From: Halorhodospira halochloris
GTDB taxonomy: Bacteria; Pseudomonadota; Gammaproteobacteria; Nitrococcales; Halorhodospiraceae
Assembly (NCBI RefSeq): GCF_002356555.2
Contig: NZ_AP017372.2
Span: 2,648,501-2,712,500, forward strand
Length of the DNA stretch: 64,000 bases
Direction: 5' to 3'
The notes beneath the pieces were generated by a model. That model was given only the letters and a program-made list of their open reading frames with translations. It was not told the origin of the DNA and made no database searches. Below are positions 1-64,000 of the stretch, piece by piece. Both the position numbers and the translations under genes were made by a program. The stretch's first letter is position 1. The number at the start of each line of letters is the position of its first letter.

Positions 1-54
1 GAAGGTGGGCTATGGCGCCGGTTAGTGGATAGCCTTTGGCTAAGATTCCAGTAA
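1..54 (+). CDS. dacA: C-terminal end of D-alanyl-D-alanine carboxypeptidase (DacA/PBP5-like), partial
   Basis: The first 17 codons read EGGLWRRLVDSLWLRFQ and then stop at TAA (52-54). This resembles the amphipathic C-terminal membrane anchor of PBP5/6-type DD-carboxypeptidases, which typically ends in a Gly-Phe/Leu-x-x-Arg-x-x-Asp pattern with aromatic residues. In many gammaproteobacteria dacA lies just upstream of the DUF493 and lipB genes found here. The body of the gene is outside the window, so the call rests on a short tail plus synteny. Confidence 0.55.
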   Translation, partial: EGGLWRRLVDSLWLRFQ

Positions 55-69
55 AGCTTTGTTTTAGTC

Positions 70-915
70 ATGCCTGAGCATTCTATCTGCTATCTCAACG
101 GTCGCATGCTACCGCTCGATCAGGCCCATATCTCACCGCTTGATCGGGGTTTCCTTTTTGCCGACAGCGTATACGAGGTTATCCCCGTATACGCTGGCAA
201 GCCCTTCCTGCTCGAGGCTCATCTGCAAAGGCTACACAGTTCTCTAGATGCTATCAGGATGTCCAACCCTCACAGCTACGCTGATTGGGAAGACATATTG
301 ACGAGGTTATGCAGCCTTAACGGGGGTGGTGATCTTGCTTTATATCTTCAGATTACCCGCGGCAGCCCTGTCCAAAGACGACACGAATTTCCCGCCGATG
401 GTAACCAACCCACTATCTTTGCGATGGTCAGTGAGCTGCCTTCACCGACAAACCATGGATTAAAGGCAATAACACTTGAGGATACACGCTGGGCGCGCTG
501 TGACATAAAAAGCACTGCTTTGCTGGCCAACGTTTTGCTGCGCCAGAGCGCAACGGACAACGGTGCTGATGAGGCAATCCTGCATCGCAACGGCTTAGTT
601 ACCGAAGGCGCAGCCAGTAGTCTGTTTATTGTTAAGGACCGGCACCTGAGTACGCCACAACTGAATCACGACGTTTTACCTGGGGTTACACGCAATGCGA
701 TTCTTGCTCTGGCCGAGCAATATGGCTTACCGCACAGCTGCCGCGAGATTCATATCGACGAACTGAGCAACGCCGATGAGGTCTGGCTAACCAGCTCAAC
801 CAAGGAAGTAGCCCCGGTCATTGAGATTGATGGCCACCCCATTTGTGAAGGAAGACCTGGCCCTATACATGAGTCCATGCGCCTCTGGCTAGACAAACTG
901 AAAGAGGAAAGCTAA
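70..915 (+). CDS. dat: D-amino acid aminotransferase (class IV PLP enzyme)
   Basis: A 281-residue fold-type IV PLP aminotransferase, the usual size for D-alanine transaminase and branched-chain transaminases. The likely Schiff-base lysine is K147 in CDIKSTALLANVL, and the PLP-contacting glutamate is E179 in NGLVTEGAASSLF. The N-terminus YLNGRMLPLDQAHISPLDRG is typical of the D-alanine transaminase branch. It would interconvert D-Ala and D-Glu with their keto acids in the cytoplasm, supplying peptidoglycan precursors. That fits its place directly after a dacA-like tail. The stop TAA is immediately followed by the lipB ATG, so the two are probably co-transcribed and translationally coupled. Substrate specificity (D-amino acid rather than branched-chain or aminodeoxychorismate) is inferred from family resemblance and context. 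Confidence 0.88.
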   Translation: MPEHSICYLNGRMLPLDQAHISPLDRGFLFADSVYEVIPVYAGKPFLLEAHLQRLHSSLDAIRMSNPHSYADWEDILTRLCSLNGGGDLALYLQITRGSPVQRRHEFPADGNQPTIFAMVSELPSPTNHGLKAITLEDTRWARCDIKSTALLANVLLRQSATDNGADEAILHRNGLVTEGAASSLFIVKDRHLSTPQLNHDVLPGVTRNAILALAEQYGLPHSCREIHIDELSNADEVWLTSSTKEVAPVIEIDGHPICEGRPGPIHESMRLWLDKLKEES

Positions 916-1551
916 ATGGTCACGGCCTTGCTAGACACCCAGGTAAGTTATCTGGGGTTGCGCGACTACACCGACACCTGGCATGAGATGCGCAAACTAA
1001 CCACTCAACGTTGCCCAGATAGCCCTGATCAAGTCTGGATAGTTCAACACCCGAGCGTATATACCCTAGGCCAATCAGGCAAGGAAGAGCATATTTTGAA
1101 TCCGGGAGATATACCAGTAATCCACTCCGACCGGGGCGGCCTGGTTACCTGGCATGGCCCTGGACAGATTATCGCTTACCCGCTGCTCGATCTCCGGCGC
1201 TGGGGCATATCTGTACGCGAACTGGTACACGCCCTGGAACAAGCTGTCATCTCACTTCTAGCAATACACGAGGTCGCCTCACACAGACGCGAAGGGGCGC
1301 CCGGTGTCTATGTCGATGGTGCCAAGATCGCCGCCTTGGGAGTAAGGGTAAAGAATGGCCGCTGCTACCATGGGGTCGCCCTAAACGTCAGTAACGATCT
1401 TGAACCATTTTCTAGGATTAACCCTTGTGGTATGAAGGATATGCCTACAACACGCCTCTACGACCATGGTGTCACACCATCGCTGGATAGAGCGGAAGTA
1501 GAGTTGGGAATTCACTTGCTAGCCGCACTCGAAAGAGAAGCAAAACACTGA
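916..1551 (+). CDS. lipB: Octanoyl-[acyl-carrier-protein]:protein N-octanoyltransferase
   Basis: A 211-residue LipB. It transfers octanoate from acyl-ACP to the lipoyl domains of 2-oxoacid dehydrogenases, such as the AceF and LpdA lipoyl domains encoded later in the window. The family signature RGGLVTWHGPGQ (about residues 73-84) is present. So is the catalytic Lys/Cys pair: K137 in GAKIAALGVRV and C171 in INPCGM. The start abuts the dat stop codon. The usual downstream partner lipA (lipoyl synthase) is not next to it; a reversed M14 hydrolase gene follows, so lipA must be elsewhere. Confidence 0.95.
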   Translation: MVTALLDTQVSYLGLRDYTDTWHEMRKLTTQRCPDSPDQVWIVQHPSVYTLGQSGKEEHILNPGDIPVIHSDRGGLVTWHGPGQIIAYPLLDLRRWGISVRELVHALEQAVISLLAIHEVASHRREGAPGVYVDGAKIAALGVRVKNGRCYHGVALNVSNDLEPFSRINPCGMKDMPTTRLYDHGVTPSLDRAEVELGIHLLAALEREAKH

Positions 1552-1629
1552 AGTGGGCCTCTCCAGGCTCTTTTTTTAGCCCCTAAAACTCGACTAGGCT
1601 ATCTTTAATTACCTATGTGGAATCTATAA

Positions 1630-1663
1630 GACAGCGCTCGAGCCCATTGGCTCAGGCGCTGTC
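1630..1663. terminator. Long hairpin between convergent lipB and the M14 hydrolase gene
   Basis: GACAGCGC at 1630-1637 pairs with GCGCTGTC at 1656-1663, and GAGCC at 1640-1644 pairs inside it with GGCTC at 1649-1653. The result is a strong two-part stem overlapping the last codons of the minus-strand gene. It has no clear T-run on either side, so it may be a bidirectional transcription-end or mRNA-stabilising hairpin. A weaker short stem with a T7 tract at about 1556-1577 could be the lipB terminator. Confidence 0.45.
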
Positions 1664-2680
1664 TTTAGAGGCGTCGTACGGATGAGGCAAACGCTCCATT
1701 AAGTAGCACAGTACATCATCGCGAATTGCCTTTTCGTTGACCGCCAGCATAGCCGGCATAGCCGGTCGGCGCAGGCGAATAGAGTCGCCATCACGAACAA
1801 AGAAATCCGCGGCTGCCTCTCGGCCCTCATTGTCCTCAACTGAAAAAAATGCCCCCCGTGCCGGATCAGTCCAGGCAAATAGAGTCCCCGCAGGCAAATC
1901 GCGGAAGTTATACAACTCCAAATCGCTGGTCAAATGCAAATCGACTTCCCGCTCGCCACCAAACCCGAAGCTGTGGTGGCTAGGCACCCTGACGGCACCA
2001 ACCGTATGGTATATATCAATTTCTCGCGGCGGATGCTCCTGGATGGTTGCTAGATGCAGCGCCGCATCCACCAATTCGGCCGCGTGCTCTGCTGCACCCG
2101 GACTACCCGCCTGTCCACACTCAATGGTGGTGGCAGGACAAAGCTTGGCCATTGCCAAAGACAGTACCCCATGAGGTCGCGTGAAGTACACGACCGTTCG
2201 CGAAAAAAGTGCTGCAAGCTGTAAATAAGGACCATCAAGCTTGTTTACGCAGCCATAATGGGGATTAAGACCAGTGTTGTTGTGGATATCAATAGCTGCA
2301 AAACAGCCACGCGACTTCACTCGCGCTATCACCTCAGCAGCAAGCCTTTTCTCAGGCGAATCGGGTAAGGCCGTACCAGGCCAAACGCGGTTCATATCCG
2401 GCTGCTCTGGAAGCTTTCGCAACCCTCGCCGGGCAGCTGCAACATTTCCTACAAACAACAAGATCGTGCGCGGTAACTCACGCTCCCGATATTTATTAAA
2501 GATAAGCTGTAGCGCATCCAGGCCGGTGGTTTCATTGCCGTGCAACAAGATAGAAACAAACAGGGGAGGCTCCCTGCGCCCTACGATCTCTATCAGGCTC
2601 GGCCCGCCAAGCAGCTGCTGCAAGTCGCTTGCCTTGGCCGCAAGAAACCCCTCTGGTAAACCACTATATACATTCAGCAT
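1652..2680 (-). CDS. Succinylglutamate desuccinylase/aspartoacylase family (M14-like) zinc hydrolase
   Basis: A 342-residue protein of the AstE/AspA zinc carboxypeptidase-like family. The zinc motif is visible as H47 and E50 in LLHGNETTG, with a third ligand H133 in AAIDIHNNTG. Such enzymes deacylate N-acyl amino acids. No arginine succinyltransferase genes are adjacent, so AstE itself is unlikely and the substrate is unknown. The gene stands reversed between lipB and the DUF493 gene, which are usually close together. Repeat R1 lies upstream of it, between it and DUF493. This looks like an insertion or local rearrangement in an otherwise conserved neighbourhood. Confidence 0.8.
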   Translation of the reverse strand: MLNVYSGLPEGFLAAKASDLQQLLGGPSLIEIVGRREPPLFVSILLHGNETTGLDALQLIFNKYRERELPRTILLFVGNVAAARRGLRKLPEQPDMNRVWPGTALPDSPEKRLAAEVIARVKSRGCFAAIDIHNNTGLNPHYGCVNKLDGPYLQLAALFSRTVVYFTRPHGVLSLAMAKLCPATTIECGQAGSPGAAEHAAELVDAALHLATIQEHPPREIDIYHTVGAVRVPSHHSFGFGGEREVDLHLTSDLELYNFRDLPAGTLFAWTDPARGAFFSVEDNEGREAAADFFVRDGDSIRLRRPAMPAMLAVNEKAIRDDVLCYLMERLPHPYDASKDSA

Positions 2681-2783
2681 AGATTATCTTTTGCATGCTC
2701 AAAATTTTTATGAAGAGGCCTTTTACTGCCACTGGATGAGCAGCATAATACAGTTCCAGAAGGATTTACGAATCCTCACGAGC

Positions 2784-2932
2784 GCCCCAATAAACTTCCC
2801 CGGCCCCACCCACTATCTGCCCCGGTGTGGAGGCCTTGGCGCCAAGGGTGGCGCCATGAAGACTCCAGGGAGGGATTCAAGGCACCCTCCAAACCGAAGC
2901 AGCCGGCTCAGCGGGGATTTTATTGAGGCCCC
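2784..2932 (+). repeat. Intergenic palindromic repeat, copy R1
   Basis: First of seven related elements. The outer left end CCCAATAAACTTCCCCGG (from 2786) is the near reverse complement of the right end GCGGGGATTTTATTGAGG (2911-2928). The conserved inner-arm motif TGCCCCGGTGTGGAGG is at 2819-2832. The core carries TTGGCGCCA-AGGG-TGGCGCCA (an inner hairpin, about 2836-2856) and GGGATTCA. The right inner arm is diverged, so this copy is partly decayed. It ends about 20 bp before the DUF493 start, with that gene's GGAGGAGG ribosome site just outside. Confidence 0.85.
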
Positions 2933-2952
2933 CAACTGGAGGAGGCATACCT

Positions 2953-3219
2953 ATGTCTGGCTTTGATAGCGAAACAACTCCCCTTGAATTTCCTTGCCAG
3001 GTTGGTATTAAGGCGATGGGATCTTCCACGGCCAACCTGACGGACAGGGTTGAGGAAATCGCTTCGTCACACGCCCAGGTAGTCAACACCAAAACCACAG
3101 CAAGCCGCAATGGACGTTACGTTTCAGTCACAGTGACTGTAGAAGCCAGCAGCCGCGAGCAGCTAGAGGATATCTACGGTGCCCTCCAGAGTGATGATGC
3201 TGTCATAATGACCCTTTGA
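2953..3219 (+). CDS. ybeD: DUF493 (YbeD-like) family protein
   Basis: An 88-residue protein of the small cytoplasmic DUF493/YbeD family, which adopts an ACT-like fold and often sits between dacA and lipB. The phrase LEFPCQVGIKAMG near the N-terminus and the ending of alternating hydrophobic strands (GRYVSVTVTVEASS, then a helix and a short strand) match it. The ATG at 2953 is chosen because GGAGGAGG lies 7-14 bases upstream; the longer open frame reads back into repeat R1. The molecular function is not established; a regulatory role near lipoate biosynthesis has been suggested for the family. Confidence 0.85.
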   Translation: MSGFDSETTPLEFPCQVGIKAMGSSTANLTDRVEEIASSHAQVVNTKTTASRNGRYVSVTVTVEASSREQLEDIYGALQSDDAVIMTL

Positions 3220-3244
3220 GAGCCACGTAGCAAAGCACTTAACC

Positions 3245-4282
3245 ATGACAGGTTACCCTGACAGCCGCCTGGATCGCGCCCTTGACTGGTGTCAACGGGT
3301 GCTCGAAACGAGTGTGACAGCCGCACCAGCAGCATCTGATGCCAGCTCCAGGCGCTATTTCCGTATCACAAGGGTAGGTTCTGACCCCTACCGCCCTGTC
3401 CAGGAAAACGGCCACGTCACCAGTTACATACTAATGGACGCACCGGGCCAGGGGGACAGTACCGCCGCCTTTGTGCGCATTGGCTGGATGATGCGCCAAG
3501 CTGGGCTTAACACCCCTAGGATCATCGCTGCCGACTACCGTAACGGCTTCCTACTTCTAACCGATCTTGGTCAATTGACTTACCTCGACGCGCTCACAGA
3601 ACAGGGCCAGTCGCCCGAACCATTGTTCTCAGCCGCCATTACAGCTCTTATCGATTGGCAGCTAAGCAGCCGTCCTGCGAGGTTGCCGGAATTCTCCGCC
3701 CGCTTACTCCGAGCCGAGCTCGACTTATTCACCAATTGGTATTTAGAGCATCACTGTGCTCTTAATCTATCCGTCTCCGCTAAGAGTGAGATAGACGGTT
3801 TATTCGACTGCATAGTTGAACAACTTATAAGCCAGCCACAAGTATATGTGCACCGCGATTTTATGCCCCGCAACTTGATGATTTCTCAACCCCTCCCCGG
3901 GGTACTTGACTACCAAGACGCAGTAACTGGCCCAGCCAGTTACGACCCGGTATGCCTATACCGTGACGCCTTCTTAAGCTGGCCAATCGACTTTGTTCGA
4001 GAAGGCCTTTATGCATATTGGCGGCAAGCACGCCAGGCGGGGGTTCCACTCGATGATTCTTTCGACAAGTTCTGGATAGATTGTCAATGGACTAGCTTGC
4101 AACGCCATTTCAAGGTAATAGGAATCTTTGCGCGGCTTTTTTATCGTGATGGCAAAACTAGCTACCTTAGAGATGTGCCACGCTTTTTCGGCTACCTGCG
4201 CAGCGCGGCCGAGTCATTGGAGTGCCGAGAAAAGGTCGATTTTGTTCTGCAGTTGGCCAACAAATCGGGTGAGCAGACATGA
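3245..4282 (+). CDS. amgK: N-acetylmuramate/N-acetylglucosamine anomeric kinase (AmgK-like)
   Basis: A 345-residue aminoglycoside-phosphotransferase-fold kinase. The catalytic loop is VHRDFMPRNLM with H203, D205 and N210, and the metal-binding aspartate is D222 in VLDYQDA. Its gene overlaps murU by 4 bp (ATGA). The AmgK-MurU pair is the known peptidoglycan recycling shortcut that turns recovered MurNAc into MurNAc-1-phosphate and then UDP-MurNAc, bypassing de novo synthesis and giving intrinsic fosfomycin tolerance in pseudomonads. The function is inferred from fold plus this diagnostic neighbour. No strong ribosome site is visible upstream of the ATG. Confidence 0.88.
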   Translation: MTGYPDSRLDRALDWCQRVLETSVTAAPAASDASSRRYFRITRVGSDPYRPVQENGHVTSYILMDAPGQGDSTAAFVRIGWMMRQAGLNTPRIIAADYRNGFLLLTDLGQLTYLDALTEQGQSPEPLFSAAITALIDWQLSSRPARLPEFSARLLRAELDLFTNWYLEHHCALNLSVSAKSEIDGLFDCIVEQLISQPQVYVHRDFMPRNLMISQPLPGVLDYQDAVTGPASYDPVCLYRDAFLSWPIDFVREGLYAYWRQARQAGVPLDDSFDKFWIDCQWTSLQRHFKVIGIFARLFYRDGKTSYLRDVPRFFGYLRSAAESLECREKVDFVLQLANKSGEQT

Positions 4283-4935
4283 AAGCTATGATACTCGCCG
4301 CCGGGCGCGGCGAAAGAATGCGGCCCCTAACCGATCTGACGCCTAAGCCACTAATAGAGGTTGGCGGCCAACCACTTATCAGCAGGCACCTGGAAAGATT
4401 AAAGCAGGCCGGTGTGGATGAGGTCATTATCAATACGGCATGGCTTGGCGAGCAGATAGAAGAGTATGTCAGTGATGGCCACCCTTGGGGTGTGAAAGTA
4501 GTCTATAGCCGTGAGGCAAAGGGCGCACTAGAGACCGGAGGCGGCATATTGAAGGCAATGCCCCTGCTAGGCAATCAACCCTTCTGGTTAGTAAACGGCG
4601 ATATATGGACCGATTTCCCCTTTGCTCGCCTGCCAGAGCGACCGAGTGATTGCGCACATCTAGTATTAGTCGACAACCCACCGCATAATGAAAAAGGCGA
4701 TTTTGCATTGGCAAACGGTCGAGTACACACTAGTGGCGCGCAAATGCTAACCTTTGCCGGCATCGCCGCTTTGAAACCTAACTTGTGGTCTGGTTACCGG
4801 CCTGGCAACTTTCCTCTCGCCCCTTTGCTTCGCCGCGCAGCTGAACTGGGCCGAGTAAGCGGTGATTACTGGCCAGGCGCTTGGCACGATATCGGTACAC
4901 CTGAGCGGTTGCAGGCTGCTCGCCAGGCTATTTAA
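4279..4935 (+). CDS. murU: N-acetylmuramate alpha-1-phosphate uridylyltransferase
   Basis: A 218-residue sugar-1-phosphate nucleotidyltransferase. The N-terminal signature runs MILAAGRGERMRPLTD followed by PKPLIEVGG, as in the Rossmann-like NTP-transferase family, and the metal-binding NGDIW motif lies near residue 107. It is short, as MurU is, and lacks the C-terminal left-handed beta-helix of GlmU or glucose-1-phosphate enzymes. It overlaps amgK by 4 bp, so the pair should act in sequence to make UDP-MurNAc in the cytoplasm. A ribosome-site-bearing gap of 13 bp leads to the GCS2 gene. Confidence 0.9.
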   Translation: MKAMILAAGRGERMRPLTDLTPKPLIEVGGQPLISRHLERLKQAGVDEVIINTAWLGEQIEEYVSDGHPWGVKVVYSREAKGALETGGGILKAMPLLGNQPFWLVNGDIWTDFPFARLPERPSDCAHLVLVDNPPHNEKGDFALANGRVHTSGAQMLTFAGIAALKPNLWSGYRPGNFPLAPLLRRAAELGRVSGDYWPGAWHDIGTPERLQAARQAI

Positions 4936-4948
4936 AGGAGAGCATCAG

Positions 4949-6379
4949 GTGGGACAGGAGATCGCCAAATCCCGCTTCAGTGCTGCAGATTTTCGCCGCT
5001 TTCGCCAAGCTCTCAAGGAAGAGACCAACCTGCTAAGTGAATGGATTAATAAAGGCAAGTTGGCTGACGACGGCCTGCGCTTTGGACTCGAGTTAGAGGC
5101 CTGGCTGATAGATGGCCACGGCTCACCAGCCCCGTTGAGCGATAGGGTTCTAGGCAACACAACCGATCCAAGAGTTGAGAATGAGCTAGCCCTGTTCAAC
5201 CTTGAGATCAACACCGATGTCAGGGATCTGCTCAATGCCCCATTCTCAGCTCTTAGCAACGAGTTGAGTAAGCGTTTGCTGAATGCCCATGAGGCTGCCC
5301 AACAAGAAGACGCAGCAGTATGCCTTATCGGCATCCTACCCTCAGCCACTGAGGCTGATGTATCTCTTGATAATATAACTCCTTCGCCGCGCTACAGCGC
5401 CCTTAACGAACAAGTTCTCGCCCTGCGCAACGGCCAGCCTCTAGCCCTTAATATCGAAGGTACTGAGCAGATATCAACCACCCGTACCGATGTCATGCTG
5501 GAGGCCATGACAACCTCCCTGCAGCTTCATCTGCAGCTTCCGGCAGATCGAGCCAGCTACTACTTTAACGCAGCGATTGCTCTCTCTGCTGCGACTGTAG
5601 CGGCTGCAGCGAACTCTCCATATTTTTTCGGCCGCAGACTCTGGGAAGAGACGCGTATCCCTGTCTTTGAACAGGCAGTCGCTGTAACCCAGCTTGAGCC
5701 TGGGGGAGCGGGCACCCTTGCTCGAGTAGGATTCGGCAGCGGCTACGCGCGCGACAGCCTGCTGGATTTCTTTATCGAAAACCGCCAACACCATCCTGTA
5801 CTACTACCAATGCTTCTCGATACACCTCATGAGCAGCTAGCCCACCTGCGCCTGCACAATGGCACCATTTGGCGCTGGAATCGACCCCTGGTAGAAACGA
5901 CCGAAGACGGCTGCCAACTCCGCCTTGAACATAGAGTGATGGCGGCAGGACCTACCATAAGTGATGTTATTGCTAACGCGGCGTTTTTCTATGGGGCAGT
6001 AGCTGAACTGGCCGAATCTGAGAAACGTCTGATCGAAAGATTGCCTTTTCACGTGGCAGAACAGAACTTCTATCGCGCCGCCCGTTATGGTCTGTCAGCC
6101 GAGGTTGAGTGGCTTGATGGCTGGTACGGTACCGTTAGGGAATTGATCCTCGACAAATTGCTCCCCGCCGCGAGAAGGGGGTTAGCTCGGGCCGCAGTGA
6201 ATATGAAAGATGCTGGAGAACACCTTAAGGTCATTGAACAAAGAGTAGCTTCGGGCCAGACAGGTGCTGCCTGGCAAGCAAACTGGGTAGCCAAGCATGG
6301 CCACGACATGCAGGCACTTACATTGGCCTACCTGGAACAATCGCGCTCAGGCAACCCAGTGCATACCTGGCAGCTGTGA
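4949..6379 (+). CDS. Glutamate-cysteine ligase-like protein, GCS2 family
   Basis: A 476-residue protein with the GCS2-type carboxylate-amine ligase fold. GLELEAWLIDGHG near residue 38 resembles the Mg-ATP/glutamate-binding strand, and ENELALFNLEINTD follows. It may make gamma-glutamylcysteine for glutathione or glutathione amide; the latter is known in purple sulfur bacteria, so this is attractive but unproven. The GTG start at 4949 is chosen because AAAGGAG lies 9-15 bases upstream; the longer frame would run into murU. It ends in a 4-bp overlap with lptD. The context does not reveal the substrate, and related proteins ligate other amines. Confidence 0.75.
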   Translation: MGQEIAKSRFSAADFRRFRQALKEETNLLSEWINKGKLADDGLRFGLELEAWLIDGHGSPAPLSDRVLGNTTDPRVENELALFNLEINTDVRDLLNAPFSALSNELSKRLLNAHEAAQQEDAAVCLIGILPSATEADVSLDNITPSPRYSALNEQVLALRNGQPLALNIEGTEQISTTRTDVMLEAMTTSLQLHLQLPADRASYYFNAAIALSAATVAAAANSPYFFGRRLWEETRIPVFEQAVAVTQLEPGGAGTLARVGFGSGYARDSLLDFFIENRQHHPVLLPMLLDTPHEQLAHLRLHNGTIWRWNRPLVETTEDGCQLRLEHRVMAAGPTISDVIANAAFFYGAVAELAESEKRLIERLPFHVAEQNFYRAARYGLSAEVEWLDGWYGTVRELILDKLLPAARRGLARAAVNMKDAGEHLKVIEQRVASGQTGAAWQANWVAKHGHDMQALTLAYLEQSRSGNPVHTWQL

Positions 6380-8820
6380 CAACTAAGGGTCTGCTAGCAA
6401 AAACCGGCGGCTATTGGCTGTGCGCGGCCCTGTTTTTAAGCCCTTTAGCTGAGGCTGAAGACTCTTCCTCAAATATTCTCAGTGAAGACCAGAACGAGAA
6501 CGCAGAGGAGCTGCCAGCTAGCACATCGGCTGGACTCGAAGATCCACGGCTACTGCGCCGAATCCAACTCTGTGGCCCACCGCTCGCAGCGCCGCCCGAT
6601 TCTGTAGATCGGTCCAAGCGCAATGATCCACAGACTCCCTGGCAGCTCGAAGCTGATGAGATCAGTGGCAACTATTTGCTTGGCATATACACCCTGCGTG
6701 GCCGTGCCGGACTGCAGCGCCTAGATCAGCTCCTGCATGCTGATAACGTCGAGTTGAATGAGGCTGAGGGGCTCGCAATTGTTCCTAATCAATTCACCTA
6801 TTCTGAGGCAGGCTTAAATCTGTGGGGTGGTGCGGGTCGATTCGACATTCATGCTGACAGCTTGGAGGTCGATAGAACTGAATTCAGGCTCTTTCCCTAC
6901 CACCAAGGCGCAGCCCGCAGACTTCTCAGCACCGGGGCAGAAATGGCGCGCATAGAGGATTTACGTTACTCGACATGCCCTCCAGGTGAAGAGATGTGGT
7001 TGCTCCAGGCCGGGTCTCTGGAAATTAACTATGAAACAGGATTCGGCACGGCACGCCACGCTCGTCTTGAGGTCGGAGGTATACCCTGGATCTACACCCC
7101 CTACCTCCGATTCCCAGTCGATGACCAGCCCCGTACTGGGCTCCTACCACCAAGCTTTGGTCAGTCCGAGTCCGATGGTGGGCACTTCACCCTGCCGCTA
7201 TACATTCGGCTTGCCCCGAATTACGATCTTACTCTGGCTCCTACATACTACTCTCGCCGTGGGGAGAAGATTGGCGGAGAATTTCGCTACTTACGTCCCG
7301 AACTTGAGGGTGAATTTACCGCAGAGTACATGGACAGTGACGATGTATATACCGAGCACTTAAGTGAACAGGGCCACGCCGATCCCGATAAGCCGCGCTG
7401 GGCCGTCGATTGGCAACACAGTGGAGACTTACCCTACGGCATCGATTATGGCATTGAGCTTGAGAGAGTGAGCGATGAAGATTACCTGCGTGACTTCTCC
7501 TCAGATCTGGTCGGCAGCAGTGGCACAGAGCTGGAGAGCAAAGGCTATGCAGAACAGTCCATAGGCAATCACTCCTGGGAGGCAGAAATACAGCATTGGC
7601 AAAATCTTCGACCTGGATCTGATGACCCCTACCGACACTGGCCGGCGATTTGGTATGAACACAATCCCGGACTACTCCCAGGCAACTTAGAGTACCGCTT
7701 AGAAGCTCAGGCCATCCAGTTTGAACTGCCCGATGAAGCCAAAGAAGAAGGTGATGCGCAGCGACCCACAGGCAGGCGCTACCATATCAACCCACGCCTA
7801 TCTTGGCCCGTTCATAGACAGGCTTTTTTCTTAGAGCCTGCGCTGAGCCTTCACCACTCGCACTATGATACGACCAACCATCTACCTGATGATCACGACG
7901 GTGATAGCCCATTTGCGGAGGGCAAATTAGACCGTACGGTGCCCATAGCCAGTATAGACGCCGGCATATTTCTCGAACGCCCCTTTATCTTTGGTCAACG
8001 ACCATTTTTACAAACCCTCGAACCGCGTATCTTTTATCTTTACGCTCCATACGAGGAGCAAGGCCAATTTCCCATTTTCGACACCGGTGAACGCCCAAAC
8101 ACAGTTGCCCAGCTCTTCCAGGAAAACCGCTTCTCGGGAGTAGACCGTATTGCAGATGCCAATCAGATAACTACCGCTGTCACCACCCGTTTGCTTAACG
8201 TAACCGAAGGCTCTGAACCGTTTCGAGCCAGCGTCGGCCAGGTGCACTACTTGCATGATCGCCGAGTAACATTGCCAGAAGACCAGGACTCTGAAGAGTT
8301 ATCCCGGTCACGTTCAGACATCTTCGCTGACGCGGAGTTACGCCTACCCGGCGATCTAAATCTACGTGCGGAGCACCGCTATGACCCGCATCGTGATGAA
8401 CCTGTCGCTACCAGCTTTAGCGCCGACTGGCAGTACCGTCCCGCCCCGCGCACCTTACTAAACTTAAGCTACAGAATACGCGAAGAGCAGGACGACGATG
8501 ACACGTCAATATTCGAAAGGACCCAAGACTATATAGAGGCTTCTGGAACCTTGCCTGTAGATGTAAACTGGAGCTTAGTGGGTGGCTGGCAGTACTCTCG
8601 CCTGGAACGCACTAATCTTGAAGTGGTCGGAGGAGTTGAGTACCGCTCGTGCTGTTGGGCTGTGCGCGGCGTAAGCCGGCGCTATCGGCGTGGGGCAAGC
8701 GGAGAGCTGGAAAACACCATAATGCTCGAGTTCGAGCTTACCGGGCTTACCCGGTTTGGCGATGACACCGAGTCTTTCATCAAAGACATAGTGCAGGATT
8801 ATGATGAAGCTGTATTCTAG
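6376..8820 (+). CDS. lptD: LPS-assembly outer-membrane protein LptD
   Basis: An 814-residue LptD, the beta-barrel that inserts lipopolysaccharide into the outer leaflet together with LptE. It has a signal peptide of about 27 residues ending at AEA, then an OstA/LptA-like periplasmic jellyroll (about 85-230) and the C-terminal barrel domain. Four cysteines are positioned as in E. coli LptD for the two non-consecutive disulfides: C66 (QLCGPP), C201 (TCPPGEE) and the adjacent pair C759-C760 (SCCWAV). Translation starts at a GTG that overlaps the preceding stop (GTGA). SurA, which helps fold LptD, is encoded next. Confidence 0.95.
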   Translation: MTTKGLLAKTGGYWLCAALFLSPLAEAEDSSSNILSEDQNENAEELPASTSAGLEDPRLLRRIQLCGPPLAAPPDSVDRSKRNDPQTPWQLEADEISGNYLLGIYTLRGRAGLQRLDQLLHADNVELNEAEGLAIVPNQFTYSEAGLNLWGGAGRFDIHADSLEVDRTEFRLFPYHQGAARRLLSTGAEMARIEDLRYSTCPPGEEMWLLQAGSLEINYETGFGTARHARLEVGGIPWIYTPYLRFPVDDQPRTGLLPPSFGQSESDGGHFTLPLYIRLAPNYDLTLAPTYYSRRGEKIGGEFRYLRPELEGEFTAEYMDSDDVYTEHLSEQGHADPDKPRWAVDWQHSGDLPYGIDYGIELERVSDEDYLRDFSSDLVGSSGTELESKGYAEQSIGNHSWEAEIQHWQNLRPGSDDPYRHWPAIWYEHNPGLLPGNLEYRLEAQAIQFELPDEAKEEGDAQRPTGRRYHINPRLSWPVHRQAFFLEPALSLHHSHYDTTNHLPDDHDGDSPFAEGKLDRTVPIASIDAGIFLERPFIFGQRPFLQTLEPRIFYLYAPYEEQGQFPIFDTGERPNTVAQLFQENRFSGVDRIADANQITTAVTTRLLNVTEGSEPFRASVGQVHYLHDRRVTLPEDQDSEELSRSRSDIFADAELRLPGDLNLRAEHRYDPHRDEPVATSFSADWQYRPAPRTLLNLSYRIREEQDDDDTSIFERTQDYIEASGTLPVDVNWSLVGGWQYSRLERTNLEVVGGVEYRSCCWAVRGVSRRYRRGASGELENTIMLEFELTGLTRFGDDTESFIKDIVQDYDEAVF

Positions 8821-8875
8821 TGTTAACTGCTAAAATCGAAAAAGCACTCTCAGTGGAGCACATATTATCAGCAAC

Positions 8876-10159
8876 ATGCAAAGACTAACCGTAATCACCG
8901 TACTGATAGCCCTGCTTACTGCAACAGGCGTATTGGCAAGCGAGCGCCTTGACCGGATTGTCGCCGTCGCTGATCAGGAGATTGTTCTGGCTTCTGAACT
9001 GGAGCGTGAAGTTCAGGGCATCCAGAGTCAACTTATGCAGCAAGGGCAACCGCTGCCAGACCTCGATCAACTGCGCCGTCAGGTTCTAGAGCGCCTAGTT
9101 ATGCAGCGGCTGCAGCTTGCGCATGCACAACGCGCCGGAGTAAGAATAGATGATGCCACTCTCGACGCCGCCATGCAGCGAATAGCCGCGCAAAACAACA
9201 TGACTTTGACTCAGCTGCGCAGTGCTGTAGCTCAGCAGGGCATGGATTTCGCCGAGTTCCGCTCCGGCCTACGGGATGAAATCGCCATCAGCCAACTCCA
9301 CCAAGCCATTGTGCAACAAGAGGTTGATGTCTCACCCAGGGAGATAGAAGATGCAGTTGAGGCAGCGGCAGCGCAGGATAATATCGAATATCTTGTCGCG
9401 CATATACGCGTTGGCACTCCTGAAGGCGCTTCCCCTGAGCAGTTGCAAAGCGCCGAGGAGCGTGCCAAACAGCTTCGCGAGCAGGCGCTGGAGGAAGACA
9501 CTGACTTTCAATCACTAGCTGAAACCTTCTCCGACGCTGCCAGTGCTGAAGACGGAGGAGTACTTAGCTGGAGACTGCCTGGGCAACTGCCTGGCTCTAT
9601 AGCTGAACCAGCAACCGAATTGGAGACCGGGGAAATCAGCCAGGTAATCCAGGCGGCGGACGGCTTTCACATCGTCAAGCTATTGGACAAACGCCGCGAA
9701 GATGCCCAAATCGTGGAGGAGACAAAATCGCGCCATATCTTACTTCAAACAGATGAAGGGGTCACTGACGACGATGTCCGGCAAAGGCTGGAGAGCTTTC
9801 TTGAGCGAATTGAAGAGGGTGAGAGCTTTGAATATCTCGCTCGCATGTACTCAGAAGACCCAGGCAGTGAGGCAGATGGCGGCAACATCGGCTGGACCTC
9901 CCCAGGGCAACTGGTACCTGAATTCCAGGAACAGCTCGACAAGCTTGAGCCCGGCGAGACAAGCGAGCCTTTTCAGACTCAATACGGCTGGCACATCGTC
10001 CGCGTAGAGGAACGCCGCGAGCGTGACGTCACCGATGAGCAGCGACGAGAGCAAATTGCTCAGCAGATATTTGAGCGCAAGAGCCAAGAAGCCCTTGAGC
10101 AGTGGCAACGACAGCTCCGCGAGGAGTCCTACGTCGACTACCGCCTGGAGAGCCCATGA
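8876..10159 (+). CDS. surA: Periplasmic chaperone and peptidyl-prolyl isomerase SurA
   Basis: A 427-residue SurA. It has a signal peptide to about residue 22 (VLASE), a SurA N-terminal helical chaperone domain (about 25-160), and two parvulin domains (about 170-270 and 280-385). The second carries the conserved GGNIGWTSPGQLVPEF stretch and ends GWHIVRVEE. The short C-terminal helix follows. It escorts outer-membrane proteins, including LptD, through the periplasm. The protein is rich in Glu, Gln and Asp, consistent with a high-salt periplasm. Its stop overlaps the pdxA start by 4 bp. Confidence 0.95.
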   Translation: MQRLTVITVLIALLTATGVLASERLDRIVAVADQEIVLASELEREVQGIQSQLMQQGQPLPDLDQLRRQVLERLVMQRLQLAHAQRAGVRIDDATLDAAMQRIAAQNNMTLTQLRSAVAQQGMDFAEFRSGLRDEIAISQLHQAIVQQEVDVSPREIEDAVEAAAAQDNIEYLVAHIRVGTPEGASPEQLQSAEERAKQLREQALEEDTDFQSLAETFSDAASAEDGGVLSWRLPGQLPGSIAEPATELETGEISQVIQAADGFHIVKLLDKRREDAQIVEETKSRHILLQTDEGVTDDDVRQRLESFLERIEEGESFEYLARMYSEDPGSEADGGNIGWTSPGQLVPEFQEQLDKLEPGETSEPFQTQYGWHIVRVEERRERDVTDEQRREQIAQQIFERKSQEALEQWQRQLREESYVDYRLESP

Positions 10160-11166
10160 GTTGCACCCCGAGGATAGCAGTCACCTGCGGCGAACCGGCC
10201 GGCATAGGCTATGAGCTTGTTGCCGCAGCGGCCTGTAGCCAGCAGAAAGCTGAAATAGTAGCCATAGGCGACCCTGATCTTCTCCGCCAGCGCTCTAAGG
10301 TTTATTCTTGCCCAGCCCAAGAACTAGAGCTTTTCCCTTGGCAAAGCCAAAACCCTCCATGCGGTCACACAGCAGGTCGCTTGCCGGTTGATGGCGTTGA
10401 GCTAGCGACTCCAGCGCAGGCAGGAGTCCTTAACCCCGCCAACTCGCCAGCGGTCATTAAGACACTCCAGCGCGCAGTTAACCTGACGCTCGATAACCAG
10501 GTTGATGCCATAGTTACAGCGCCAGTACATAAAGGGGTTATAAACGAGGCCGGGATCCCCTTCACCGGCCACACAGAAATGCTCGCTGAACTGTTCGGCA
10601 CCGCCAACCCAGTTATGATGCTCGTCGCAAAAGGGCTGCGGGTCGCGCTTGCCACTACCCACCTCCCGCTAAGAGAGGTCCCGGATGCCATTACCGATGA
10701 ACTTCTAGAATGCGTAATAACCACACTACATCATGATTTAGTAGATAAATTCGCCATTGCCGCGCCCCGTATCGTAGTGACTGGTATAAATCCACACGCC
10801 GGCGAAGGAGGCCACCTAGGCAGCGAAGAGATTGACACAATAATCCCCGTGCTCGAACGACTGCGCGGCGCTGGCATGAACCTTACGGGGCCAGTACCAG
10901 CAGATACCGCCTTTATCCCAGCTGCCCTGGAAGGAACCGATGCGGTTCTGACCATGTACCATGATCAGGGCCTGCCAGTACTCAAGCGCACCGGGTTTGG
11001 CCACGCAGTTAACGTAACTTTGGGCTTGCCGATAGTCCGCACTTCTGTCGATCACGGCACAGCTTTAGAACTGGCCGGCAGCGGTCGCGCTGACTGCGGC
11101 AGCCTGCAGTCAGCAATTGACCTAGCAGCTGAGTTGGCAATTCGTCGTCAACATAGACCAACCTAA
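10156..11166 (+). CDS. pdxA: 4-hydroxythreonine-4-phosphate dehydrogenase
   Basis: A 336-residue PdxA, which oxidises 4-phosphohydroxy-L-threonine in DXP-dependent pyridoxal phosphate synthesis. Motifs include VTCGEPAGIGYEL at the N-terminus, FTGHTEMLAEL, the metal ligand region in GINPHAGEGGHLG, and MYHDQGLPVLK near the C-terminus. The ATG at 10156 overlaps the surA TGA, and the surA-pdxA-ksgA order is common in gammaproteobacteria. Here ksgA is instead on the opposite strand, separated by repeat R2. The first motif reads CGEPAG where most family members have SGDPAG. Confidence 0.93.
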   Translation: MSCTPRIAVTCGEPAGIGYELVAAAACSQQKAEIVAIGDPDLLRQRSKVYSCPAQELELFPWQSQNPPCGHTAGRLPVDGVELATPAQAGVLNPANSPAVIKTLQRAVNLTLDNQVDAIVTAPVHKGVINEAGIPFTGHTEMLAELFGTANPVMMLVAKGLRVALATTHLPLREVPDAITDELLECVITTLHHDLVDKFAIAAPRIVVTGINPHAGEGGHLGSEEIDTIIPVLERLRGAGMNLTGPVPADTAFIPAALEGTDAVLTMYHDQGLPVLKRTGFGHAVNVTLGLPIVRTSVDHGTALELAGSGRADCGSLQSAIDLAAELAIRRQHRPT

Positions 11167-11216
11167 CTAGGGCACTTGCTTAGGGAAGACCCACGGCCTC
11201 CTCCACAATAAGGGTG

Positions 11217-11365
11217 CCTTTAAAACACCTCCCCGGCGCCATCATCCGATCTGCCCCGGTATTGAGGGCGCCGTGAACCCGTCACTGGAGGCTTCATGGC
11301 GCCATCCCTGGCGCAAAGAGCTCCGCACCGGGGCAGATGATGGCGCCGGGGAGTTTTTTTAGAGG
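11217..11365 (-). repeat. Intergenic palindromic repeat, copy R2 (core inverted)
   Basis: The left arm (11217-11260) and right arm (11327-11365) are near reverse complements, with shared CTCCCCGGCGCCATCAT and TGCCCCGGT blocks and outer ends CCTTTAAAAC / TTTTAGAGG. The core is in the opposite orientation to the other six copies: GGAGGCTTCATGGCGCCA reads as the complement of their TGGCGCCATGAAGCCTCC. It fills the gap between the convergent ends of pdxA and ksgA and could act there as a bidirectional terminator; the right end has a T7 run. Confidence 0.88.
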
Positions 11366-11420
11366 TTCCCAATAGGAGGCATGCGGCTGAGCGGGTTTCA
11401 GCGCTACTAAAAATCCCAAG

Positions 11421-12182
11421 TCATGCAGCGATGTTGACGAACTCTGCCACAGTTAGGCTCTCGGCACGCCGTCCTGGATCCACGCCTGCACGGACAATCT
11501 TCTGCTCATCGACCAAGCCACGTAGACTATTTCTAAGAGTCTTGCGACGGGTAGAGAAGGCTGCAGCTACCACTTTAGCGAACAGTTGTTCGTCCCTTGC
11601 CGCCGCGGGCAATTGCCGATAAGGCACCAGACGAGCGAAGCTAGACATAACTTTGGGAGCAGGAAAGAAGGCCCCGGCAGGAACATTAAAGCAGCGTTCG
11701 ACATGGCAGCGATACTGAATCATAACCGAAAGTCTGCCCCTGGCTTTGGATCCAGGAGCAGCAAGCATGCGGTCAACTACCTCCTTTTGCAGCAGCAAAT
11801 GCATATCTTCTATATGCTCTGCTACCGCCAATAAATGAAAGAGTATCGGCGTCGAAACGTTGTAGGGGAGGTTACCCACCACACGCAATCGCCCCTGATC
11901 CGGCAAATACGGTTGGAGATCTAGCTCAAGTACGTCTCCAACTAGAAGGTGCAAGCGTTGCCCAAAACGCTGCTCAAGAGCCAGCGCCAAATCTCTGTCC
12001 AACTCTACCGCTGTTAGGCTGCCCAGCCGATCCAATAATGGCTCCGTCAAGGCGCCCTGCCCCGGCCCAATCTCGAGCAGCTGCTGCCCTTGCTGGGGGG
12101 CAATGTGGGCAACCATGCGCTCTATAACTGCTCTATCATGCAGAAAATTTTGGCCGAATCGCTTCCTTGGCCGGTGGCTCAA
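11421..12182 (-). CDS. ksgA: 16S rRNA (adenine1518/1519-N6,N6)-dimethyltransferase
   Basis: A 253-residue KsgA/RsmA, which dimethylates two adenines in the 3'-terminal hairpin of 16S rRNA during 30S maturation. Motifs are [10 protein letters not shown] near the N-terminus, the SAM-binding [15 protein letters not shown], and the catalytic [15 protein letters not shown]. It starts with TTG, which overlaps the argH stop (TTGA), with GGGAGCGG correctly placed upstream. It is therefore the second gene of an argH-ksgA unit rather than following pdxA as in E. coli. Confidence 0.94.
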
Positions 12183-13576
12183 GCTAACCGCTCCCGAGCT
12201 GCCTTAACTTGTGATTTAACCTGCTTTGGCGCCGTCCCGCCGATGTGGGATCGGGCTGCAACTGAGCCCTCCAGGGTCAAAACTGCATAGACATCATCTG
12301 CAATGGCTGAAGAGAACTGGCGTAGCTCTTCAAGACTCAGATCAGCCAAGTCACGGTCATTGTCAGCAGCATAACGCACTGCCTTACCTACAACTTCGTG
12401 GGCATCACGGAAGGCCACATTCTGTCTTACCAAATAATCTGCCAAATCAGTTGCTGTAGCGAATCCTGCTCGGGCAGCTTCCCTGCAGCGCTTACGGTTA
12501 ACTTCCATGGCTGGCACCATGTCAGCAAATGCTGTTAGCGAGTCGCGTAGGGTATCCACACTATCGAAGATGGGCTCCTTGTCCTCTTGGTTATCGCGGT
12601 TATATGCCAAGGGCTGGCCTTTCATTAGGGTTAACAGTTGGACAAGGTTGCCCTGTGCCCGCGCCGCTTTTCCTCGCACCAGTTCGGCGACATCGGGGTT
12701 TTTCTTCTGCGGCATAATAGAAGAGCCCGTGCAGAAGCGATCAGGCAATTCGATGAAACCAAACTGTTGTGATGCCCAGAGAATCATCTCCTCAGCCATC
12801 CGCGATAAATGGACAAGGGTAATACTGGCTACTGAGGCGAACTCTATGGCGAAGTCACGATCGCTCACCGAGTCCAGAGAGTTGCGCGTCGGCGCATCAA
12901 AACCAAGTTCTTCTGCAGTAGCAGACCGATCGATGGGGAAGGAGGTGCCCGCCAAGGCAGCTGCGCCGAGTGGGCACATGTTCATGCGGCCACGACAGTC
13001 AGCCAACCGGCCCCTATCACGCTCCAGCATCTCCCACCAGGCCAGCAGATGGTGCCCCATGGTCACCGGTTGAGCCACCTGTAAATGCGTAAAGCCCGGC
13101 ATAATTGTATCTGCTTCACGCTCAGCCAGATCTAACAGTCCCCTTTGAAAACGGGTAAGCTCTGAAGAAATAGCATCTATCTCAGCGCGCAGAAACAGAC
13201 GAATATCGGTGGCGATTTGATCGTTACGTGAGCGCCCCGTGTGTAGTTTTTTGCCCGCCTCGCCAATCTTCTCGGTTAGACGATGCTCGATGTTCATGTG
13301 GACATCTTCTAACTGCGTCGCCCAAGGGAAGACGCCAGCTGCGATCTCCTCACCGATCTGCTCTAATCCGGCAAGAATTGAGTCCCGCTCATCTGGACTG
13401 AGCACGCCACAATCGGCTAGCATCCGTGCGTGGGCCGCAGAGCCTTGGATATCATGCAGGGCTAGGCGTGAATCAAAATCCACCGAAGCGGAGAACCTCT
13501 CAACGAAGGCATCGGTAGGCTCGCTGAAACGGCCTGTCCAAAGCTGTTTGCCGGCAGGGGAGGTAGATTTACTCAT
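12179..13576 (-). CDS. argH: Argininosuccinate lyase
   Basis: A 465-residue argininosuccinate lyase of the fumarase/aspartase superfamily, catalysing the last step of arginine synthesis. The superfamily signature [12 protein letters not shown], the [13 protein letters not shown] stretch and [14 protein letters not shown] are all intact. The ATG at 13576 is preferred over the upstream TTG (13582) because both precede the same frame and only the ATG has a GGTGA-like site at usable spacing. It shares a 203-bp divergent promoter region with hemC. Confidence 0.94.
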
Positions 13577-13708
13577 CGACAAAAATCACCGTAGTCTTAG
13601 CTATAGCTGGATGTATACTGTGTAGTTTACTAAGTTTGCGCGAGTATTTGGGAGGGGGTTGCTAAATCGCCAGGGCTGTTTGCAATATGCCCGCCGTTTG
13701 CGCCATTC

Positions 13709-13738
13709 TTGCATCGGGGACGGTTTAGCAACGATACT
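13709..13738 (+). promoter_or_regulatory. Candidate sigma-70 promoter of hemCDXY
   Basis: TTGCAT (13709-13714) and GATACT (13733-13738) are separated by 18 bp and lie about 50 bp before the hemC ATG. The match to consensus is partial, and the call rests only on spacing and position. Confidence 0.35.
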
Positions 13739-13785
13739 CTACGTGAACTTGCTTATAACAAACCACCGGACGGATCGATAACACA

Positions 13786-14718
13786 ATGGCATCAGAAACC
13801 CTGCGTATTGCTACCCGCCGCTCCCAGCTCGCCCTGTGGCAGGCTGAGTACATAGCTGCCGAACTGCGTCGGCTCCACCCTGAGCTCGAGGTAGAGCTGG
13901 TGCCCATGTCCACACGCGGCGATCAGATACTCGACCAGCCTCTCGCCAAGATAGGCGGCAAAGGGCTGTTCATGAAGGAGCTTGAAGACGGGATGCTGCG
14001 CGGTGACGCAGACTTGGCGGTCCATTCAATGAAGGACATCCCCTGGCGACTGCCGGAAGGTTTCGCCCTAGCGGCAGTTTCCAGTCGAGCCGATCCGCGC
14101 GATGCCTTCGTCTCGAACAAATATACCACTCTAAGTGAGCTGCCCGAAGGGGCCTGCGTCGGAACGGCCAGTTTACGCCGGCAGTGCCAGATAAAAGACC
14201 GCCGTCCCGACTTGCACGTAGAGGTACTGCGGGGCAATGTGCAGACTCGGCTGCGCAAACTCGACGACGAGGTTTACGACGCCATAATCCTAGCCGCTTC
14301 TGGGCTCGATAGGCTCGAACTGACCGAACGCATAGCTAGCCGCTTAACCCCTGATGAGAGTCTGCCTGCCGTTGGCCAGGGAGCTCTTGGTATTGAGTGC
14401 CGGGCAGATGATGAGCGTGTCATGGATCTGGTGCGCGGCCTCGAGGACCCCTTAACGCGTACCTGTATAGATGCAGAGCGAGCCATGAATGCCCGCCTGG
14501 AAGGCAGCTGCCAAGTTCCCATAGGTGGCTTTGCCGAGCTGGGCGGGACCGAGTTGCATCTGCGCGGCTTGGTTGGAGCGCCGGACGGCAGTGAGGTAAT
14601 CCGCGGGGAAAAACGCGGCCCAGGTGTAGATGCCGAGAAGCTTGGAACGGAGTTGGGCGAGGAACTTCTAGCTCGCGGCGCCGACCGGATCTTGCAACAA
14701 CTTGCCGAGGAATCATGA
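13786..14718 (+). CDS. hemC: Hydroxymethylbilane synthase (porphobilinogen deaminase)
   Basis: A 310-residue HemC, which polymerises four porphobilinogens to hydroxymethylbilane for heme, siroheme, cobalamin and bacteriochlorophyll. The N-terminal [16 protein letters not shown] and AVHSMKDIP (catalytic Asp region) motifs are present. C242 in [10 protein letters not shown] should bind the dipyrromethane cofactor. It heads a hemC-hemD-hemX-hemY operon, and its stop overlaps the hemD start by 4 bp. Confidence 0.96.
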
Positions 14719-15500
14719 ACGGAAGCCTTGATGGCATAGGAGTAGTTGTTACCCGCCCAGCGCACCAGGCAGGGCCATTAACTGCTGCCTTGGAAAAGGC
14801 CGGGGCGGAAGTAATTGGCTTCCCTTCGCTAGCCATCAAGTCAGAGCCTGACAGCGAAACCACCAGGGCTCTTGCAGCGGAGGCAGCATCGGCAGATTGG
14901 CTGATCTTTGTCAGCCCCAATGCAGTTGAACACGGCCTTCACCGGATTAAAGAAGCTGGCGGCCCTTCTGCCAATACTCGTGTTGCCACAGTGGGGCAAG
15001 GCACCGCAGAGGCACTTCGTCACGCAGGCGTAGGAGATGTACTTTTCCCCAGGAAGGGCGCGACTAGCGAGGATTTGCTGGTCGAAACACCACTTGGCAA
15101 GGCAGCACACGAGCGAGTAATTATTGTTAGAGGGCGAGGAGGCCGTCAGCACCTCGCCGAGACTTTACGCAAACAAGGTGCAAAAGTCGACTTTCTAGAG
15201 GTGTACAGTCGCGAATGCCCGAATACCGACCCACAACAACTGCACGCTGCTATATCTCAGGGCAGAGTTCACGTTGTCATCATCACTAGTGGCGAAGTCC
15301 TGGGTAATTTTCTTACCCTAATAGGCGAATATGGCCGGCGCTGGCTCGAACAAGCCGGAGCGGTGGTTATCGGGGATAGGGTTGCGGCATTGGCGAAACC
15401 GCATTTTAGACATGTTGAAACCACACAAACTGCGGCCGAACATGAGCTTATCGCGGCCTCAGCACGGGCGGCCGCGGCCGTCGAAGAGATTCAGGAGTAG
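14715..15500 (+). CDS. hemD: Uroporphyrinogen-III synthase
   Basis: A 261-residue HemD, which inverts ring D and cyclises hydroxymethylbilane to uroporphyrinogen III. The family is weakly conserved in sequence. Recognisable parts are the N-terminal [13 protein letters not shown], the [11 protein letters not shown] stretch and the [19 protein letters not shown] segment. Position between hemC and hemX (ATGA overlap upstream, 6 bp to hemX) settles the assignment. Confidence 0.92.
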
Positions 15501-15506
15501 GCGACG

Positions 15507-17408
15507 ATGAACGATCCGAACCGCCCGGAAAATAACCAAGGCGGCCAAGGTGGCCAAACCCCGGGGCAACCGGGTAACGGTAACCCGCCGAACCAGCAAG
15601 AGAACACAGGCGCTAGTGAAAGCTCCGCACATCCTGCGCAGCAACAAGGGCAACAGCCCCCTCAAGGTGATCAGGGTGGCCCTGTGAGCCAGACCGACTC
15701 ACAGCAGGGTTCTGCCCCGGCCGGCGAACAACCCCCGTCCGGCGAGCAAACCCACCCCAACCAATCCGGTGGCGCCCAGCAAGCCAATCAAGCATCCGCT
15801 ACCACCGGCACCGCGGCACCTAGCGGACCAAGCAGCGGCTCCAGCCGTGGGGGCCCGGCAGGGCCTAGCTCCGGTGGGCCGGGATCCGGTGGCTCCGGCC
15901 CCAGAAGAGGGCCCGCCCAGTCCCAACAGCCGCGTAGCCGGGCCTTCTTGTGGCTGTTTATTTTAGCCCTTACCGGTGCTGTCGGCGGCATGGGCTACTA
16001 CGGCTACCAAGAGTTTTACCTGCAAGAATTTACCGAACTGCGCGATCAAGTTGACCAGCTAGACCCAGACACCCTCGCTGATGAACTGGCTACCAGGCAA
16101 GAGGAGGTAGCGGCAGATTGGGAAGAGCGAGCCGATGAGGTTGAGCAACAGCTAGACCGAGCCGAAGAACAAGCCGATAAATTATCAGAGCTCGAGGATA
16201 AGCTCCTCGAACTAGAAGAGTCCCTAGCTGACTTAGAAGGCCTTGATGAACTCCGCGAAATACGCGATGAATTAGATACCGATCTTCTAGAGCGTATTGA
16301 ACAAGGTTTGGCTGATGTAGAAGACCTGGAACAGCTCGAGGGTATCGATGACCGTCTAAGCGATTTGGAAGGTCGTCTAGCCCAGCTTGAGGAACTAGAC
16401 GGTGTCGATGAACTGGTCGACGAGCAGCTTGGCGGCATAGATGAACGCATCAGCTCAGTTGAGGAGCAGCTAAGCGGTTTTGAGGAGAAGTTAGACGAGC
16501 TTGACTCTCGCCTGACCGATATGGATTCGGTCAAGGAGCGCAGCGAAGAAACTGCCGACAAACTAGCTGACCTTGAGAGCCGCCTGGACGAATTAGCCGA
16601 ACAGGCCGAGGATACGGAAGCAGCCGAGAAAAAGGCCGAGGAACTTATCAGTGAACTCGAAGAACGATTCAGCGGTCGTCTCGATGAGCTCACCGAGAAA
16701 GTAGAGAGGCTTGATACTCTCAGCCCAGAAGATGAGGAATCTTGGATAAGGGCAGAGGCGGCACACCTTGTCCAAATCGCCCAACAACGTGTCCGTTACC
16801 ACAAAGATGTGCAATCTGCTCTTGAAGCTTTGAAGTCCGCTGATAGCCTTTATGCGCAACTTGGTGGTGCAGCCGTTGACGAACGAGAAGCCATTGGTGA
16901 GGCAATAGATCAACTCCTCGACTACAGTGCGCCGGATCTTAAGGGGCTGCGTGATCGCATCACGGCTCAGATGGGAGCAATTGAGGCTATGGCACTACGC
17001 AGCGAAAACGGCCCAATAGTCGACGGCGAAGTGCCAGAACTGGATGATGAGGCAGCAGAGGAGGGATGGGATCGCGCAGTTGCACGTTTGCGCGAGGGCC
17101 TCGGTTCCTTGATCAGAGTTGAACGAGAAGACGAAATAAGGCAGTACATCCCGGCGGAACAGCGGTTTTTCATCCGCGAAAACCTGCGCATGCAGCTAGA
17201 GGGCGCAATACTCGCCCTAAACCGTGCAGATGAAGAGATGTTCCAGGACAATATCGAGCGTGCAAAGGGATGGCTCGAGCGTTACTTCGACGATGACGAC
17301 GATGCCGTCATCGAGGCCCAGCAGGAACTAGAAGATATCGTGGAGGAAAGCATTCAGCTTGATCCGCCGGATATCCAGTCAGTCCTTGATCCAGTGAAGT
17401 CGTTCTGA
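15507..17408 (+). CDS. hemX: HemX-like membrane protein with unusually long low-complexity and coiled-coil regions
   Basis: A 633-residue HemX homologue; enterobacterial HemX is only about 390 residues. Residues 1-140 are a Gly/Gln/Pro/Ser-rich disordered cytoplasmic tail. A single transmembrane helix follows (about 146-165, LWLFILALTGAVGGMGYYGY). Then comes a very acidic coiled coil of about 240 residues built from loosely repeated LE-x-L-D-E-L and L-x-D-L-E units (about 170-405), and last the HemX domain from about residue 411 (WIRAEAAHLVQIAQQRV). Though named a uroporphyrinogen methyltransferase, HemX lacks a clear SAM-binding domain and its role is unsettled. It probably supports tetrapyrrole synthesis at the membrane with HemY. 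Confidence 0.88.
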   Translation: MNDPNRPENNQGGQGGQTPGQPGNGNPPNQQENTGASESSAHPAQQQGQQPPQGDQGGPVSQTDSQQGSAPAGEQPPSGEQTHPNQSGGAQQANQASATTGTAAPSGPSSGSSRGGPAGPSSGGPGSGGSGPRRGPAQSQQPRSRAFLWLFILALTGAVGGMGYYGYQEFYLQEFTELRDQVDQLDPDTLADELATRQEEVAADWEERADEVEQQLDRAEEQADKLSELEDKLLELEESLADLEGLDELREIRDELDTDLLERIEQGLADVEDLEQLEGIDDRLSDLEGRLAQLEELDGVDELVDEQLGGIDERISSVEEQLSGFEEKLDELDSRLTDMDSVKERSEETADKLADLESRLDELAEQAEDTEAAEKKAEELISELEERFSGRLDELTEKVERLDTLSPEDEESWIRAEAAHLVQIAQQRVRYHKDVQSALEALKSADSLYAQLGGAAVDEREAIGEAIDQLLDYSAPDLKGLRDRITAQMGAIEAMALRSENGPIVDGEVPELDDEAAEEGWDRAVARLREGLGSLIRVEREDEIRQYIPAEQRFFIRENLRMQLEGAILALNRADEEMFQDNIERAKGWLERYFDDDDDAVIEAQQELEDIVEESIQLDPPDIQSVLDPVKSF

Positions 17409-17410
17409 CC

Positions 17411-18775
17411 ATGCGCCGTTTATTCATCTATCTACTAATTCTCGCGGGCGCCGTAATAGCTGCGCTCTACTTCAATCAGCTCGATGGCTATGCCCACTTC
17501 GTGGTAGGCGAGTGGCGCATAGAGATGAGCCTGCTTCTCACAGCATTGCTCATAGCGCTGACCGTGTTAGTCCTGTACAGCGTGATGATAGGCACGCGCC
17601 GGCTGCTCGCGATACCCGCACAGCTGCGTAATTGGCAGGGCAGAAAAAGGCAGGAAAGCGCCCGCACTGAGCTTACCGGCGGACTACTGCGCTTTGCCGA
17701 AGGCGACTATGACGGTGCCGAGCAACAACTCGCGCGCAGCGCGAAACGCAGCGAAGCACCGCTGGTTAATTATCTAACAGCTGCAATAGCCGCCCACCGG
17801 CGTGGCGCACGCGAGGCACGCGACGAGTATTTGAACACCGCAGAACAGTCTGGACTGGGTTCATATACAGCTGTGCAACTTTTGCAGGCCCAGCTGCAAA
17901 TCGAGGCAGGTGAGCTAGAAGAAGCTCAGGCTACAGTTGCCAACGTCCTTGATACTAATCCTAAGCATCGGCGAGCACTAGAGCTAATGGTCACTTGCAG
18001 CCGTGCGCTCGGTGACTGGGAGCGGGTAGAACCCTTGCTTAGTCGAATCGAGCGTTACGGTTTTCTGCCCAAAAGCGAACTCGAGGAAATTAACCGCTGG
18101 GTAGCACGAGAAAAGCTCTCGCGAGCATCAACCGTAGGTAGAGATGCGCTAGAGCGGACGTGGAATGAGTTCAGCCGAGCGCTGCGCCGAGACCCTGAGG
18201 TTATCGGAGCTTATGCTGATGGTCTTGCCATGAATGGGCAAGTCCGAGCAGCCGAGGAGCTCATTCGCAGGCAGCTACAAAAGAATTGGGATGAAGGGTT
18301 GCTTTTGCGATATGCTCGACTCCCTGCAGAAGCCCACATCGGCGAGCGCCTTGCTCAGGTCGAAGCATGGCTTGAAACACGCCGTGACGACCCTCAAGTG
18401 CTGTTCGTGGCTGGAGCACTGGCCATTCGAGCAGAACAATATGATAAGGCGCGCGAGTACTTGGAGGCGGCAGTAAACTTAAGCGCTCAACCCAAGTACT
18501 TGAGAGCCTTGGCCTATGTACAAGAACAATCTGGTCATTTGGAATCTGCCCGGCAAACCTACCGCGAGGCGATGGCGATAACATCCGACGGCGATGATCT
18601 CCCTGAGGTCCTCGGCCTCCCCGAGCCAGCTAGCAGTGACAGCATGGAGTACATGACGGCAAGTGATGACTCCTCATCGGATGGTGAGCAAGAATCAAGC
18701 AGAGAGGGTGATTCTCTTCTTGGTAAGCCTAAGGAGCCTGGTTCGGCCTTACGCTCTTACCTTAGAAAAGAGTAA
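17411..18775 (+). CDS. hemY: HemY-like TPR membrane protein of the heme operon
   Basis: A 454-residue gammaproteobacterial HemY (not the protoporphyrinogen oxidase of the same name). It has two N-terminal transmembrane helices (about 4-24 and 42-64) and then the HemY_N/TPR array with GLLRFAEGDYDGAEQQLARSA. The C-terminal tail (about 400-454) is Ser/Asp/Glu-rich. It is thought to organise late heme biosynthesis or to chaperone intermediates at the inner membrane. It begins 2 bp after the hemX stop and is followed by a strong terminator. Confidence 0.9.
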   Translation: MRRLFIYLLILAGAVIAALYFNQLDGYAHFVVGEWRIEMSLLLTALLIALTVLVLYSVMIGTRRLLAIPAQLRNWQGRKRQESARTELTGGLLRFAEGDYDGAEQQLARSAKRSEAPLVNYLTAAIAAHRRGAREARDEYLNTAEQSGLGSYTAVQLLQAQLQIEAGELEEAQATVANVLDTNPKHRRALELMVTCSRALGDWERVEPLLSRIERYGFLPKSELEEINRWVAREKLSRASTVGRDALERTWNEFSRALRRDPEVIGAYADGLAMNGQVRAAEELIRRQLQKNWDEGLLLRYARLPAEAHIGERLAQVEAWLETRRDDPQVLFVAGALAIRAEQYDKAREYLEAAVNLSAQPKYLRALAYVQEQSGHLESARQTYREAMAITSDGDDLPEVLGLPEPASSDSMEYMTASDDSSSDGEQESSREGDSLLGKPKEPGSALRSYLRKE

Positions 18776-18801
18776 GAAAATAAACTGTTTACGCCAAACT
18801 A

Positions 18802-18832
18802 AACCCCGCTAAACATAATAGCGGGGTTTTTT
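18802..18832 (+). terminator. Rho-independent terminator of hemCDXY
   Basis: AACCCCGCT (18802-18810) pairs with AGCGGGGTT (18820-18828) across a 9-base loop and runs into T6 (18827-18832). It sits between convergent hemY and maeB. The complementary strand has a matching stem but only a weak T-run, so it may serve maeB partly. Confidence 0.85.
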
Positions 18833-18840
18833 GGATAAGG

Positions 18841-21132
18841 CTACTCAACCTGTTTGTCGAGGCTTCCAGCCATCTGTGCCTCAACTACTGACAGAGCTGA
18901 TAGATTGACAATCGCCCGAACAGTTGCCGAGGGAGTCAATATATGAGCAGGTCGCTCCGTTCCAAGCAAGATCGGACCTACCGAAACGCTTTCGGTTGTA
19001 CCTTTTAACAGGTTAAAAGAGATGTTCGCAGCGTCCAATCCGGGCATTATCAACAAATTTGCTTGACCAAAGAGCTGTGCTTCAGGGAATAACCTGCGCC
19101 TAACCTCCTCGCTAATGGCAGCATCGCCATGCATCTCACCCTCGACTTCAAGACTTGAGTCCCGATCCTGGATGAGCTCCAACGCCTGACGCATCTTCTC
19201 TGCTGAAGGATCGCTTGAAGTACCGAAATTGGAATGGGATAGCAATGCGACCTTCGGAGTAATGCCAAAACGGCGCACCCCGTCAGCAGCGAGAAGAGTC
19301 ATCTCAGCTACCTCATGAGGACTGGGGTCATAGTTCACATAGGTGTCGCAGAGGAAAAATGTCCCGCGCGGCAGGACTAAAACGTTCATGGCCGCCATGT
19401 TACGCACCCCACGGCGGCGCCCAATTACATTCTCAATGTGCTGCAATTGGCGATGATAACGGCCTTCTATCCCCCCGATTAGTGCATCGGCGTCGCCTAG
19501 ATGCACCATCAACGCGCCGATTATGGTCGTTCTAGTCCTTACCATGGTCCGCGCTGCTGCTGGTGAAACCCCGCGGCGTGCCATAAGCGAATGATAAGTT
19601 TGCCAGTACTGACGATAACGGGAATCATCATGGGGGTCCACTAGCTCAAAATCCTTATCCATTCTTACCCTAAGGCCCAACTTGCTCAACCGCTTTTCTA
19701 CAACCCAACGGCGACCCACAACTATGGGATGCACAAGCCCCTCATCCACAACCAGCTGCACAGCCCGCAGTATCCGCTCCTCTTCACCATCGGTATAAAC
19801 CACTCGCATTGGCTGCTCGCGCGCCCGTTCGAATACCGGCTTCATAAGCAACCCGGATTGGAACACGTACTGTTGCAGCTGCAAGCGATAGGCATCCATG
19901 TCATCTATGGGGCGGCATGCCACACCGCTGTCCATGGCTGCCTGGGCTACAGCTGGGGCCACGCGAGTTATTAGCCTTGGATCGAATGGTTTAGGGATAA
20001 GGTAGTCTGGGCCAAAGCTAAGGCTCTTACCGCCGTAAGCGGCAACTACAACTTCTGATGACTCCTCCATCGCCAAATCAGCAACGGCATCAACCGCCGC
20101 GATCTTCATCTCTTCATTAATCGCAGCCGAGCCAACATCCAGTGCTCCACGAAACATGTATGGAAAACAGAGGACGTTATTAACCTGATTAGGGTAATCG
20201 GTACGCCCTGTCGCTATGATTGCGTCCGGAGCAACTTCACGAGCTTGTTCAGGATCAATCTCTGGCACCGGATTAGCAAGAGCCATGATGATCGGTTGAC
20301 GAGCCATTTGCGCTACCATGCTCTTACTAAGTACGCCTGGCGCTGACAAGCCTAGAAATATATCTGCGCCCTCGATGACATCTTGCAAGGTCCGTGAAGC
20401 AGTCTCCCGTGCATATATCTCCTTACGAGGATCCATGTTCTTTTTACGGCCTTTATAAACGACCCCGTCGATATCAGCTACTGTGATATTGCCTTTCGGC
20501 ATACCCATGGCTACAAGCAGGTCTAGGCACGCAATCGCCGCGGCCCCAGCACCAGAACAGACAAGCCTGACCTCATCAATACTCTTCTCAACGATGCGCA
20601 GAGCATTGCGTATCGCAGCCGCGGCAATAATCGCTGTGCCGTGCTGATCATCGTGAAATACCGGGATATTTAGGCGTCGCCGCAGTTCATCCTCGATCTC
20701 AAAACATTCTGGCGCCTTTATGTCCTCGAGATTGATCCCCCCAAAAGTTGGCTCCAGGGCCGCTACAATATCGACGAAACGCTGCGGATCTGGCTCATCT
20801 ACCTCAATATCAAAAACATCTATGCCTGCGAATTTTTTAAATAAAACGCCTTTACCCTCCATCACGGGCTTGGAGGCTAGCGGGCCGATATTACCTAACC
20901 CCAGGACTGCTGAGCCGTTAGTCACCACTCCGACTAGATTGCCCCGCGCTGTCATCTGCGCGGCTGCTTGCGGATCAGCAGCTATAGCCTCGCAAGCGGC
21001 AGCTACTCCAGGAGAGTAAGCAAGTGCTAAATCACGCTGATTTGCAACCGGCTTAGTTGATACAACCTCGATCTTTCCGGGGGTCGGATGGCGGTGGTAC
21101 TCAAGGGCTGCATGTTTAAAATCATCCGTCAT
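18841..21132 (-). CDS. maeB: NADP-dependent malic enzyme with C-terminal phosphotransacetylase-like domain
   Basis: A 763-residue MaeB-type malic enzyme, decarboxylating malate to pyruvate with NADPH. Residues 1-420 are the catalytic and NAD(P)-binding halves, with [27 protein letters not shown] and [12 protein letters not shown]. Residues from about 430 are the phosphate acetyltransferase-like domain, which in this family is regulatory, acetyl-CoA-responsive and without transferase activity. The ATG at 21132 gives the usual N-terminus and overlaps the upstream esterase stop by 11 bp; the longer frame adds 18 unlikely residues. Confidence 0.93.
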
Positions 21133-21937
21133 TAGATAACTCAGCAATATGTTGGTTAAATATGCCTTTCCTGTGCAGGAATGCACCGATTATACGATTG
21201 AACTCTTGTGGGTTTTCAGCATGAAGCCAATGTCCAGCTCCTGGTATTGCGGCGTACTCAGGCTGCGTAAAGTACTTCTGCACAAGTTCCTCATCACGCT
21301 CAAGTATGAAATACTCTGATCGGGTTCCATACACGAATAGGGCGGGGCCTGTATATACACCATCCAAGGCAGGAAAACCTTCTATTTCCGGGACCGCATT
21401 AGCGAGATAATCTAGCGGTATGCGCCAGAAATACCCTCCGTCCTGAGCCTTCTGTAGATTAGTCAGTAAAAATTGTCTTACTTGACCGTCTTCAACGGTA
21501 CTGGAAAGCTGAGCGTCGATTTCAGCTCTTGACGTTGCCCCTTCCACATCAACTGCTTGTAGACGCGATATAAGAGAATCGTGGCTGCGTCTATATAGCT
21601 TCGGCGCGATATCCGCAGCAATTAAGCAGCTGACACGCTCTGGCATTGTCAACGCCATGGTCATCGCTACTTTGCCACCCATTGAGTGGCCAAGCAGCGC
21701 AGCGCGCTCTATCTGCTCACGCTCCAGCAGTGCAGCCACATCCGCAGCCATCGCGGTGTAATCCATCTGCGGACAGTGCGGAGATTTACCATGATTACGT
21801 AAATCGGGCACTATAACGCGGCAACCCCTGTTCAAATATCGAGCTACCCGGGCCAGGTTACCACTGCTGCCATAAAGGCCGTGAAGCAGGACAACCGGCT
21901 CCCCCTGCCCTCGCACCGAGTAATTAAGATCGACCAA
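21122..21937 (-). CDS. Alpha/beta-hydrolase, YbfF-type esterase
   Basis: A 271-residue alpha/beta hydrolase. VVLLHGLYGSSGN gives the oxyanion-hole region, DLRNHGKSPH the acid strand typical of YbfF/ABHD11 esterases, and S85 in GHSMGGK the nucleophile. The catalytic histidine is probably in GAGHWLHAENP near residue 245. It likely hydrolyses acyl-CoA or short acyl esters in the cytoplasm; the substrate is unknown. The TTG start at 21937 is supported by AGAGGT upstream. The gene overlaps maeB at its 3' end, suggesting an operon. Confidence 0.85.
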   Translation of the reverse strand: MVDLNYSVRGQGEPVVLLHGLYGSSGNLARVARYLNRGCRVIVPDLRNHGKSPHCPQMDYTAMAADVAALLEREQIERAALLGHSMGGKVAMTMALTMPERVSCLIAADIAPKLYRRSHDSLISRLQAVDVEGATSRAEIDAQLSSTVEDGQVRQFLLTNLQKAQDGGYFWRIPLDYLANAVPEIEGFPALDGVYTGPALFVYGTRSEYFILERDEELVQKYFTQPEYAAIPGAGHWLHAENPQEFNRIIGAFLHRKGIFNQHIAELSNDG

Positions 21938-21993
21938 TACTGTACCTCTGCATAGGGAGTCTGTTGCTTACTTCTACTATCTCTGCCTGAGAA

Positions 21994-22455
21994 TTAAACT
22001 TTTACTTTGGCCGCCGCTGTCTCAAGGGCATGTCGCAAAGGCGCGGGCAGTTGTTGTCGAGGCTCGTAGTTCTCAAGCAGGTTTTTGATAGAGAGGCCTA
22101 AGGCTACGTCTCCCTCAACGCTCAATCGACGCCTAAAAAAGAGCATATCTGGATCGGCAGATCCCCCGGCCAGTGCTAAGAATGCGGCGGCATCTCCGCG
22201 GATTGAGACATCGGGCCTCTCCACCCTTGTGATGATCAAACGCTGGTCATTTAGCGAGATCCCAATATTTAGCCTCGCATCGGTAACCTCGAGTCTCACC
22301 GTCCGACCCTCAAGAACATCTAGCTCTCCCTCCTCCATCGCTTCAGCGAGGGCGTGGTGCAACATAATCGGTAAAATCCGAGCTGTCACCTGCTCTGGAG
22401 CAAAGCGCAGGGGCAGTAGGAAAAAAGGTAAAGCACGGTCGATGGAAAGCGTCAT
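21994..22455 (-). CDS. ubiT: SCP2-domain accessory factor of O2-independent ubiquinone synthesis
   Basis: A 153-residue protein with an SCP2 sterol-carrier fold (about residues 30-140). It includes GRTVRLEVTDARLNIGISL and the Ala/Gly-rich GDAAAFLALAGGSADPDMLFF stretch characteristic of UbiT/YhbT and UbiJ. Third of a ubiU-ubiV-ubiT set on the minus strand. UbiT binds quinone intermediates and replaces UbiJ under anoxia. Confidence 0.9.
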   Translation of the reverse strand: MTLSIDRALPFFLLPLRFAPEQVTARILPIMLHHALAEAMEEGELDVLEGRTVRLEVTDARLNIGISLNDQRLIITRVERPDVSIRGDAAAFLALAGGSADPDMLFFRRRLSVEGDVALGLSIKNLLENYEPRQQLPAPLRHALETAAAKVKV

Positions 22456-22521
22456 GATTCTATTGACTCCGATGCGGGTCTCTTTCTTTGCTTAGCGCTA
22501 TATTTTTACTGCTACAAACTA

Positions 22522-23427
22522 TTAAGTTTCTGCCTGGTAGTTTTCAACTGCTCGACTACCGCAGCCAGGTTGCCCCCACCAATAACCATCGCACTGCATG
22601 CCCGGGTCCGGTTCTGTCAGTTGCACGTCCTCACCATTAATGCCTGCGCGAAAGGCTTCCACGACCTCTGTCATATCAACAGGACGCGGCGATAACCGGA
22701 CAGCACTAACACCCATTTGCTTCATATCAGTTAGAGCAGGGAGCAAATTAAGGCAACCAAATGACTGTGCTTGTATTCCATTGATGGTCAGAAAACTCTC
22801 CCCCGCTCTGGTTACAACGCCCAACCCCTCTGGATGATTCTTGCATACAAAATCGCAGTCGTCCTTACCCAGACCATAATGTCGAGCAGTGAAGCAGCGG
22901 GCAGAAAAAGCCAGTGGCATCCGGCCATAAGCGTATACTTCCGTCTCCATCGGATCCTCACTAAGCTCAGCAAACTCAGACAGTACCTGACGCAGCCCTT
23001 GACCAGGCAATTCCACAGGCGGCACCCAGCGCCTAGCGCCCAATTTCTGCATCTCTCTGAGCGCGCGGCCACTGTAGATATTCAAGCTCGGACCGGCGAC
23101 AAACGGGGTCTTGTTGGCCTCAAGGAAGCTAATGGCGGTAAAGTCGTTCGCCTCAACCATAAAATCGCCGTTCTCGCACAAACGCTTTACTTGGGCGGCC
23201 TCTGAACGTGCTTCAACTAAACCCAGAGCAGAAAGCACAACCTCATGCCCCTCTTCAGCGAGTTCTTTGCCAAGGCCAACCCACTCCGCCGGCCCCATTT
23301 CACGGCGTCGCCCGCACACCGTCTCACCCAGATAGATTAGTTCCACCTTGCCGCGCAGCTGATCATAAAAAGACTTAATCTGCTCGGCAGGCCAGTAGTA
23401 CTGTATAGGTCCGAGGCTAATTCTCAT
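22522..23427 (-). CDS. ubiV: O2-independent ubiquinone hydroxylation protein UbiV (U32 family)
   Basis: A 301-residue U32-family protein. The 4Fe-4S cysteines line up with those known for E. coli UbiV: C38 (ETVCGRR), C178 (SARCFT), C191 and C195 (DDCDFVC). The ATG at 23427 (MRISLGPIQYYWP) is chosen because it matches family N-termini; the longer frame adds 38 non-homologous residues. With UbiU it forms a heterodimer that hydroxylates the quinone ring without O2, using prephenate as oxygen donor. This allows ubiquinone production in an anaerobic lifestyle. Confidence 0.93.
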   Translation of the reverse strand: MRISLGPIQYYWPAEQIKSFYDQLRGKVELIYLGETVCGRRREMGPAEWVGLGKELAEEGHEVVLSALGLVEARSEAAQVKRLCENGDFMVEANDFTAISFLEANKTPFVAGPSLNIYSGRALREMQKLGARRWVPPVELPGQGLRQVLSEFAELSEDPMETEVYAYGRMPLAFSARCFTARHYGLGKDDCDFVCKNHPEGLGVVTRAGESFLTINGIQAQSFGCLNLLPALTDMKQMGVSAVRLSPRPVDMTEVVEAFRAGINGEDVQLTEPDPGMQCDGYWWGQPGCGSRAVENYQAET

Positions 23428-23574
23428 TGCAGCATTCTCCACCCAAGTCTTTTGTAAATTTGCCGGTTGGGACAGGGCAAACACTACTCCTACAGGGAGC
23501 ATCATAAAATACCAGGTGGATCGATCGAAGCTTGTCGACACCGTCGCCTGAGGTACTGAAAAGCCCGCCAGAGG

Positions 23575-24570
23575 TTATTGCCATTTGCGCTCGTACGGAC
23601 CCAGGGTTGTAGTGCTGCCTTCACAGAGTTCTAGCAACTCGGCAACAAGCTCACTGTCGGGTTCAGTTCCGGCGGTGCCGGAATCAATCTCTTCGAGCAG
23701 CTGCCGCCATATTCGCGTGACTTTTCCAACATAAGCTGGGCTTCTCTGCCTGCCTTCAATCTTAATGGCCTGAATCCCGGCTTTTTTTAGCTGCGGGAGC
23801 AGTTCCGCAGTAGCCAGGCTTGTTGGCGACTCAAAGGCGTGCTCAACTGAGCCTTTAATGTCGTATCTGCCCTTACATATGGTCGGGTATCCAGCCGGTT
23901 CATCAGGAGCGAACCGGTCGATCAATATGCCGCCCAGGCGAACCTCACGGCCTCGATTGGTCTCTTGCCAGTCTACTGCCCAAGCTGGCGAACAGGCACC
24001 TACCGTATTCGGTGATTCCCCAGTAGCATACGAAGATAGCAAGCATCTTCCTTCTGCCATTACGCACAGTGACCCGAAGCCGAACACTTCCAGCTCTACA
24101 TTGGTCTCCTTCGCCAGTGCCTCTACTTGCTGTATAGAAAGCACCCGTGGCAACACTGCCCGCTTCACCCCATAGCGGCGCTGATAAAAATTTAGGGATT
24201 CCGGAGTGGTAGCTGATGCCTGAACCGACAGGTGGCGCGCAAGTTGCGGCCACTCCTGAGCTGCGTAGTCGATCAGCCCCAGGTCGGCTAGGATCACGGC
24301 ATCAGCTCCAACACGTCCTGCCTCATCTACAGAGCTGCGCCACTTATCCCAGCCATTTGCCTGAACGTAGGAGTTGATTGCAACAGCAACCTTTACTCCA
24401 TGTTCATGGGCATAGCTAACCCCTTTTGCAGCCTGCTGCGGGGTGAAATTCAAGCCTGGAAACTGTCGTGCATTGGTCTCGTCACGAAAACCTATATAGA
24501 CAGTATCGGCGCCATTGTCGACCGCAGCGCGCAGCGCTGTCAGGTTACCGGCTGGACTTAGCAGCTCCAT
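23575..24570 (-). CDS. ubiU: O2-independent ubiquinone hydroxylation protein UbiU (U32 family)
   Basis: A 331-residue U32-family protein beginning MELLSPAGNLTALRAAVDNG. The four cluster cysteines fall at C169 (SLCVMAEG), C176 (GRCLLSS), C193 (GACSPAW) and C232 (TICKGRY), the same positions reported for E. coli UbiU. First gene of ubiUVT; a 147-bp gap separates it from ubiV, so a second start site is possible. I could not find a convincing FNR box (TTGAT-N4-ATCAA) in the 213 bp upstream. Confidence 0.94.
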   Translation of the reverse strand: MELLSPAGNLTALRAAVDNGADTVYIGFRDETNARQFPGLNFTPQQAAKGVSYAHEHGVKVAVAINSYVQANGWDKWRSSVDEAGRVGADAVILADLGLIDYAAQEWPQLARHLSVQASATTPESLNFYQRRYGVKRAVLPRVLSIQQVEALAKETNVELEVFGFGSLCVMAEGRCLLSSYATGESPNTVGACSPAWAVDWQETNRGREVRLGGILIDRFAPDEPAGYPTICKGRYDIKGSVEHAFESPTSLATAELLPQLKKAGIQAIKIEGRQRSPAYVGKVTRIWRQLLEEIDSGTAGTEPDSELVAELLELCEGSTTTLGPYERKWQ

Positions 24571-24783
24571 TGAGCCCTCCTGAGAATTTGCGCATCACCT
24601 ACATTCTACTAACTTTTGACTAGCGTGTGTGGGCCAACCCTACGGTAGTTGACCTAACCAACCAAAGCGGGCAACCTACTTGCTTATAGGGTAAATAATG
24701 CCTGCAAAAGGCTTGGAAATGAACTTATATGCTTAAAACAAAAAGACTTAGAGTTTGACTAGCAATATCTACTGGGGATACAA

Positions 24784-26217
24784 ATGATCAAGAGAAAACT
24801 TATACCCTGCCTCATCTTAGGCGCCGCTCCATTACTAGCTCAAGCATCAGATGATGATTATTATCAGGGCTCATGGGAAGAATCTACGGAAGCTGCGCGC
24901 ACCTCTTTAGCACAGAACATATTTGTGCGTGTTGACAGTGACATACAAAGGGAAGTTGATACGGAAATATTTGACGACACTATACGCGACGAAGAGCGTT
25001 ACAAAGAGCGCGTGCGTCAGGAGACGACTCTTGATCTAACCGGGGTAGAGATTGAAGAAGATTCAGAAAGGGGGTATAGGGCTCGCATAAGCCGTGATGA
25101 TTTCAACCGTCAAGCAACGAGAAGTAAAAGAAATTTCCACGAGCGGTGTGTTGAAGACAACTTACCCAGCAGTTGGGATTCCCGCCGAGATTTCATCATG
25201 GACTGTTATCGAGATGCCAACGCCGTTCTCGCCATGACGTCAGTTGCCGGGCTCGGCACCGGTCAAGTCTCCAGTATGTTGGCCGATTTCAGCGACTGGA
25301 GTGAGCAAGGACTGCTGGTCGTATCCACCTCCCCCGATAAGTCATTTCGAGTCGATGGGCAGACGTATAGGTACGGGCAGGAAATACCCCTCTCAAGTGG
25401 AAGTTACACCATAAGCTGGGATAATCCTGGATATTGCCCAGTTGAGAAAGAGGTTGAAGTTGAGGCAGGAGAAATAACTGAAGCCTCAAAGGAATTGGAT
25501 GAGCTACCTACTATCGCTATAAGTAGCCGAACTCCTGGCGCACAACTCACTATAGATGGCAGATCAAGAAACCTTGGACAAACCTACACTCAGGATTCAT
25601 GTTCGGGTGAAGTCGCATACCAGGTTTCAAATGACTTTACTTCCCAGGAGCGCACAGTAAACCTCGAACCAGGGCTAGAATATACTAATACTGTCAACAT
25701 CATGACCGCTGACGATGCGCAAAGACTGGAAGAGCTAGCTTCTTCATACCGCGCGGATACTCGCTACAGGTTGCTGGTTGGCTATAGCTACGAGGATGAT
25801 CTGGAAGATGCTTACCGTGTTAGGCTAGAGCAGTCAACCGGGCGAGGCGCGGTGCGATACGGTTATGGCGTCTCGTACGGTTGGAACGACGCTACAGAGA
25901 TTGGCTTTTATGCCCAGGCAGCTTTACAGCTAGCTCAGTGGGGTGGAAAACCGCTACACTTAACGCCGAAGTTCGGCTTCATACCTTATGCAGGTCTCGA
26001 GTTGGGCCTTGCTTACCATGAACGCGAAGACAGCGATGGCAGCTCAGTAGATAGCTACGGCAGTGACTGGCATGATGACTACGTGCTATTCAGGTATATT
26101 GCTGGGCTTGATATACCAGTCGACGAATATCTTGGGTTTAGCTTGCAAATAGCTAAAGCTACAACTATGGAGGAATCCTGGGAATCCTCTTTTGGGCTAA
26201 CAATTGCTTTCGACTAA
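24784..26217 (+). CDS. Secreted PEGA-domain protein of unknown function
   Basis: A 477-residue protein with a signal peptide of about 21 residues (LAQASDDD). Residues about 35-110 are acidic and charged (EAARTSLAQNIFVRVDSD), reminiscent of LPP20-like lipoprotein N-domains. Four Cys occur in two pairs (HERCVEDN/IMDCYRD and PGYCPVE/QDSCSGE). Residues about 178-240 look like a PEGA domain (FRVDGQTYRYGQEIPLSSG), followed by a second similar beta segment (LTIDGRSRNLGQTY). The C-terminal 150 residues alternate hydrophobic and aromatic residues (YRLLVGYSYEDD, YGYGVSYGW, ending SFGLTIAFD), suggesting a small outer-membrane beta-barrel. It converges on the lipoprotein/transglycosylase locus and probably works with it. 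Function unknown. Confidence 0.75.
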   Translation: MIKRKLIPCLILGAAPLLAQASDDDYYQGSWEESTEAARTSLAQNIFVRVDSDIQREVDTEIFDDTIRDEERYKERVRQETTLDLTGVEIEEDSERGYRARISRDDFNRQATRSKRNFHERCVEDNLPSSWDSRRDFIMDCYRDANAVLAMTSVAGLGTGQVSSMLADFSDWSEQGLLVVSTSPDKSFRVDGQTYRYGQEIPLSSGSYTISWDNPGYCPVEKEVEVEAGEITEASKELDELPTIAISSRTPGAQLTIDGRSRNLGQTYTQDSCSGEVAYQVSNDFTSQERTVNLEPGLEYTNTVNIMTADDAQRLEELASSYRADTRYRLLVGYSYEDDLEDAYRVRLEQSTGRGAVRYGYGVSYGWNDATEIGFYAQAALQLAQWGGKPLHLTPKFGFIPYAGLELGLAYHEREDSDGSSVDSYGSDWHDDYVLFRYIAGLDIPVDEYLGFSLQIAKATTMEESWESSFGLTIAFD

Positions 26218-26223
26218 GGCAAT

Positions 26224-26252
26224 AAGGGCAGCAGGCATAACCTGCTGCCCTT
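26224..26252. terminator. Perfect 12-bp hairpin between convergent genes
   Basis: AAGGGCAGCAGG (26224-26235) pairs with CCTGCTGCCCTT (26241-26252) across a 5-base loop, just after the PEGA gene stop and before the end of the LPP20-like gene on the other strand. There is no long T-run; it is probably a bidirectional terminator or end-stabilising hairpin. Confidence 0.6.
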
Positions 26253-26297
26253 AAGCTGCTGAGCTAACGAAGTTATAAAGAATAGATTGGTCAGCGA

Positions 26298-26873
26298 TTA
26301 ATTTCCAAGCTGCTCATCCATTCGGTTTAGGGCTTCTTGGCTCATAAACTGCTCACGCATCTCATCTTGGGTGAACGCATCTTCATCAGCGCCGGCCGCG
26401 CTTGCGACCTCTTCAAGGATAGCGTTTACGCTCGACTGCCCGACCGCCATCATGGAGCAAAACTCCTGATCTCCACCAGGCATGGTCACATAGTCACCCT
26501 TGATACGGTTAGATCCCTGTAACTCTTGTTCTACCACACCCCGGGTAACTTCCTCGAAGTGGGCTCCAGTAGAGATTTCGCCATCCGTTTCAATGGTACG
26601 CTCGTACTGTTCAGCCATTGACTCAATCTGGGTACCCATTTGGGCCGCCAACTGTTGTCGAGCCTGCAAGTCGGCGCGACTCTGGTCACGACTAAAGCTG
26701 CCGGCCGTGGCAACACAAGCGGTTGCTGCGAGCCCATCTTCGGCGTGCGGCTGAGTTACCCAATCGGGCAGGTCTGACATGTCCGGGTCGTCATCCTCAG
26801 GAGTTGTCTCGCAACCAACTACCAAAGCTAGCGGAAGACCCAACGCCAAGACCGATATAAGACTCTTTTTCAT
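26298..26873 (-). CDS. LPP20-like lipoprotein, copy 1
   Basis: A 191-residue lipoprotein. The signal peptide ends in lipobox LVVGC with C21 as the acylated cysteine, then an acidic linker (about 22-38), then a compact LPP20-like domain. Two cysteines (ATACVATA and EFCSMMA) are conserved in the paralogue at 29779 and might form a disulfide. AAGGAG lies just upstream of the ATG. It is the last gene of the string MltC-like 1 - Cys-cluster lipoprotein - this gene. LPP20-family proteins are envelope lipoproteins of mostly unknown role; some relatives (FlgP) support flagellar motors, but no flagellar gene is here. Confidence 0.8.
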   Translation of the reverse strand: MKKSLISVLALGLPLALVVGCETTPEDDDPDMSDLPDWVTQPHAEDGLAATACVATAGSFSRDQSRADLQARQQLAAQMGTQIESMAEQYERTIETDGEISTGAHFEEVTRGVVEQELQGSNRIKGDYVTMPGGDQEFCSMMAVGQSSVNAILEEVASAAGADEDAFTQDEMREQFMSQEALNRMDEQLGN

Positions 26874-26952
26874 AAAACTACTCCTTTCATCTACAACGGC
26901 ACCGCATTAGCACAGCCTCCACCCCATGTAATGGCGTGGGACTATACTCACT

Positions 26953-28173
26953 TCATTCATTAAACCCACTGTTTTCAAGCAACACGTACACAGTGGGCGA
27001 ACTGCCATCACCAACGAAACGAACTGATCGCACCATCGCCTCTACGGTTGCATCCGTCTCAGCGTGAGTTATTCGTCCGTAGTAGCCTCCCCCTGACGTG
27101 CGACCGATATTAATTTCTTCGCTTGTAATGTCAACGTGCTCGGAGCGAGCTATGCTTACCAAAGCCTCTTCAACAGCCCGCATAATCTTTTTGGACAGCA
27201 GGTTACGCGACAAATGGCCGGAGAAGGTGCCGATCTCTAGGCCTGGTGACTGAGACCTAAGTTCTCGGTGCCAGTCCCTATTCCACCTGTCTGACTCATC
27301 TGCTAGCACCACCCCCTTTAAAGCCACCCTGGCATATTTAAGGGTACCCTTTCGACAGGTGTTGGCCAGCACCATATTCGGGTCAGCGCCCTGCTCAAAC
27401 TCCAGACTCGACTCTTCAACGTGGTTAAGGCTTAGTCCGCGGGAAGAGTCGCTAGTCTCACTGACCTGTTCGTATGACTGGACATCAACCCCGTACATGG
27501 CTTGAATCTGGTCAAGGGCATTATCAAAAAAAAGGCTGTATTGGGTGGGCAGGTTTGCAGCTATTTGGCTAACCGTAACTACTGAGGCATAATCGAGATC
27601 CGCACCATCTGCACACAACCACTCAGGGTCGCATTTCTCTGGCTGGCATTTGCGCTCAGGGCACTCCTCACGAATCCAGCCAGGATCACTCCTGTCAACG
27701 ATATAAGCATAACCAAAGTGATAGTTGCCGTCAGTCCACACCGGGGCGAGAGCAACTTCTTGACTACCCAGATGATAAGGCCCTGCGCCTTCCAACTCGT
27801 CTTTGCTCGGCGCACTAACCCCGAGCATGTCAGCTACCGATTCCATAGCACGGTGTTGGCTCAGCTTTTCTAGATCCGTGCCTGGTGAACCGAAACGTCC
27901 CGCAATGCCAATTGCACCTTTGGCGTCTTCGCCGTAGGGAGAACTCAACCAACACGGCTCATCGGCATAGCTAAAGTCCTCATCATCAGCCGGGTGCTGC
28001 TGCGTCCCTGAACACCCCCCCTGTAACAACACCAAGAGCACTACGAGTGCTAATGGCAAAGCGCCTAAACCTCCATAGAGGGGTTGCAGATGGCGCGTTA
28101 GGGAATTTCTTACAAGCCCCCGATTGCTATGGTACCCCTGACAAAGGCACCACTCCCCCCGCCTAGGTGACAT
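26953..28173 (-). CDS. Large putative lipoprotein with cysteine cluster, LPP20-neighbourhood, unknown function
   Basis: A 406-residue protein. A long basic N-region (about 35 residues) precedes a hydrophobic segment LPLALVVLLVLL and the sequence QGGC (Cys54), a possible but atypical lipobox because Gln occupies the -3 place. The mature part has the WLSSPYGEDAKGAIGIAGRFG motif near its start, echoing the DWVTQPHAEDGLAATACVATA start of the two LPP20-like proteins, so it may be a distant relative. Residues 171-187 hold four cysteines spaced C-x4-C-x4-C-x5-C. The ATG at 28173 has AGAGGA 7 bases upstream; the MltC-like stop lies 11 bp before it, so the genes are coupled. I do not recognise a known function. 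Confidence 0.7.
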   Translation of the reverse strand: MSPRRGEWCLCQGYHSNRGLVRNSLTRHLQPLYGGLGALPLALVVLLVLLQGGCSGTQQHPADDEDFSYADEPCWLSSPYGEDAKGAIGIAGRFGSPGTDLEKLSQHRAMESVADMLGVSAPSKDELEGAGPYHLGSQEVALAPVWTDGNYHFGYAYIVDRSDPGWIREECPERKCQPEKCDPEWLCADGADLDYASVVTVSQIAANLPTQYSLFFDNALDQIQAMYGVDVQSYEQVSETSDSSRGLSLNHVEESSLEFEQGADPNMVLANTCRKGTLKYARVALKGVVLADESDRWNRDWHRELRSQSPGLEIGTFSGHLSRNLLSKKIMRAVEEALVSIARSEHVDITSEEINIGRTSGGGYYGRITHAETDATVEAMVRSVRFVGDGSSPTVYVLLENSGFNE

Positions 28174-28183
28174 GGCCATTCCT

Positions 28184-29329
28184 CTAAAACTCTCTGTACG
28201 CCTCAGTCCTGCTCGCCACGTTTACCAGGTAGTTGCGTGTCTCTTCGTACGGCAGATCCTCAAGCATCCGTTCATAAACCTCTTCGGGCTCCATACTGTT
28301 TATAACCTCTGCAGCTTCGGCAACGTTTGTACCGTCTACAAAAGTCCTAGCTACATTACCCGCCCCGGTGTTATATGCGGCTATAACTGCATACATCCTG
28401 CTTTCAGGGTCTTCAATGCTTGATAGATGTGAAGACTCGAGTATGTCCAAGTAGGCCGCCCCCGCTTGGATATTATTCTCAGCGTTATATAAGTAATCAG
28501 GCGATAACAGGCGTGGCTCGCCATAAACCTGCTGCGCTATGTCTTTGCCCGCGGTCTCCGGCACAATCTGCATCAAGCCATAAGCGGGAATATGGGACCG
28601 AGCCATCGGGTTGAAGCTGCTCTCGCTGTGCATAATTGCCATCATTAAGGCCTCATCCACCCCATACTCCTGGGCTTCACGCTCGATTTGAGCACGATAT
28701 TCCTCGGCTTTATCACTCGGCCTTTTCTCTGGCATAGGCACAGACATTGATATAACTCCGCGTGAATCGTCGCCTTTAGGCTCTTCCCGCTCCTCCACCT
28801 CTGCCTTCTCAATCATCCGCTCGGCGTCTTCGGGAGAGATCTCATTGAGTACCCTTTCATTGCCTGCCGATGTCGGCGCACCATCACCCAGGTCTACCTT
28901 TTCTTGAGTTCTCTGCGTAACCTCATCGCCTTCGTAGGCCTCATCCATGGTCCGGTTAAGCAAGTCATCGAACTTGAGCATTAACCCCTCAGCACCTTCA
29001 TCTTCGGGCACATCAACGGTGATCTCGTTCTCTTCATAGTCGACTACCGAGCGCGAGCTTTGATCCTCGCTGTATTCAACCCAGCGGTGGCGATCGCTTA
29101 CCTGGGGATCCTCCCACTGCGAGCGCAGCTCTTCCTGATATGCCTCGAACTCTTCATGAAATGTATCTTGGAATTCTTGGAAGGACTCCCGGAACTCGTC
29201 CCGATGATCCTCAAACGCCTGCTGTCTTTCCTGCTGAAATTCCTCGAAGCGATCCTCAACAGACCAAGTCAGAATCGGCACCGAACACAAGACCATCCCC
29301 GCCCCTATAAGGATATAGTTAGCTCTCAT
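28184..29329 (-). CDS. MltC-like membrane-bound lytic murein transglycosylase, copy 1
   Basis: A 381-residue lytic transglycosylase. The N-terminus has a signal/anchor segment without a clear lipobox, then a Glu/Gln/Phe-rich coiled coil with repeated E-F units (about 26-70), then an MltC_N/DUF3393-like region (about 75-200). The SLT catalytic domain runs from about 212 to the end. The catalytic glutamate is about E236 in HSESSFNPMA; AYGLMQIVP and AAYNTGAGNVAR complete the goose-type lysozyme signature. It would cleave peptidoglycan glycan strands, forming 1,6-anhydro-MurNAc that AmgK-MurU recycling could partly recover. It heads a three-gene string with two lipoproteins. Confidence 0.88.
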   Translation of the reverse strand: MRANYILIGAGMVLCSVPILTWSVEDRFEEFQQERQQAFEDHRDEFRESFQEFQDTFHEEFEAYQEELRSQWEDPQVSDRHRWVEYSEDQSSRSVVDYEENEITVDVPEDEGAEGLMLKFDDLLNRTMDEAYEGDEVTQRTQEKVDLGDGAPTSAGNERVLNEISPEDAERMIEKAEVEEREEPKGDDSRGVISMSVPMPEKRPSDKAEEYRAQIEREAQEYGVDEALMMAIMHSESSFNPMARSHIPAYGLMQIVPETAGKDIAQQVYGEPRLLSPDYLYNAENNIQAGAAYLDILESSHLSSIEDPESRMYAVIAAYNTGAGNVARTFVDGTNVAEAAEVINSMEPEEVYERMLEDLPYEETRNYLVNVASRTEAYREF

Positions 29330-29404
29330 CCCAACACCTATCTATTTCCTGCACGGTCTCAATGGCTATCCTACCTTCGAGTTCATAAATGGCACAAGGG
29401 GGAA

Positions 29405-29546
29405 CCTCTACAAACTTCGCCGGCGCCACCATCCACCCCGGTGTGGAGATCTTGGCGCCAGGGATGGCGCCATGAAGCCTCCAGGGATGGATTCACGGCG
29501 TCCTCCACACCGGGGCGGATGGTAGCGCCGGCGAAGTTTATAGAGG
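29405..29546 (+). repeat. Intergenic palindromic repeat, copy R3
   Basis: The left arm (29405-29447) and right arm (29504-29546) are near-perfect reverse complements over about 43 bp, with outer ends CCTCTA and TAGAGG. Arms contain TTCGCCGGCGCCACCATC where R2 has CTCCCCGGCGCCATCATC. The core holds TTGGCGCCA-GGGA-TGGCGCCA and CCAGGGATGGATTCACGGCG. It sits between the two MltC/LPP20 modules, upstream of the MltC-like copy 1 gene. Confidence 0.92.
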
Positions 29547-29778
29547 CCACCAAGGGGCAGGGATATAATTCGATCTGGCTGCTGTGTAAGCGGCAGGGAA
29601 AAGGCAACAAAAACCTTCTTCTGCATACATATAATAGGATACTGCGTGGTACAATATTTAGTATCGCGCAGTATCCAGAGCTTCACCATCGCACAGCTCA
29701 GAGTGGCAAATTTTAGTAACCCGAACCAAAGCCACTCTTAAATCTAATTAGTCTGGACAGGCAATAGCTACGCTGACC
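29547..29778. other. Gene-free stretch with two hairpins between repeat R3 and LPP20-like copy 2
   Basis: No credible gene. Two inverted repeats stand out. GGATACTGCG (29637-29646) pairs with CGCAGTATCC (29667-29676) around a 20-base AT-rich loop. GAGTGGC (29701-29707) pairs with GCCACTC (29731-29737). Either could end minus-strand transcription of the upstream module. Together with R3 the whole gap between genes (29330-29778) is almost 450 bp, the longest in the window. Confidence 0.5.
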
Positions 29779-30360
29779 TCAGTTGCCCAGTTGCCTATCC
29801 ATCCTGTTCAACGCCTCTTGGCTCATGAATTGCTCACGCATTTCCCCTTGAGTAAACACTTCCTTATCAGCGCCGGCGGCTGATGCCACCTCATCCAGAA
29901 TAGCATTAACGCTCGATTGGCCAATTGCCATCATCGAACAGAATTCACTGTTGCCATTAGGCATGGTTACATAATCACCCTTGATACGGACTGATCCCCG
30001 CAATTCTTGCTCGATAACACCCCTGGTTACCTCTTCAAAATGGGCTCCTGTAGTGATCTCTCCGTCCGTCTCAATGGTCCGCTCGTACTGCTCCGCCATT
30101 GACTGAATCTGTATGCCCATCTGCGCTGCTAGTTGCTGCCTTGCCTGCAAATCGGCTCTACTTTGATCACGGCTAAAGCTATTCGCCGTTGCTACGCAAG
30201 CTGTTGCTGCCAGACCATCTTCCGCAAATGGCTGTGTTACCCAGGATGGAAGACTGGCAAGGTCTACATCATCTTGCTGATCCTCTGGAGTACTACCGCA
30301 CCCTGAAACCACGGCAAGTGGCAATGATATCAGTAGAGCAGACAAAAATTTTCTGTTCAT
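29779..30360 (-). CDS. LPP20-like lipoprotein, copy 2
   Basis: A 193-residue paralogue of the protein at 26298-26873. Lipobox VVSGC gives C21; an acidic linker follows, then the same LPP20-like domain with conserved FSRDQSRADLQARQQLAAQM, QYERTIETDGEI and the cysteines in ATACVATA and EFCSMMA. Mature parts are nearly identical, while signal peptides and linkers differ, as expected for paralogues under constraint. The ATG at 30360 has GAGGAA at good spacing; an upstream TTG (30375) is less likely. It follows the MltC-like copy 2 gene by 89 bp. Confidence 0.8.
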   Translation of the reverse strand: MNRKFLSALLISLPLAVVSGCGSTPEDQQDDVDLASLPSWVTQPFAEDGLAATACVATANSFSRDQSRADLQARQQLAAQMGIQIQSMAEQYERTIETDGEITTGAHFEEVTRGVIEQELRGSVRIKGDYVTMPNGNSEFCSMMAIGQSSVNAILDEVASAAGADKEVFTQGEMREQFMSQEALNRMDRQLGN

Positions 30361-30449
30361 AAAACAGTTCCTCAAGATACAATAATTCTAATTACGCTAA
30401 ACTGTTATAGTACGCGTTCTGATACGACTCCAACTAATCTCTTCCCTCC

Positions 30450-31604
30450 TCAAAAGTTACGATATGCCTCAGTACGACTAGCAACGTGCACAAGATAATT
30501 TCTGGTCTCATCGTAAGGAAGATCGGCTAGCAGGCGCTCATATACCTCGTGCGGAGTGAGATCGTTGATAACTCTAGCTGCTGCCCGTATATTACGACCA
30601 TCAACAAAAGCCCTAGCAACATTGCCTGCACCCGTATTGTATGCGGCTATTACGGCATACATCCTGCTTTCAGGGTCTTCTATTGCTGAAAGATAGCTGT
30701 AAAAGAGAATATTCAAGTAGACAGCGCCAGCTTGAATATTATTTTCAGGGTTGTACAAGTATTCTGGAGAGAGAAGCTTCATCTCGCCATAAACACGCTG
30801 TGCCACGTCTTTACCTGCAGTCTGCGGGACAATCTGCATCAACCCGAACGCTGGTATATGCGAACGCGCCATTGGATTGAAACTACTTTCGCTATGCATG
30901 ATAGCGATCATCAGGGCTTCCTCAACTTCGTAGCGCTCCGCGTGGCGCCTGATCTGCTCGCGAAACTCCTCCACTTTGCGGCTAGGGCGCTGCTCCGGCA
31001 TGGGCACTGTAAGTGATATAACGCTGCGGCTCTCTTCGCCCTTAGGCTCTTCACGCTCTTCAAGCTCAGCCTGGGAGATCATCTCATCGAGATCTTCAGG
31101 TTTTATCTCACTGAGGACCCGCTGATCACTTGCAGCCTCTGGGGCATCTTCGCCTAGACCAACTCGCTGCTGAGTACGCTGGGTAACTTCATCTCGATCA
31201 TAGGCCTCATCCATGGTGCGCCCCAACAGATCATTAAGATGGGACAAAACCCCCTGAGTCCCAGCTTCTGAAGGGACATCGATGGTTATGCTATTTTCCT
31301 CATAATCCACCACCGTCCTTGAGCTCTGATCATCGCTATACTCAACCCAGCGATGTCTATCGCTTATCCGAGGCTCGCGCCAATTTGCCCGGAGCTCCTC
31401 CTGATAGGCTGCAAACTCTTCATGAAAGGCGTCCTGAAACTCCTGAAAGGCCTCTTGAAAATCACTTTGATGTTGCTCAAATGCTTGTTGGCGCTGCTGC
31501 TGAAAACGCTCGAAAGCACTTACTTCAGACCACGCAAGCATCGGCACCGTGACAAGACTGACCGCCACCCCAAAACCTAAACCGATTAGGCCGTACCGAG
31601 CCAT
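30450..31604 (-). CDS. MltC-like membrane-bound lytic murein transglycosylase, copy 2
   Basis: A 384-residue paralogue of the protein at 28184-29329 with the same layout: a hydrophobic N-terminal segment (GLIGLGFGVAVSLVTVPML), a Gln/Phe/Glu coiled coil, an MltC_N-like region and the SLT domain with HSESSFNPMA, AFGLMQIVP and AAYNTGAGNVAR. The ATG at 31604 has GAGGAGG 7 bases upstream. Differences from copy 1 concentrate in the linker (about 100-205) and in QIRRHAERYEVEEALMIAI before the catalytic glutamate. Together with the lipoprotein downstream it forms the second module. Confidence 0.88.
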   Translation of the reverse strand: MARYGLIGLGFGVAVSLVTVPMLAWSEVSAFERFQQQRQQAFEQHQSDFQEAFQEFQDAFHEEFAAYQEELRANWREPRISDRHRWVEYSDDQSSRTVVDYEENSITIDVPSEAGTQGVLSHLNDLLGRTMDEAYDRDEVTQRTQQRVGLGEDAPEAASDQRVLSEIKPEDLDEMISQAELEEREEPKGEESRSVISLTVPMPEQRPSRKVEEFREQIRRHAERYEVEEALMIAIMHSESSFNPMARSHIPAFGLMQIVPQTAGKDVAQRVYGEMKLLSPEYLYNPENNIQAGAVYLNILFYSYLSAIEDPESRMYAVIAAYNTGAGNVARAFVDGRNIRAAARVINDLTPHEVYERLLADLPYDETRNYLVHVASRTEAYRNF

Positions 31605-31775
31605 ACCCACCCTCCTCACATAACACGGTTATAACTTATCAAGACAGATAATAGCGCGAAAATTATGGGGCCGCTACAGTTTTATAAAATAAATACTGCA
31701 TTCCACGCCGGGGCCACCGGATAGCCCAGGGGGGTCTCGGAGCCCCCCCCCCTAATAGCGCTACTGGCAATACTT

Positions 31776-33572
31776 TTAGCGCTTCTTCTTTGGGATCAAA
31801 TCAGTCAACGTGCCTGCCGCAGCTTCGGCAGCCATAGCAACCGTCTCGGAAAGGGTAGGATGGGGGTGTACCGTCAAACCGATATCGTGGGCTTCGGCGC
31901 CCATCTCAATGGCTAGGACCACCTCGGCGATTAGCTCGCCAGCACCGGGGCCGACGATGCCACCGCCGATAACGCGGCCGCTTTCTGAGTCGAAGAGAAG
32001 TTTTGTTAAGCCGTCACCACCCCCCAGAGATAACGCCCGGCCGTTAGCTGCCCAAGGGAACATCCCTTTTTCATAGTTGATCCCTTGCGCTCGTGCTTGC
32101 TCCTCAGTCAACCCTACCCAAGCCACTTCCGGGTCAGTATAGGCAACCGAAGGTATAGCCCTAGCATCCCAGGCACTGCGCTCACCACTGCAGACTTCTG
32201 CTGCTATCTTGCCTTCGTGCACAGCCTTATGCGCCAGCATCGGCTGCCCGACCAAATCACCTATAGCGTAGATATGCGCCGCAGCGGTGCGCATATGCTC
32301 ATCGACTGCGATAAATCCTTGCTCATCAACACTCAAACCGGCCTCGGCAAGGCCAATGCCGTGCCCATTCGGGCTCCTACCAACCGCCACCAGCACCTTA
32401 TCAAATCGCTCACTACTCTCTCCTTCGCTGCCCTCCATGGCTACAGTTAGCGATTTCTTATTGGCCTTTATCGCGGTAACTTTGGTATTTAGATAAATCG
32501 AATCGCAGCGCTTATCGAGGCTTTTGCGTAAAACCTTAACCAAATCCTTATCTACCCCCGGTAGCAGCCGGTCAGCCAATTCTACTACGGTAACCTTAGA
32601 GCCGAGCCCGCTGTAAACCGAGGCCATTTCAAGGCCAATAATCCCGCCCCCTATGACCAAGAAGCGCTCCGGGATCTCGTCTAACTGCAAAGCTCCCGTC
32701 GAATCGATAATCCGCTCGTCGCCCATATCAATCCCGGGCGGCACCACCGGGCTTGAGCCTGTAGCCAAGATGCACTGGCGGAAACTTAGAGTTCGCGTCT
32801 CCCCTTGTCCCTCAACGTGGAGGCTGTGCGAATCGAGCAATCTCCCCCGACCGGTGACCACCTCAACCTTACGTTGCTTAGCCAACCCGGCCAAGCCATC
32901 GGTAAGTTGCTTAACGACACTGCGTTTCCATGCGTTGAGTTGATCTAGATTTACCTTCGGCTTGCCGAAGCTGATTCCGTGCTCCCCCATCTGTTCGGCC
33001 TCGTCCTTGACCTTGACAGCATGGAGCAGGGCCTTCGACGGTATACAGCCGACATTCAAACAGACTCCGCCGAGGACTGGGTACTGATCAACCAAGATGA
33101 CTTTCAGCCCCAAGTCAGCGGCGCGGAAAGCGGCAGAGTAGCCACCCGGCCCCGCACCGAGGACTAACAGATCGCAATCAGGGTTCGCCGGCGTCTCACC
33201 TGCCGCCGGCGCCGGCTCCTGGCCACTCGCCACGCTACTGCTGGCTTGTCCTGAGGCGCTCTCCGCCCCCTGATCGCTAGTAACTGGCTTAGCACCAGCA
33301 TCGGCACCAGTGTCGATGTCGGTATCGGTCGCTGCTTCTGCCTCCAAGGTTAAGATTACACTGCCTTGTGAGACACGGTCACCAACACCTACTTGGAGCT
33401 CCTTCACAACTCCTGCAGCACTAGCCGGCACCTCCATGCTTGCCTTGTCCGACTCTAAGGTAATCAGTGGCTGTTCGTGCTCGATGCGATCTCCCGGAGC
33501 GACTAACACCTCGATTATTTCCACATCCTCGAAATCGCCAATATCCGGTACTTTAAGCTGTTGCTCTGCCAT
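31776..33572 (-). CDS. lpdA: Dihydrolipoamide dehydrogenase with N-terminal lipoyl domain (E3 of pyruvate dehydrogenase)
   Basis: A 598-residue E3. Residues 1-80 are a lipoyl domain with the modified lysine in [10 protein letters not shown], then a flexible Ala/Ser/Gly linker (80-130). The flavoprotein part has LVLGAGPGGYSAAFRAADLG (FAD), the redox-active disulfide in GGVCLNVGCIPSKALLH, an NAD-binding GGGIIGLEMASVYSGLG, and the dimer-interface HPHPTLSE with the catalytic His. It reoxidises dihydrolipoamide of AceF. The lipoyl domain is clearly related to that of AceF next door. Repeat R4 separates it from aceF. Confidence 0.95.
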   Translation of the reverse strand: MAEQQLKVPDIGDFEDVEIIEVLVAPGDRIEHEQPLITLESDKASMEVPASAAGVVKELQVGVGDRVSQGSVILTLEAEAATDTDIDTGADAGAKPVTSDQGAESASGQASSSVASGQEPAPAAGETPANPDCDLLVLGAGPGGYSAAFRAADLGLKVILVDQYPVLGGVCLNVGCIPSKALLHAVKVKDEAEQMGEHGISFGKPKVNLDQLNAWKRSVVKQLTDGLAGLAKQRKVEVVTGRGRLLDSHSLHVEGQGETRTLSFRQCILATGSSPVVPPGIDMGDERIIDSTGALQLDEIPERFLVIGGGIIGLEMASVYSGLGSKVTVVELADRLLPGVDKDLVKVLRKSLDKRCDSIYLNTKVTAIKANKKSLTVAMEGSEGESSERFDKVLVAVGRSPNGHGIGLAEAGLSVDEQGFIAVDEHMRTAAAHIYAIGDLVGQPMLAHKAVHEGKIAAEVCSGERSAWDARAIPSVAYTDPEVAWVGLTEEQARAQGINYEKGMFPWAANGRALSLGGGDGLTKLLFDSESGRVIGGGIVGPGAGELIAEVVLAIEMGAEAHDIGLTVHPHPTLSETVAMAAEAAAGTLTDLIPKKKR

Positions 33573-33590
33573 CACTGCCTATCCTTTAAT

Positions 33591-33757
33591 CCTATAAGGA
33601 ACCCCTAATCCCCCCAGGGGCCCAATTGGTTGCCCAAGGTGGAGGTCTTGGCGCCAAGGATGGCGCCATGAAACCTCCAGGGATGGATTCAGGCGTCCTC
33701 CACCCTGGGGCAGCCGACTGGGCTTTCCGAGGGAGTTTTTAGCGGCGCTCTATAGGA
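33591..33757 (+). repeat. Intergenic palindromic repeat, copy R4
   Basis: Lies between aceF and lpdA inside the pdh gene string. Outer ends CCTATA and TATAGG; arms are diverged but still pairable (CCCAAGGTGGAGG against CCTCCACCCTGGGG). The core has TTGGCGCCA-AGGA-TGGCGCCATGAAACCTCC and CCAGGGATGGATTCAGGCG. It would be transcribed from the minus strand as a large hairpin in the aceF-lpdA spacer. Confidence 0.88.
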
Positions 33758-33789
33758 AACCGCTAAAACCCACAACGCTTAGAGGCGCC

Positions 33790-35181
33790 CTAAAGCACCA
33801 ACCGGCGCAGATCTCCCAAAACCTTCGCCAAAAAGTTAGTAAAGCGCGCCGCCATCGCCCCGTCGATCACTCGATGATCGTAAGAGAGTGACAACGGCAA
33901 CATTAATCGGGGCTCGAATTCTTTGCCGTTCCAAACCGGCTTAGTAGCTGAACGCGATGCGCCTAGAATCGCCACCTCGGGGGCATTAACGATGGGTGTA
34001 AAGGCAGTCCCGCCAATGCCACCGAGGCTGGAAATAGTGAAACAGCCACCTTGCATATCGGCGGAAGAGAGCTTGCCCTGGCGGGCCTTTTGCGAGATCT
34101 CACCTAATTCAGCAGCAATCTCCATTACCCCCTTACCATCAACTCCACGCAGTACCGGCACTACTAAGCCATCCGGTGTATCGACAGCAACACCGATGTT
34201 GCAGTACTTCTTGACGATTAGCTCCTGGCCGTCCGCAGCCAAACTGGAGTTAAACCGTGGCATCTCGTGCAGGGCAGCGCTCACCGCCTTAACCAGAAAC
34301 GCCAGCGGGGTGAGCTTGACCCCGCGGTTTTCCGCTTCTGGCTGCATAGATTTACGAAACGATTCCAACTCGGTGATATCCGCCTCATCGAACTGAGTGA
34401 CGTGGGGAACATTGAGCCAGCTGCGGTGCAAATGGGGGCCCGAGAGGCGCTGAATCCGGGTCAATGGTACCCTCTCGACCTCGCCAAACTGGCTAAAATC
34501 TATCTCTGGTAGCGGCGGAATTGCCCCACTTGCGGTGCCTTCTGCAGCTGGCCCTGGTGCTGCACTAGTTGCTGCCGCTTGCTGCATTGTCTGCTTAACA
34601 AAGGCCTGGACATCGTCTTTGCGAATCCTACCGTAGCGCCCGCTCCCGCTGACCAGGCCAAGATCGACCCCCAGCTCGCGGGCGTAGCGGCGTACCGCTG
34701 GGCTAGCGTGGGCGGCACGATGCCGCTCGCGATCGATGCGTGCGTCACTCGCGCCCGCAGCCTCAGAAGCCGGAGCAGCAGCGCTCGATTCTGGTGACGC
34801 TGCAACCTCCGCTTGAGGGGTAGCGGCAGCACCTGCCGAAGCGCTCTCCTCCGCGGCACTAGGTGTCGCCGCCGCCTGCTCACTGGCCCCGGTAGCGGCC
34901 TGGCCACTATCAACGGTGGCTGAATCCTGAGACTCGGCAGCAGCCGCAGTATCCAGGGTAAGAATGACGCTGCCCTCCGAGACGCGGTCCCCCACCCCGA
35001 CGTGGAGCTCTTGGACTACGCCACCGGCGCTCGACGGCACTTCCATGCTCGCCTTATCCGATTCCAGTGTGATCAGCGATTGCTCCGGGGCAACCACATC
35101 CCCCGGAGCAACCAACACCTCGATGATTTCTACATCTGCAAAATCGCCGATATCAGGGACCTTGACTTGTTCAACTGCCAC
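33790..35181 (-). CDS. aceF: Dihydrolipoyllysine acetyltransferase (E2 of pyruvate dehydrogenase)
   Basis: A 463-residue E2 with one lipoyl domain (residues 1-78, lysine in [10 protein letters not shown]), a long Ala/Ser/Glu linker, a peripheral subunit-binding domain (about 155-195, [16 protein letters not shown]) and the catalytic core (about 230-463, ending with [17 protein letters not shown]). E. coli AceF has three lipoyl domains, so this is the short form. The GTG start at 35181 lies two bases after the aceE stop, whose last codons overlap the GGGAGGTG ribosome site. Confidence 0.95.
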
Positions 35182-35183
35182 GG

Positions 35184-37862
35184 TCACACCTCCCACGGAT
35201 TAGCGGCATCAGTGGCAAGTCCATACTCTTTCACGGCCTGTCCTACCTTAGCCGCATCAATCTCACCCTGCTCAGCCAGCGCCCACAATGCCGTCGTCGT
35301 GATCTGGTAGCGATCAACCTCAAAGAAGCGGCGCAGACTCTCGCGAGTATCCGAACGCCCGAAACCATCGGTCCCCAGCACCCAGTAGGGCCGATCAATA
35401 TACGGCCTAACCTGCTCGGCGTAGGCGCGGACATAATCGGTCGCGGCGACAGCAGGTCCCGTATAATCGGCCAAGCACTGCTCGATATAGGGGCGTGCAG
35501 CTTTGCTAGCGCCGTGCAAGCGCTGCTGACGCTGACAGCTCATGCCGTCTCGAGCCAGCTCAGTAAATGATGGACAACTCCAAATGTCGGCCTGCACCCC
35601 CCAGTCGTCTTCAAGCAGCTGCGCCGCTGCCATCACTTCGCGCATGATACTTCCGGAACCGAGCAGCTGAACCCGCGGCGCATCAGACGCAGCATCACCG
35701 TGGCTAAAGCAGTACATGCCGCGCAGGATGCCCTCCTCGACCCCCTGCGGTAACGCCGGCTGCGGGTAGTTTTCGTTATATATAGTGATATAGAAGAAGA
35801 CATTATCCTGATCGGCAAACATCCGCTGCATACCGCCTTGGAGAATAACCGCAAGCTCATAAGCAAAGGCCGGATCGTAGCTGATGCAGTTAGGAATAGC
35901 CGAAGCCAAAAGGTGGCTATGGCCATCCTGGTGCTGCAGCCCCTCGCCGTTGAGCGTAGTCCGGCCTGCGGTGCCGCCCATTAAGAAGCCGCGCGCCTGG
36001 ATATCGCCCGCCGCCCAAATAAGATCCCCGACACGCTGGAATCCGAACATTGAGTAGAAGATATAGAATGGGACCATATTAACGCCGTGATTAGCGTAAG
36101 CCGTAGCAGCGGCTATCCAGGTCGACATAGCCCCCGCTTCGTCGATCCCCTCTTCCAAGATCTGACCCTTCTTATCCTCTTTATAAAACATCAATTGATC
36201 GGCATCCTCGGGCTCGTAGAGCTGCCCGACCGAGGAGTAGATGCCAAGCTGACGAAATAGCCCCTCCATACCGAAGGTGCGCGCCTCATCCGGGACTATC
36301 GGTACGATATTCTGACCAACATTCTTATCCCGCGTCAGTGCCGTCAGGGCACGGACAAAGGCCATTGTGGTCGACTGCTCGCGATCGCCACTGCCCTCAA
36401 GCAGGGCCTTAAACGTATCCAGCTGCGGAACCTCTAGCGCCGGCGCCCGCTGCACTCGCTGCGGCAGGTAACCACCGAGGGCTCGGCGGCGCTCGTGCAG
36501 GTAGCGAATCTCCGGGGCATCATCATCCGGCTTGTAGAACGGCGTCTCTTTAAGCTGCTCATCTGGGATGGGAATCTCGTAGTGATCGCGAAACTTACGC
36601 AGCGCGCTCTCGCCCATCTTCTTTTGCTGGTGAGTAATGTTCTGGCCCTCACCAGCCTCACCCATGCCGTAACCCTTGACTGTCTTCGCTAAGATGACCG
36701 TCGGCTGACCGGTGTGATTGACTGCGGCGTGGTAGGCGGCATAGACCTTATGCGGATCGTGGCCACCGCGGTTAAGGCGGTAGATGTCGTAGTCCGACAT
36801 GCCCGCGACCATCTGCTCTAGCTCGGGATACTTAGCAAAGAAGTGCTTGCGCGTATAGTCGCCGCCGCGAGCCTTGAACGCCTGATACTCGCCGTCGACG
36901 CACTCCTCCATGCGCTGCTGCAACAGCCCGGTGTGATCCATCTCCAGCAGCGGATCCCAGCGCGACCCCCAAATGACCTTGATGACGTTCCAGCCAGCGC
37001 CGCGAAACTCGCCTTCAAGTTCCTGAATAATCTTACTATTGCCGCGCACCGGACCATCTAGGCGCTGTAGGTTGCAGTTAACGACAAAGATCAAATTATC
37101 CAAGTTTTCGCGCGCGGCGGTATCGATTGAGCCGAGAGATTCAGGCTCATCCATCTCGCCATCGCCCATGAAGGCCCAGACCTTGCGCCCCGAGGTGTCA
37201 CGGATACCCCGATCGTGCATATAGCGCATGAACCGGGCCTGTTGCACAGCTTGAATCGGCCCCAGCCCCATAGATACGGTGGGGAATTGCCAAAAGTCCG
37301 GCATCAGCCACGGATGCGGGTAAGAACTGACCCCCTGACCATCGACGTCGCGCCGGAAGTTGCTGATTTGCTCTTCACTCAATCGCCCTTCGAGGAAGGC
37401 CCGGGCATAGATACCTGGTGCAGAGTGGCCTTGAATAAAGACCATATCGCCATCTTGTTCGGCATTAGGCGCCCGCCAAAAGTGGTTAAAGCCGATTTCG
37501 TAAAGCGTGCAGGCCGATGCATAGCTAGCGATATGGCCGCCGATACCATCATTTTGACGATTGGCATTGACCACCATAGCGATAGCATTCCAGCGCACCA
37601 GCGAGCGGATGCGCCACTCTAGGTGGTGATCGCGATACTCCGGTGGGCGGGCCTCAAGGTGGCGGGGAATGGTATTGATGTAGCCTGTGGTGGCCTTAAA
37701 CGGTAAGTGGCCGCAGCGCCGGCGACCTTTCTCTACCAACTTCTCGAGTATGAAGTGGGCCCTCTCTGGCCCTTCGTTATCGATTACAGCATCCAGGGCC
37801 TCAAGCCACTCTTGGATCTCCTCCGGATCGGGATCGTCGTGCAACTGCGGTATAGCAGCCAT
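35184..37862 (-). CDS. aceE: Pyruvate dehydrogenase E1 component, homodimeric type
   Basis: An 892-residue homodimeric E1, normal length for the gammaproteobacterial enzyme. It decarboxylates pyruvate with ThDP and acetylates the lipoyl group of AceF. The ThDP motif [10 protein letters not shown] and following [20 protein letters not shown] are intact, as is [19 protein letters not shown]. Located downstream of fba and pyk in the minus-strand carbon block. AGAGGTGATGT precedes the ATG. Confidence 0.97.
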
Positions 37863-37949
37863 ACATCACCTCTTGGCTAAGAGACGCTGATTAGCCGCCC
37901 CGCAAGCCGCACGGAGTGCAGCTCGCAGGGCTTTAGCGGCTAATAAAGG

Positions 37950-39014
37950 TTAGCTGACTTTGGGGTCGAGCTCACCGGATTCATAACGCTCGAACATCAC
38001 CGCCGTTGACAGCGGCTTGATCTTAGAGGCCATGCCGGCTGAACCGAAGGCCTCATAACGAGCCTTACAGATCTCCTTCATGGCATCGGTGGAGGCCTGG
38101 AGGAACTTGCGTGGGTCGAAGTTCGACTTGTTCTCGGCTAGGTGTTTGCGGACTGCACCAGTCGAGGCCAGGCGCAAGTCGGTGTCGATGTTTACCTTGC
38201 GCACCCCGTTCTTGATCCCCTCCTGGACCTCTTCTACTGGCACACCGTAGGTCTCGGGGATCTCCCCGCCGTACTGGTTAATGATCTCCAGCCACTCTTG
38301 CGGGACTTGCGACGAACCGTGCATAACCAGGTGGGTATTCGGCAGGCGCTGGTGGATCTCTTTAATCCGGCTGATCGCCAGGATGTCGCCCGTCGGTGGG
38401 CGGGTAAACTTATAGGCACCATGGCTCGTGCCGCAGGCGATCGCTAGGGCATCGACGTGGGTGTCACGGACGAACTGAGCCGCCTCTTCCGGATCGGTCA
38501 GCAGCTTATCCTTGTCCATCTTGCCTTCGGCGCCGACGCCATCCTCTTTGCCGGCCTCACCAGTCTCAAGCGAACCGAGCACGCCGATTTCGCCCTCAAC
38601 CGATACACCACCGGCATGGGCCATCTCGACGGTGCGCCGGGTGACGTTAACATTGTAATCGTAATCCGCCGGGGTCTTGCCGTCTTCGCGCAGCGAGCCG
38701 TCCATCATCACCGAAGTAAATCCGGATTGAATGGCGCGCATGCACATCCCCGGATTAGCGCCGTGGTCGAGGTGAACAACCAACGGCACCTCGGGATAAT
38801 TCTCCACTGCCGCCTCCATCAAGTGGCGGTAGAAGGGCACACCGGCGTACTTGCGTGCACCGGCCGAAGCCTGCACGATTGCCGGACTATCACACTCCTT
38901 TGCCGCCTCCATAATGGCGTGCAGCTGCTCCATATTATTGGCGTTAAAGGCTGGCATCCCATAGCCGTTCTCAGCAGCGTGATCAAGTAGCTGCCGCAGG
39001 GTTATCATCGCCAT
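37950..39014 (-). CDS. fba: Fructose-1,6-bisphosphate aldolase, class II (Calvin-cycle subtype)
   Basis: A 354-residue class II zinc aldolase of the subtype often found in cbb clusters. Zinc ligands are in VVHLDHGAN and in [13 protein letters not shown], with [16 protein letters not shown] between. It makes fructose-1,6-bisphosphate and, by analogy with other Calvin-cycle enzymes, sedoheptulose-1,7-bisphosphate. GGAGGAG lies 8 bases before the ATG. Only 20 bp separate it from pyk upstream, so the two are probably co-transcribed. Confidence 0.95.
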
Positions 39015-39034
39015 AGTCTCGACTCCTCCATTAT

Positions 39035-40501
39035 TTAACTTTTCGAGATGGATGTGTCATTGAGATAGTCATCAACACATATAATCCGCAGCGTATTTGT
39101 CCCACCCGATGAGCCTATGCTGTCACCGTGGGTAACTACGACATGATCGCCTTGGGTCAGTAATCCCTGCCTGGACAAGCGCTCGAGCAGACGACTCTTA
39201 AGCGCATCCAGGTCTTCTTGCTCAGGATCGATCTCTAGGGGATAGACGCCGCGATAGAGCGTGACGCGGCCACGGGTTTGCGGATGTCTGGTTAGGACAT
39301 AAATTGGCAAACCGGAGCTGATTCGTGACATCCATACTGCGGTTGACCCCGATTCAGTAATCACGATGAGGGCCTTGATAGCAAAGTGATTGGCAGCATA
39401 CATCGCTGCCATAGCGATGGTTTCATCGACCCGACAAAAAACCTCATCCAGACGGTGGTGTGATACCGTCACCGTGCGGTTCTTCTCCGCCTCACGACAG
39501 ACACGATCCATAGCCCCCACCGCCCGATCCGGGTAGCGGCCGGCCGCGGTCTCGGCAGAGAGCATCACGGCGTCGGTGCCATCAAGCACGGCATTAGCAA
39601 CATCAAAGACCTCGGCCCGGGTCGGAATCGGATTCTCAATCATCGACTCCATCATCTGTGTTGCTGTTATCACCGCCCGATTACTCTGCCGGGCATTCTG
39701 GATGAGCCGTTTCTGCACCTCGGGCAACGCTGCATCACCGATCTCAACGCCGAGATCGCCTCGGGCCACCATAATCGCATCGGCCGCTTCAATGATCTCG
39801 TCCGCAGCGGTAATCGCTTCGGCCCGCTCGATCTTAGCGACAATCCCGGCACCGCGCCCCCCCGCGTCAATCATAAGCTGCCGAGCTTCCTCAATGTCAG
39901 CAGCACTTCGCGGAAAGGAAACCGCCAAGAACTCCACACCGAGATCTGCAGCTGTGGCAATATCCCGGCGATCCTTGTCGGTCAACGCAGGCGCTGAAAG
40001 GCCACCACCACGGCGATTGATGCCCTTGCGCGCCGAAAGTTCACCGCCATGCACCACGGTCGTCTTCACCGCACTGCCTGCCACCTCATCAACCCTTAGC
40101 ACTAGACGGCCATCGTCAAGCAAAAGCTCATCGCCGGGCACCACGTCATCGGGCAGTCCGGAATAAGCAATGCCTACCGCCTCCTTACTCCCTGCCTCGG
40201 CCCCCATTTGTGCATCGAGGGTAAAACCATCGCCTTCGCGCAACTGTACTGGGCCATCGCGGAAGCCCTCAATGCGAATCTTCGGCCCCTGGAGATCGAC
40301 CAGTACCCCCACCCGGCGCTGATGTGCTGTAGACCACTCCCGAACTTCGCTAACGCGGCGACGGTGATCCTCTACATCCCCATGAGAAAGGTTGATGCGC
40401 ACCACATCAACGCCAGCGGCCAGCAGCCTCTGCAGTGCCCCGGGCTGGTCGGTCGCCGGCCCGAGGGTAGCGAGTATCTTGGTACGCCGGGGCTTGGCCA
40501 T
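39035..40501 (-). CDS. pyk: Pyruvate kinase
   Basis: A 488-residue pyruvate kinase: [15 protein letters not shown] at the N-terminus, the ADP/PEP site [11 protein letters not shown] with the catalytic lysine, the Mg ligands in [13 protein letters not shown], and a C-terminal allosteric domain ending in [11 protein letters not shown]. It converts PEP to pyruvate. Its place between pgk and fba, and just ahead of the pyruvate dehydrogenase genes, links Calvin-cycle triose output to acetyl-CoA. Confidence 0.96.
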
Positions 40502-40592
40502 AGTCTATCTGCTCCCCCTGGAGCTGATCATGAAATTTTTATTTTGATTCTGTTAGTAGTTGTCCTACTCAAAGCGGCACGTTGCGCCATGT

Positions 40593-41774
40593 TCAGCCCT
40601 CTCGCGCCCGCTGCTCAAGCACCGCGACTCCAGGCAGCTCACGCCCTTCCAGCAACTCGAGGAAGGCACCACCACCGGTAGAGATATACGAGATATTTTC
40701 AGTTACTCCGAACTGTTCGACAGCCGCCAAGGTGTCACCACCACCAGCTATCGAAAAGCCGTTACTCGCACCGATCGCGGCAGCGAGGGCACGCGTACCG
40801 CCAGCGAATTGCTCCATTTCGAAGACCCCAACCGGTCCGTTCCAAACAATGGTCCCGGCATTGCGCAGCATACCGTCGTAACGTGACTGGGTTTGTGGCC
40901 CGACGTCGAGGATCATCTCATCATCGGGAACGGCATCCACCGCCCTGACTTCTGCCGCAGCTTCGGCTGAAAACTCTTTGGCAGTGATAACATCCTCTGG
41001 CACCGGAATCTCGCCGCCCTTTGCCAGTGCCTCATCCATAAGCCGTTTAGCCGTGTCGACATAGTCCTTCTCGTAGAGCGACTTGCCAACACTGTAGCCG
41101 GCGGCGGCAATGAAGGTGTTGGCAATACCGCCACCCACAATCAGCTGATCGACCTTCTCGGTAAGAGCTTCTAAAACCTGGACCTTGCCCGAGACCTTGG
41201 AGCCACCAACAATAGCCACCATCGGCCGATTGGGGTTATCCAATGCCTTATCGAGGGCCTCCAGCTCGGCCGTAAGCAGCGGCCCGGCACACGCCTCAGG
41301 GGCAAAGCGCGCGACACCGTGGGTTGACGCTTGAGCGCGGTGCGCAGTGCCAAAGGCGTCCATGACAAAGACGTCACAAAGCGCTGCCATGCGTTTGGCC
41401 AGGGCCTCATCATCCTTGGTCTCCCCGGCGTTAAAACGCACGTTCTCACACAGCACCACCCCCCCGACGGGGACATCGACACCGTCGAGCCAGTTAGCCT
41501 CGACGGGAACCTCACATCCGAGCACTTCGCCGAGACGTTTGGCTACCGGGGCCATAGAGGCCTCGGGGTCGTATTGACCCTCTTGCGGGCGACCCAGGTG
41601 CGACATCACCAGGACTCTGGCACCACCATCCATGGCTTGTTTGATACTCTCAGCCGCTGCCCGAATACGGGTGTCGTCGCTCACCTCACCGCCTTTGATA
41701 GGCACATTCAAGTCTTCCCGGATAAGCACGCGCTTACCCTGCAGATCGAGATCGCTCATGCGTTTAGCTTTCAC
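40593..41774 (-). CDS. pgk: Phosphoglycerate kinase
   Basis: A 393-residue phosphoglycerate kinase: [38 protein letters not shown], the hinge [15 protein letters not shown], and the nucleotide-binding [13 protein letters not shown] with [16 protein letters not shown]. It phosphorylates 3-phosphoglycerate made by RuBisCO. The GTG at 41774 is used as start because AAGGAG is 7 bases upstream; an ATG five codons later is an alternative. The partner gap gene is not in the window. Confidence 0.96.
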
Positions 41775-41846
41775 GACTCACTCCTTCTCTCAATATTCAG
41801 TTGAACGGGTCGCAGCACCGCCACCACCGCGATAACTAATACCTAA

Positions 41847-43850
41847 TCAAGCGAGTAGGCGCTGCGCAGTAGCGACGACATTATCAACCGTCAGGCCGAA
41901 GTATTCGTAAAGCTGCGGCCCCGGCGCCGACTCGCCAAACCCATCAATGCCCATAGCCGCACCATTGTCGCCTACCAAGCCTTGCCACAGCCCTGTCGAG
42001 CCGGCCTCAATCGATAAGCGCGGCACGCCGGCGGGCAGGACTTCGCTACGATACGCAGAATCCTGGGCCTGGAAGCGCTCAACACATGGCATTGAGACCA
42101 CCCGCACACTCCTTCCCGCGGCCTTAAGCTGCTCTGCCGCAGCTTGCGCTAGTTCCACCTCGGAGCCGGTTGCGAGTAACACCAACTCCGGGGCACTAGA
42201 GGCGTCACTTAAGACATAGCCACCACGGGCAATAGCCTTGACCTGATCAGCACTGCGCGCTTGCGGCTCCATGCCCTGACGGGAGAGCGCCATCGCCGTC
42301 GGACCCGAGCGGCGCTCGATAGCCGCAGCCCAAGCGCCCGCCGTCTCCTGCGCATCGCAAGGCCGCCATACTTCAAGGTTCGGGATCATACGCAGCGAGT
42401 TAAGCTGCTCGATAGGCTGGTGGGTCGGCCCATCCTCGCCGAGGCCGATGGAATCGTGGGTGTAGACCAGAATCGTGCGCTGTTTCATCAATGCCGCCAT
42501 GCGCACAGCGTTGCGGGCATAATCGGAAAAGATCAGGAAGGTCCCGCCATAAGGAATCCACCCGCCGTGCAGGGCTACGCCATTCATGATTGCGGTCATC
42601 GCAAACTCACGAACGCCGTAAAAAATGTAATTGCCATCAGGCGAATCGGCACTAACCTGCTGACAACCGCTCCACCAAGTATTGTTCGAGCCAGTCAAAT
42701 CGGCCGAACCACCCAACAGCTCCGGCAGCTGCGGCCCAATATGATCAAGCACCGCTTGGGAGCTCTTGCGCGTCGCATCCTTCTTGGCTTTACCAAACTT
42801 ATCCAGGGCTTCATCTACCACTTGCTGCCAGTTCGCCGGCAGCTCGCCGCGCATGCGCCGCTCCAGCTCCGCGGCCAGCTCTGGGTACGCCTCGCGATAA
42901 GCCGCAAAGGCCTGCTGCCACTCCTGAACCAAGCGCTCCCCGGACTGCCTCGCATCCCACGCCTGATAGTGCTCTGCGGGGATCTCAAACGGCCCATACT
43001 GCCAGCCCAACTCTTCGCGCGTCGCGGCGATCTCATCATCACCTAGCGGCGCCCCATGGACGGCACTGGTGCCGGCCATCTTTGGCGACCCCCAGCCGAT
43101 CACCGTCCGGCAGTTAATCAGGCTCGGCCGGCTGGTATCGGCGCGCGCCTGCTCGATGGCCGCTTTGATGGCGGCAGGGTCGTGCCCGTCGATCGGCCCG
43201 ATAACCTGCCAGCCGTAGGCCTCAAAGCGCTTATTGACATCCTCGGTGTACCAGCCACTGACATCACCGTCGATAGAGATGCTGTTGTTATCGTAGAAGG
43301 TGATCAGCTTACCTAGGCCGAGGGTCCCGGCTAGTGAACAAGCCTCATGCGAGACCCCCTCCATAAGGCAGCCATCACCAGCGAAGACGTAGGTGTAGTG
43401 GTCGATAACGTCATGGCCGGGACGGTTGAACTTGCCCGCCAACATCTTCTCTGCTAAAGCCATGCCTACGGCGTTGGTCAAGCCCTGGCCCAGCGGCCCG
43501 GTGGTCGTCTCCACCCCCGAGGTGTAGCCGTACTCCGGATGCCCCGGGGTCCTGGAGTGGAGCTGGCGGAAGTTTTTCAGATCATCGACAGAGAGGTCGT
43601 AGCCGCTCAAGTGAAGCAGTGAGTAGAGCAGCATCGAACCGTGGCCATTGGAGAGCACGAACCGGTCGCGGTCGATCCAGTCCGGCTGCTGCGGGTTATG
43701 GCGCAGAAAATCGCGCCACAGCACCTCAGCGATATCGGCCATGCCCATCGGGGCCCCCGGGTGCCCGGAGTTGGCACGTTGCACCGCATCCATGGATAGT
43801 GCGCGAATTCCGTTAGCCAGTTCCCGCCGGTTGTGCTCGGTCGACGCCAT
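41847..43850 (-). CDS. tkt: Transketolase
   Basis: A 667-residue transketolase, standard length. Motifs are [19 protein letters not shown], the ThDP motif [13 protein letters not shown] ending in [11 protein letters not shown], and the pyrimidine domain with [13 protein letters not shown] and [20 protein letters not shown]. It handles the C2 transfers that regenerate ribulose-1,5-bisphosphate precursors. It lies between cbbO and pgk with 142 bp upstream, enough for its own promoter. GGGAGGTAGAAC precedes the ATG. Confidence 0.97.
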
Positions 43851-43992
43851 GTTCTACCTCCCTCTCTCAAAATTTAGTTGTTCGGCTCACGTGATGCTAG
43901 AGAAGCCGCCTTTTATTGTCGTGTTCTGTGGCAACTCTACGGCTGACAATAGATAAGCAAAAGCAAATCGTTTTGATAGTTAGGATAAACTA

Positions 43993-46344
43993 CTACTTAG
44001 TAAGCTGCGCAAAAACCCCCGGTAATCGCTCCGGTAGCCGCTCTACTTGATCGACTACGGAGTAGCTGTTGGCACCAAAGATCCTTGCGACGTAGTCATC
44101 AGCCTCTCTATCCAAGGTCAAGCAGTAGCTGCTAACGCCACGGACTGCTAAGTCTTCGACAGCCTTTTTGGCATCGTGACGCAGATACTGCGGGTCGCGC
44201 ACATCAACATCGTGCGGCTCACCGTCGGTGACGATTAGCAGCAGCTTGCGGCTTTGCGGGGCACGAACCAAGTGGGTTCCGGCGTGGCGCATTGCCGCAC
44301 CCATTCGCGTAGAGTAGCGTCCTTCCATCCCGGCTAGGCGCGCCTTGACGTCGTCATCCCAGGGCTGGGCAAAGTCCTTAAAACGGAAATACTGGATATC
44401 GTGACGGCCATCGGAGCAGAAGCCGTGAACCGCAAACGGATCACCGATACCGTCTATAGCCCAACCGAGCAAGGTCGTCGCCTCGCGAGTCAGCTGCACT
44501 ATGCTCTTATCACTGCCGTTGACCTGCTCATTGGTCGACTCTGATAAATCGAGCAGCAGCAACACCGCCAAATCACGGGTTTTACGAATATAGCGGGTAT
44601 TGATGCGCGGGTCCGGACTCATTCCCAAGCGCAGATCGACCATTGATCTAACCGCCGCATCTATATCTATTTCATCACCATCTTCCTGCCGGCGCTGGCG
44701 AATAAGCCCTTGCGGCTGCATGGCATCAATCAAGTAGCGCAGCCGGCTGGCCACCGGACGGTACTCGCTAAGCACCCCGTCAACCGTTTCGGGATCGCCA
44801 CGTTTTGGGCGACGCTCGACCACGGCTGTCCAATCCGGGCGATGGAGCTGGATTTGATAGTCCCACTCAGAGTAGTGGAAAGGCGGGCTTACCGGCTCTA
44901 CCCCCTCCATCTCATTGTAGCTGACCCCATTATCCTCATAGGGAAATAGCTCGGTAGGCAAAACCCAGATCTCCTGGGCATCATCACCGGCTAGTTCACA
45001 GTCCACCTCGTTAACAAACTCCATGAGGCTGACATACTTACGAACTTGGCGCTGACTAGCCGGAACATACTCGGCCTCCAACCAAGCGTCGCGGTCTTCG
45101 GCAAAGAGGTAGCGATTATCATCGTGATGGGGCACCCCGTAGGCTTCCAAAGCGCGCGCACTGGGCACCTCGTGTTCCGCCTGCCAACGCGCATGCAGCG
45201 CCAACCCCAACTCGCGGACCCAGGCCTGCTCTTCAGGCTGCTTGGCGAAGTAGCCTTCAAAGCGCTCGCCGACCCAACGCACCCATGGGTTGTCCGCCGC
45301 GCTTTCCGGGGCGATCAAGGCGTGGGCAATGCGCTCCAGCCATAGGACATAGGGATGGACGGCCAATTCATCTTGCCGGCGCTGTTGCTCGCGACTGGTA
45401 TGACAGCTCTGCCACAATTGTTGCAGGCCGGGAAAACGCTCTAGCGCCAAGCGCTCCACCCGGGCATCCTCCAGGACCCCGATCATCGCCTGCTGGGCGG
45501 CACTTAGCCCCTGCGGACTCAGCGGCTCGGCGGTATAGATAAGATGCGCAGCGGCGTGCGCGGCACTAGCCCGATAGAGGTCCTTGCCGGGCAAGCCGTA
45601 AAAGTCGTCGTAGGCGTCGGGCAGGTGGATTACCCGCTGCTCGATAAATGGACGGTAGCCCTCGCGGGTCTCGAAATCGCCCGAGGTCGGGCGCATGAAG
45701 AAATCCCGCCCCCACAGCGCCCGCAGATAGAAATTGAGCTTGCGTTGATTATCTATAAACAGGGTGCCGCGCCGTTCTTGCTGCAGCATGGCCTGACTGT
45801 CCGCCGACTCGAGCGCAAAGTAGGCGCGCTGCTGCCCAAAATCACTGGCATGCGCCTGCGCCCCCCACAGCGCCCAGCGCCGCAAACCGCCCAGGGTCAG
45901 CTTGGAGAAGAGCTCATCAAGGTTCTCCAGCATCGGCCGCAGGCCCCGCGGCGCCTTACCCGATAATTGGTGGATGAGGTTAATATACTGCTCTACCAGC
46001 TGTGGATCACCCAGTCGCCGGGCTGCGGTCGGCATGCCCGCCAGCATTAGCGCGATGACCTGACCGCTTACCATTGACGCCAAACGCAAGGCGGCGGTCT
46101 GGACCGGCATCAGTATGTCCTCGCCAACCTCCTTGACCACCTCCGGCATTGCTTCCAGCCAAGTCCGAACCACATCGCTGCCGCGCCCAAGCTCGGCCAG
46201 CGCTCGCGCCCCCTCCAGGTAATTATGCTGACCCAAAGGCGACATTAGGCGCGCAGCCTCAGCGAAATTGCTATCCAGGACATCGCCGATGTGCGGGTCG
46301 CACGCCTCCAGGGTCGCGCGATAATCGTCAAGCTTTACCGTCAT
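43993..46344 (-). CDS. cbbO: RuBisCO activation protein CbbO (VWA domain)
   Basis: A 783-residue CbbO. The C-terminal von Willebrand factor A domain has a MIDAS motif DLSES (LLLLDLSESTNEQV) and LIVTDGEPHDVDV. The long N-terminal part is CbbO/NorD-like and has acidic surface patches. CbbO bridges RuBisCO and the AAA+ motor CbbQ, forming a rubisco activase that removes inhibitory sugar phosphates. It is immediately downstream of cbbQ (46 bp) with GGGAGGATCTGCG before the ATG. Confidence 0.95.
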   Translation of the reverse strand: MTVKLDDYRATLEACDPHIGDVLDSNFAEAARLMSPLGQHNYLEGARALAELGRGSDVVRTWLEAMPEVVKEVGEDILMPVQTAALRLASMVSGQVIALMLAGMPTAARRLGDPQLVEQYINLIHQLSGKAPRGLRPMLENLDELFSKLTLGGLRRWALWGAQAHASDFGQQRAYFALESADSQAMLQQERRGTLFIDNQRKLNFYLRALWGRDFFMRPTSGDFETREGYRPFIEQRVIHLPDAYDDFYGLPGKDLYRASAAHAAAHLIYTAEPLSPQGLSAAQQAMIGVLEDARVERLALERFPGLQQLWQSCHTSREQQRRQDELAVHPYVLWLERIAHALIAPESAADNPWVRWVGERFEGYFAKQPEEQAWVRELGLALHARWQAEHEVPSARALEAYGVPHHDDNRYLFAEDRDAWLEAEYVPASQRQVRKYVSLMEFVNEVDCELAGDDAQEIWVLPTELFPYEDNGVSYNEMEGVEPVSPPFHYSEWDYQIQLHRPDWTAVVERRPKRGDPETVDGVLSEYRPVASRLRYLIDAMQPQGLIRQRRQEDGDEIDIDAAVRSMVDLRLGMSPDPRINTRYIRKTRDLAVLLLLDLSESTNEQVNGSDKSIVQLTREATTLLGWAIDGIGDPFAVHGFCSDGRHDIQYFRFKDFAQPWDDDVKARLAGMEGRYSTRMGAAMRHAGTHLVRAPQSRKLLLIVTDGEPHDVDVRDPQYLRHDAKKAVEDLAVRGVSSYCLTLDREADDYVARIFGANSYSVVDQVERLPERLPGVFAQLTK

Positions 46345-46390
46345 CGCAGATCCTCCCGACGGTTCCAGGACGCGCCACTCAAAACCCTAA

Positions 46391-47197
46391 TCAAAAGTAG
46401 GTAGCAACCGCCTGATCAAGGGTTTCGCGCATATCTGGATCATCGGTAAGTGGGCGCACCAGAGTCATGGTGCAAGCCGCTGCCGGCGCTATACCCTTAG
46501 CAATCAGGCTCGCCGCATAGACCAACAGCCGCGTAGAGATCCCTTCATCTAGCCCATGTCCTTTAAGGTTGCGGGCACGATGGGCAATCTGCACCAGTTT
46601 ATCGGCAGTTTGGGCATCAACCCCGCCTTCGTGGGCAACCACCTCAGCCTCAACTGCAGCTTCTGGATAACTGAAATCGAGAGCCCCGAAACGCTGTTTG
46701 GTCGACTGCTTGAGATCTTTCAGCAGCGACTGGTAGCCGGGATTGTATGAGATCACCAAATGAAAATCTTGATGGGCATGCACCAATTCGCCCTTTTTCT
46801 CCAGCGGCAGGGTCCGCCGATGGTCGGTTAGCGGGTGGATTACCACGGTAGTATCCTGCCGCGCCTCAACCACCTCATCGAGATAGCAGATAGCCCCAAT
46901 CCGGGCTGCAGTAGTAAGCGGCCCATCCTGCCAGCGCGTCCCATCAGCATCGAGCAGGTAGCGCCCGATCAGATCGGCAGCGGTCATATCCTCATTGCAG
47001 GCGACGGTAATTAGCGGTCGCCCCAACTCATAGGCCATATACTCGACGAACCGGGATTTACCGCACCCGGTTGGGCCTTTAAGCATCACCGGCATGCGCG
47101 CGTCATAGGCTGCCCGGTAGAGTTCTAACTCATCGCCAACCGGACGGTAATAAGGGGCTTCGTGTACCCGGTACTGCTCAATATCTTGTTCACTCAT
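46391..47197 (-). CDS. cbbQ: RuBisCO activase AAA+ ATPase CbbQ
   Basis: A 268-residue MoxR-type AAA+ ATPase. Walker A is GPTGCGKS (41-48) and Walker B is [33 protein letters not shown] is the sensor/arginine-finger region typical of CbbQ/NorQ. The ATG at 47197 ([11 protein letters not shown]) is chosen because GGAGGGG is correctly spaced; the longer frame adds 51 residues reading into repeat R5. It forms hexamers that remodel RuBisCO with CbbO. Confidence 0.96.
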
Positions 47198-47304
47198 CGC
47201 CACCCCTCCGATCCTGCAATCTATAGTCAGCCCCCCGGGGCATGATGCGCGCCAACATCTGCCCGGGATTACAGCAGAGTGCATCCAAATGGGTCGGTAT
47301 GCCG

Positions 47305-47402
47305 TAAAGCATCCCCGCCGTGGAGGTCGTGGCACCAAGTCTGGCGCCACGACTCCGATCTACATGATGGGCCTACGTCACCCACCCCTGGCGGGGTTAC
47401 TT
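47305..47402 (+). repeat. Intergenic palindromic repeat, copy R5 (short, degenerate)
   Basis: A shorter member between cbbS and cbbQ. The arms ATCCCCGCCGTGGAGG and CACCCCTGGCGGGGTTAC pair imperfectly; the core shows TGGCACCA-AGTC-TGGCGCCA and CTACATGATGGGCCTACG. It is positioned where an mRNA 3'-protecting hairpin after cbbLS would lie. Confidence 0.75.
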
Positions 47403-47433
47403 GGCTCAAAACAGCCCGACTTCAGGAACTCCC

Positions 47434-47790
47434 TCAGTCTTGCGGCCCGCGGTAAATCACCATCGCCAGGCCTTGGGTTTGACGTTTCCAGTCGTAGCCA
47501 ATCAGCTTCACGTGATGCTCCGGGTGCTCCTCATGGCACTTTTTAGCCTCAGCGAGCACCGCTTCCACATCCGTCTCGCCGAACATCGGCAGCTTCCACA
47601 TGTACCAGAACTGATCCATGGCATTTTCCGGCTCGGTATGCTCTATGGCCGGCTGCCAGCCTTGATCAATGATGTACTTAACCTGATTGCGGATTTCTTC
47701 CTCGGAAAACTCTGGCAAGTAGGAGAAGGTCTCGAATTTGCGGCTACTTGGGTCAGAGAGCTTCGACTTATAGTCTTGAATCTCGCTCAT
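47434..47790 (-). CDS. cbbS: RuBisCO form I small subunit
   Basis: A 118-residue small subunit, with [15 protein letters not shown] at the N-terminus, the aromatic [14 protein letters not shown] and [16 protein letters not shown]. The length and the absence of a carboxysome shell neighbourhood fit the non-carboxysomal form IAq. It follows cbbL by 128 bp, and GGAGATAAACC precedes its ATG. Confidence 0.97.
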
Positions 47791-47918
47791 GGTTTATCTC
47801 CTCAAAATTCACTCAATTCGGCTAATGGCCCATCCGCTGAACTTGGCAGTCTTGCTGCAGGGCATGGGAGCGAAACGTGTAGATTGCGCCCGCCACACCC
47901 CTTTTAGACCAGCCCTAG

Positions 47919-49340
47919 TTAGCGGTGCGCAGTATCCAGCTTATCGACGGTATCGAACTCGAAGGTGACCTCCTTCCAAGTCTCCATTGCCGCCTTAAGT
48001 TCGGGGCTCTTCTGAGCTGCTTCGGTCAGGATCTCCTTACCTTCCTTTTCGAGCACTCGGCCCTCGTTACGCGCCTTCAAGCAGGCCTCTAAGGCTACGC
48101 GGTTAGCGCAGGCACCGGCCGCGTTACCCCAGGGGTGGCCGAGCGTACCGCCGCCAAACTGGAAGACCGCGTCGTCGCCGAAGATCGACAACAGCGCCGG
48201 CATGTGCCATACGTGGATACCGCCGGAGGCAACCGCAAAGGCCCCTGGCATGGCACCGAAATCCTGATCGAAGAACAGGCCGCGGGAGCGGTCTTCCTCG
48301 ATGTAACGCTCACGGAGCAGGTCTACCCAGCCCAGGGTTGCCGCGCGGTCACCCTCGAGCTTGCCGACCACTGTGCCGGTGTGCAGCTGATCACCGCCCA
48401 TCAGGCGCAGGATCTTGGTCAGCACACGGAAGTGGATGCCGTGCTTGGGGTTGCGGTCGAGAACGGCGTGCATGGCGCGGTGTATGTGCAGCAGCATGCC
48501 GTTGTCGCGGCACCAGTGGGAGAGCCCCTGGTGGGCACAGAATCCGGCTGTGATGTAGTCGTGCATGATGATCGGCGCACCGATCTCCTTAGCGTACTCA
48601 GCACGCTTATACATCTCTTCCGGGGTCGGCGCCGTAACGTTGAGATAGTGGCCCTTGCGCTCGCCGGTTTCGGCCTCGGCCTTCTCAATCGCCTCCATGA
48701 TGTAATCGAAACGCTCACGCCAGCGCAGGAAGGGCTGCGAGTTGACGTTCTCATCGTCCTTGGTGAAATCGAGGCCGCCGCGCAGCGCCTCATAACAGGC
48801 GCGGCCGTAGTTTTTCGGCGACAGGCCGAGCTTCGGCTTGAGCGTACCGCCGAGCAGCGGCCGACCGTACTTGTTGAGCTTGTCGCGCTCTGACTTGATG
48901 CCGTGCGGCGGGCCTTGGCAGGTCATAACGAAGGCCAAGGGGAAGTGGACGTCCTCGAGGCGCAGCATGCGTACGGCCTTAAAGCCGAAGACGTTACCGA
49001 CGAGCGAGGTGAAGACGTTGACGATAGAGCCTTCCTCAAACAAGTCGATCGGATAGGCGATGAAGGCATAAAAGGCCTCGTCGTCACCCGGCACGTCCTC
49101 GATCTTGTACGCCCGACCCTTGTAGTACTGGATGTCAGTCATCAAGTCGGTCCAAACGTACGTCCAGGTTGCTGTCGACGACTCTGCTGCAACAGCCGCG
49201 GCAGCCTCTTCACGATCCACTCCCGGCTGCGGCACTATCTTGAAAACCGCCTGCAGATCGCTGTTTTTGATCTGGTAGTCTGGCTCCCAGTACTCGTCGC
49301 GATAGGTCTTTACGCCCGCAGTGTATGTTCTGCTCGCCAT
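47919..49340 (-). CDS. cbbL: RuBisCO form I large subunit
   Basis: A 473-residue RuBisCO large chain. Catalytic residues are visible: K168 and K170 in [10 protein letters not shown], the carbamylated K194 with D196 and E197 in [13 protein letters not shown], and loop 6 VVGKLEGD. Sequence style and the linked cbbS-cbbQ-cbbO indicate form IA with dedicated activase rather than the carboxysomal branch. It is the first gene of the long minus-strand carbon block, opposite cbbR. GAGGAGCAAACA precedes the ATG. Confidence 0.98.
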
Positions 49341-49449
49341 TGTTTGCTCCTCAGAGTTGCTACATTAAGATCAAATGCAGTCTATTTATCGTGTGTGAGG
49401 AAAGCGCATCCCCACTCTCAACTCGAACAAATCACCCCTTGCGTGATCT

Positions 49450-49478
49450 ACTATAAAAGCATAGCCTTAGAAACACAA
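49450..49478 (-). promoter_or_regulatory. Probable sigma-70 promoter of the cbb operon
   Basis: Read on the minus strand, TTGTGT (49478-49473) and TATAGT (49455-49450) are separated by 17 bp, about 110 bp before the cbbL ATG. The long leader after it has no obvious hairpin. A candidate regulator site sits just upstream at 49501-49519. Confidence 0.55.
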
Positions 49479-49500
49479 AAGAAAAACAAATAGTTTTTGC

Positions 49501-49519
49501 ATGCACCATAAGATTGCAT
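49501..49519. promoter_or_regulatory. Candidate CbbR operator (inverted repeat)
   Basis: ATGCA (49501-49505) and TGCAT (49515-49519) form an exact inverted repeat with a 9-base spacer, giving the dyad expected for a LysR-type regulator. It lies in the cbbL-cbbR divergent region, 23 bp upstream of the predicted cbbL -35 box and 30 bp before the cbbR start, the normal place for autoregulated CbbR control. Confidence 0.45.
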
Positions 49520-49549
49520 TTATGGCTTGGCCGAGGAGGAGGCAGGAGG

Positions 49550-50515
49550 ATGAACATAACTTTACGTCAACTTAAAGTGTTTGAGTCTGTAGCTCGACAC
49601 CTGAGCTTCACCCGCGCCGCGGAAGAGCTCTACCTGACCCAGCCTGCTGTTTCTATGCAGATCAAGCAACTTGAGCAGCAGATTGGGTTGCCCCTGTTTG
49701 AGCAGATCGGAAAACGCATCTACTTGACTGAGGCGGGCAATGAGGTCCGGCGCTATGCCCAACGTATAGCCACCGAACTGATTGAGCTCAGTGATGGCTT
49801 AGAGGCCTTACGCGGACTCAACAGCGGACGCTTGCGGCTCACTGTCGCATCTACCGCGAATTACTTTGCTACTGATCTCTTAGCGACCTTCACCAGACGC
49901 CAACCTGGGATTACCTTCCAACTTGAGGTAACCAACCGTGAGGGGGTAATTCGTCGCATCCAAGACAATGAAATGGATCTGGCGGTCATGGGCAAACCGC
50001 CGGAGGGTCTCGACGTTGTGGCCGAACCGTTTATGCCCAACCCCCTTGTGGTAATAGCCTCACCTGATCACCCACTTGCCAGCGGCGAGCAGATACCCTT
50101 AGAACGGCTACAAGATGAAATCTTTGTGCTCCGTGAAACAGGCTCAGGGACGCGCAATACGGTAGAAAGATTCCTTGAGCAGCGTGGTCTTACGCTGCGC
50201 GGCGGACTCCAGATGAGCTCCAATGAGGCCATCAAGCAGTCTGTCCAGGCTGGTCTGGGATTGGGGGTAGTCTCCATCCATACAGTCGCCTTGGAACTCG
50301 AACTAGGACGCTTGAGCATCCTCAACGTAGAGGGCTTCCCCTTGGAGCGCCACTGGTACCTGGTACATCGCGCCGGCAAACGTCTATCTCCAGCTGCCGA
50401 TGCATTCCGCCGCTTTATAATCGAAGAGGCGCATCAGCACTGGCGGCCGCCGCAAAATAATGCAGCTGTAGAACCCCCGCAGCAGAGCCCAGGACTAGCG
50501 GCAACGGGCGGCTGA
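49550..50515 (+). CDS. cbbR: LysR-type regulator of CO2 fixation
   Basis: A 321-residue LysR regulator. The winged helix-turn-helix is at about 1-60 (LRQLKVFESVARHLSFTRAA then LTQPAVSMQIKQLE) and the ligand domain at about 90-295. It is divergent from cbbL, the hallmark position of CbbR, and should activate the cbb genes in response to metabolites such as RuBP or NADPH. The ATG at 49550 is preceded by GGAGGAGGCAGGAGG; the longer frame is unsupported. The C-terminal 25 residues are Pro/Gln/Ala-rich. Confidence 0.94.
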   Translation: MNITLRQLKVFESVARHLSFTRAAEELYLTQPAVSMQIKQLEQQIGLPLFEQIGKRIYLTEAGNEVRRYAQRIATELIELSDGLEALRGLNSGRLRLTVASTANYFATDLLATFTRRQPGITFQLEVTNREGVIRRIQDNEMDLAVMGKPPEGLDVVAEPFMPNPLVVIASPDHPLASGEQIPLERLQDEIFVLRETGSGTRNTVERFLEQRGLTLRGGLQMSSNEAIKQSVQAGLGLGVVSIHTVALELELGRLSILNVEGFPLERHWYLVHRAGKRLSPAADAFRRFIIEEAHQHWRPPQNNAAVEPPQQSPGLAATGG

Positions 50516-50553
50516 CAAGATATTTATCAAAACAATCATGAATCTTTAATTTT

Positions 50554-50599
50554 CCGCAGCTCCTCTGCAGTCGTAGCTTTCAGTTCGGCTGCGGAGGAG
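50554..50599 (+). promoter_or_regulatory. Alternative hairpins in the rpe leader
   Basis: CCGCAGC (50554-50560) can pair with GCTGCGG (50588-50594), or CTCCTCTGCAG (50560-50570) with CTGCGGAGGAG (50589-50599) with one G-U. The two stems are mutually exclusive and end just ahead of the real ribosome site (GGAGGA near 50610). It could be a regulatory leader or chance pairing. Confidence 0.3.
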
Positions 50600-50624
50600 G
50601 CATCGGGAATGGAGGAACTAATCT

Positions 50625-51302
50625 ATGCACAACCCCCTTATAGCGCCATCGATATTATCCGCTGACTTTGCTCGCCTCGGCCAAGAGGTAGAGGACGTAG
50701 TCAATGCGGGAGCGGACATTATCCACTTTGATGTGATGGACAACCACTACGTGCCCAATCTGACAATTGGCCCCTTGGTGTGTCAGGCACTGCGCGATTA
50801 CGGCATAAAAGCGCCGATCGACGTCCACCTGATGGTTAAACCAGTAGACCGGATCATTCCCGATTTTGCGGCTGCCGGTGCTGACTGGATCACCTTTCAC
50901 CCTGAGGCTAGCGAGCACATTGACAGGACCCTGAGCCTAATCCGCGAACATGGTGCCAAAGCTGGCTTGGTCTTTAACCCGGCAACGCCGCTCGACTGCC
51001 TGCGTCACGTTGCTGACAAAGTAGACATGGTCCTGCTGATGTCGGTTAACCCCGGATTCCCAGCGCAGAAATTCATACCCTCCGCGCTGGACAAATTACG
51101 CCAAGCGCGCCAGATAATCGATGAACTCAACAGTGATATCCGTCTTGAAATAGACGGTGGAGTCAAGGCTGAGAACATTGGTGAGATTGCTGCAGCGGGA
51201 GCCGATACCTTCGTCGCCGGGTCGGCGATTTTCGGGGCAGACGACTACGGCGCGGCTATAAAGAAGATGCGTGAAGAGATTGTGGCGGCTCAAAGTAAAT
51301 AG
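50625..51302 (+). CDS. rpe: Ribulose-5-phosphate 3-epimerase
   Basis: A 225-residue TIM-barrel epimerase that interconverts xylulose- and ribulose-5-phosphate. It has [53 protein letters not shown] and the phosphate-binding DGGVKAEN. Placed between cbbR and prk, it feeds phosphoribulokinase. GGAGGA precedes the ATG. The phosphoglycolate phosphatase gene (gph/cbbZ) that often follows rpe is absent. Confidence 0.97.
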
Positions 51303-51409
51303 TTTCACTAACGCCAAAGTATCTTCACCGGCTGCGTTTGGGCCCTAAAGCCGATGGACAAAAACTATAACCGAACAACTCAAAATCAACACAATCTATG
51401 AGGTGAACT

Positions 51410-52300
51410 ATGTCAGCGAAACACCCAATAATCGCCGTAACCGGATCATCCGGCGCCGGAACCAGCACAGTAAAGGTCGCTTTCGAGCACATCTTCCGTC
51501 GTGAAAAGGTTGATCCAGCGATAATCGAAGGTGATGCCTTTCACCGCTACAACCGCCAGCAGATGCGCGAAGAGCTGGCCAAGGCCGTAGCCGAGGGCCG
51601 CAACCTCAGTCACTTCAGCCCTGAGGCCAACCTCTTCGGCGAGCTCGAGGCTTCGTTCCGCAAATATGGTGAGAAGGGCATATGTGATCGCCGCCGCTAT
51701 TTGCACAATGACGAGGAGGCCGAGCCCTATGGACTCAAGCCAGGGGAATTCACCGACTGGGAGGAGGCCGGTCACGGCTCTGATCTGCTCTTTTACGAAG
51801 GGCTGCACGGCGGTGTAGTTACGGAGGAACATAACGTCGCACAGCACGTCGATTTGTTGGTGGGGGTTACGCCGATTGTCAACCTAGAGTGGATTCAAAA
51901 GATCCACCGCGATGCCGCCGAACGCGGCTACACCGCAGAGACCATCGTCGATACCATACTTCGACGCATGCCAGATTATGTTAACTACATAACCCCGCAG
52001 TTTTCGCGCACCGACATAAACTTCCAACGGGTACCGACCGTGGATACCTCCAACCCGTTTATTGCCCGCGACATACCCACGCTGGATGAGTCATTCACGG
52101 TTATTAGATTCCGTAACCCGGAGCGCTTTAGTATCGACTTCCCATACTTGCTGAGCATGATTCCCAACTCGTTCATGTCGCGGCGCAATAGTATAGTTGT
52201 GCCCGGCGGCAAGACCGGCTTCGCGATGGAACTCATCCTCACGCCAATTATTCACGACCTGATTGAGAAGAGTCGGGAGCTAGGCGGGGGGCGGAGCTAA
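51410..52300 (+). CDS. prk: Phosphoribulokinase
   Basis: A 296-residue proteobacterial-type phosphoribulokinase (cbbP), converting ribulose-5-phosphate to the RuBisCO substrate. The P-loop is GSSGAGTST (12-20), with IEGDAFHRYNRQQMREEL and the Walker B-like DLLFYEGLHGG. The octameric bacterial form is usually NADH-activated. GAGGTGAACT precedes the ATG. With RuBisCO it makes the Calvin cycle assignment firm. Confidence 0.97.
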   Translation: MSAKHPIIAVTGSSGAGTSTVKVAFEHIFRREKVDPAIIEGDAFHRYNRQQMREELAKAVAEGRNLSHFSPEANLFGELEASFRKYGEKGICDRRRYLHNDEEAEPYGLKPGEFTDWEEAGHGSDLLFYEGLHGGVVTEEHNVAQHVDLLVGVTPIVNLEWIQKIHRDAAERGYTAETIVDTILRRMPDYVNYITPQFSRTDINFQRVPTVDTSNPFIARDIPTLDESFTVIRFRNPERFSIDFPYLLSMIPNSFMSRRNSIVVPGGKTGFAMELILTPIIHDLIEKSRELGGGRS

Positions 52301-52336
52301 CTAACTTGGTGAGTGAGCCCAACCACATGAGAGAGA

Positions 52337-52434
52337 CACGCGGATGCCCCGTTTCGAAGGCCTGGCGCCACGGATGGCGCCCCTAGTCCTATGGGGATTA
52401 CCTTCGACTTCCTTCACAACGGGGCAGCGCGGCT
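52337..52434 (+). repeat. Intergenic palindromic repeat, copy R6 (short)
   Basis: Between the convergent ends of prk and the poly-Asp lipoprotein gene. The arms GCGGATGCCCCGTTTCGAAGG and CCTTCACAACGGGGCAGCGC pair with small mismatches; the core has CTGGCGCCA-CGGA-TGGCGCCC. It lacks the conserved GGGATGGATTCACGG stretch. It may serve as the shared terminator here. Confidence 0.75.
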
Positions 52435-52485
52435 TAAAGGAGGCCTCTTAAGGGCTTTTATGCTGCGCCCTTAGGCCTCGGCTGG

Positions 52486-53934
<1,449 letters not shown>

Positions 53935-53938
53935 GGCG

Positions 53939-54613
53939 GTGAAAAACTATTTCGCCCGTATCTTTGGCTCCTCACCTGTCGCGCCTCTCCAACGTCACAT
54001 GGAGGAGGTAGTAGAGTGCGTAGATGTATTGCCCGAACTCTTCCGCGCCTCTACTGCGGGCGAACTCCAACGCATGCGCGATGCTCACCGGCAGATCGTT
54101 AGCCGCGAGCATCGCGCCGACCGGATCAAAAAAGAGATACGCTCGCAACTCCCGCCTGACCTTTTTATGCCCTGGGATCGCCGCGATTTTCTCGAACTGC
54201 TGCGGGCCCAAGATCGTATCGCCAACAAGAGCAAAGACATCGCTGGCTTGATGATCGGCCGGCAAATGCAGTGGCCTGAAGCATTGGTAGAGCCCACCCT
54301 ACGCATGCTTGATCAGGGCATGGAGGCCACCCGGCAGGCCATGTTAGCTGTGCGAGAACTGGAAGATCTTGTCGAAACCGGGTTTCGGGGCGCAGAGCTG
54401 GAGCTAGTCGAAAGCTTACTGAATAAGCTAGATGACATTGAGGCTGAGACTGATCGTAGCCAGATAGAGCTGCGTTCGGAGTTATTCCAGATTGAGAGGG
54501 AACTCTATGCCGTTGATGTTATGTTTCTCTACCAAATAATCGAAGCGATCGGCTCGCTCGCCGATCGCGCCCAGCAGACCGGGGCCCGCTTCCAGATCTT
54601 GCTAGCCCGCTAA
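53939..54613 (+). CDS. PhoU-like phosphate transport regulator (DUF47/TIGR00153)
   Basis: A 224-residue all-helical DUF47 protein. The characteristic opening YFARIFGSSPVAPLQRHMEEV is at its N-terminus, followed by PhoU-like helices with Glu/Asp patches able to bind metal. These proteins are encoded next to Pit phosphate transporters and restrain or regulate them. Here pit starts 3 bp after its stop. The GTG at 53939 lies 4 bp after the hemB stop and is chosen over the longer frame for family fit. Confidence 0.88.
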   Translation: MKNYFARIFGSSPVAPLQRHMEEVVECVDVLPELFRASTAGELQRMRDAHRQIVSREHRADRIKKEIRSQLPPDLFMPWDRRDFLELLRAQDRIANKSKDIAGLMIGRQMQWPEALVEPTLRMLDQGMEATRQAMLAVRELEDLVETGFRGAELELVESLLNKLDDIEAETDRSQIELRSELFQIERELYAVDVMFLYQIIEAIGSLADRAQQTGARFQILLAR

Positions 54614-54616
54614 GCG

Positions 54617-55867
54617 ATGGAATACGCCACAATCTATATCATCCTGGCTGCCAGCCTCGGCCTATTCATGGCCTGGGGTATCGGTGCCAACGATGTCGCC
54701 AACGCCATGGCGACATCGGTCGGCTCGCGCGCCCTCACCATCCGTCAAGCAGTAGTGGTTGCAGCGATTTTCGAGTTTGCCGGTGCCGTACTGGCAGGGG
54801 GCGCTGTAGCTAGCACCGTGCGCGGTGGGATCATCAAAACCTCAGAGTTAGCCGGCGCCGAACAAACCCTGATATTTGGCATGCTGGCGGCCCTTGCGGC
54901 GGCCGGGGTATGGTTGTTGATCGCATCGTGGCGTGGCTGGCCCGTTTCTACAACCCATTCGATCATAGGCGCGCTGGTCGGCTTCGGTATTGCCGGACTG
55001 GGCTGGGGGGCTATTTACTGGCCAACCGTAGGTCAAGTGGCGGCCAGCTGGGTGACTTCGCCGCTTATTGCCGGGCTAGTTAGCTTCCTGCTGTTCCGCT
55101 CGGTACAGCTGCTAGTTCTTGATCGGGCCACCCCCCTCGAAGCCGCCAAAAGATGGGTGCCCTACTATATCTTCCTGACCGGATTCTTTGTCTCACTCAT
55201 CACCCTACTCCGCGGCCTTCAGTACATCGGCCTAGAACTTAGCTTTTGGGAAGGATGCGCCCTGTCGATTGTCTTCGGCTTAGCCATGACCCTGCTCGGC
55301 AAGGTCATGATAAATCGGCTTAAACTCGACACACGATCCCACCGCCGCTACCAGTATCACAATGTCGAACGCGTATTTGCTGTGCTCATGATCGTCACAG
55401 CATGCGCGATGGCCTTTGCCCACGGCTCCAACGACGTTGCCAACGCTATAGGGCCGGTAGCTGCCGTAGTTGCAACTGCCACCAGTGGAGACATTCAAGC
55501 AGAGGCGCCGGTGCCACTCTGGCTCCTTGTCATGGGCGCCTTTGGCATAGTAGTTGGACTACTTATGCTCGGCAAACACGTCATCGCCACTGTTGGCCGC
55601 AACATTACTCAGCTGACCCCGAGCCGGGGATTTGCCTGTAATTTGGCCACAGCCGGAACTGTAGTGACGGCCTCCGGGGCAGGAATGCCAATCTCGACCA
55701 CGCACACCCTCGTCGGCGCAGTACTCGGTGTTGGCCTCGCGCGCGGCCTGGCCGCCATAGATCTGCGCGTTGTTGGCACGGTCTTTATGTCGTGGCTGGT
55801 TACCCTGCCAGCAGGGGCAATACTAGCGATACTGTTCTTCTATCTCTTCTCCTGGACATTGGGCTAG
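54617..55867 (+). CDS. pit: Low-affinity inorganic phosphate transporter (PiT family)
   Basis: A 416-residue inner-membrane protein with about 10 hydrophobic helices and the two PiT signatures GIGANDVANAMATSVGSRAL (N-half) and AHGSNDVANAIGPVAAV (C-half). STTHSIIGALVGFGIAGLG and STTHTLVGAVLGVGLARG are the paired motifs of the inverted repeat. It likely takes up phosphate or a metal-phosphate complex with H+ or Na+. Coupled to the PhoU-like gene upstream. Confidence 0.93.
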   Translation: MEYATIYIILAASLGLFMAWGIGANDVANAMATSVGSRALTIRQAVVVAAIFEFAGAVLAGGAVASTVRGGIIKTSELAGAEQTLIFGMLAALAAAGVWLLIASWRGWPVSTTHSIIGALVGFGIAGLGWGAIYWPTVGQVAASWVTSPLIAGLVSFLLFRSVQLLVLDRATPLEAAKRWVPYYIFLTGFFVSLITLLRGLQYIGLELSFWEGCALSIVFGLAMTLLGKVMINRLKLDTRSHRRYQYHNVERVFAVLMIVTACAMAFAHGSNDVANAIGPVAAVVATATSGDIQAEAPVPLWLLVMGAFGIVVGLLMLGKHVIATVGRNITQLTPSRGFACNLATAGTVVTASGAGMPISTTHTLVGAVLGVGLARGLAAIDLRVVGTVFMSWLVTLPAGAILAILFFYLFSWTLG

Positions 55868-55983
55868 AGGATTTGGGCTAGGGATGCCCTCCACGGCTCA
55901 CCCCAAAACCCTCAACGGGCCCCTAGCAGCCCAATGGATTGGAGCATAACCTCGCACTGTAGAGGGCCTGTTAATACTGCCAA

Positions 55984-56790
55984 TTAACCCCGCAAGGCGT
56001 CGATTACCGGCTGAGTATCCGGCCTTACTCCGCGCCAGAGGAAGAATGACTCGGCAGCCTGCTCAACCAACATCCCCAAGCCATCAGCGACCTGGCCCGC
56101 ATGGTGGCGACGCGCCCATTCCATAAAAGGGGTATCCGTGTCGCTATAGACCAGGTCATAACAGGCTCCGCCGTGGCGCAGTAAACCATCGGCCAGGGCA
56201 GGCATACTTCCCTGTAAGCCGGCCGCGGTGGTGTTGATAATCAAGTCAAATTGCTGCCCAAGGATATTATCCAGACCACACGCCTTAACCCCGACAAAAC
56301 GCTGCGCCAACTCATCCGCCCGCTGCGCAGTGCGATTAGCTATAACTACTTCGCTAGGCTCGCCAGCGAGTATATCCGCCAGTACTCCTCGCGCCGCACC
56401 ACCGGCACCCAGTATCAACACCCGCTGTGCCTCTATAGCGATGCCGAGATTATCGTGCAGATCGCGATAGAGGCCAACACCATCAGTGTTATCGCCCCAA
56501 ATCAAGCCATCATCATCTAACCGCAAGGTATTAACCGCTTCAGCCACGCGGGCTCGCTCGCTTAATTTGTTGGCAAACTGCCAAGCTTCCTCTTTAAAGG
56601 GGACGGTCACATTCAGCCCGAGTCCTCCGCCACAAAAGAAGGCCCTAACGACAGCTGCAAAATTATCTTGTGGCGCCCACAGCCGGCCATAACTGAGCTG
56701 CTCTCCGGTCTGTTCGGCAAACATGGCATGAATCTGCGGCGACTTACTGTGTTCTATTGGGTTACCAACGACTGCGTAGTGACCTTGCAA
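55984..56790 (-). CDS. aroE: Shikimate dehydrogenase
   Basis: A 268-residue NADP-dependent shikimate dehydrogenase. It has VVGNPIEHSKSPQIHAMFA, the catalytic lysine K66 in NVTVPFKEEAW, the catalytic Asp region WGDNTDGVG, and the nucleotide motif ILGAGGAARGVL. It starts at TTG (56790) with GGAGGAG 5-6 bases upstream. It follows maoC on the same strand with repeat R7 between them. Confidence 0.95.
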   Translation of the reverse strand: MQGHYAVVGNPIEHSKSPQIHAMFAEQTGEQLSYGRLWAPQDNFAAVVRAFFCGGGLGLNVTVPFKEEAWQFANKLSERARVAEAVNTLRLDDDGLIWGDNTDGVGLYRDLHDNLGIAIEAQRVLILGAGGAARGVLADILAGEPSEVVIANRTAQRADELAQRFVGVKACGLDNILGQQFDLIINTTAAGLQGSMPALADGLLRHGGACYDLVYSDTDTPFMEWARRHHAGQVADGLGMLVEQAAESFFLWRGVRPDTQPVIDALRG

Positions 56791-56854
56791 TTTTGCTCCT
56801 CCTTTGGGGCACCTATAAAAACCGGCCGTATTAAGTGCCTATCGTCTCTAGGAA

Positions 56855-56990
56855 CCTCTAACCCCGGAGCCACTCAACTGCCCCGGTGTGGAGGTCTTGG
56901 CGCCAGGGATGGCGCCAAGACCTCCAGGGATGGATTCACGGCGTCCTCCACACCGGGGCAGTTGAGTGGCTCCGGGGGTAGTTTTAGAGG
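56855..56990 (+). repeat. Intergenic palindromic repeat, copy R7 (best preserved)
   Basis: The clearest copy. The left arm 56862-56894 and right arm 56945-56977 are exact reverse complements for 33 bp, with outer CCTCTA and TAGAGG ends. The core has an exact 11-bp inner hairpin, TCTTGGCGCCA (56895-56905) with TGGCGCCAAGA (56910-56920), and then the conserved CCAGGGATGGATTCACGGCG. The arm-specific block is GAGCCACTCAACT, unlike the CGCCACCATC of R3. It lies between maoC and aroE. Confidence 0.95.
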
Positions 56991-57008
56991 CTCCCTTTGG
57001 GGAACTAC

Positions 57009-57446
57009 CTAGTCGTCCTCGCGCGAGCCCACCAGAACGCGCGCCTGGCCAGTTACAACAACTCTATTGCGCACATAGCAGGTGGTATCTAATACGACTT
57101 GGCGCGACCCTTCATCAATCTCTTCAACACACGCTTGCGCCTTCACTGTATCACCGATGCGTACCGGCGCTCGAAAGCGCAGTTCCTGACCCAGGTAGAT
57201 TGCTCCCGGACCTGGCATGCGAGTGCCTAATACGCAGGAGATTAACCCGCCGAGAAAGATCCCGTGTGCGATACGCCCCTTAGCAAAGGTGGTTGACGCA
57301 AACTCTTCATTTATATGCACCGGGTTGTTATCCCCCGATAAGCCAGCAAACAGCACCAAATCGGCCTCTGTCACAGTTCGCGTATACGAAGCTGTCATCC
57401 CTGGCTCCAGGTCCTCGATGCAGTAGCCTTGCAACTCATGAGGCAT
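57009..57446 (-). CDS. MaoC-like (R)-specific enoyl-CoA hydratase
   Basis: A 145-residue hot-dog fold protein. The MaoC/PhaJ signature is GLSGDNNPVHINEEFA with catalytic Asp and His, followed by IAHGIFLGGLISCVLG. Such enzymes hydrate enoyl-CoA to (R)-3-hydroxyacyl-CoA, feeding polyhydroxyalkanoate or fatty acid routes; the substrate cannot be read from sequence. AAGGAG precedes the ATG. Confidence 0.88.
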   Translation of the reverse strand: MPHELQGYCIEDLEPGMTASYTRTVTEADLVLFAGLSGDNNPVHINEEFASTTFAKGRIAHGIFLGGLISCVLGTRMPGPGAIYLGQELRFRAPVRIGDTVKAQACVEEIDEGSRQVVLDTTCYVRNRVVVTGQARVLVGSREDD

Positions 57447-57481
57447 GCAACTCTCCTTACCTTTTTAGTAGTTGTGAAAAA

Positions 57482-57497
57482 ATATTTTGCAAAATAT
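57482..57497. promoter_or_regulatory. Perfect 16-bp palindrome upstream of hemE
   Basis: ATATTTTGCAAAATAT is an exact palindrome in the 154-bp divergent region between maoC and hemE, just upstream of a possible hemE promoter (TTGCGC 57507-57512, 18 bp, TATACT 57531-57536). It has the form of a dimeric regulator operator; the regulator is unknown. Confidence 0.45.
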
Positions 57498-57600
57498 CTT
57501 GGCAAATTGCGCCGTTGACATCACCCTGTCTATACTAGCGAGCTGTTTTGGCCACCTAACCAAGAACCCTCGACTACCTTCAAGCATAGGAGTCAAAGAA

Positions 57601-58695
57601 TTGAGTAGCCACGAGCTCAAAAATGATCGAATCCTTCGCGCTTTCCAACGCCAGGAAGTAGACCGTACACCACTATGGATGATGCGCCAGGCCGGGCGTT
57701 ATCTGCCCGAGTATCGCGAGGTGCGCAGCCAGGCGGGTAGCTTCATGGGCCTGTGCCGCAGTCCCGAGCTGGCGGCTCGAGTCACCCTGCAGCCCCTCGA
57801 GCGATATGACCTCGATGCTGCAATCCTGTTTTCTGACATTTTAACTGTTCCCGACGCGATGGGGCTGGGGCTCTCCTTCGTGACCGGTGAAGGCCCGGTC
57901 TTTGAGCGGCGCATCCAGAGCAATGCGGACATCGATGCCCTCCCCCAACCTAGCGCGCAGAAGGAGCTGCGTTACGTCATGGATGCGGTCCAGGCTTGCC
58001 GCCAGGAACTCGCCGGGCGCGTACCGCTTATCGGCTTTACCGGCAGCCCGTGGACCCTGGCTACGTATATGGTAGAGGGCGGATCAAGCAAGACCTTCGC
58101 TGCGAGCAAGACCCTAGTCTACGATCAACCTCAGGCCGCACACCGCTTGCTAACCAAGCTCGCTGACGCGGTAGCTGACTATCTTACCGGTCAGGTAGAG
58201 GCCGGCGCCCAAGCACTGATGATCTTTGATACCTGGGGCGGGGCCCTGGATCCTGAGCGCTATCGTGACTTCTCGTTAGCCTATATGAGCAGGATCATCG
58301 AGTCCCTGCCGCGCGAGGCCGAAGGTCGCCGGGTACCGGTAACAGTATTTACCAAGGGCGGCGGCCAGTGGCTAGAGGAGATCGCCGAGTGTGGTGCGGA
58401 TGCCGTCGGCCTTGACTGGACGACCTCCATGGCCGATGCCCGCCAGCGGATCGGCCACAAAGTAGCACTCCAAGGCAATATCGATCCGTGTATGCTGCAC
58501 GCCAATCCTGAATTTATCCGCCAGGAGGTAGCGCGCTGCCTGGCAGAGTTTGGCCACGGCCCAGGTCATATCTTCAACCTGGGGCACGGCATACAACCGG
58601 AGACGCCGCCGGAAAATGTAGCTGCTATGGTTGATGCTGTACACGAGTTTTCTCCCCAATACCATGGCAACCAGGCGGCTTCGCCAAAGGCGTAA
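57601..58695 (+). CDS. hemE: Uroporphyrinogen decarboxylase
   Basis: A 364-residue HemE, which removes the four acetate carboxyls of uroporphyrinogen [21 protein letters not shown] and [19 protein letters not shown] signatures are intact. The TTG at 57601 is chosen as start: TAGGAG is 8 bases upstream and the next codons match family N-termini; the longer frame adds 38 non-homologous residues. Its 3' end overlaps the Nudix gene by 32 bp. Confidence 0.95.
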
Positions 58696-59134
58696 GCGTG
58701 CCAAGAGGCGTACCCTCTCGGCGGGCGTGATTCCGGTACGTTTCGCTGAGGGGGAGCGTCTCTATTTGATGTTAAGGGCCTTCCAATACTGGGACTTTCC
58801 TAAAGGCAAAGTCGAACCCGGGGAAGAACCCCTAGATGCGGCCTGCCGCGAGGTACAAGAGGAGGCGGGCATAACCGACCTGGAATTCTGTTGGGGTTAT
58901 GAATTCTTTGAAACCGGCCCCTACGCCCAGGGCAAAGTGGCTCGCTACTACATCGGCCGCACTGCCACTCAGCGGGTGGTGCTAGGCGTCAACCCTGAGC
59001 TGGGTCGCCCTGAACACCACGAACACCGCTGGGTTAGTGCCGCCGAAGCCTTCGACCTCGCCTCACCGCGGGTACAAGAAGTACTCGAGTGGGCGGAGCA
59101 GCTGTTGCGCACCGAGCAGCTGCGCGCGGATTAA
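58664..59134 (+). CDS. Nudix hydrolase, diadenosine tetraphosphatase-like
   Basis: A 156-residue Nudix hydrolase. The box [23 protein letters not shown] fits G-x5-E-x7-R-E-U-x-E-E-x-G-U closely. [12 protein letters not shown] and the basic N-terminus ([15 protein letters not shown]) resemble asymmetric Ap4A hydrolases; the substrate is not certain. The ATG at 58664 lies in the 3' end of hemE (32-bp overlap), and the pair may be co-transcribed. It converges with the TonB receptor gene. Confidence 0.85.
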
Positions 59135-59166
59135 AGGGCTACGCAACGCTTCGCCCTGCCGCTGCT

Positions 59167-61305
59167 CTAAAAGCCTCTGACGGTTATCCCCGCATAGAAG
59201 GTTCGCTCTGGCGCTGGCTCGTAGTAGGCGCCGTCATCAAGGCTGCCATCACTAGGTGAGGCGGCGTTTATCTTGATGTTGGCGTTATATTCCTCGTCCA
59301 GCAGGTTGTTTATACCGACAAACGGCTCTGCCTCATATTCATCGGTTACATACAGCCTTGAGACATGCAGGCCGACCTCGGCATGGGCTGACGAGCTTTG
59401 GGTGTTTCTGTCATCGGCGTAGATCTTATCGGCAGCGCGTATATTGGCAGCGTAGCGCCAGTCGTGGGCACCGTGCCAAACCACCTCAAGGTAGCCGTGG
59501 GCACGCGGGATGCCGGGGATGTTGTTGCCACTGACCTGCTCCTTTTTCAAATCATCCTCATCCTCATCCTCCCAATCAATCCCAGGAGCCTCAAAGTCAC
59601 GAAAGATAAACTCCCCCACTGCCAGCGCACTGGTGATCTCCAACCGCTCATGCGGGCGCGCCTCAATCCCTAGCTCTATCCCGCGGCGGCGGGTTTCCCC
59701 CGCATTCTCGTATATCTCGGGCGACTCGCCCTGCGGCACTAACTCGTTTTCAACCGTTACCTGAAAGAGGCTCAGATCGTATCTGAGGCGCTCACCAAAG
59801 CCACCGCGGACACCAAGCTCATAGGAGCGCGCTTCCTGGGCACTGAGTTCGCTGTCAATACCGCCCTCTTCCTGGTCCCACATCTCCCACAGAGTCGCGG
59901 TCTCGAAGGCCGTAGAGGCGTTAGTATAGAGCTGATGTCCCTCGGTCAAGGCGTAACTGGCACCGAGCAGATAACTCGGCTCGGTGTAGCGCTCGCGATC
60001 TGTCCCCGAGCCATTCATGCGATCCCTTATACTCATTTGCAGCCAGTCGAGACGGCTACCGCCGACCAGGCGCCAACGTTCAGCCGGTTGCCACTCGGCC
60101 TGGGCGTAGCCGGCAACCATCTGCGCCTGCTCAAGCTGATCGTGGGTCTGATCGCCCCGATCCCCTTGCTCATTTCTATAGCGCTGGCGATCGTCATACT
60201 GCCACTCGGCCTCGGTGCCTAAAGATATCTCCAGGGGTCGGCCGGCGAATTCGGTTTGGCGGACATGCCGCCCGCCTATGCCGCCAAAATAGCGTTCATA
60301 GGTTATTATCCCACCTACCGAGCCACCCCCGACTGCATCAAAAGGCGAACGACGATAGAAATCGCGGCGCTGGAGGAATGCCTGTCCCTCCCAGAGTTCC
60401 CCAGCACTAGGCTGCGAACTGAGAATCAAGGCCAGCGACTGCTGCTCAATCTCCTCGCCGGCATCATACTTTTTTGCATCATCACCAGCCTGCTGGCGAT
60501 CATCGCGTACCTGATCGCGTCTCAATCCGCCCGGATCACGCGCCTCCGGGGCATCCATAATGTTGCCGAGCAAGCGCAGTTGGGCACCGTTATCCAGCCG
60601 GCGATCAACCTTAATCCCTAACCGCTGCCGGGTTGCCTCGGCGTGTTCACGATAGCCGTCAAGGGAGACGTTCGAAGCGGTAACTGAACTGCGCCAATCC
60701 CCATCCACGCGCCCACCCCAGAGGCGCTGAGCACGCTCGCGGTGACTGCCGAGCAGCACTTGACCAGAGACGAATTGCCCCTCCTCCGGAGGCTCTATAG
60801 TGGTAAAGCGAAATACCCCCCCGGAGGCGTTACCGTAGAGCGCCGAGGAGGGGCCACGGAGCACTTCTAGCTGCTCGACAAATACCGGATCGATCGCGTC
60901 GAGCTGACTTTGGCCATCGGTTGCAGTTGCCGGTATGCCATCGACCAGCACCCTGATACCCCGGATACCGAACGGCGAGCGCGCCCCAAACCCGCGCACA
61001 GATAGGCGCAGATCCTGAGCGAAGTTATAGCGATTTTGCGTGTGAACCCCGGGAACACGATCAAGGCCTTGATCGAGAGCCAAGCCGCGCCCCGTAGCGA
61101 AGGCCTCACGTCCTACAGTAGAACCAGCTGCCGGATAATCCTCTAGATCTGAGCTCAACCGCGCCACGGTAGTAGTAACCGGCGGCAATTCGACCTGTTG
61201 CTCTCGCTCCTCCTGCTGAGCGACCGCTGTTGCAGTGCAACTCCACCCCAACAGTAGACACCATGGCGCTAAGAGTGAACTAGTTAACCTCCGTCTCCTA
61301 GCCAC
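59167..61305 (-). CDS. TonB-dependent outer-membrane receptor
   Basis: A 712-residue TonB-dependent receptor: plug domain at about 45-160 (LDQGLDRVPGVHTQNRYN, the RGFGARSPFGIRGIRVLVDG stretch and EVLRGPSSALYGNASGGV), then a 22-strand barrel ending ERTFYAGITVRGF with the C-terminal Phe of outer-membrane proteins. It probably imports a ferric siderophore, heme or other large ligand; the ligand cannot be deduced. The GTG at 61305 (MARRRRLTSSLLAPW) gives a normal signal peptide. Two upstream ATGs (61374, 61383) would overlap the divergent gene, so the start is uncertain. No fur box was identified. Confidence 0.9.
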   Translation of the reverse strand: MARRRRLTSSLLAPWCLLLGWSCTATAVAQQEEREQQVELPPVTTTVARLSSDLEDYPAAGSTVGREAFATGRGLALDQGLDRVPGVHTQNRYNFAQDLRLSVRGFGARSPFGIRGIRVLVDGIPATATDGQSQLDAIDPVFVEQLEVLRGPSSALYGNASGGVFRFTTIEPPEEGQFVSGQVLLGSHRERAQRLWGGRVDGDWRSSVTASNVSLDGYREHAEATRQRLGIKVDRRLDNGAQLRLLGNIMDAPEARDPGGLRRDQVRDDRQQAGDDAKKYDAGEEIEQQSLALILSSQPSAGELWEGQAFLQRRDFYRRSPFDAVGGGSVGGIITYERYFGGIGGRHVRQTEFAGRPLEISLGTEAEWQYDDRQRYRNEQGDRGDQTHDQLEQAQMVAGYAQAEWQPAERWRLVGGSRLDWLQMSIRDRMNGSGTDRERYTEPSYLLGASYALTEGHQLYTNASTAFETATLWEMWDQEEGGIDSELSAQEARSYELGVRGGFGERLRYDLSLFQVTVENELVPQGESPEIYENAGETRRRGIELGIEARPHERLEITSALAVGEFIFRDFEAPGIDWEDEDEDDLKKEQVSGNNIPGIPRAHGYLEVVWHGAHDWRYAANIRAADKIYADDRNTQSSSAHAEVGLHVSRLYVTDEYEAEPFVGINNLLDEEYNANIKINAASPSDGSLDDGAYYEPAPERTFYAGITVRGF

Positions 61306-61372
61306 TGAGGCGACAAAAGGATTATTCTGGGCAACAGGCCCGAAACTAGCAGGTACGCCAATGCCTCGGCAC

Positions 61373-62908
61373 ATGAAAAACATCCTCTCTCGCTCCCTGG
61401 CCACTTTTATTTTGTGCTACGCCCTGGCGGCTACCGCCTTTGGCGATGATAACACCTCAGCTGAACCACAAGCTGCTCCAGCTCAATCTGAACAAGCAAA
61501 CGGACAGGACGATGCTAACGGGGTCGAGACAGCTCCAGCTGAATTTGATGACAGTCCCTTTGAAGCCCGTGAGCTTCCAGCCGGCGTAGGCGAGGTGATA
61601 AGTGACCGCCATACGCTGCGCGCTCGATCGGCAAAAGTCTACCTCCAGGGGCCAGCGGTAATAAGCGAAAAGCGTGAAATCGGCCTGCCGGACGGCAGGG
61701 CGCGCTTGGTTGTGCAAAACATCCCCAGAGAAATAGACATCTCGTCAGTGCGGATAGCCTCAGATCATGACCCCGCCCTCATAGGCTCTTCATACACCAG
61801 CGGCGATCTCTCTAAGGAGCGTTTGCTTAGGGCCCATACCGGCAACAGTATTTATATCAAGCCAGACAGCAGCGCAAGCGATAAAGATTGGCAACAGGCA
61901 CAGCTCTTAGGTTTCGACACCGATTACCTAATTGTGGTGTTAGCCGAACGCGCTAAGACCATTCCTCGCCAAGCCGGCATAAAAATAGCCTTCCCCCAGC
62001 CATCTGCTGAACTTCACGGCAGTCCAACAGTAGAACTCGACTTGGACAGTCAGCGCGGTGGCTCCAAACCTGTCACCATAAGCTATCTGAGCGGCGGTCT
62101 TGAGTGGCAGCCGCACTATCAAATCATTAGATCGACCGAGGATGATCAGTTGCGGGTCAAGGCTTTAGCGAGGGTCGAAAATCAAACAGAAATGGATTTT
62201 CGCGCCGTTGATCTGACCTTTGTGAGCGCCGCCAACCCAACTTCGGCAGCAGCAAGTAGCAACCTATCCAGCCAACCAACAACCAAGCCAAGCGGGCTGA
62301 CCGGTGAAGCGGCAGGTGACGGACGAGCCTATTCCCTTGATGACGGTCAGAAGCTACTTGCTGGGCGCTCTTATAATCTAAAGCTAGACAGCTTTGTGGT
62401 AGACGATGGCAATACCTCCTACCAACTGCATGGCAATGCCGCCGCCAACCAACAGTCTGGCCTAGAGATTAAAGCCATCAAGATCGTTAACTGGACCGCC
62501 GAGCAAAATCTGCCATCGGGCTTAGCAGATATTTACACAGCTCCCGATTTGCAGTTCAGACAAAGGAGCAAGCTTCCAGATACCGCTAGCGGCGAAGAGG
62601 TCAGCATACCGGTTGGCAGCAGCGAGGATGTTACTGCAACACGGAACCTGGCACACCCCTACGACAGACCCATTGACGCAGCGACTGATGAGATAGAGTG
62701 GGAAATTGTGGTCAATAATAATGCTAGCGAGCGCAAAGAGGTTACCCTTAAAGAGCAGATCCCCAGTGATCTGCCAGCTGAGTGGGAAATCCTGGAATCA
62801 TCGCACGAGACAGAACTTGAGACCGCTAATACCGCAATATGGCAGATAGAGCTTGGCGAGGGTGAGCAAAAAACGATAAATTACCGTGCCCGGATCAACC
62901 ATAAGTAG
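61373..62908 (+). CDS. DUF4139 domain secreted protein
   Basis: A 511-residue protein with a signal peptide of about 22 residues (ILCYALAATAFGD), an acidic Ala/Gln/Glu linker, then a DUF4139-type beta-rich body. GSKPVTISYLSGGLEWQPHYQ and LKEQIPSDLPAEWEILESS near the C-terminus are typical; several segments resemble a bacterial adhesin/mucoidy-like domain. The role is unknown; likely periplasmic or cell-surface. The ATG at 61361 would add four residues and is an alternative. Diverges from the TonB receptor gene. Confidence 0.82.
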   Translation: MKNILSRSLATFILCYALAATAFGDDNTSAEPQAAPAQSEQANGQDDANGVETAPAEFDDSPFEARELPAGVGEVISDRHTLRARSAKVYLQGPAVISEKREIGLPDGRARLVVQNIPREIDISSVRIASDHDPALIGSSYTSGDLSKERLLRAHTGNSIYIKPDSSASDKDWQQAQLLGFDTDYLIVVLAERAKTIPRQAGIKIAFPQPSAELHGSPTVELDLDSQRGGSKPVTISYLSGGLEWQPHYQIIRSTEDDQLRVKALARVENQTEMDFRAVDLTFVSAANPTSAAASSNLSSQPTTKPSGLTGEAAGDGRAYSLDDGQKLLAGRSYNLKLDSFVVDDGNTSYQLHGNAAANQQSGLEIKAIKIVNWTAEQNLPSGLADIYTAPDLQFRQRSKLPDTASGEEVSIPVGSSEDVTATRNLAHPYDRPIDAATDEIEWEIVVNNNASERKEVTLKEQIPSDLPAEWEILESSHETELETANTAIWQIELGEGEQKTINYRARINHK

Positions 62909-62923
62909 AGACATTAGGGGAGC

Positions 62924-63121
62924 ATGATGGAACTTAAACAGAACCTCGGCATGATCGATCGTGCGGCACGAGCAGTAGTGGGAATTTTGCTAATCAGTCT
63001 CTTTTTTGTCGGCCCCCAAAGTGCTTGGGGCTGGATAGGCCTGATCCCCCTCGCTACCGCTATCGTAGGCAACTGTCCTGCGTATATCCCTCTAGGATTC
63101 AACACTTGCAGCGGCAAATAA
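62924..63121 (+). CDS. Small DUF2892 inner-membrane protein
   Basis: A 65-residue membrane protein of the DUF2892/YgaP-tail type: LGMIDRAARAVVGILLI, a short loop with GPQSAWGWIGLIPLATAIVG, then NCPAYIPLGFNTC. Two hydrophobic helices and two cysteines near the C-terminus are characteristic. In other bacteria it is often fused to or next to rhodanese domains; none is seen here. It lies 15 bp after the DUF4139 gene with AGGGGAG as ribosome site, so the two are probably co-transcribed. An ATG one codon later is equally possible. Confidence 0.8.
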   Translation: MMELKQNLGMIDRAARAVVGILLISLFFVGPQSAWGWIGLIPLATAIVGNCPAYIPLGFNTCSGK

Positions 63122-63222
63122 CGGCTGCAAAACCCGCCCACTAGAAGCCAGACCAGGGACGGTCAGCCGCTCAGCCAAATGCTCACACTCCCCCCTCGCA
63201 TATCCAGCTAAGATGTACGGTT

Positions 63223-64000
63223 ATGGAAGAGTTAAGAAAGACCCTACAGCGTATTGATGGAAAAGGCTACAAGGCCTACCGCGATATTCAGGGCAAACAC
63301 CAGTTCACCGGTTTTGAGCTCCAGATAGATAAGGTTCAAGCCGATCCCTACGCCAAGCCTTCTCGGCTACGGGCCTTTGTCCCCTGGCAGCGGGCTGCAT
63401 TGCCCCCAGAATCACAAGCCAGCGCGGCACGGCAACGCGCTACGCGCGACTACCTTGCCCGCAGCTTCGCTCGAGCAAGCGCTGCCAGCGAGGCGATAAA
63501 TATTGACAGTGGTGCGCAGACGGTTCTCGATCGCAGTGCAGTTCTCTTCAACGAGCACGGCATTGAACTGCGTTTTACTGTTCACCTGCCGGCTCGCGGG
63601 CGCACTATACTCGGCCGCCAGGCTGCGGATATCCTGTGCAGCCGTTTGCCTAAAATCGTCCATCATGCAACCAATGCCGATAAGCTTGATTTGTCTGACC
63701 TGGAGAGACACTGCGCCGCGGTAGAAGACCAGGCTGCATTGCGTGCTGACCTTAAAAAAAGGGGATTAGTGGCATTCATTGGCGACGGAGCGACTCTGCC
63801 GCGTCGCTCCGGCATCGACGATCGCCCCTTAAGTGATGCGATCCCGTTCACAAGTCCAGAATCACTCCGTGTCTCGCTCAACACCCCGAACGCAGGTGAA
63901 GTAACGGGGATGGGCATACCGCAGGGCATCACCCTGATTGTAGGGGGAGGTTTTCACGGCAAATCGACACTGCTCAACGCTATCGAACTGGGCATATATG
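63223..64000 (+). CDS. ABC-class ATPase (COG3044 family), partial at window end
   Basis: The first 259 codons of a protein beginning MEELRKTLQRIDGKGYKAY. It matches the large single-gene ABC-class ATPase family: an N-terminal domain with YRDIQGKHQFTGFELQID and DPYAKPSRLR, a P-loop LIVGGGFHGKSTLLNAIELG (63934 to about 63993) near the end, and a Cys in HCAAVED. The frame is open to the last base. Unlike transporter ATPases it has no membrane partner here. Its biological role is poorly known. Confidence 0.82.
   Translation, partial: MEELRKTLQRIDGKGYKAYRDIQGKHQFTGFELQIDKVQADPYAKPSRLRAFVPWQRAALPPESQASAARQRATRDYLARSFARASAASEAINIDSGAQTVLDRSAVLFNEHGIELRFTVHLPARGRTILGRQAADILCSRLPKIVHHATNADKLDLSDLERHCAAVEDQAALRADLKKRGLVAFIGDGATLPRRSGIDDRPLSDAIPFTSPESLRVSLNTPNAGEVTGMGIPQGITLIVGGGFHGKSTLLNAIELGIY

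Follow-up and report, generated by a model that had tools for sequence, protein, structure and literature searches.

Recurrent pairing of MltC-like transglycosylase and LPP20-type lipoprotein genes, with two copies of the module in Halorhodospira halochloris

Why should a gene for a putative glycan-cutting enzyme lie twice beside a gene for the same kind of small lipoprotein, and does the pairing reflect a working partnership? The question is raised by a 64,000-nucleotide stretch of the Halorhodospira halochloris genome (contig NZ_AP017372.2, hereafter the window), in which an initial annotation had recognized two modules of an MltC-like transglycosylase and an LPP20-like lipoprotein. Both modules are indeed present, as all named reading frames are open at the coordinates and on the strands given here:

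24784 to 26217, forward strand: PEGA-domain protein with a barrel-like C-terminus (477 aa; barrel read from sequence)
26298 to 26873, reverse strand: LPP20-type lipoprotein B, LPP-B (191 aa)
26953 to 28179, reverse strand: third envelope protein, in which residues 43-125 and 177-244 form two LPP20-like repeats; lipobox non-canonical (lipid anchor uncertain)
28184 to 29329, reverse strand: MltC-like lytic transglycosylase B, MltC-B (381 aa; Cys at residue 15 outside any lipobox)
29111 to 29257, reverse strand: hendecad stalk of MltC-B
29405 to 29546, no strand assigned: R3, one instance of a palindromic repeat dispersed through the genome, outside the system
29779 to 30360, reverse strand: LPP20-type lipoprotein A, LPP-A (193 aa; lipobox Cys21)
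30450 to 31604, reverse strand: MltC-like lytic transglycosylase A, MltC-A (384 aa; signal peptide without Cys; predicted catalytic Glu E239)
31377 to 31523, reverse strand: hendecad aromatic/Glu stalk of MltC-A (residues 28-76)

The two enzymes are 71% identical, and the close likeness claimed for the lipoproteins was borne out (81% identity between LPP-A and LPP-B). Third-position identity between the copies (0.40 and 0.42) barely exceeds the between-species value, and a recent tandem duplication was rejected for this reason. The module duplication is old, with saturated synonymous sites, and both copies look to have been kept by selection. In the enzyme tree, MltC-B clusters with sequences from G006 and G003 (support 90/89, under the starred level), while the lipoprotein tree does not settle which copy is older; separate acquisition of the two copies, rather than duplication, is possible. 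R3 does lie between the modules, as annotated. However, it is one of at least 40 copies (128-142 of 142 bases covered at ≥94%; 40 of 344 candidates scored) dispersed through the genome, so its location there means little. Promoter-like matches (7 found, 7.6 expected from shuffled sequence) and terminator-like matches (3 found, 5.7 expected) are at or below chance; hence, transcription units are not established by them.

Both enzymes contain an SLT domain (PF01464; E = 2.8e-26, 91.8 bits in MltC-A and E = 7.1e-25, 87.3 bits in MltC-B), and lytic transglycosylase activity would be expected of them from their sequences. They scored 193 (MltC-A) and 181 bits (MltC-B) against the equivalog model for MltC (NF008670), under its cut-off of 375, and by that cut-off are classed as MltC-like rather than MltC. 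The MltC N-terminal domain model PF11873 gave a weak score of 17 bits (cut-off 22.6). A search with it across 54 genomes of the order returned no match; as both copies in the window were missed too, the model is too strict for this group. The family profile runs along the N-terminal domain part of structures 4c5f and 9vi7, and in its alignment E239 of MltC-A falls on a residue that is Gln in 4cfo. Neither window enzyme has a lipobox. Among MltC-like proteins more broadly, the lipobox pattern occurs in 6 of 87, comprising 2/46 paired and 4/41 unpaired proteins, which does not support its absence as a mark of pairing.

The description of the lipoproteins as LPP20-like holds, by sensitive comparison only (profile and predicted fold). 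LPP-A scored 13 bits against PF02169 (gathering threshold 25.9) and LPP-B gave no match, while some relatives pass (L051, 44.7 bits; L096, 32.8 bits). A profile of 34 relatives matched Helicobacter pylori Lpp20 (5ok8, E = 7.6e-13), and the lipoprotein Cys (Cys21 in LPP-A) is invariant in 34/34. The LPP-A model (pLDDT 77) aligned with 5ok8 at Z 13.2 and an rmsd of 2.0 over 105 residues, and has helices at 62-97 and 105-122 followed by a strand at 124-132 (pLDDT only 63-65 for residues 91-110). LPP-A is thus predicted to have an LPP20/SHS2-like fold, and the lipoprotein is presumably located in the outer membrane. FlgP and FlgT structures were not among the VIA-align matches listed for this model, which excludes nothing.

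The pairing itself was surveyed in 79 MltC-like loci from public genomes (80 fetched; L084 yielded no MltC ORF), with a short LPP20 gene defined as encoding 120-260 aa, which takes in a smaller group of 126-150 aa. Such a gene lay within one gene of the enzyme in 35/79 loci and within three in 40/79. Our first ORF caller keeps the longest overlapping frame and hid genes in G+C-rich contigs (the G130 MltC-like and LPP genes in L136, and the L076 LPP); absence counts are therefore upper bounds. An all-frames recheck of the 36 apparently empty loci revealed one more lipoprotein gene adjoining that of the enzyme (L076) and, in L112, a 92-aa fragment. With L076 added, the counts rise to 36/79 and 41/79, leaving 35/79 loci whose fetched flanks contain no LPP20 gene. 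Short LPP20 genes filled 47 of 433 gene slots at distances of one to three, vs 4 of 735 further out. Pairing occurs in both gene orders and in Pseudomonadota, Campylobacterota, Aquificota and Deferribacterota. Adjacent genes shared a strand at 35 of 36 junctions (gaps of -11 to 180 bp), the lipoprotein gene lying upstream of the enzyme in 27 cases and downstream of it in 8. The paired state changed 13 times on the enzyme tree vs 29 when shuffled (L076 labelled unpaired). Enzyme and lipoprotein distances also correlate (r = 0.60 for 31 of 38 pairs after near-copy removal; 0/2,000 permutations; species descent uncorrected). The proposed pairing is hence recurrent, extending far beyond this strain and into several phyla.

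Co-occurrence over 114 class genomes was modest (MltC-like gene in 4/8 non-own genomes with a strong LPP vs 9/105 others, P = 0.006; strong LPP at E <1e-40, MltC-like at E <1e-30). The lipoproteins used for the LPP profile (A4) had themselves been chosen as neighbors of MltC, and the 1e-40 line was set after seeing a gap from 7e-45 to 7e-18. Both genes were present in four non-own genomes, within 3 kb of each other in all four. The lipoprotein occurs without an MltC-like enzyme in 4/8 non-own class genomes as well as in G008 and G009, and G137 carries an MltC-like gene and a weak-only LPP hit on different contigs. Moreover, 12 of 13 Sulfurimonadaceae rows have no LPP20 gene near the enzyme. 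We regard a working partnership as the simplest reading of the pairing, and a probable one.

What could join the two proteins is suggested by the N-terminal region of the enzymes. The Glu/Phe coiled coil that had been called unusual is real in both, but is not peculiar to them, as four or more aromatics at 11-residue (hendecad) spacing occur in 61 of 87 MltC-like proteins, vs approximately 1% of shuffles. Several of the unlinked Sulfurimonadaceae enzymes carry this stalk, which therefore needs no linked lipoprotein. A stalk HMM, built from MltC-like proteins alone, gave seven hits at E <0.01 among 1,364 non-MltC proteins, six of them to a transglutaminase-like family (TGL) of approximately 500 residues encoded outside the window. 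In 20 whole genomes, stalk profile A7 gave 15 hits below 0.01 (10 MltC-like, 4 TGL and 1 FecR protein), and its best E value was 0.09 in eight genomes chosen for having no lipoprotein hit; it failed on three of the seven TGLs. Convergence is possible for short helices rich in aromatic and Glu residues.

No Pfam or NCBIfam model matched TGL at cut-off (PF04473 reached 20.0 bits against 20.5 in 1/7; PF01841 was weak in 2/7). PDB profile hits were at chance level only, and a low-quality model (pLDDT 56) had no significant fold match. The catalytic triad of transglutaminases is Cys-His-Asp, and C422, H449 and D477 are invariant in 7/7 TGLs. Among the 114 evenly drawn class genomes, TGL was found in 7/8 non-own genomes with a strong LPP vs 0/105 others (P = 2e-10), and in 4/5 vs 0/105 after removal of the three profile-source genomes (P = 9e-7); three TGLs were first spotted by eye. 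TGL and the lipoprotein lie on different contigs in three of the seven genomes, and weaker LPP hits without TGL occur in 5 of the other 105. None of nine Halorhodospira genomes has TGL, so a view with two enzymes does not extend to the host of the window. Among the PMC matches listed, there was no description of the MltC/LPP20 pairing, of a hendecad stalk on a transglycosylase or of TGL with LPP20 (subscription literature falls mostly outside this scope); the portions retrieved of PMC11768039 and PMC3234257 name Lpp20 and transglycosylases separately.

Two neighbors may belong to the same system. The third envelope protein had been considered a gain by one module, but another genome of the genus has a 42% identical homolog placed between its MltC and LPP genes (L043), and in a Pseudomonadales MAG (L060) a relative is found two genes away from MltC, next to an LPP-MltC pair. 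Hence, it was probably lost by module A rather than gained by module B, judging from these sequences. A PDB profile search with it returned no match. The PEGA/barrel protein converges on the module in position and strand, as annotated. It is probably a module member and not a chance neighbor, because its sole strong match among the neighbor proteins searched directly adjoins the MltC-LPP pair of Marinospirillum perlucidum.

E. coli MltC carries an N-terminal lipid anchor in cis. We tentatively propose, at somewhat less than even likelihood, that the LPP20-type lipoprotein would supply such an anchor in trans, as a scaffold or tether that holds the enzyme through its stalk. The small lipoprotein would act in the outer membrane as both scaffold and address. 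The MltC-like enzyme, secreted without a lipid anchor, would be kept on that side of the cell wall which faces the outer membrane by its N-terminal stalk, which may self-associate, dock onto the LPP20 protein's long helices, or both. Glycan cutting would thereby be placed where LPP20-family assemblies are built, which elsewhere may involve LPP20-long, CsgG-like and LpoB-like proteins and here a PEGA/barrel protein; elsewhere, a similar stalk is borne by TGL. The window modules would then be a local and duplicated version of an envelope module that is conserved more widely, and the explanation as a whole is nearly an even call. The broader idea, that the stalk is a docking tag gathering unrelated periplasmic proteins (MltC-type, TGL and at least one FecR-domain protein) on one LPP20 scaffold, as an undescribed multi-enzyme machine that bridges the space from outer membrane to cell wall in several phyla, we consider rather unlikely. 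How the many redundant lytic transglycosylases of Gram-negative bacteria are placed and restrained is an open question. If tethering is correct, a testable mechanism of enzyme placement would be offered by a stalk that is conserved and portable, together with a dedicated lipoprotein of the outer membrane, as would a role for part of the largely uncharacterized LPP20 family, with TGL added as a companion.

Lipoproteins can also control wall enzymes directly: LpoB regulates PBP1B, and EnvC and NlpD regulate amidases. The LPP20 protein might likewise be mainly a regulator that activates or restrains the transglycosylase, with localization secondary. The same clusters repeatedly contain LpoB-family genes (PF13036, 134 and 135 bits), and the retrieved sections of PMC11394524 describe H. 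pylori hp0018 homologs as syntenic with those of HP1457, termed an LpoB homolog, and name MltD and AmiA as potential partners of HP0018. Nonetheless, no inhibitory segment was noticed, and it is the stalk, also found on TGL and one FecR protein, rather than the catalytic domain that is common, leaving mainly regulatory action unlikely. Less probable still is that LPP20-domain proteins form an outer-membrane ring or pore, as do FlgP, FlgT and CsgG, for whose assembly the enzyme opens the wall. The clusters include LPP20-long proteins and a family read as CsgG-like (a label without a Pfam match over cut-off), a weak resemblance to FlgT_N is seen in one small neighbor lipoprotein (18.2 bits, cut-off 28.8), and the PEGA/barrel protein adjoins the module both here and in Marinospirillum. 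However, the available text of PMC12222027, which gives LPP20, FlgP and FlgT a common SHS2-like fold, associates ring formation with an insert that separates the SHS2 helix from the second strand, a beta-hairpin in FlgP, whereas the LPP-A model suggests a helical insert in this place, part of it at low pLDDT. Mere co-regulation of envelope genes without physical contact is similarly improbable. In its favor, each gene is commonly found without the other; against it, their tight same-strand linkage is repeated in both orders and several phyla, and TGL co-occurs with the lipoprotein even when unlinked.

Set against known systems, the tethering proposed here resembles LpoB-PBP1B and other lipoprotein-controlled wall enzymes, which likewise join an outer-membrane lipoprotein to a wall enzyme, and LpoB homologs occur in related clusters; the differences are a stalked transglycosylase as partner and an LPP20 lipoprotein fold. 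The flagellar disk and ring proteins FlgP and FlgT have the SHS2-like fold in common with LPP-A (retrieved part of PMC12222027), but a FlgO/FlgP/FlgT origin was rejected on the apparently differing insert in the model and on the neighbors viewed, an unsystematic look that picked out no flagellar gene next to the modules. H. pylori Lpp20 is like the window lipoproteins in profile, fold and lipobox Cys; these depart from the LPP20 family in their sub-cut-off Pfam scores and their pairing with a cell-wall enzyme. For E. coli MltC (4c5f), the family profile aligned over profile positions 54-385, and its catalytic Glu, E217 in the portion seen of PMC12861720, aligns with E239 of MltC-A. Compared with E. 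coli and A. baumannii MltC (4c5f and 9vi7), the window enzymes have no lipobox, reach 181-193 bits against the cut-off of 375, and carry a hendecad stalk of approximately four repeats.

The pairing of an MltC-like transglycosylase with a short LPP20-type lipoprotein (LPP) emerges as a well-supported, conserved partnership, of which we found no published description in the literature reachable by our searches. The window (2,648,501-2,712,500 in a genome assembled as one contig of 2,834,560 bases) holds two such modules, both located where the initial annotation had placed them:

30450-31604 (-), MltC-like enzyme, module A
29779-30360 (-), LPP, module A
28184-29329 (-), MltC-like enzyme, module B
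26953-28179 (-), third lipoprotein, module B
26298-26873 (-), LPP, module B
24784-26217 (+), PEGA/barrel protein
29405-29546, 2847-2879, 11274-11306 and 33659-33691, the four core matches in the window of R3, a dispersed palindromic repeat

The modules are flanked upstream by ORFs 31776-37862, which we take to be a pyruvate dehydrogenase cluster; on the downstream side, the genes at 21994-24570 presumably comprise an SCP2-like gene and two resembling U32 peptidases. R3 has at least 40 copies genome-wide at 94% or more (40 of 344 candidates scored) and is possibly a REP- or MITE-like family.

Strong MltC-like matches occurred in four of nine genus genomes (G000, G002, G003 and G006, the window's own included), each with an LPP20 gene within about 5 kb. 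In G002 a single module occupies the corresponding position, with the same genes on either side (L042). G006 has the order MltC, third lipoprotein, LPP at a different location (L043), and one stretch of G003 (L044) holds two MltC-like genes, an LpoB gene, LPP20-long and LPP20-short genes and, we presume, a COG3014-like gene. LPP20 without a strong MltC-like match was present in G008, also of the genus, and in G009, of the same family. The G006 module (L043:3198-7518(-)) extends further, into genes for a protein with weak resemblance to LPP20 and PEGA, one of 669 aa whose C-terminus we read as barrel-like, and a DUF6175 protein. A second LPP20 gene of G002 (L048:8302-9057(-)) converges, about 0.9 kb apart, with what we take to be a soluble-transglycosylase-like gene (L048:5345-7423(+)).

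In a wider genome-contig scan, the best 80 of 517 confirmed loci were taken, and an MltC-like ORF was called in 79. Short LPP20 proteins, defined by their own profile widened by similarity irrespective of gene position, lay within one gene in 35/79 and within three in 40/79, and were uncalled in the fetched flanks of 36, seven of which span under 10 kb. An all-frames search of those 36 recovered one LPP20 gene immediately following the enzyme in L076 and a fragment of 92 residues in L112; with L076 included, the counts become 36, 41 and 35 without. Adjacent junctions were same-strand in 35 of 36 and came from Pseudomonadota, Campylobacterota, Aquificota and Deferribacterota, joined within three genes by a Nitrospirota MAG. 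The recurrent pairing proposed initially thus holds across several phyla. Other repeated neighbours were LPP20-long, a family read as CsgG-like, LpoB, a COG3014-like TPR protein and ETEC_3214-domain proteins. MltC and LPP trees correlate (r 0.60), as common descent alone could produce. In Litorilituus, Idiomarina and Pseudoalteromonas distincta (L074, L075, L081, about 3800-11700), a longer conserved same-strand run of envelope genes ends in MltC-like plus LPP20.

Ahead of the MltC part, aromatic residues recur every 11 residues (lag-11 enrichment 3.9-fold) in a hendecad stalk; four or more aromatics were in register in 61/87 MltC-like proteins, compared with about 1% of shuffled sequences, and 26 proteins had fewer. 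A stalk profile built from these proteins matched seven of 1,364 non-MltC proteins under E 0.01: six members of a transglutaminase-like family (TGL), previously spotted by eye in three contigs, and an ORF of 150 residues that closely precedes an MltC-like gene. The seventh TGL (E 0.12) ranked below an unrelated protein (E 0.11). Across 20 whole genomes (12 chosen for the pair or lipoprotein, 8 for no lipoprotein match), 15 matches under E 0.01 comprised 10 MltC-like, four TGL and one FecR-domain protein; three known TGLs escaped the profile, and an unrelated protein in G128, a lipoprotein genome, scored E 0.05. The only stalks in the window's own genome were those of its two MltC proteins.

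Stalked proteins other than MltC-like enzymes
L130:8003-9517 (+), TGL
L136:7265-8833 (-), TGL
L137:9488-11095 (+), TGL
L104:7128-8720 (+), TGL
L067:205-1674 (+), TGL
L068:11089-12531 (+), TGL
L059:3470-4885 (+), TGL
L154:1387-2232 (-), genome G157, FecR-domain protein bearing a comparable hendecad stalk; a CHASE2 gene follows

Stalked MltC-like and TGL proteins are likewise encoded in G157. L068, a MAG contig with an MltC/LPP pair besides its TGL, is titled Helicobacter pylori, which may be a mislabel.

TGL proteins (about 500 residues) combine the stalk with Cys-His-Asp, DCEDRS, His and DPTY being invariant. None of the seven matched NCBIfam, and the best Pfam match was transglutaminase-like PF04473 in one member (20.0 bits, cut-off 20.5). 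TGL occurred in 7 of 114 class genomes, all among the eight non-own genomes with a strong LPP20-short match (E under 1e-40), G128 being the exception; five others had weaker LPP20 matches and no TGL. Three of the seven had contributed sequences to the TGL profile, chosen since TGL adjoins LPP there; with profile-source genomes removed, TGL was present in 4/5 strong-LPP20 genomes versus 0/105 others. TGL and LPP lie on separate contigs in G056, G097 and G102, and MltC-like, LPP and TGL genes cluster on one strand in G130 and G157 and on both in G120. None of the nine Halorhodospira genomes has TGL. The MltC-like/LPP association among class genomes was weaker (4/8 versus 9/105, p 0.006).

Copies A and B share 71% protein and 40% third-position identity (MltC) and 81% and 42% (lipoprotein); window genes share 35-40% and 31-37% of third positions with G002 and G006. 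Between the copies dS was not estimable (saturation), and dN was 0.23 (MltC) and 0.14 (lipoprotein). The split is therefore old, and both copies appear selectively maintained. In the MltC tree copy B groups with G006 and G003 (90/89, short of strong support), with copy A outside.

The third lipoprotein has two LPP20-like repeats (residues 43-125 and 177-244). It had been described as gained by one module; because relatives accompany MltC/LPP in G006 (between the two genes, 42% identity) and in L060, a Pseudomonadales MAG (E 1e-32, separated from the pair by one gene), it is more economical, and likelier, that module A and G002 each lost the gene than that module B gained it. Its lipobox is non-canonical in the window copy, and none was seen by eye in that of G006, leaving us unsure of a lipid anchor. 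The PEGA/barrel protein had a sole match in two neighbour-protein collections (n=1,332 and n=121), a 488-residue Marinospirillum perlucidum protein (35% identity, E 1e-84) directly adjoining an MltC-LPP pair, and no homologue in the eight other genus genomes at E 0.001. Outside the genus, the closest MltC-like match among the best 80 of 517 loci is likewise the M. perlucidum enzyme (58% identity). From these matches and the enzyme tree, we read the module and PEGA/barrel protein as probably exchanged horizontally between the Halorhodospira and Marinospirillum lineages.

We favour a reading, its mechanism inferred, in which an outer-membrane LPP20 lipoprotein would serve as scaffold for stalked wall enzymes, because of the linkage, the co-occurrence, the shared stalk, and an enzyme without a lipid anchor beside a partner whose anchor is constant. 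What weighs against this reading is the large number of stalked MltC-like enzymes that have no LPP20 gene linked to them. By alignment, Escherichia coli MltC has only the last part of the stalk helix, before a conserved Trp. With the AlphaFold2 model of the module A lipoprotein (mean pLDDT 77, pTM 0.66), Foldseek returned nothing under E 0.001 (top, Tip-alpha, E 0.018), and a second structure comparison ranked H. pylori Lpp20 first (Z 13.2, rmsd 2.0, 105 residues), followed by Tip-alpha (Z 8.1-8.6).
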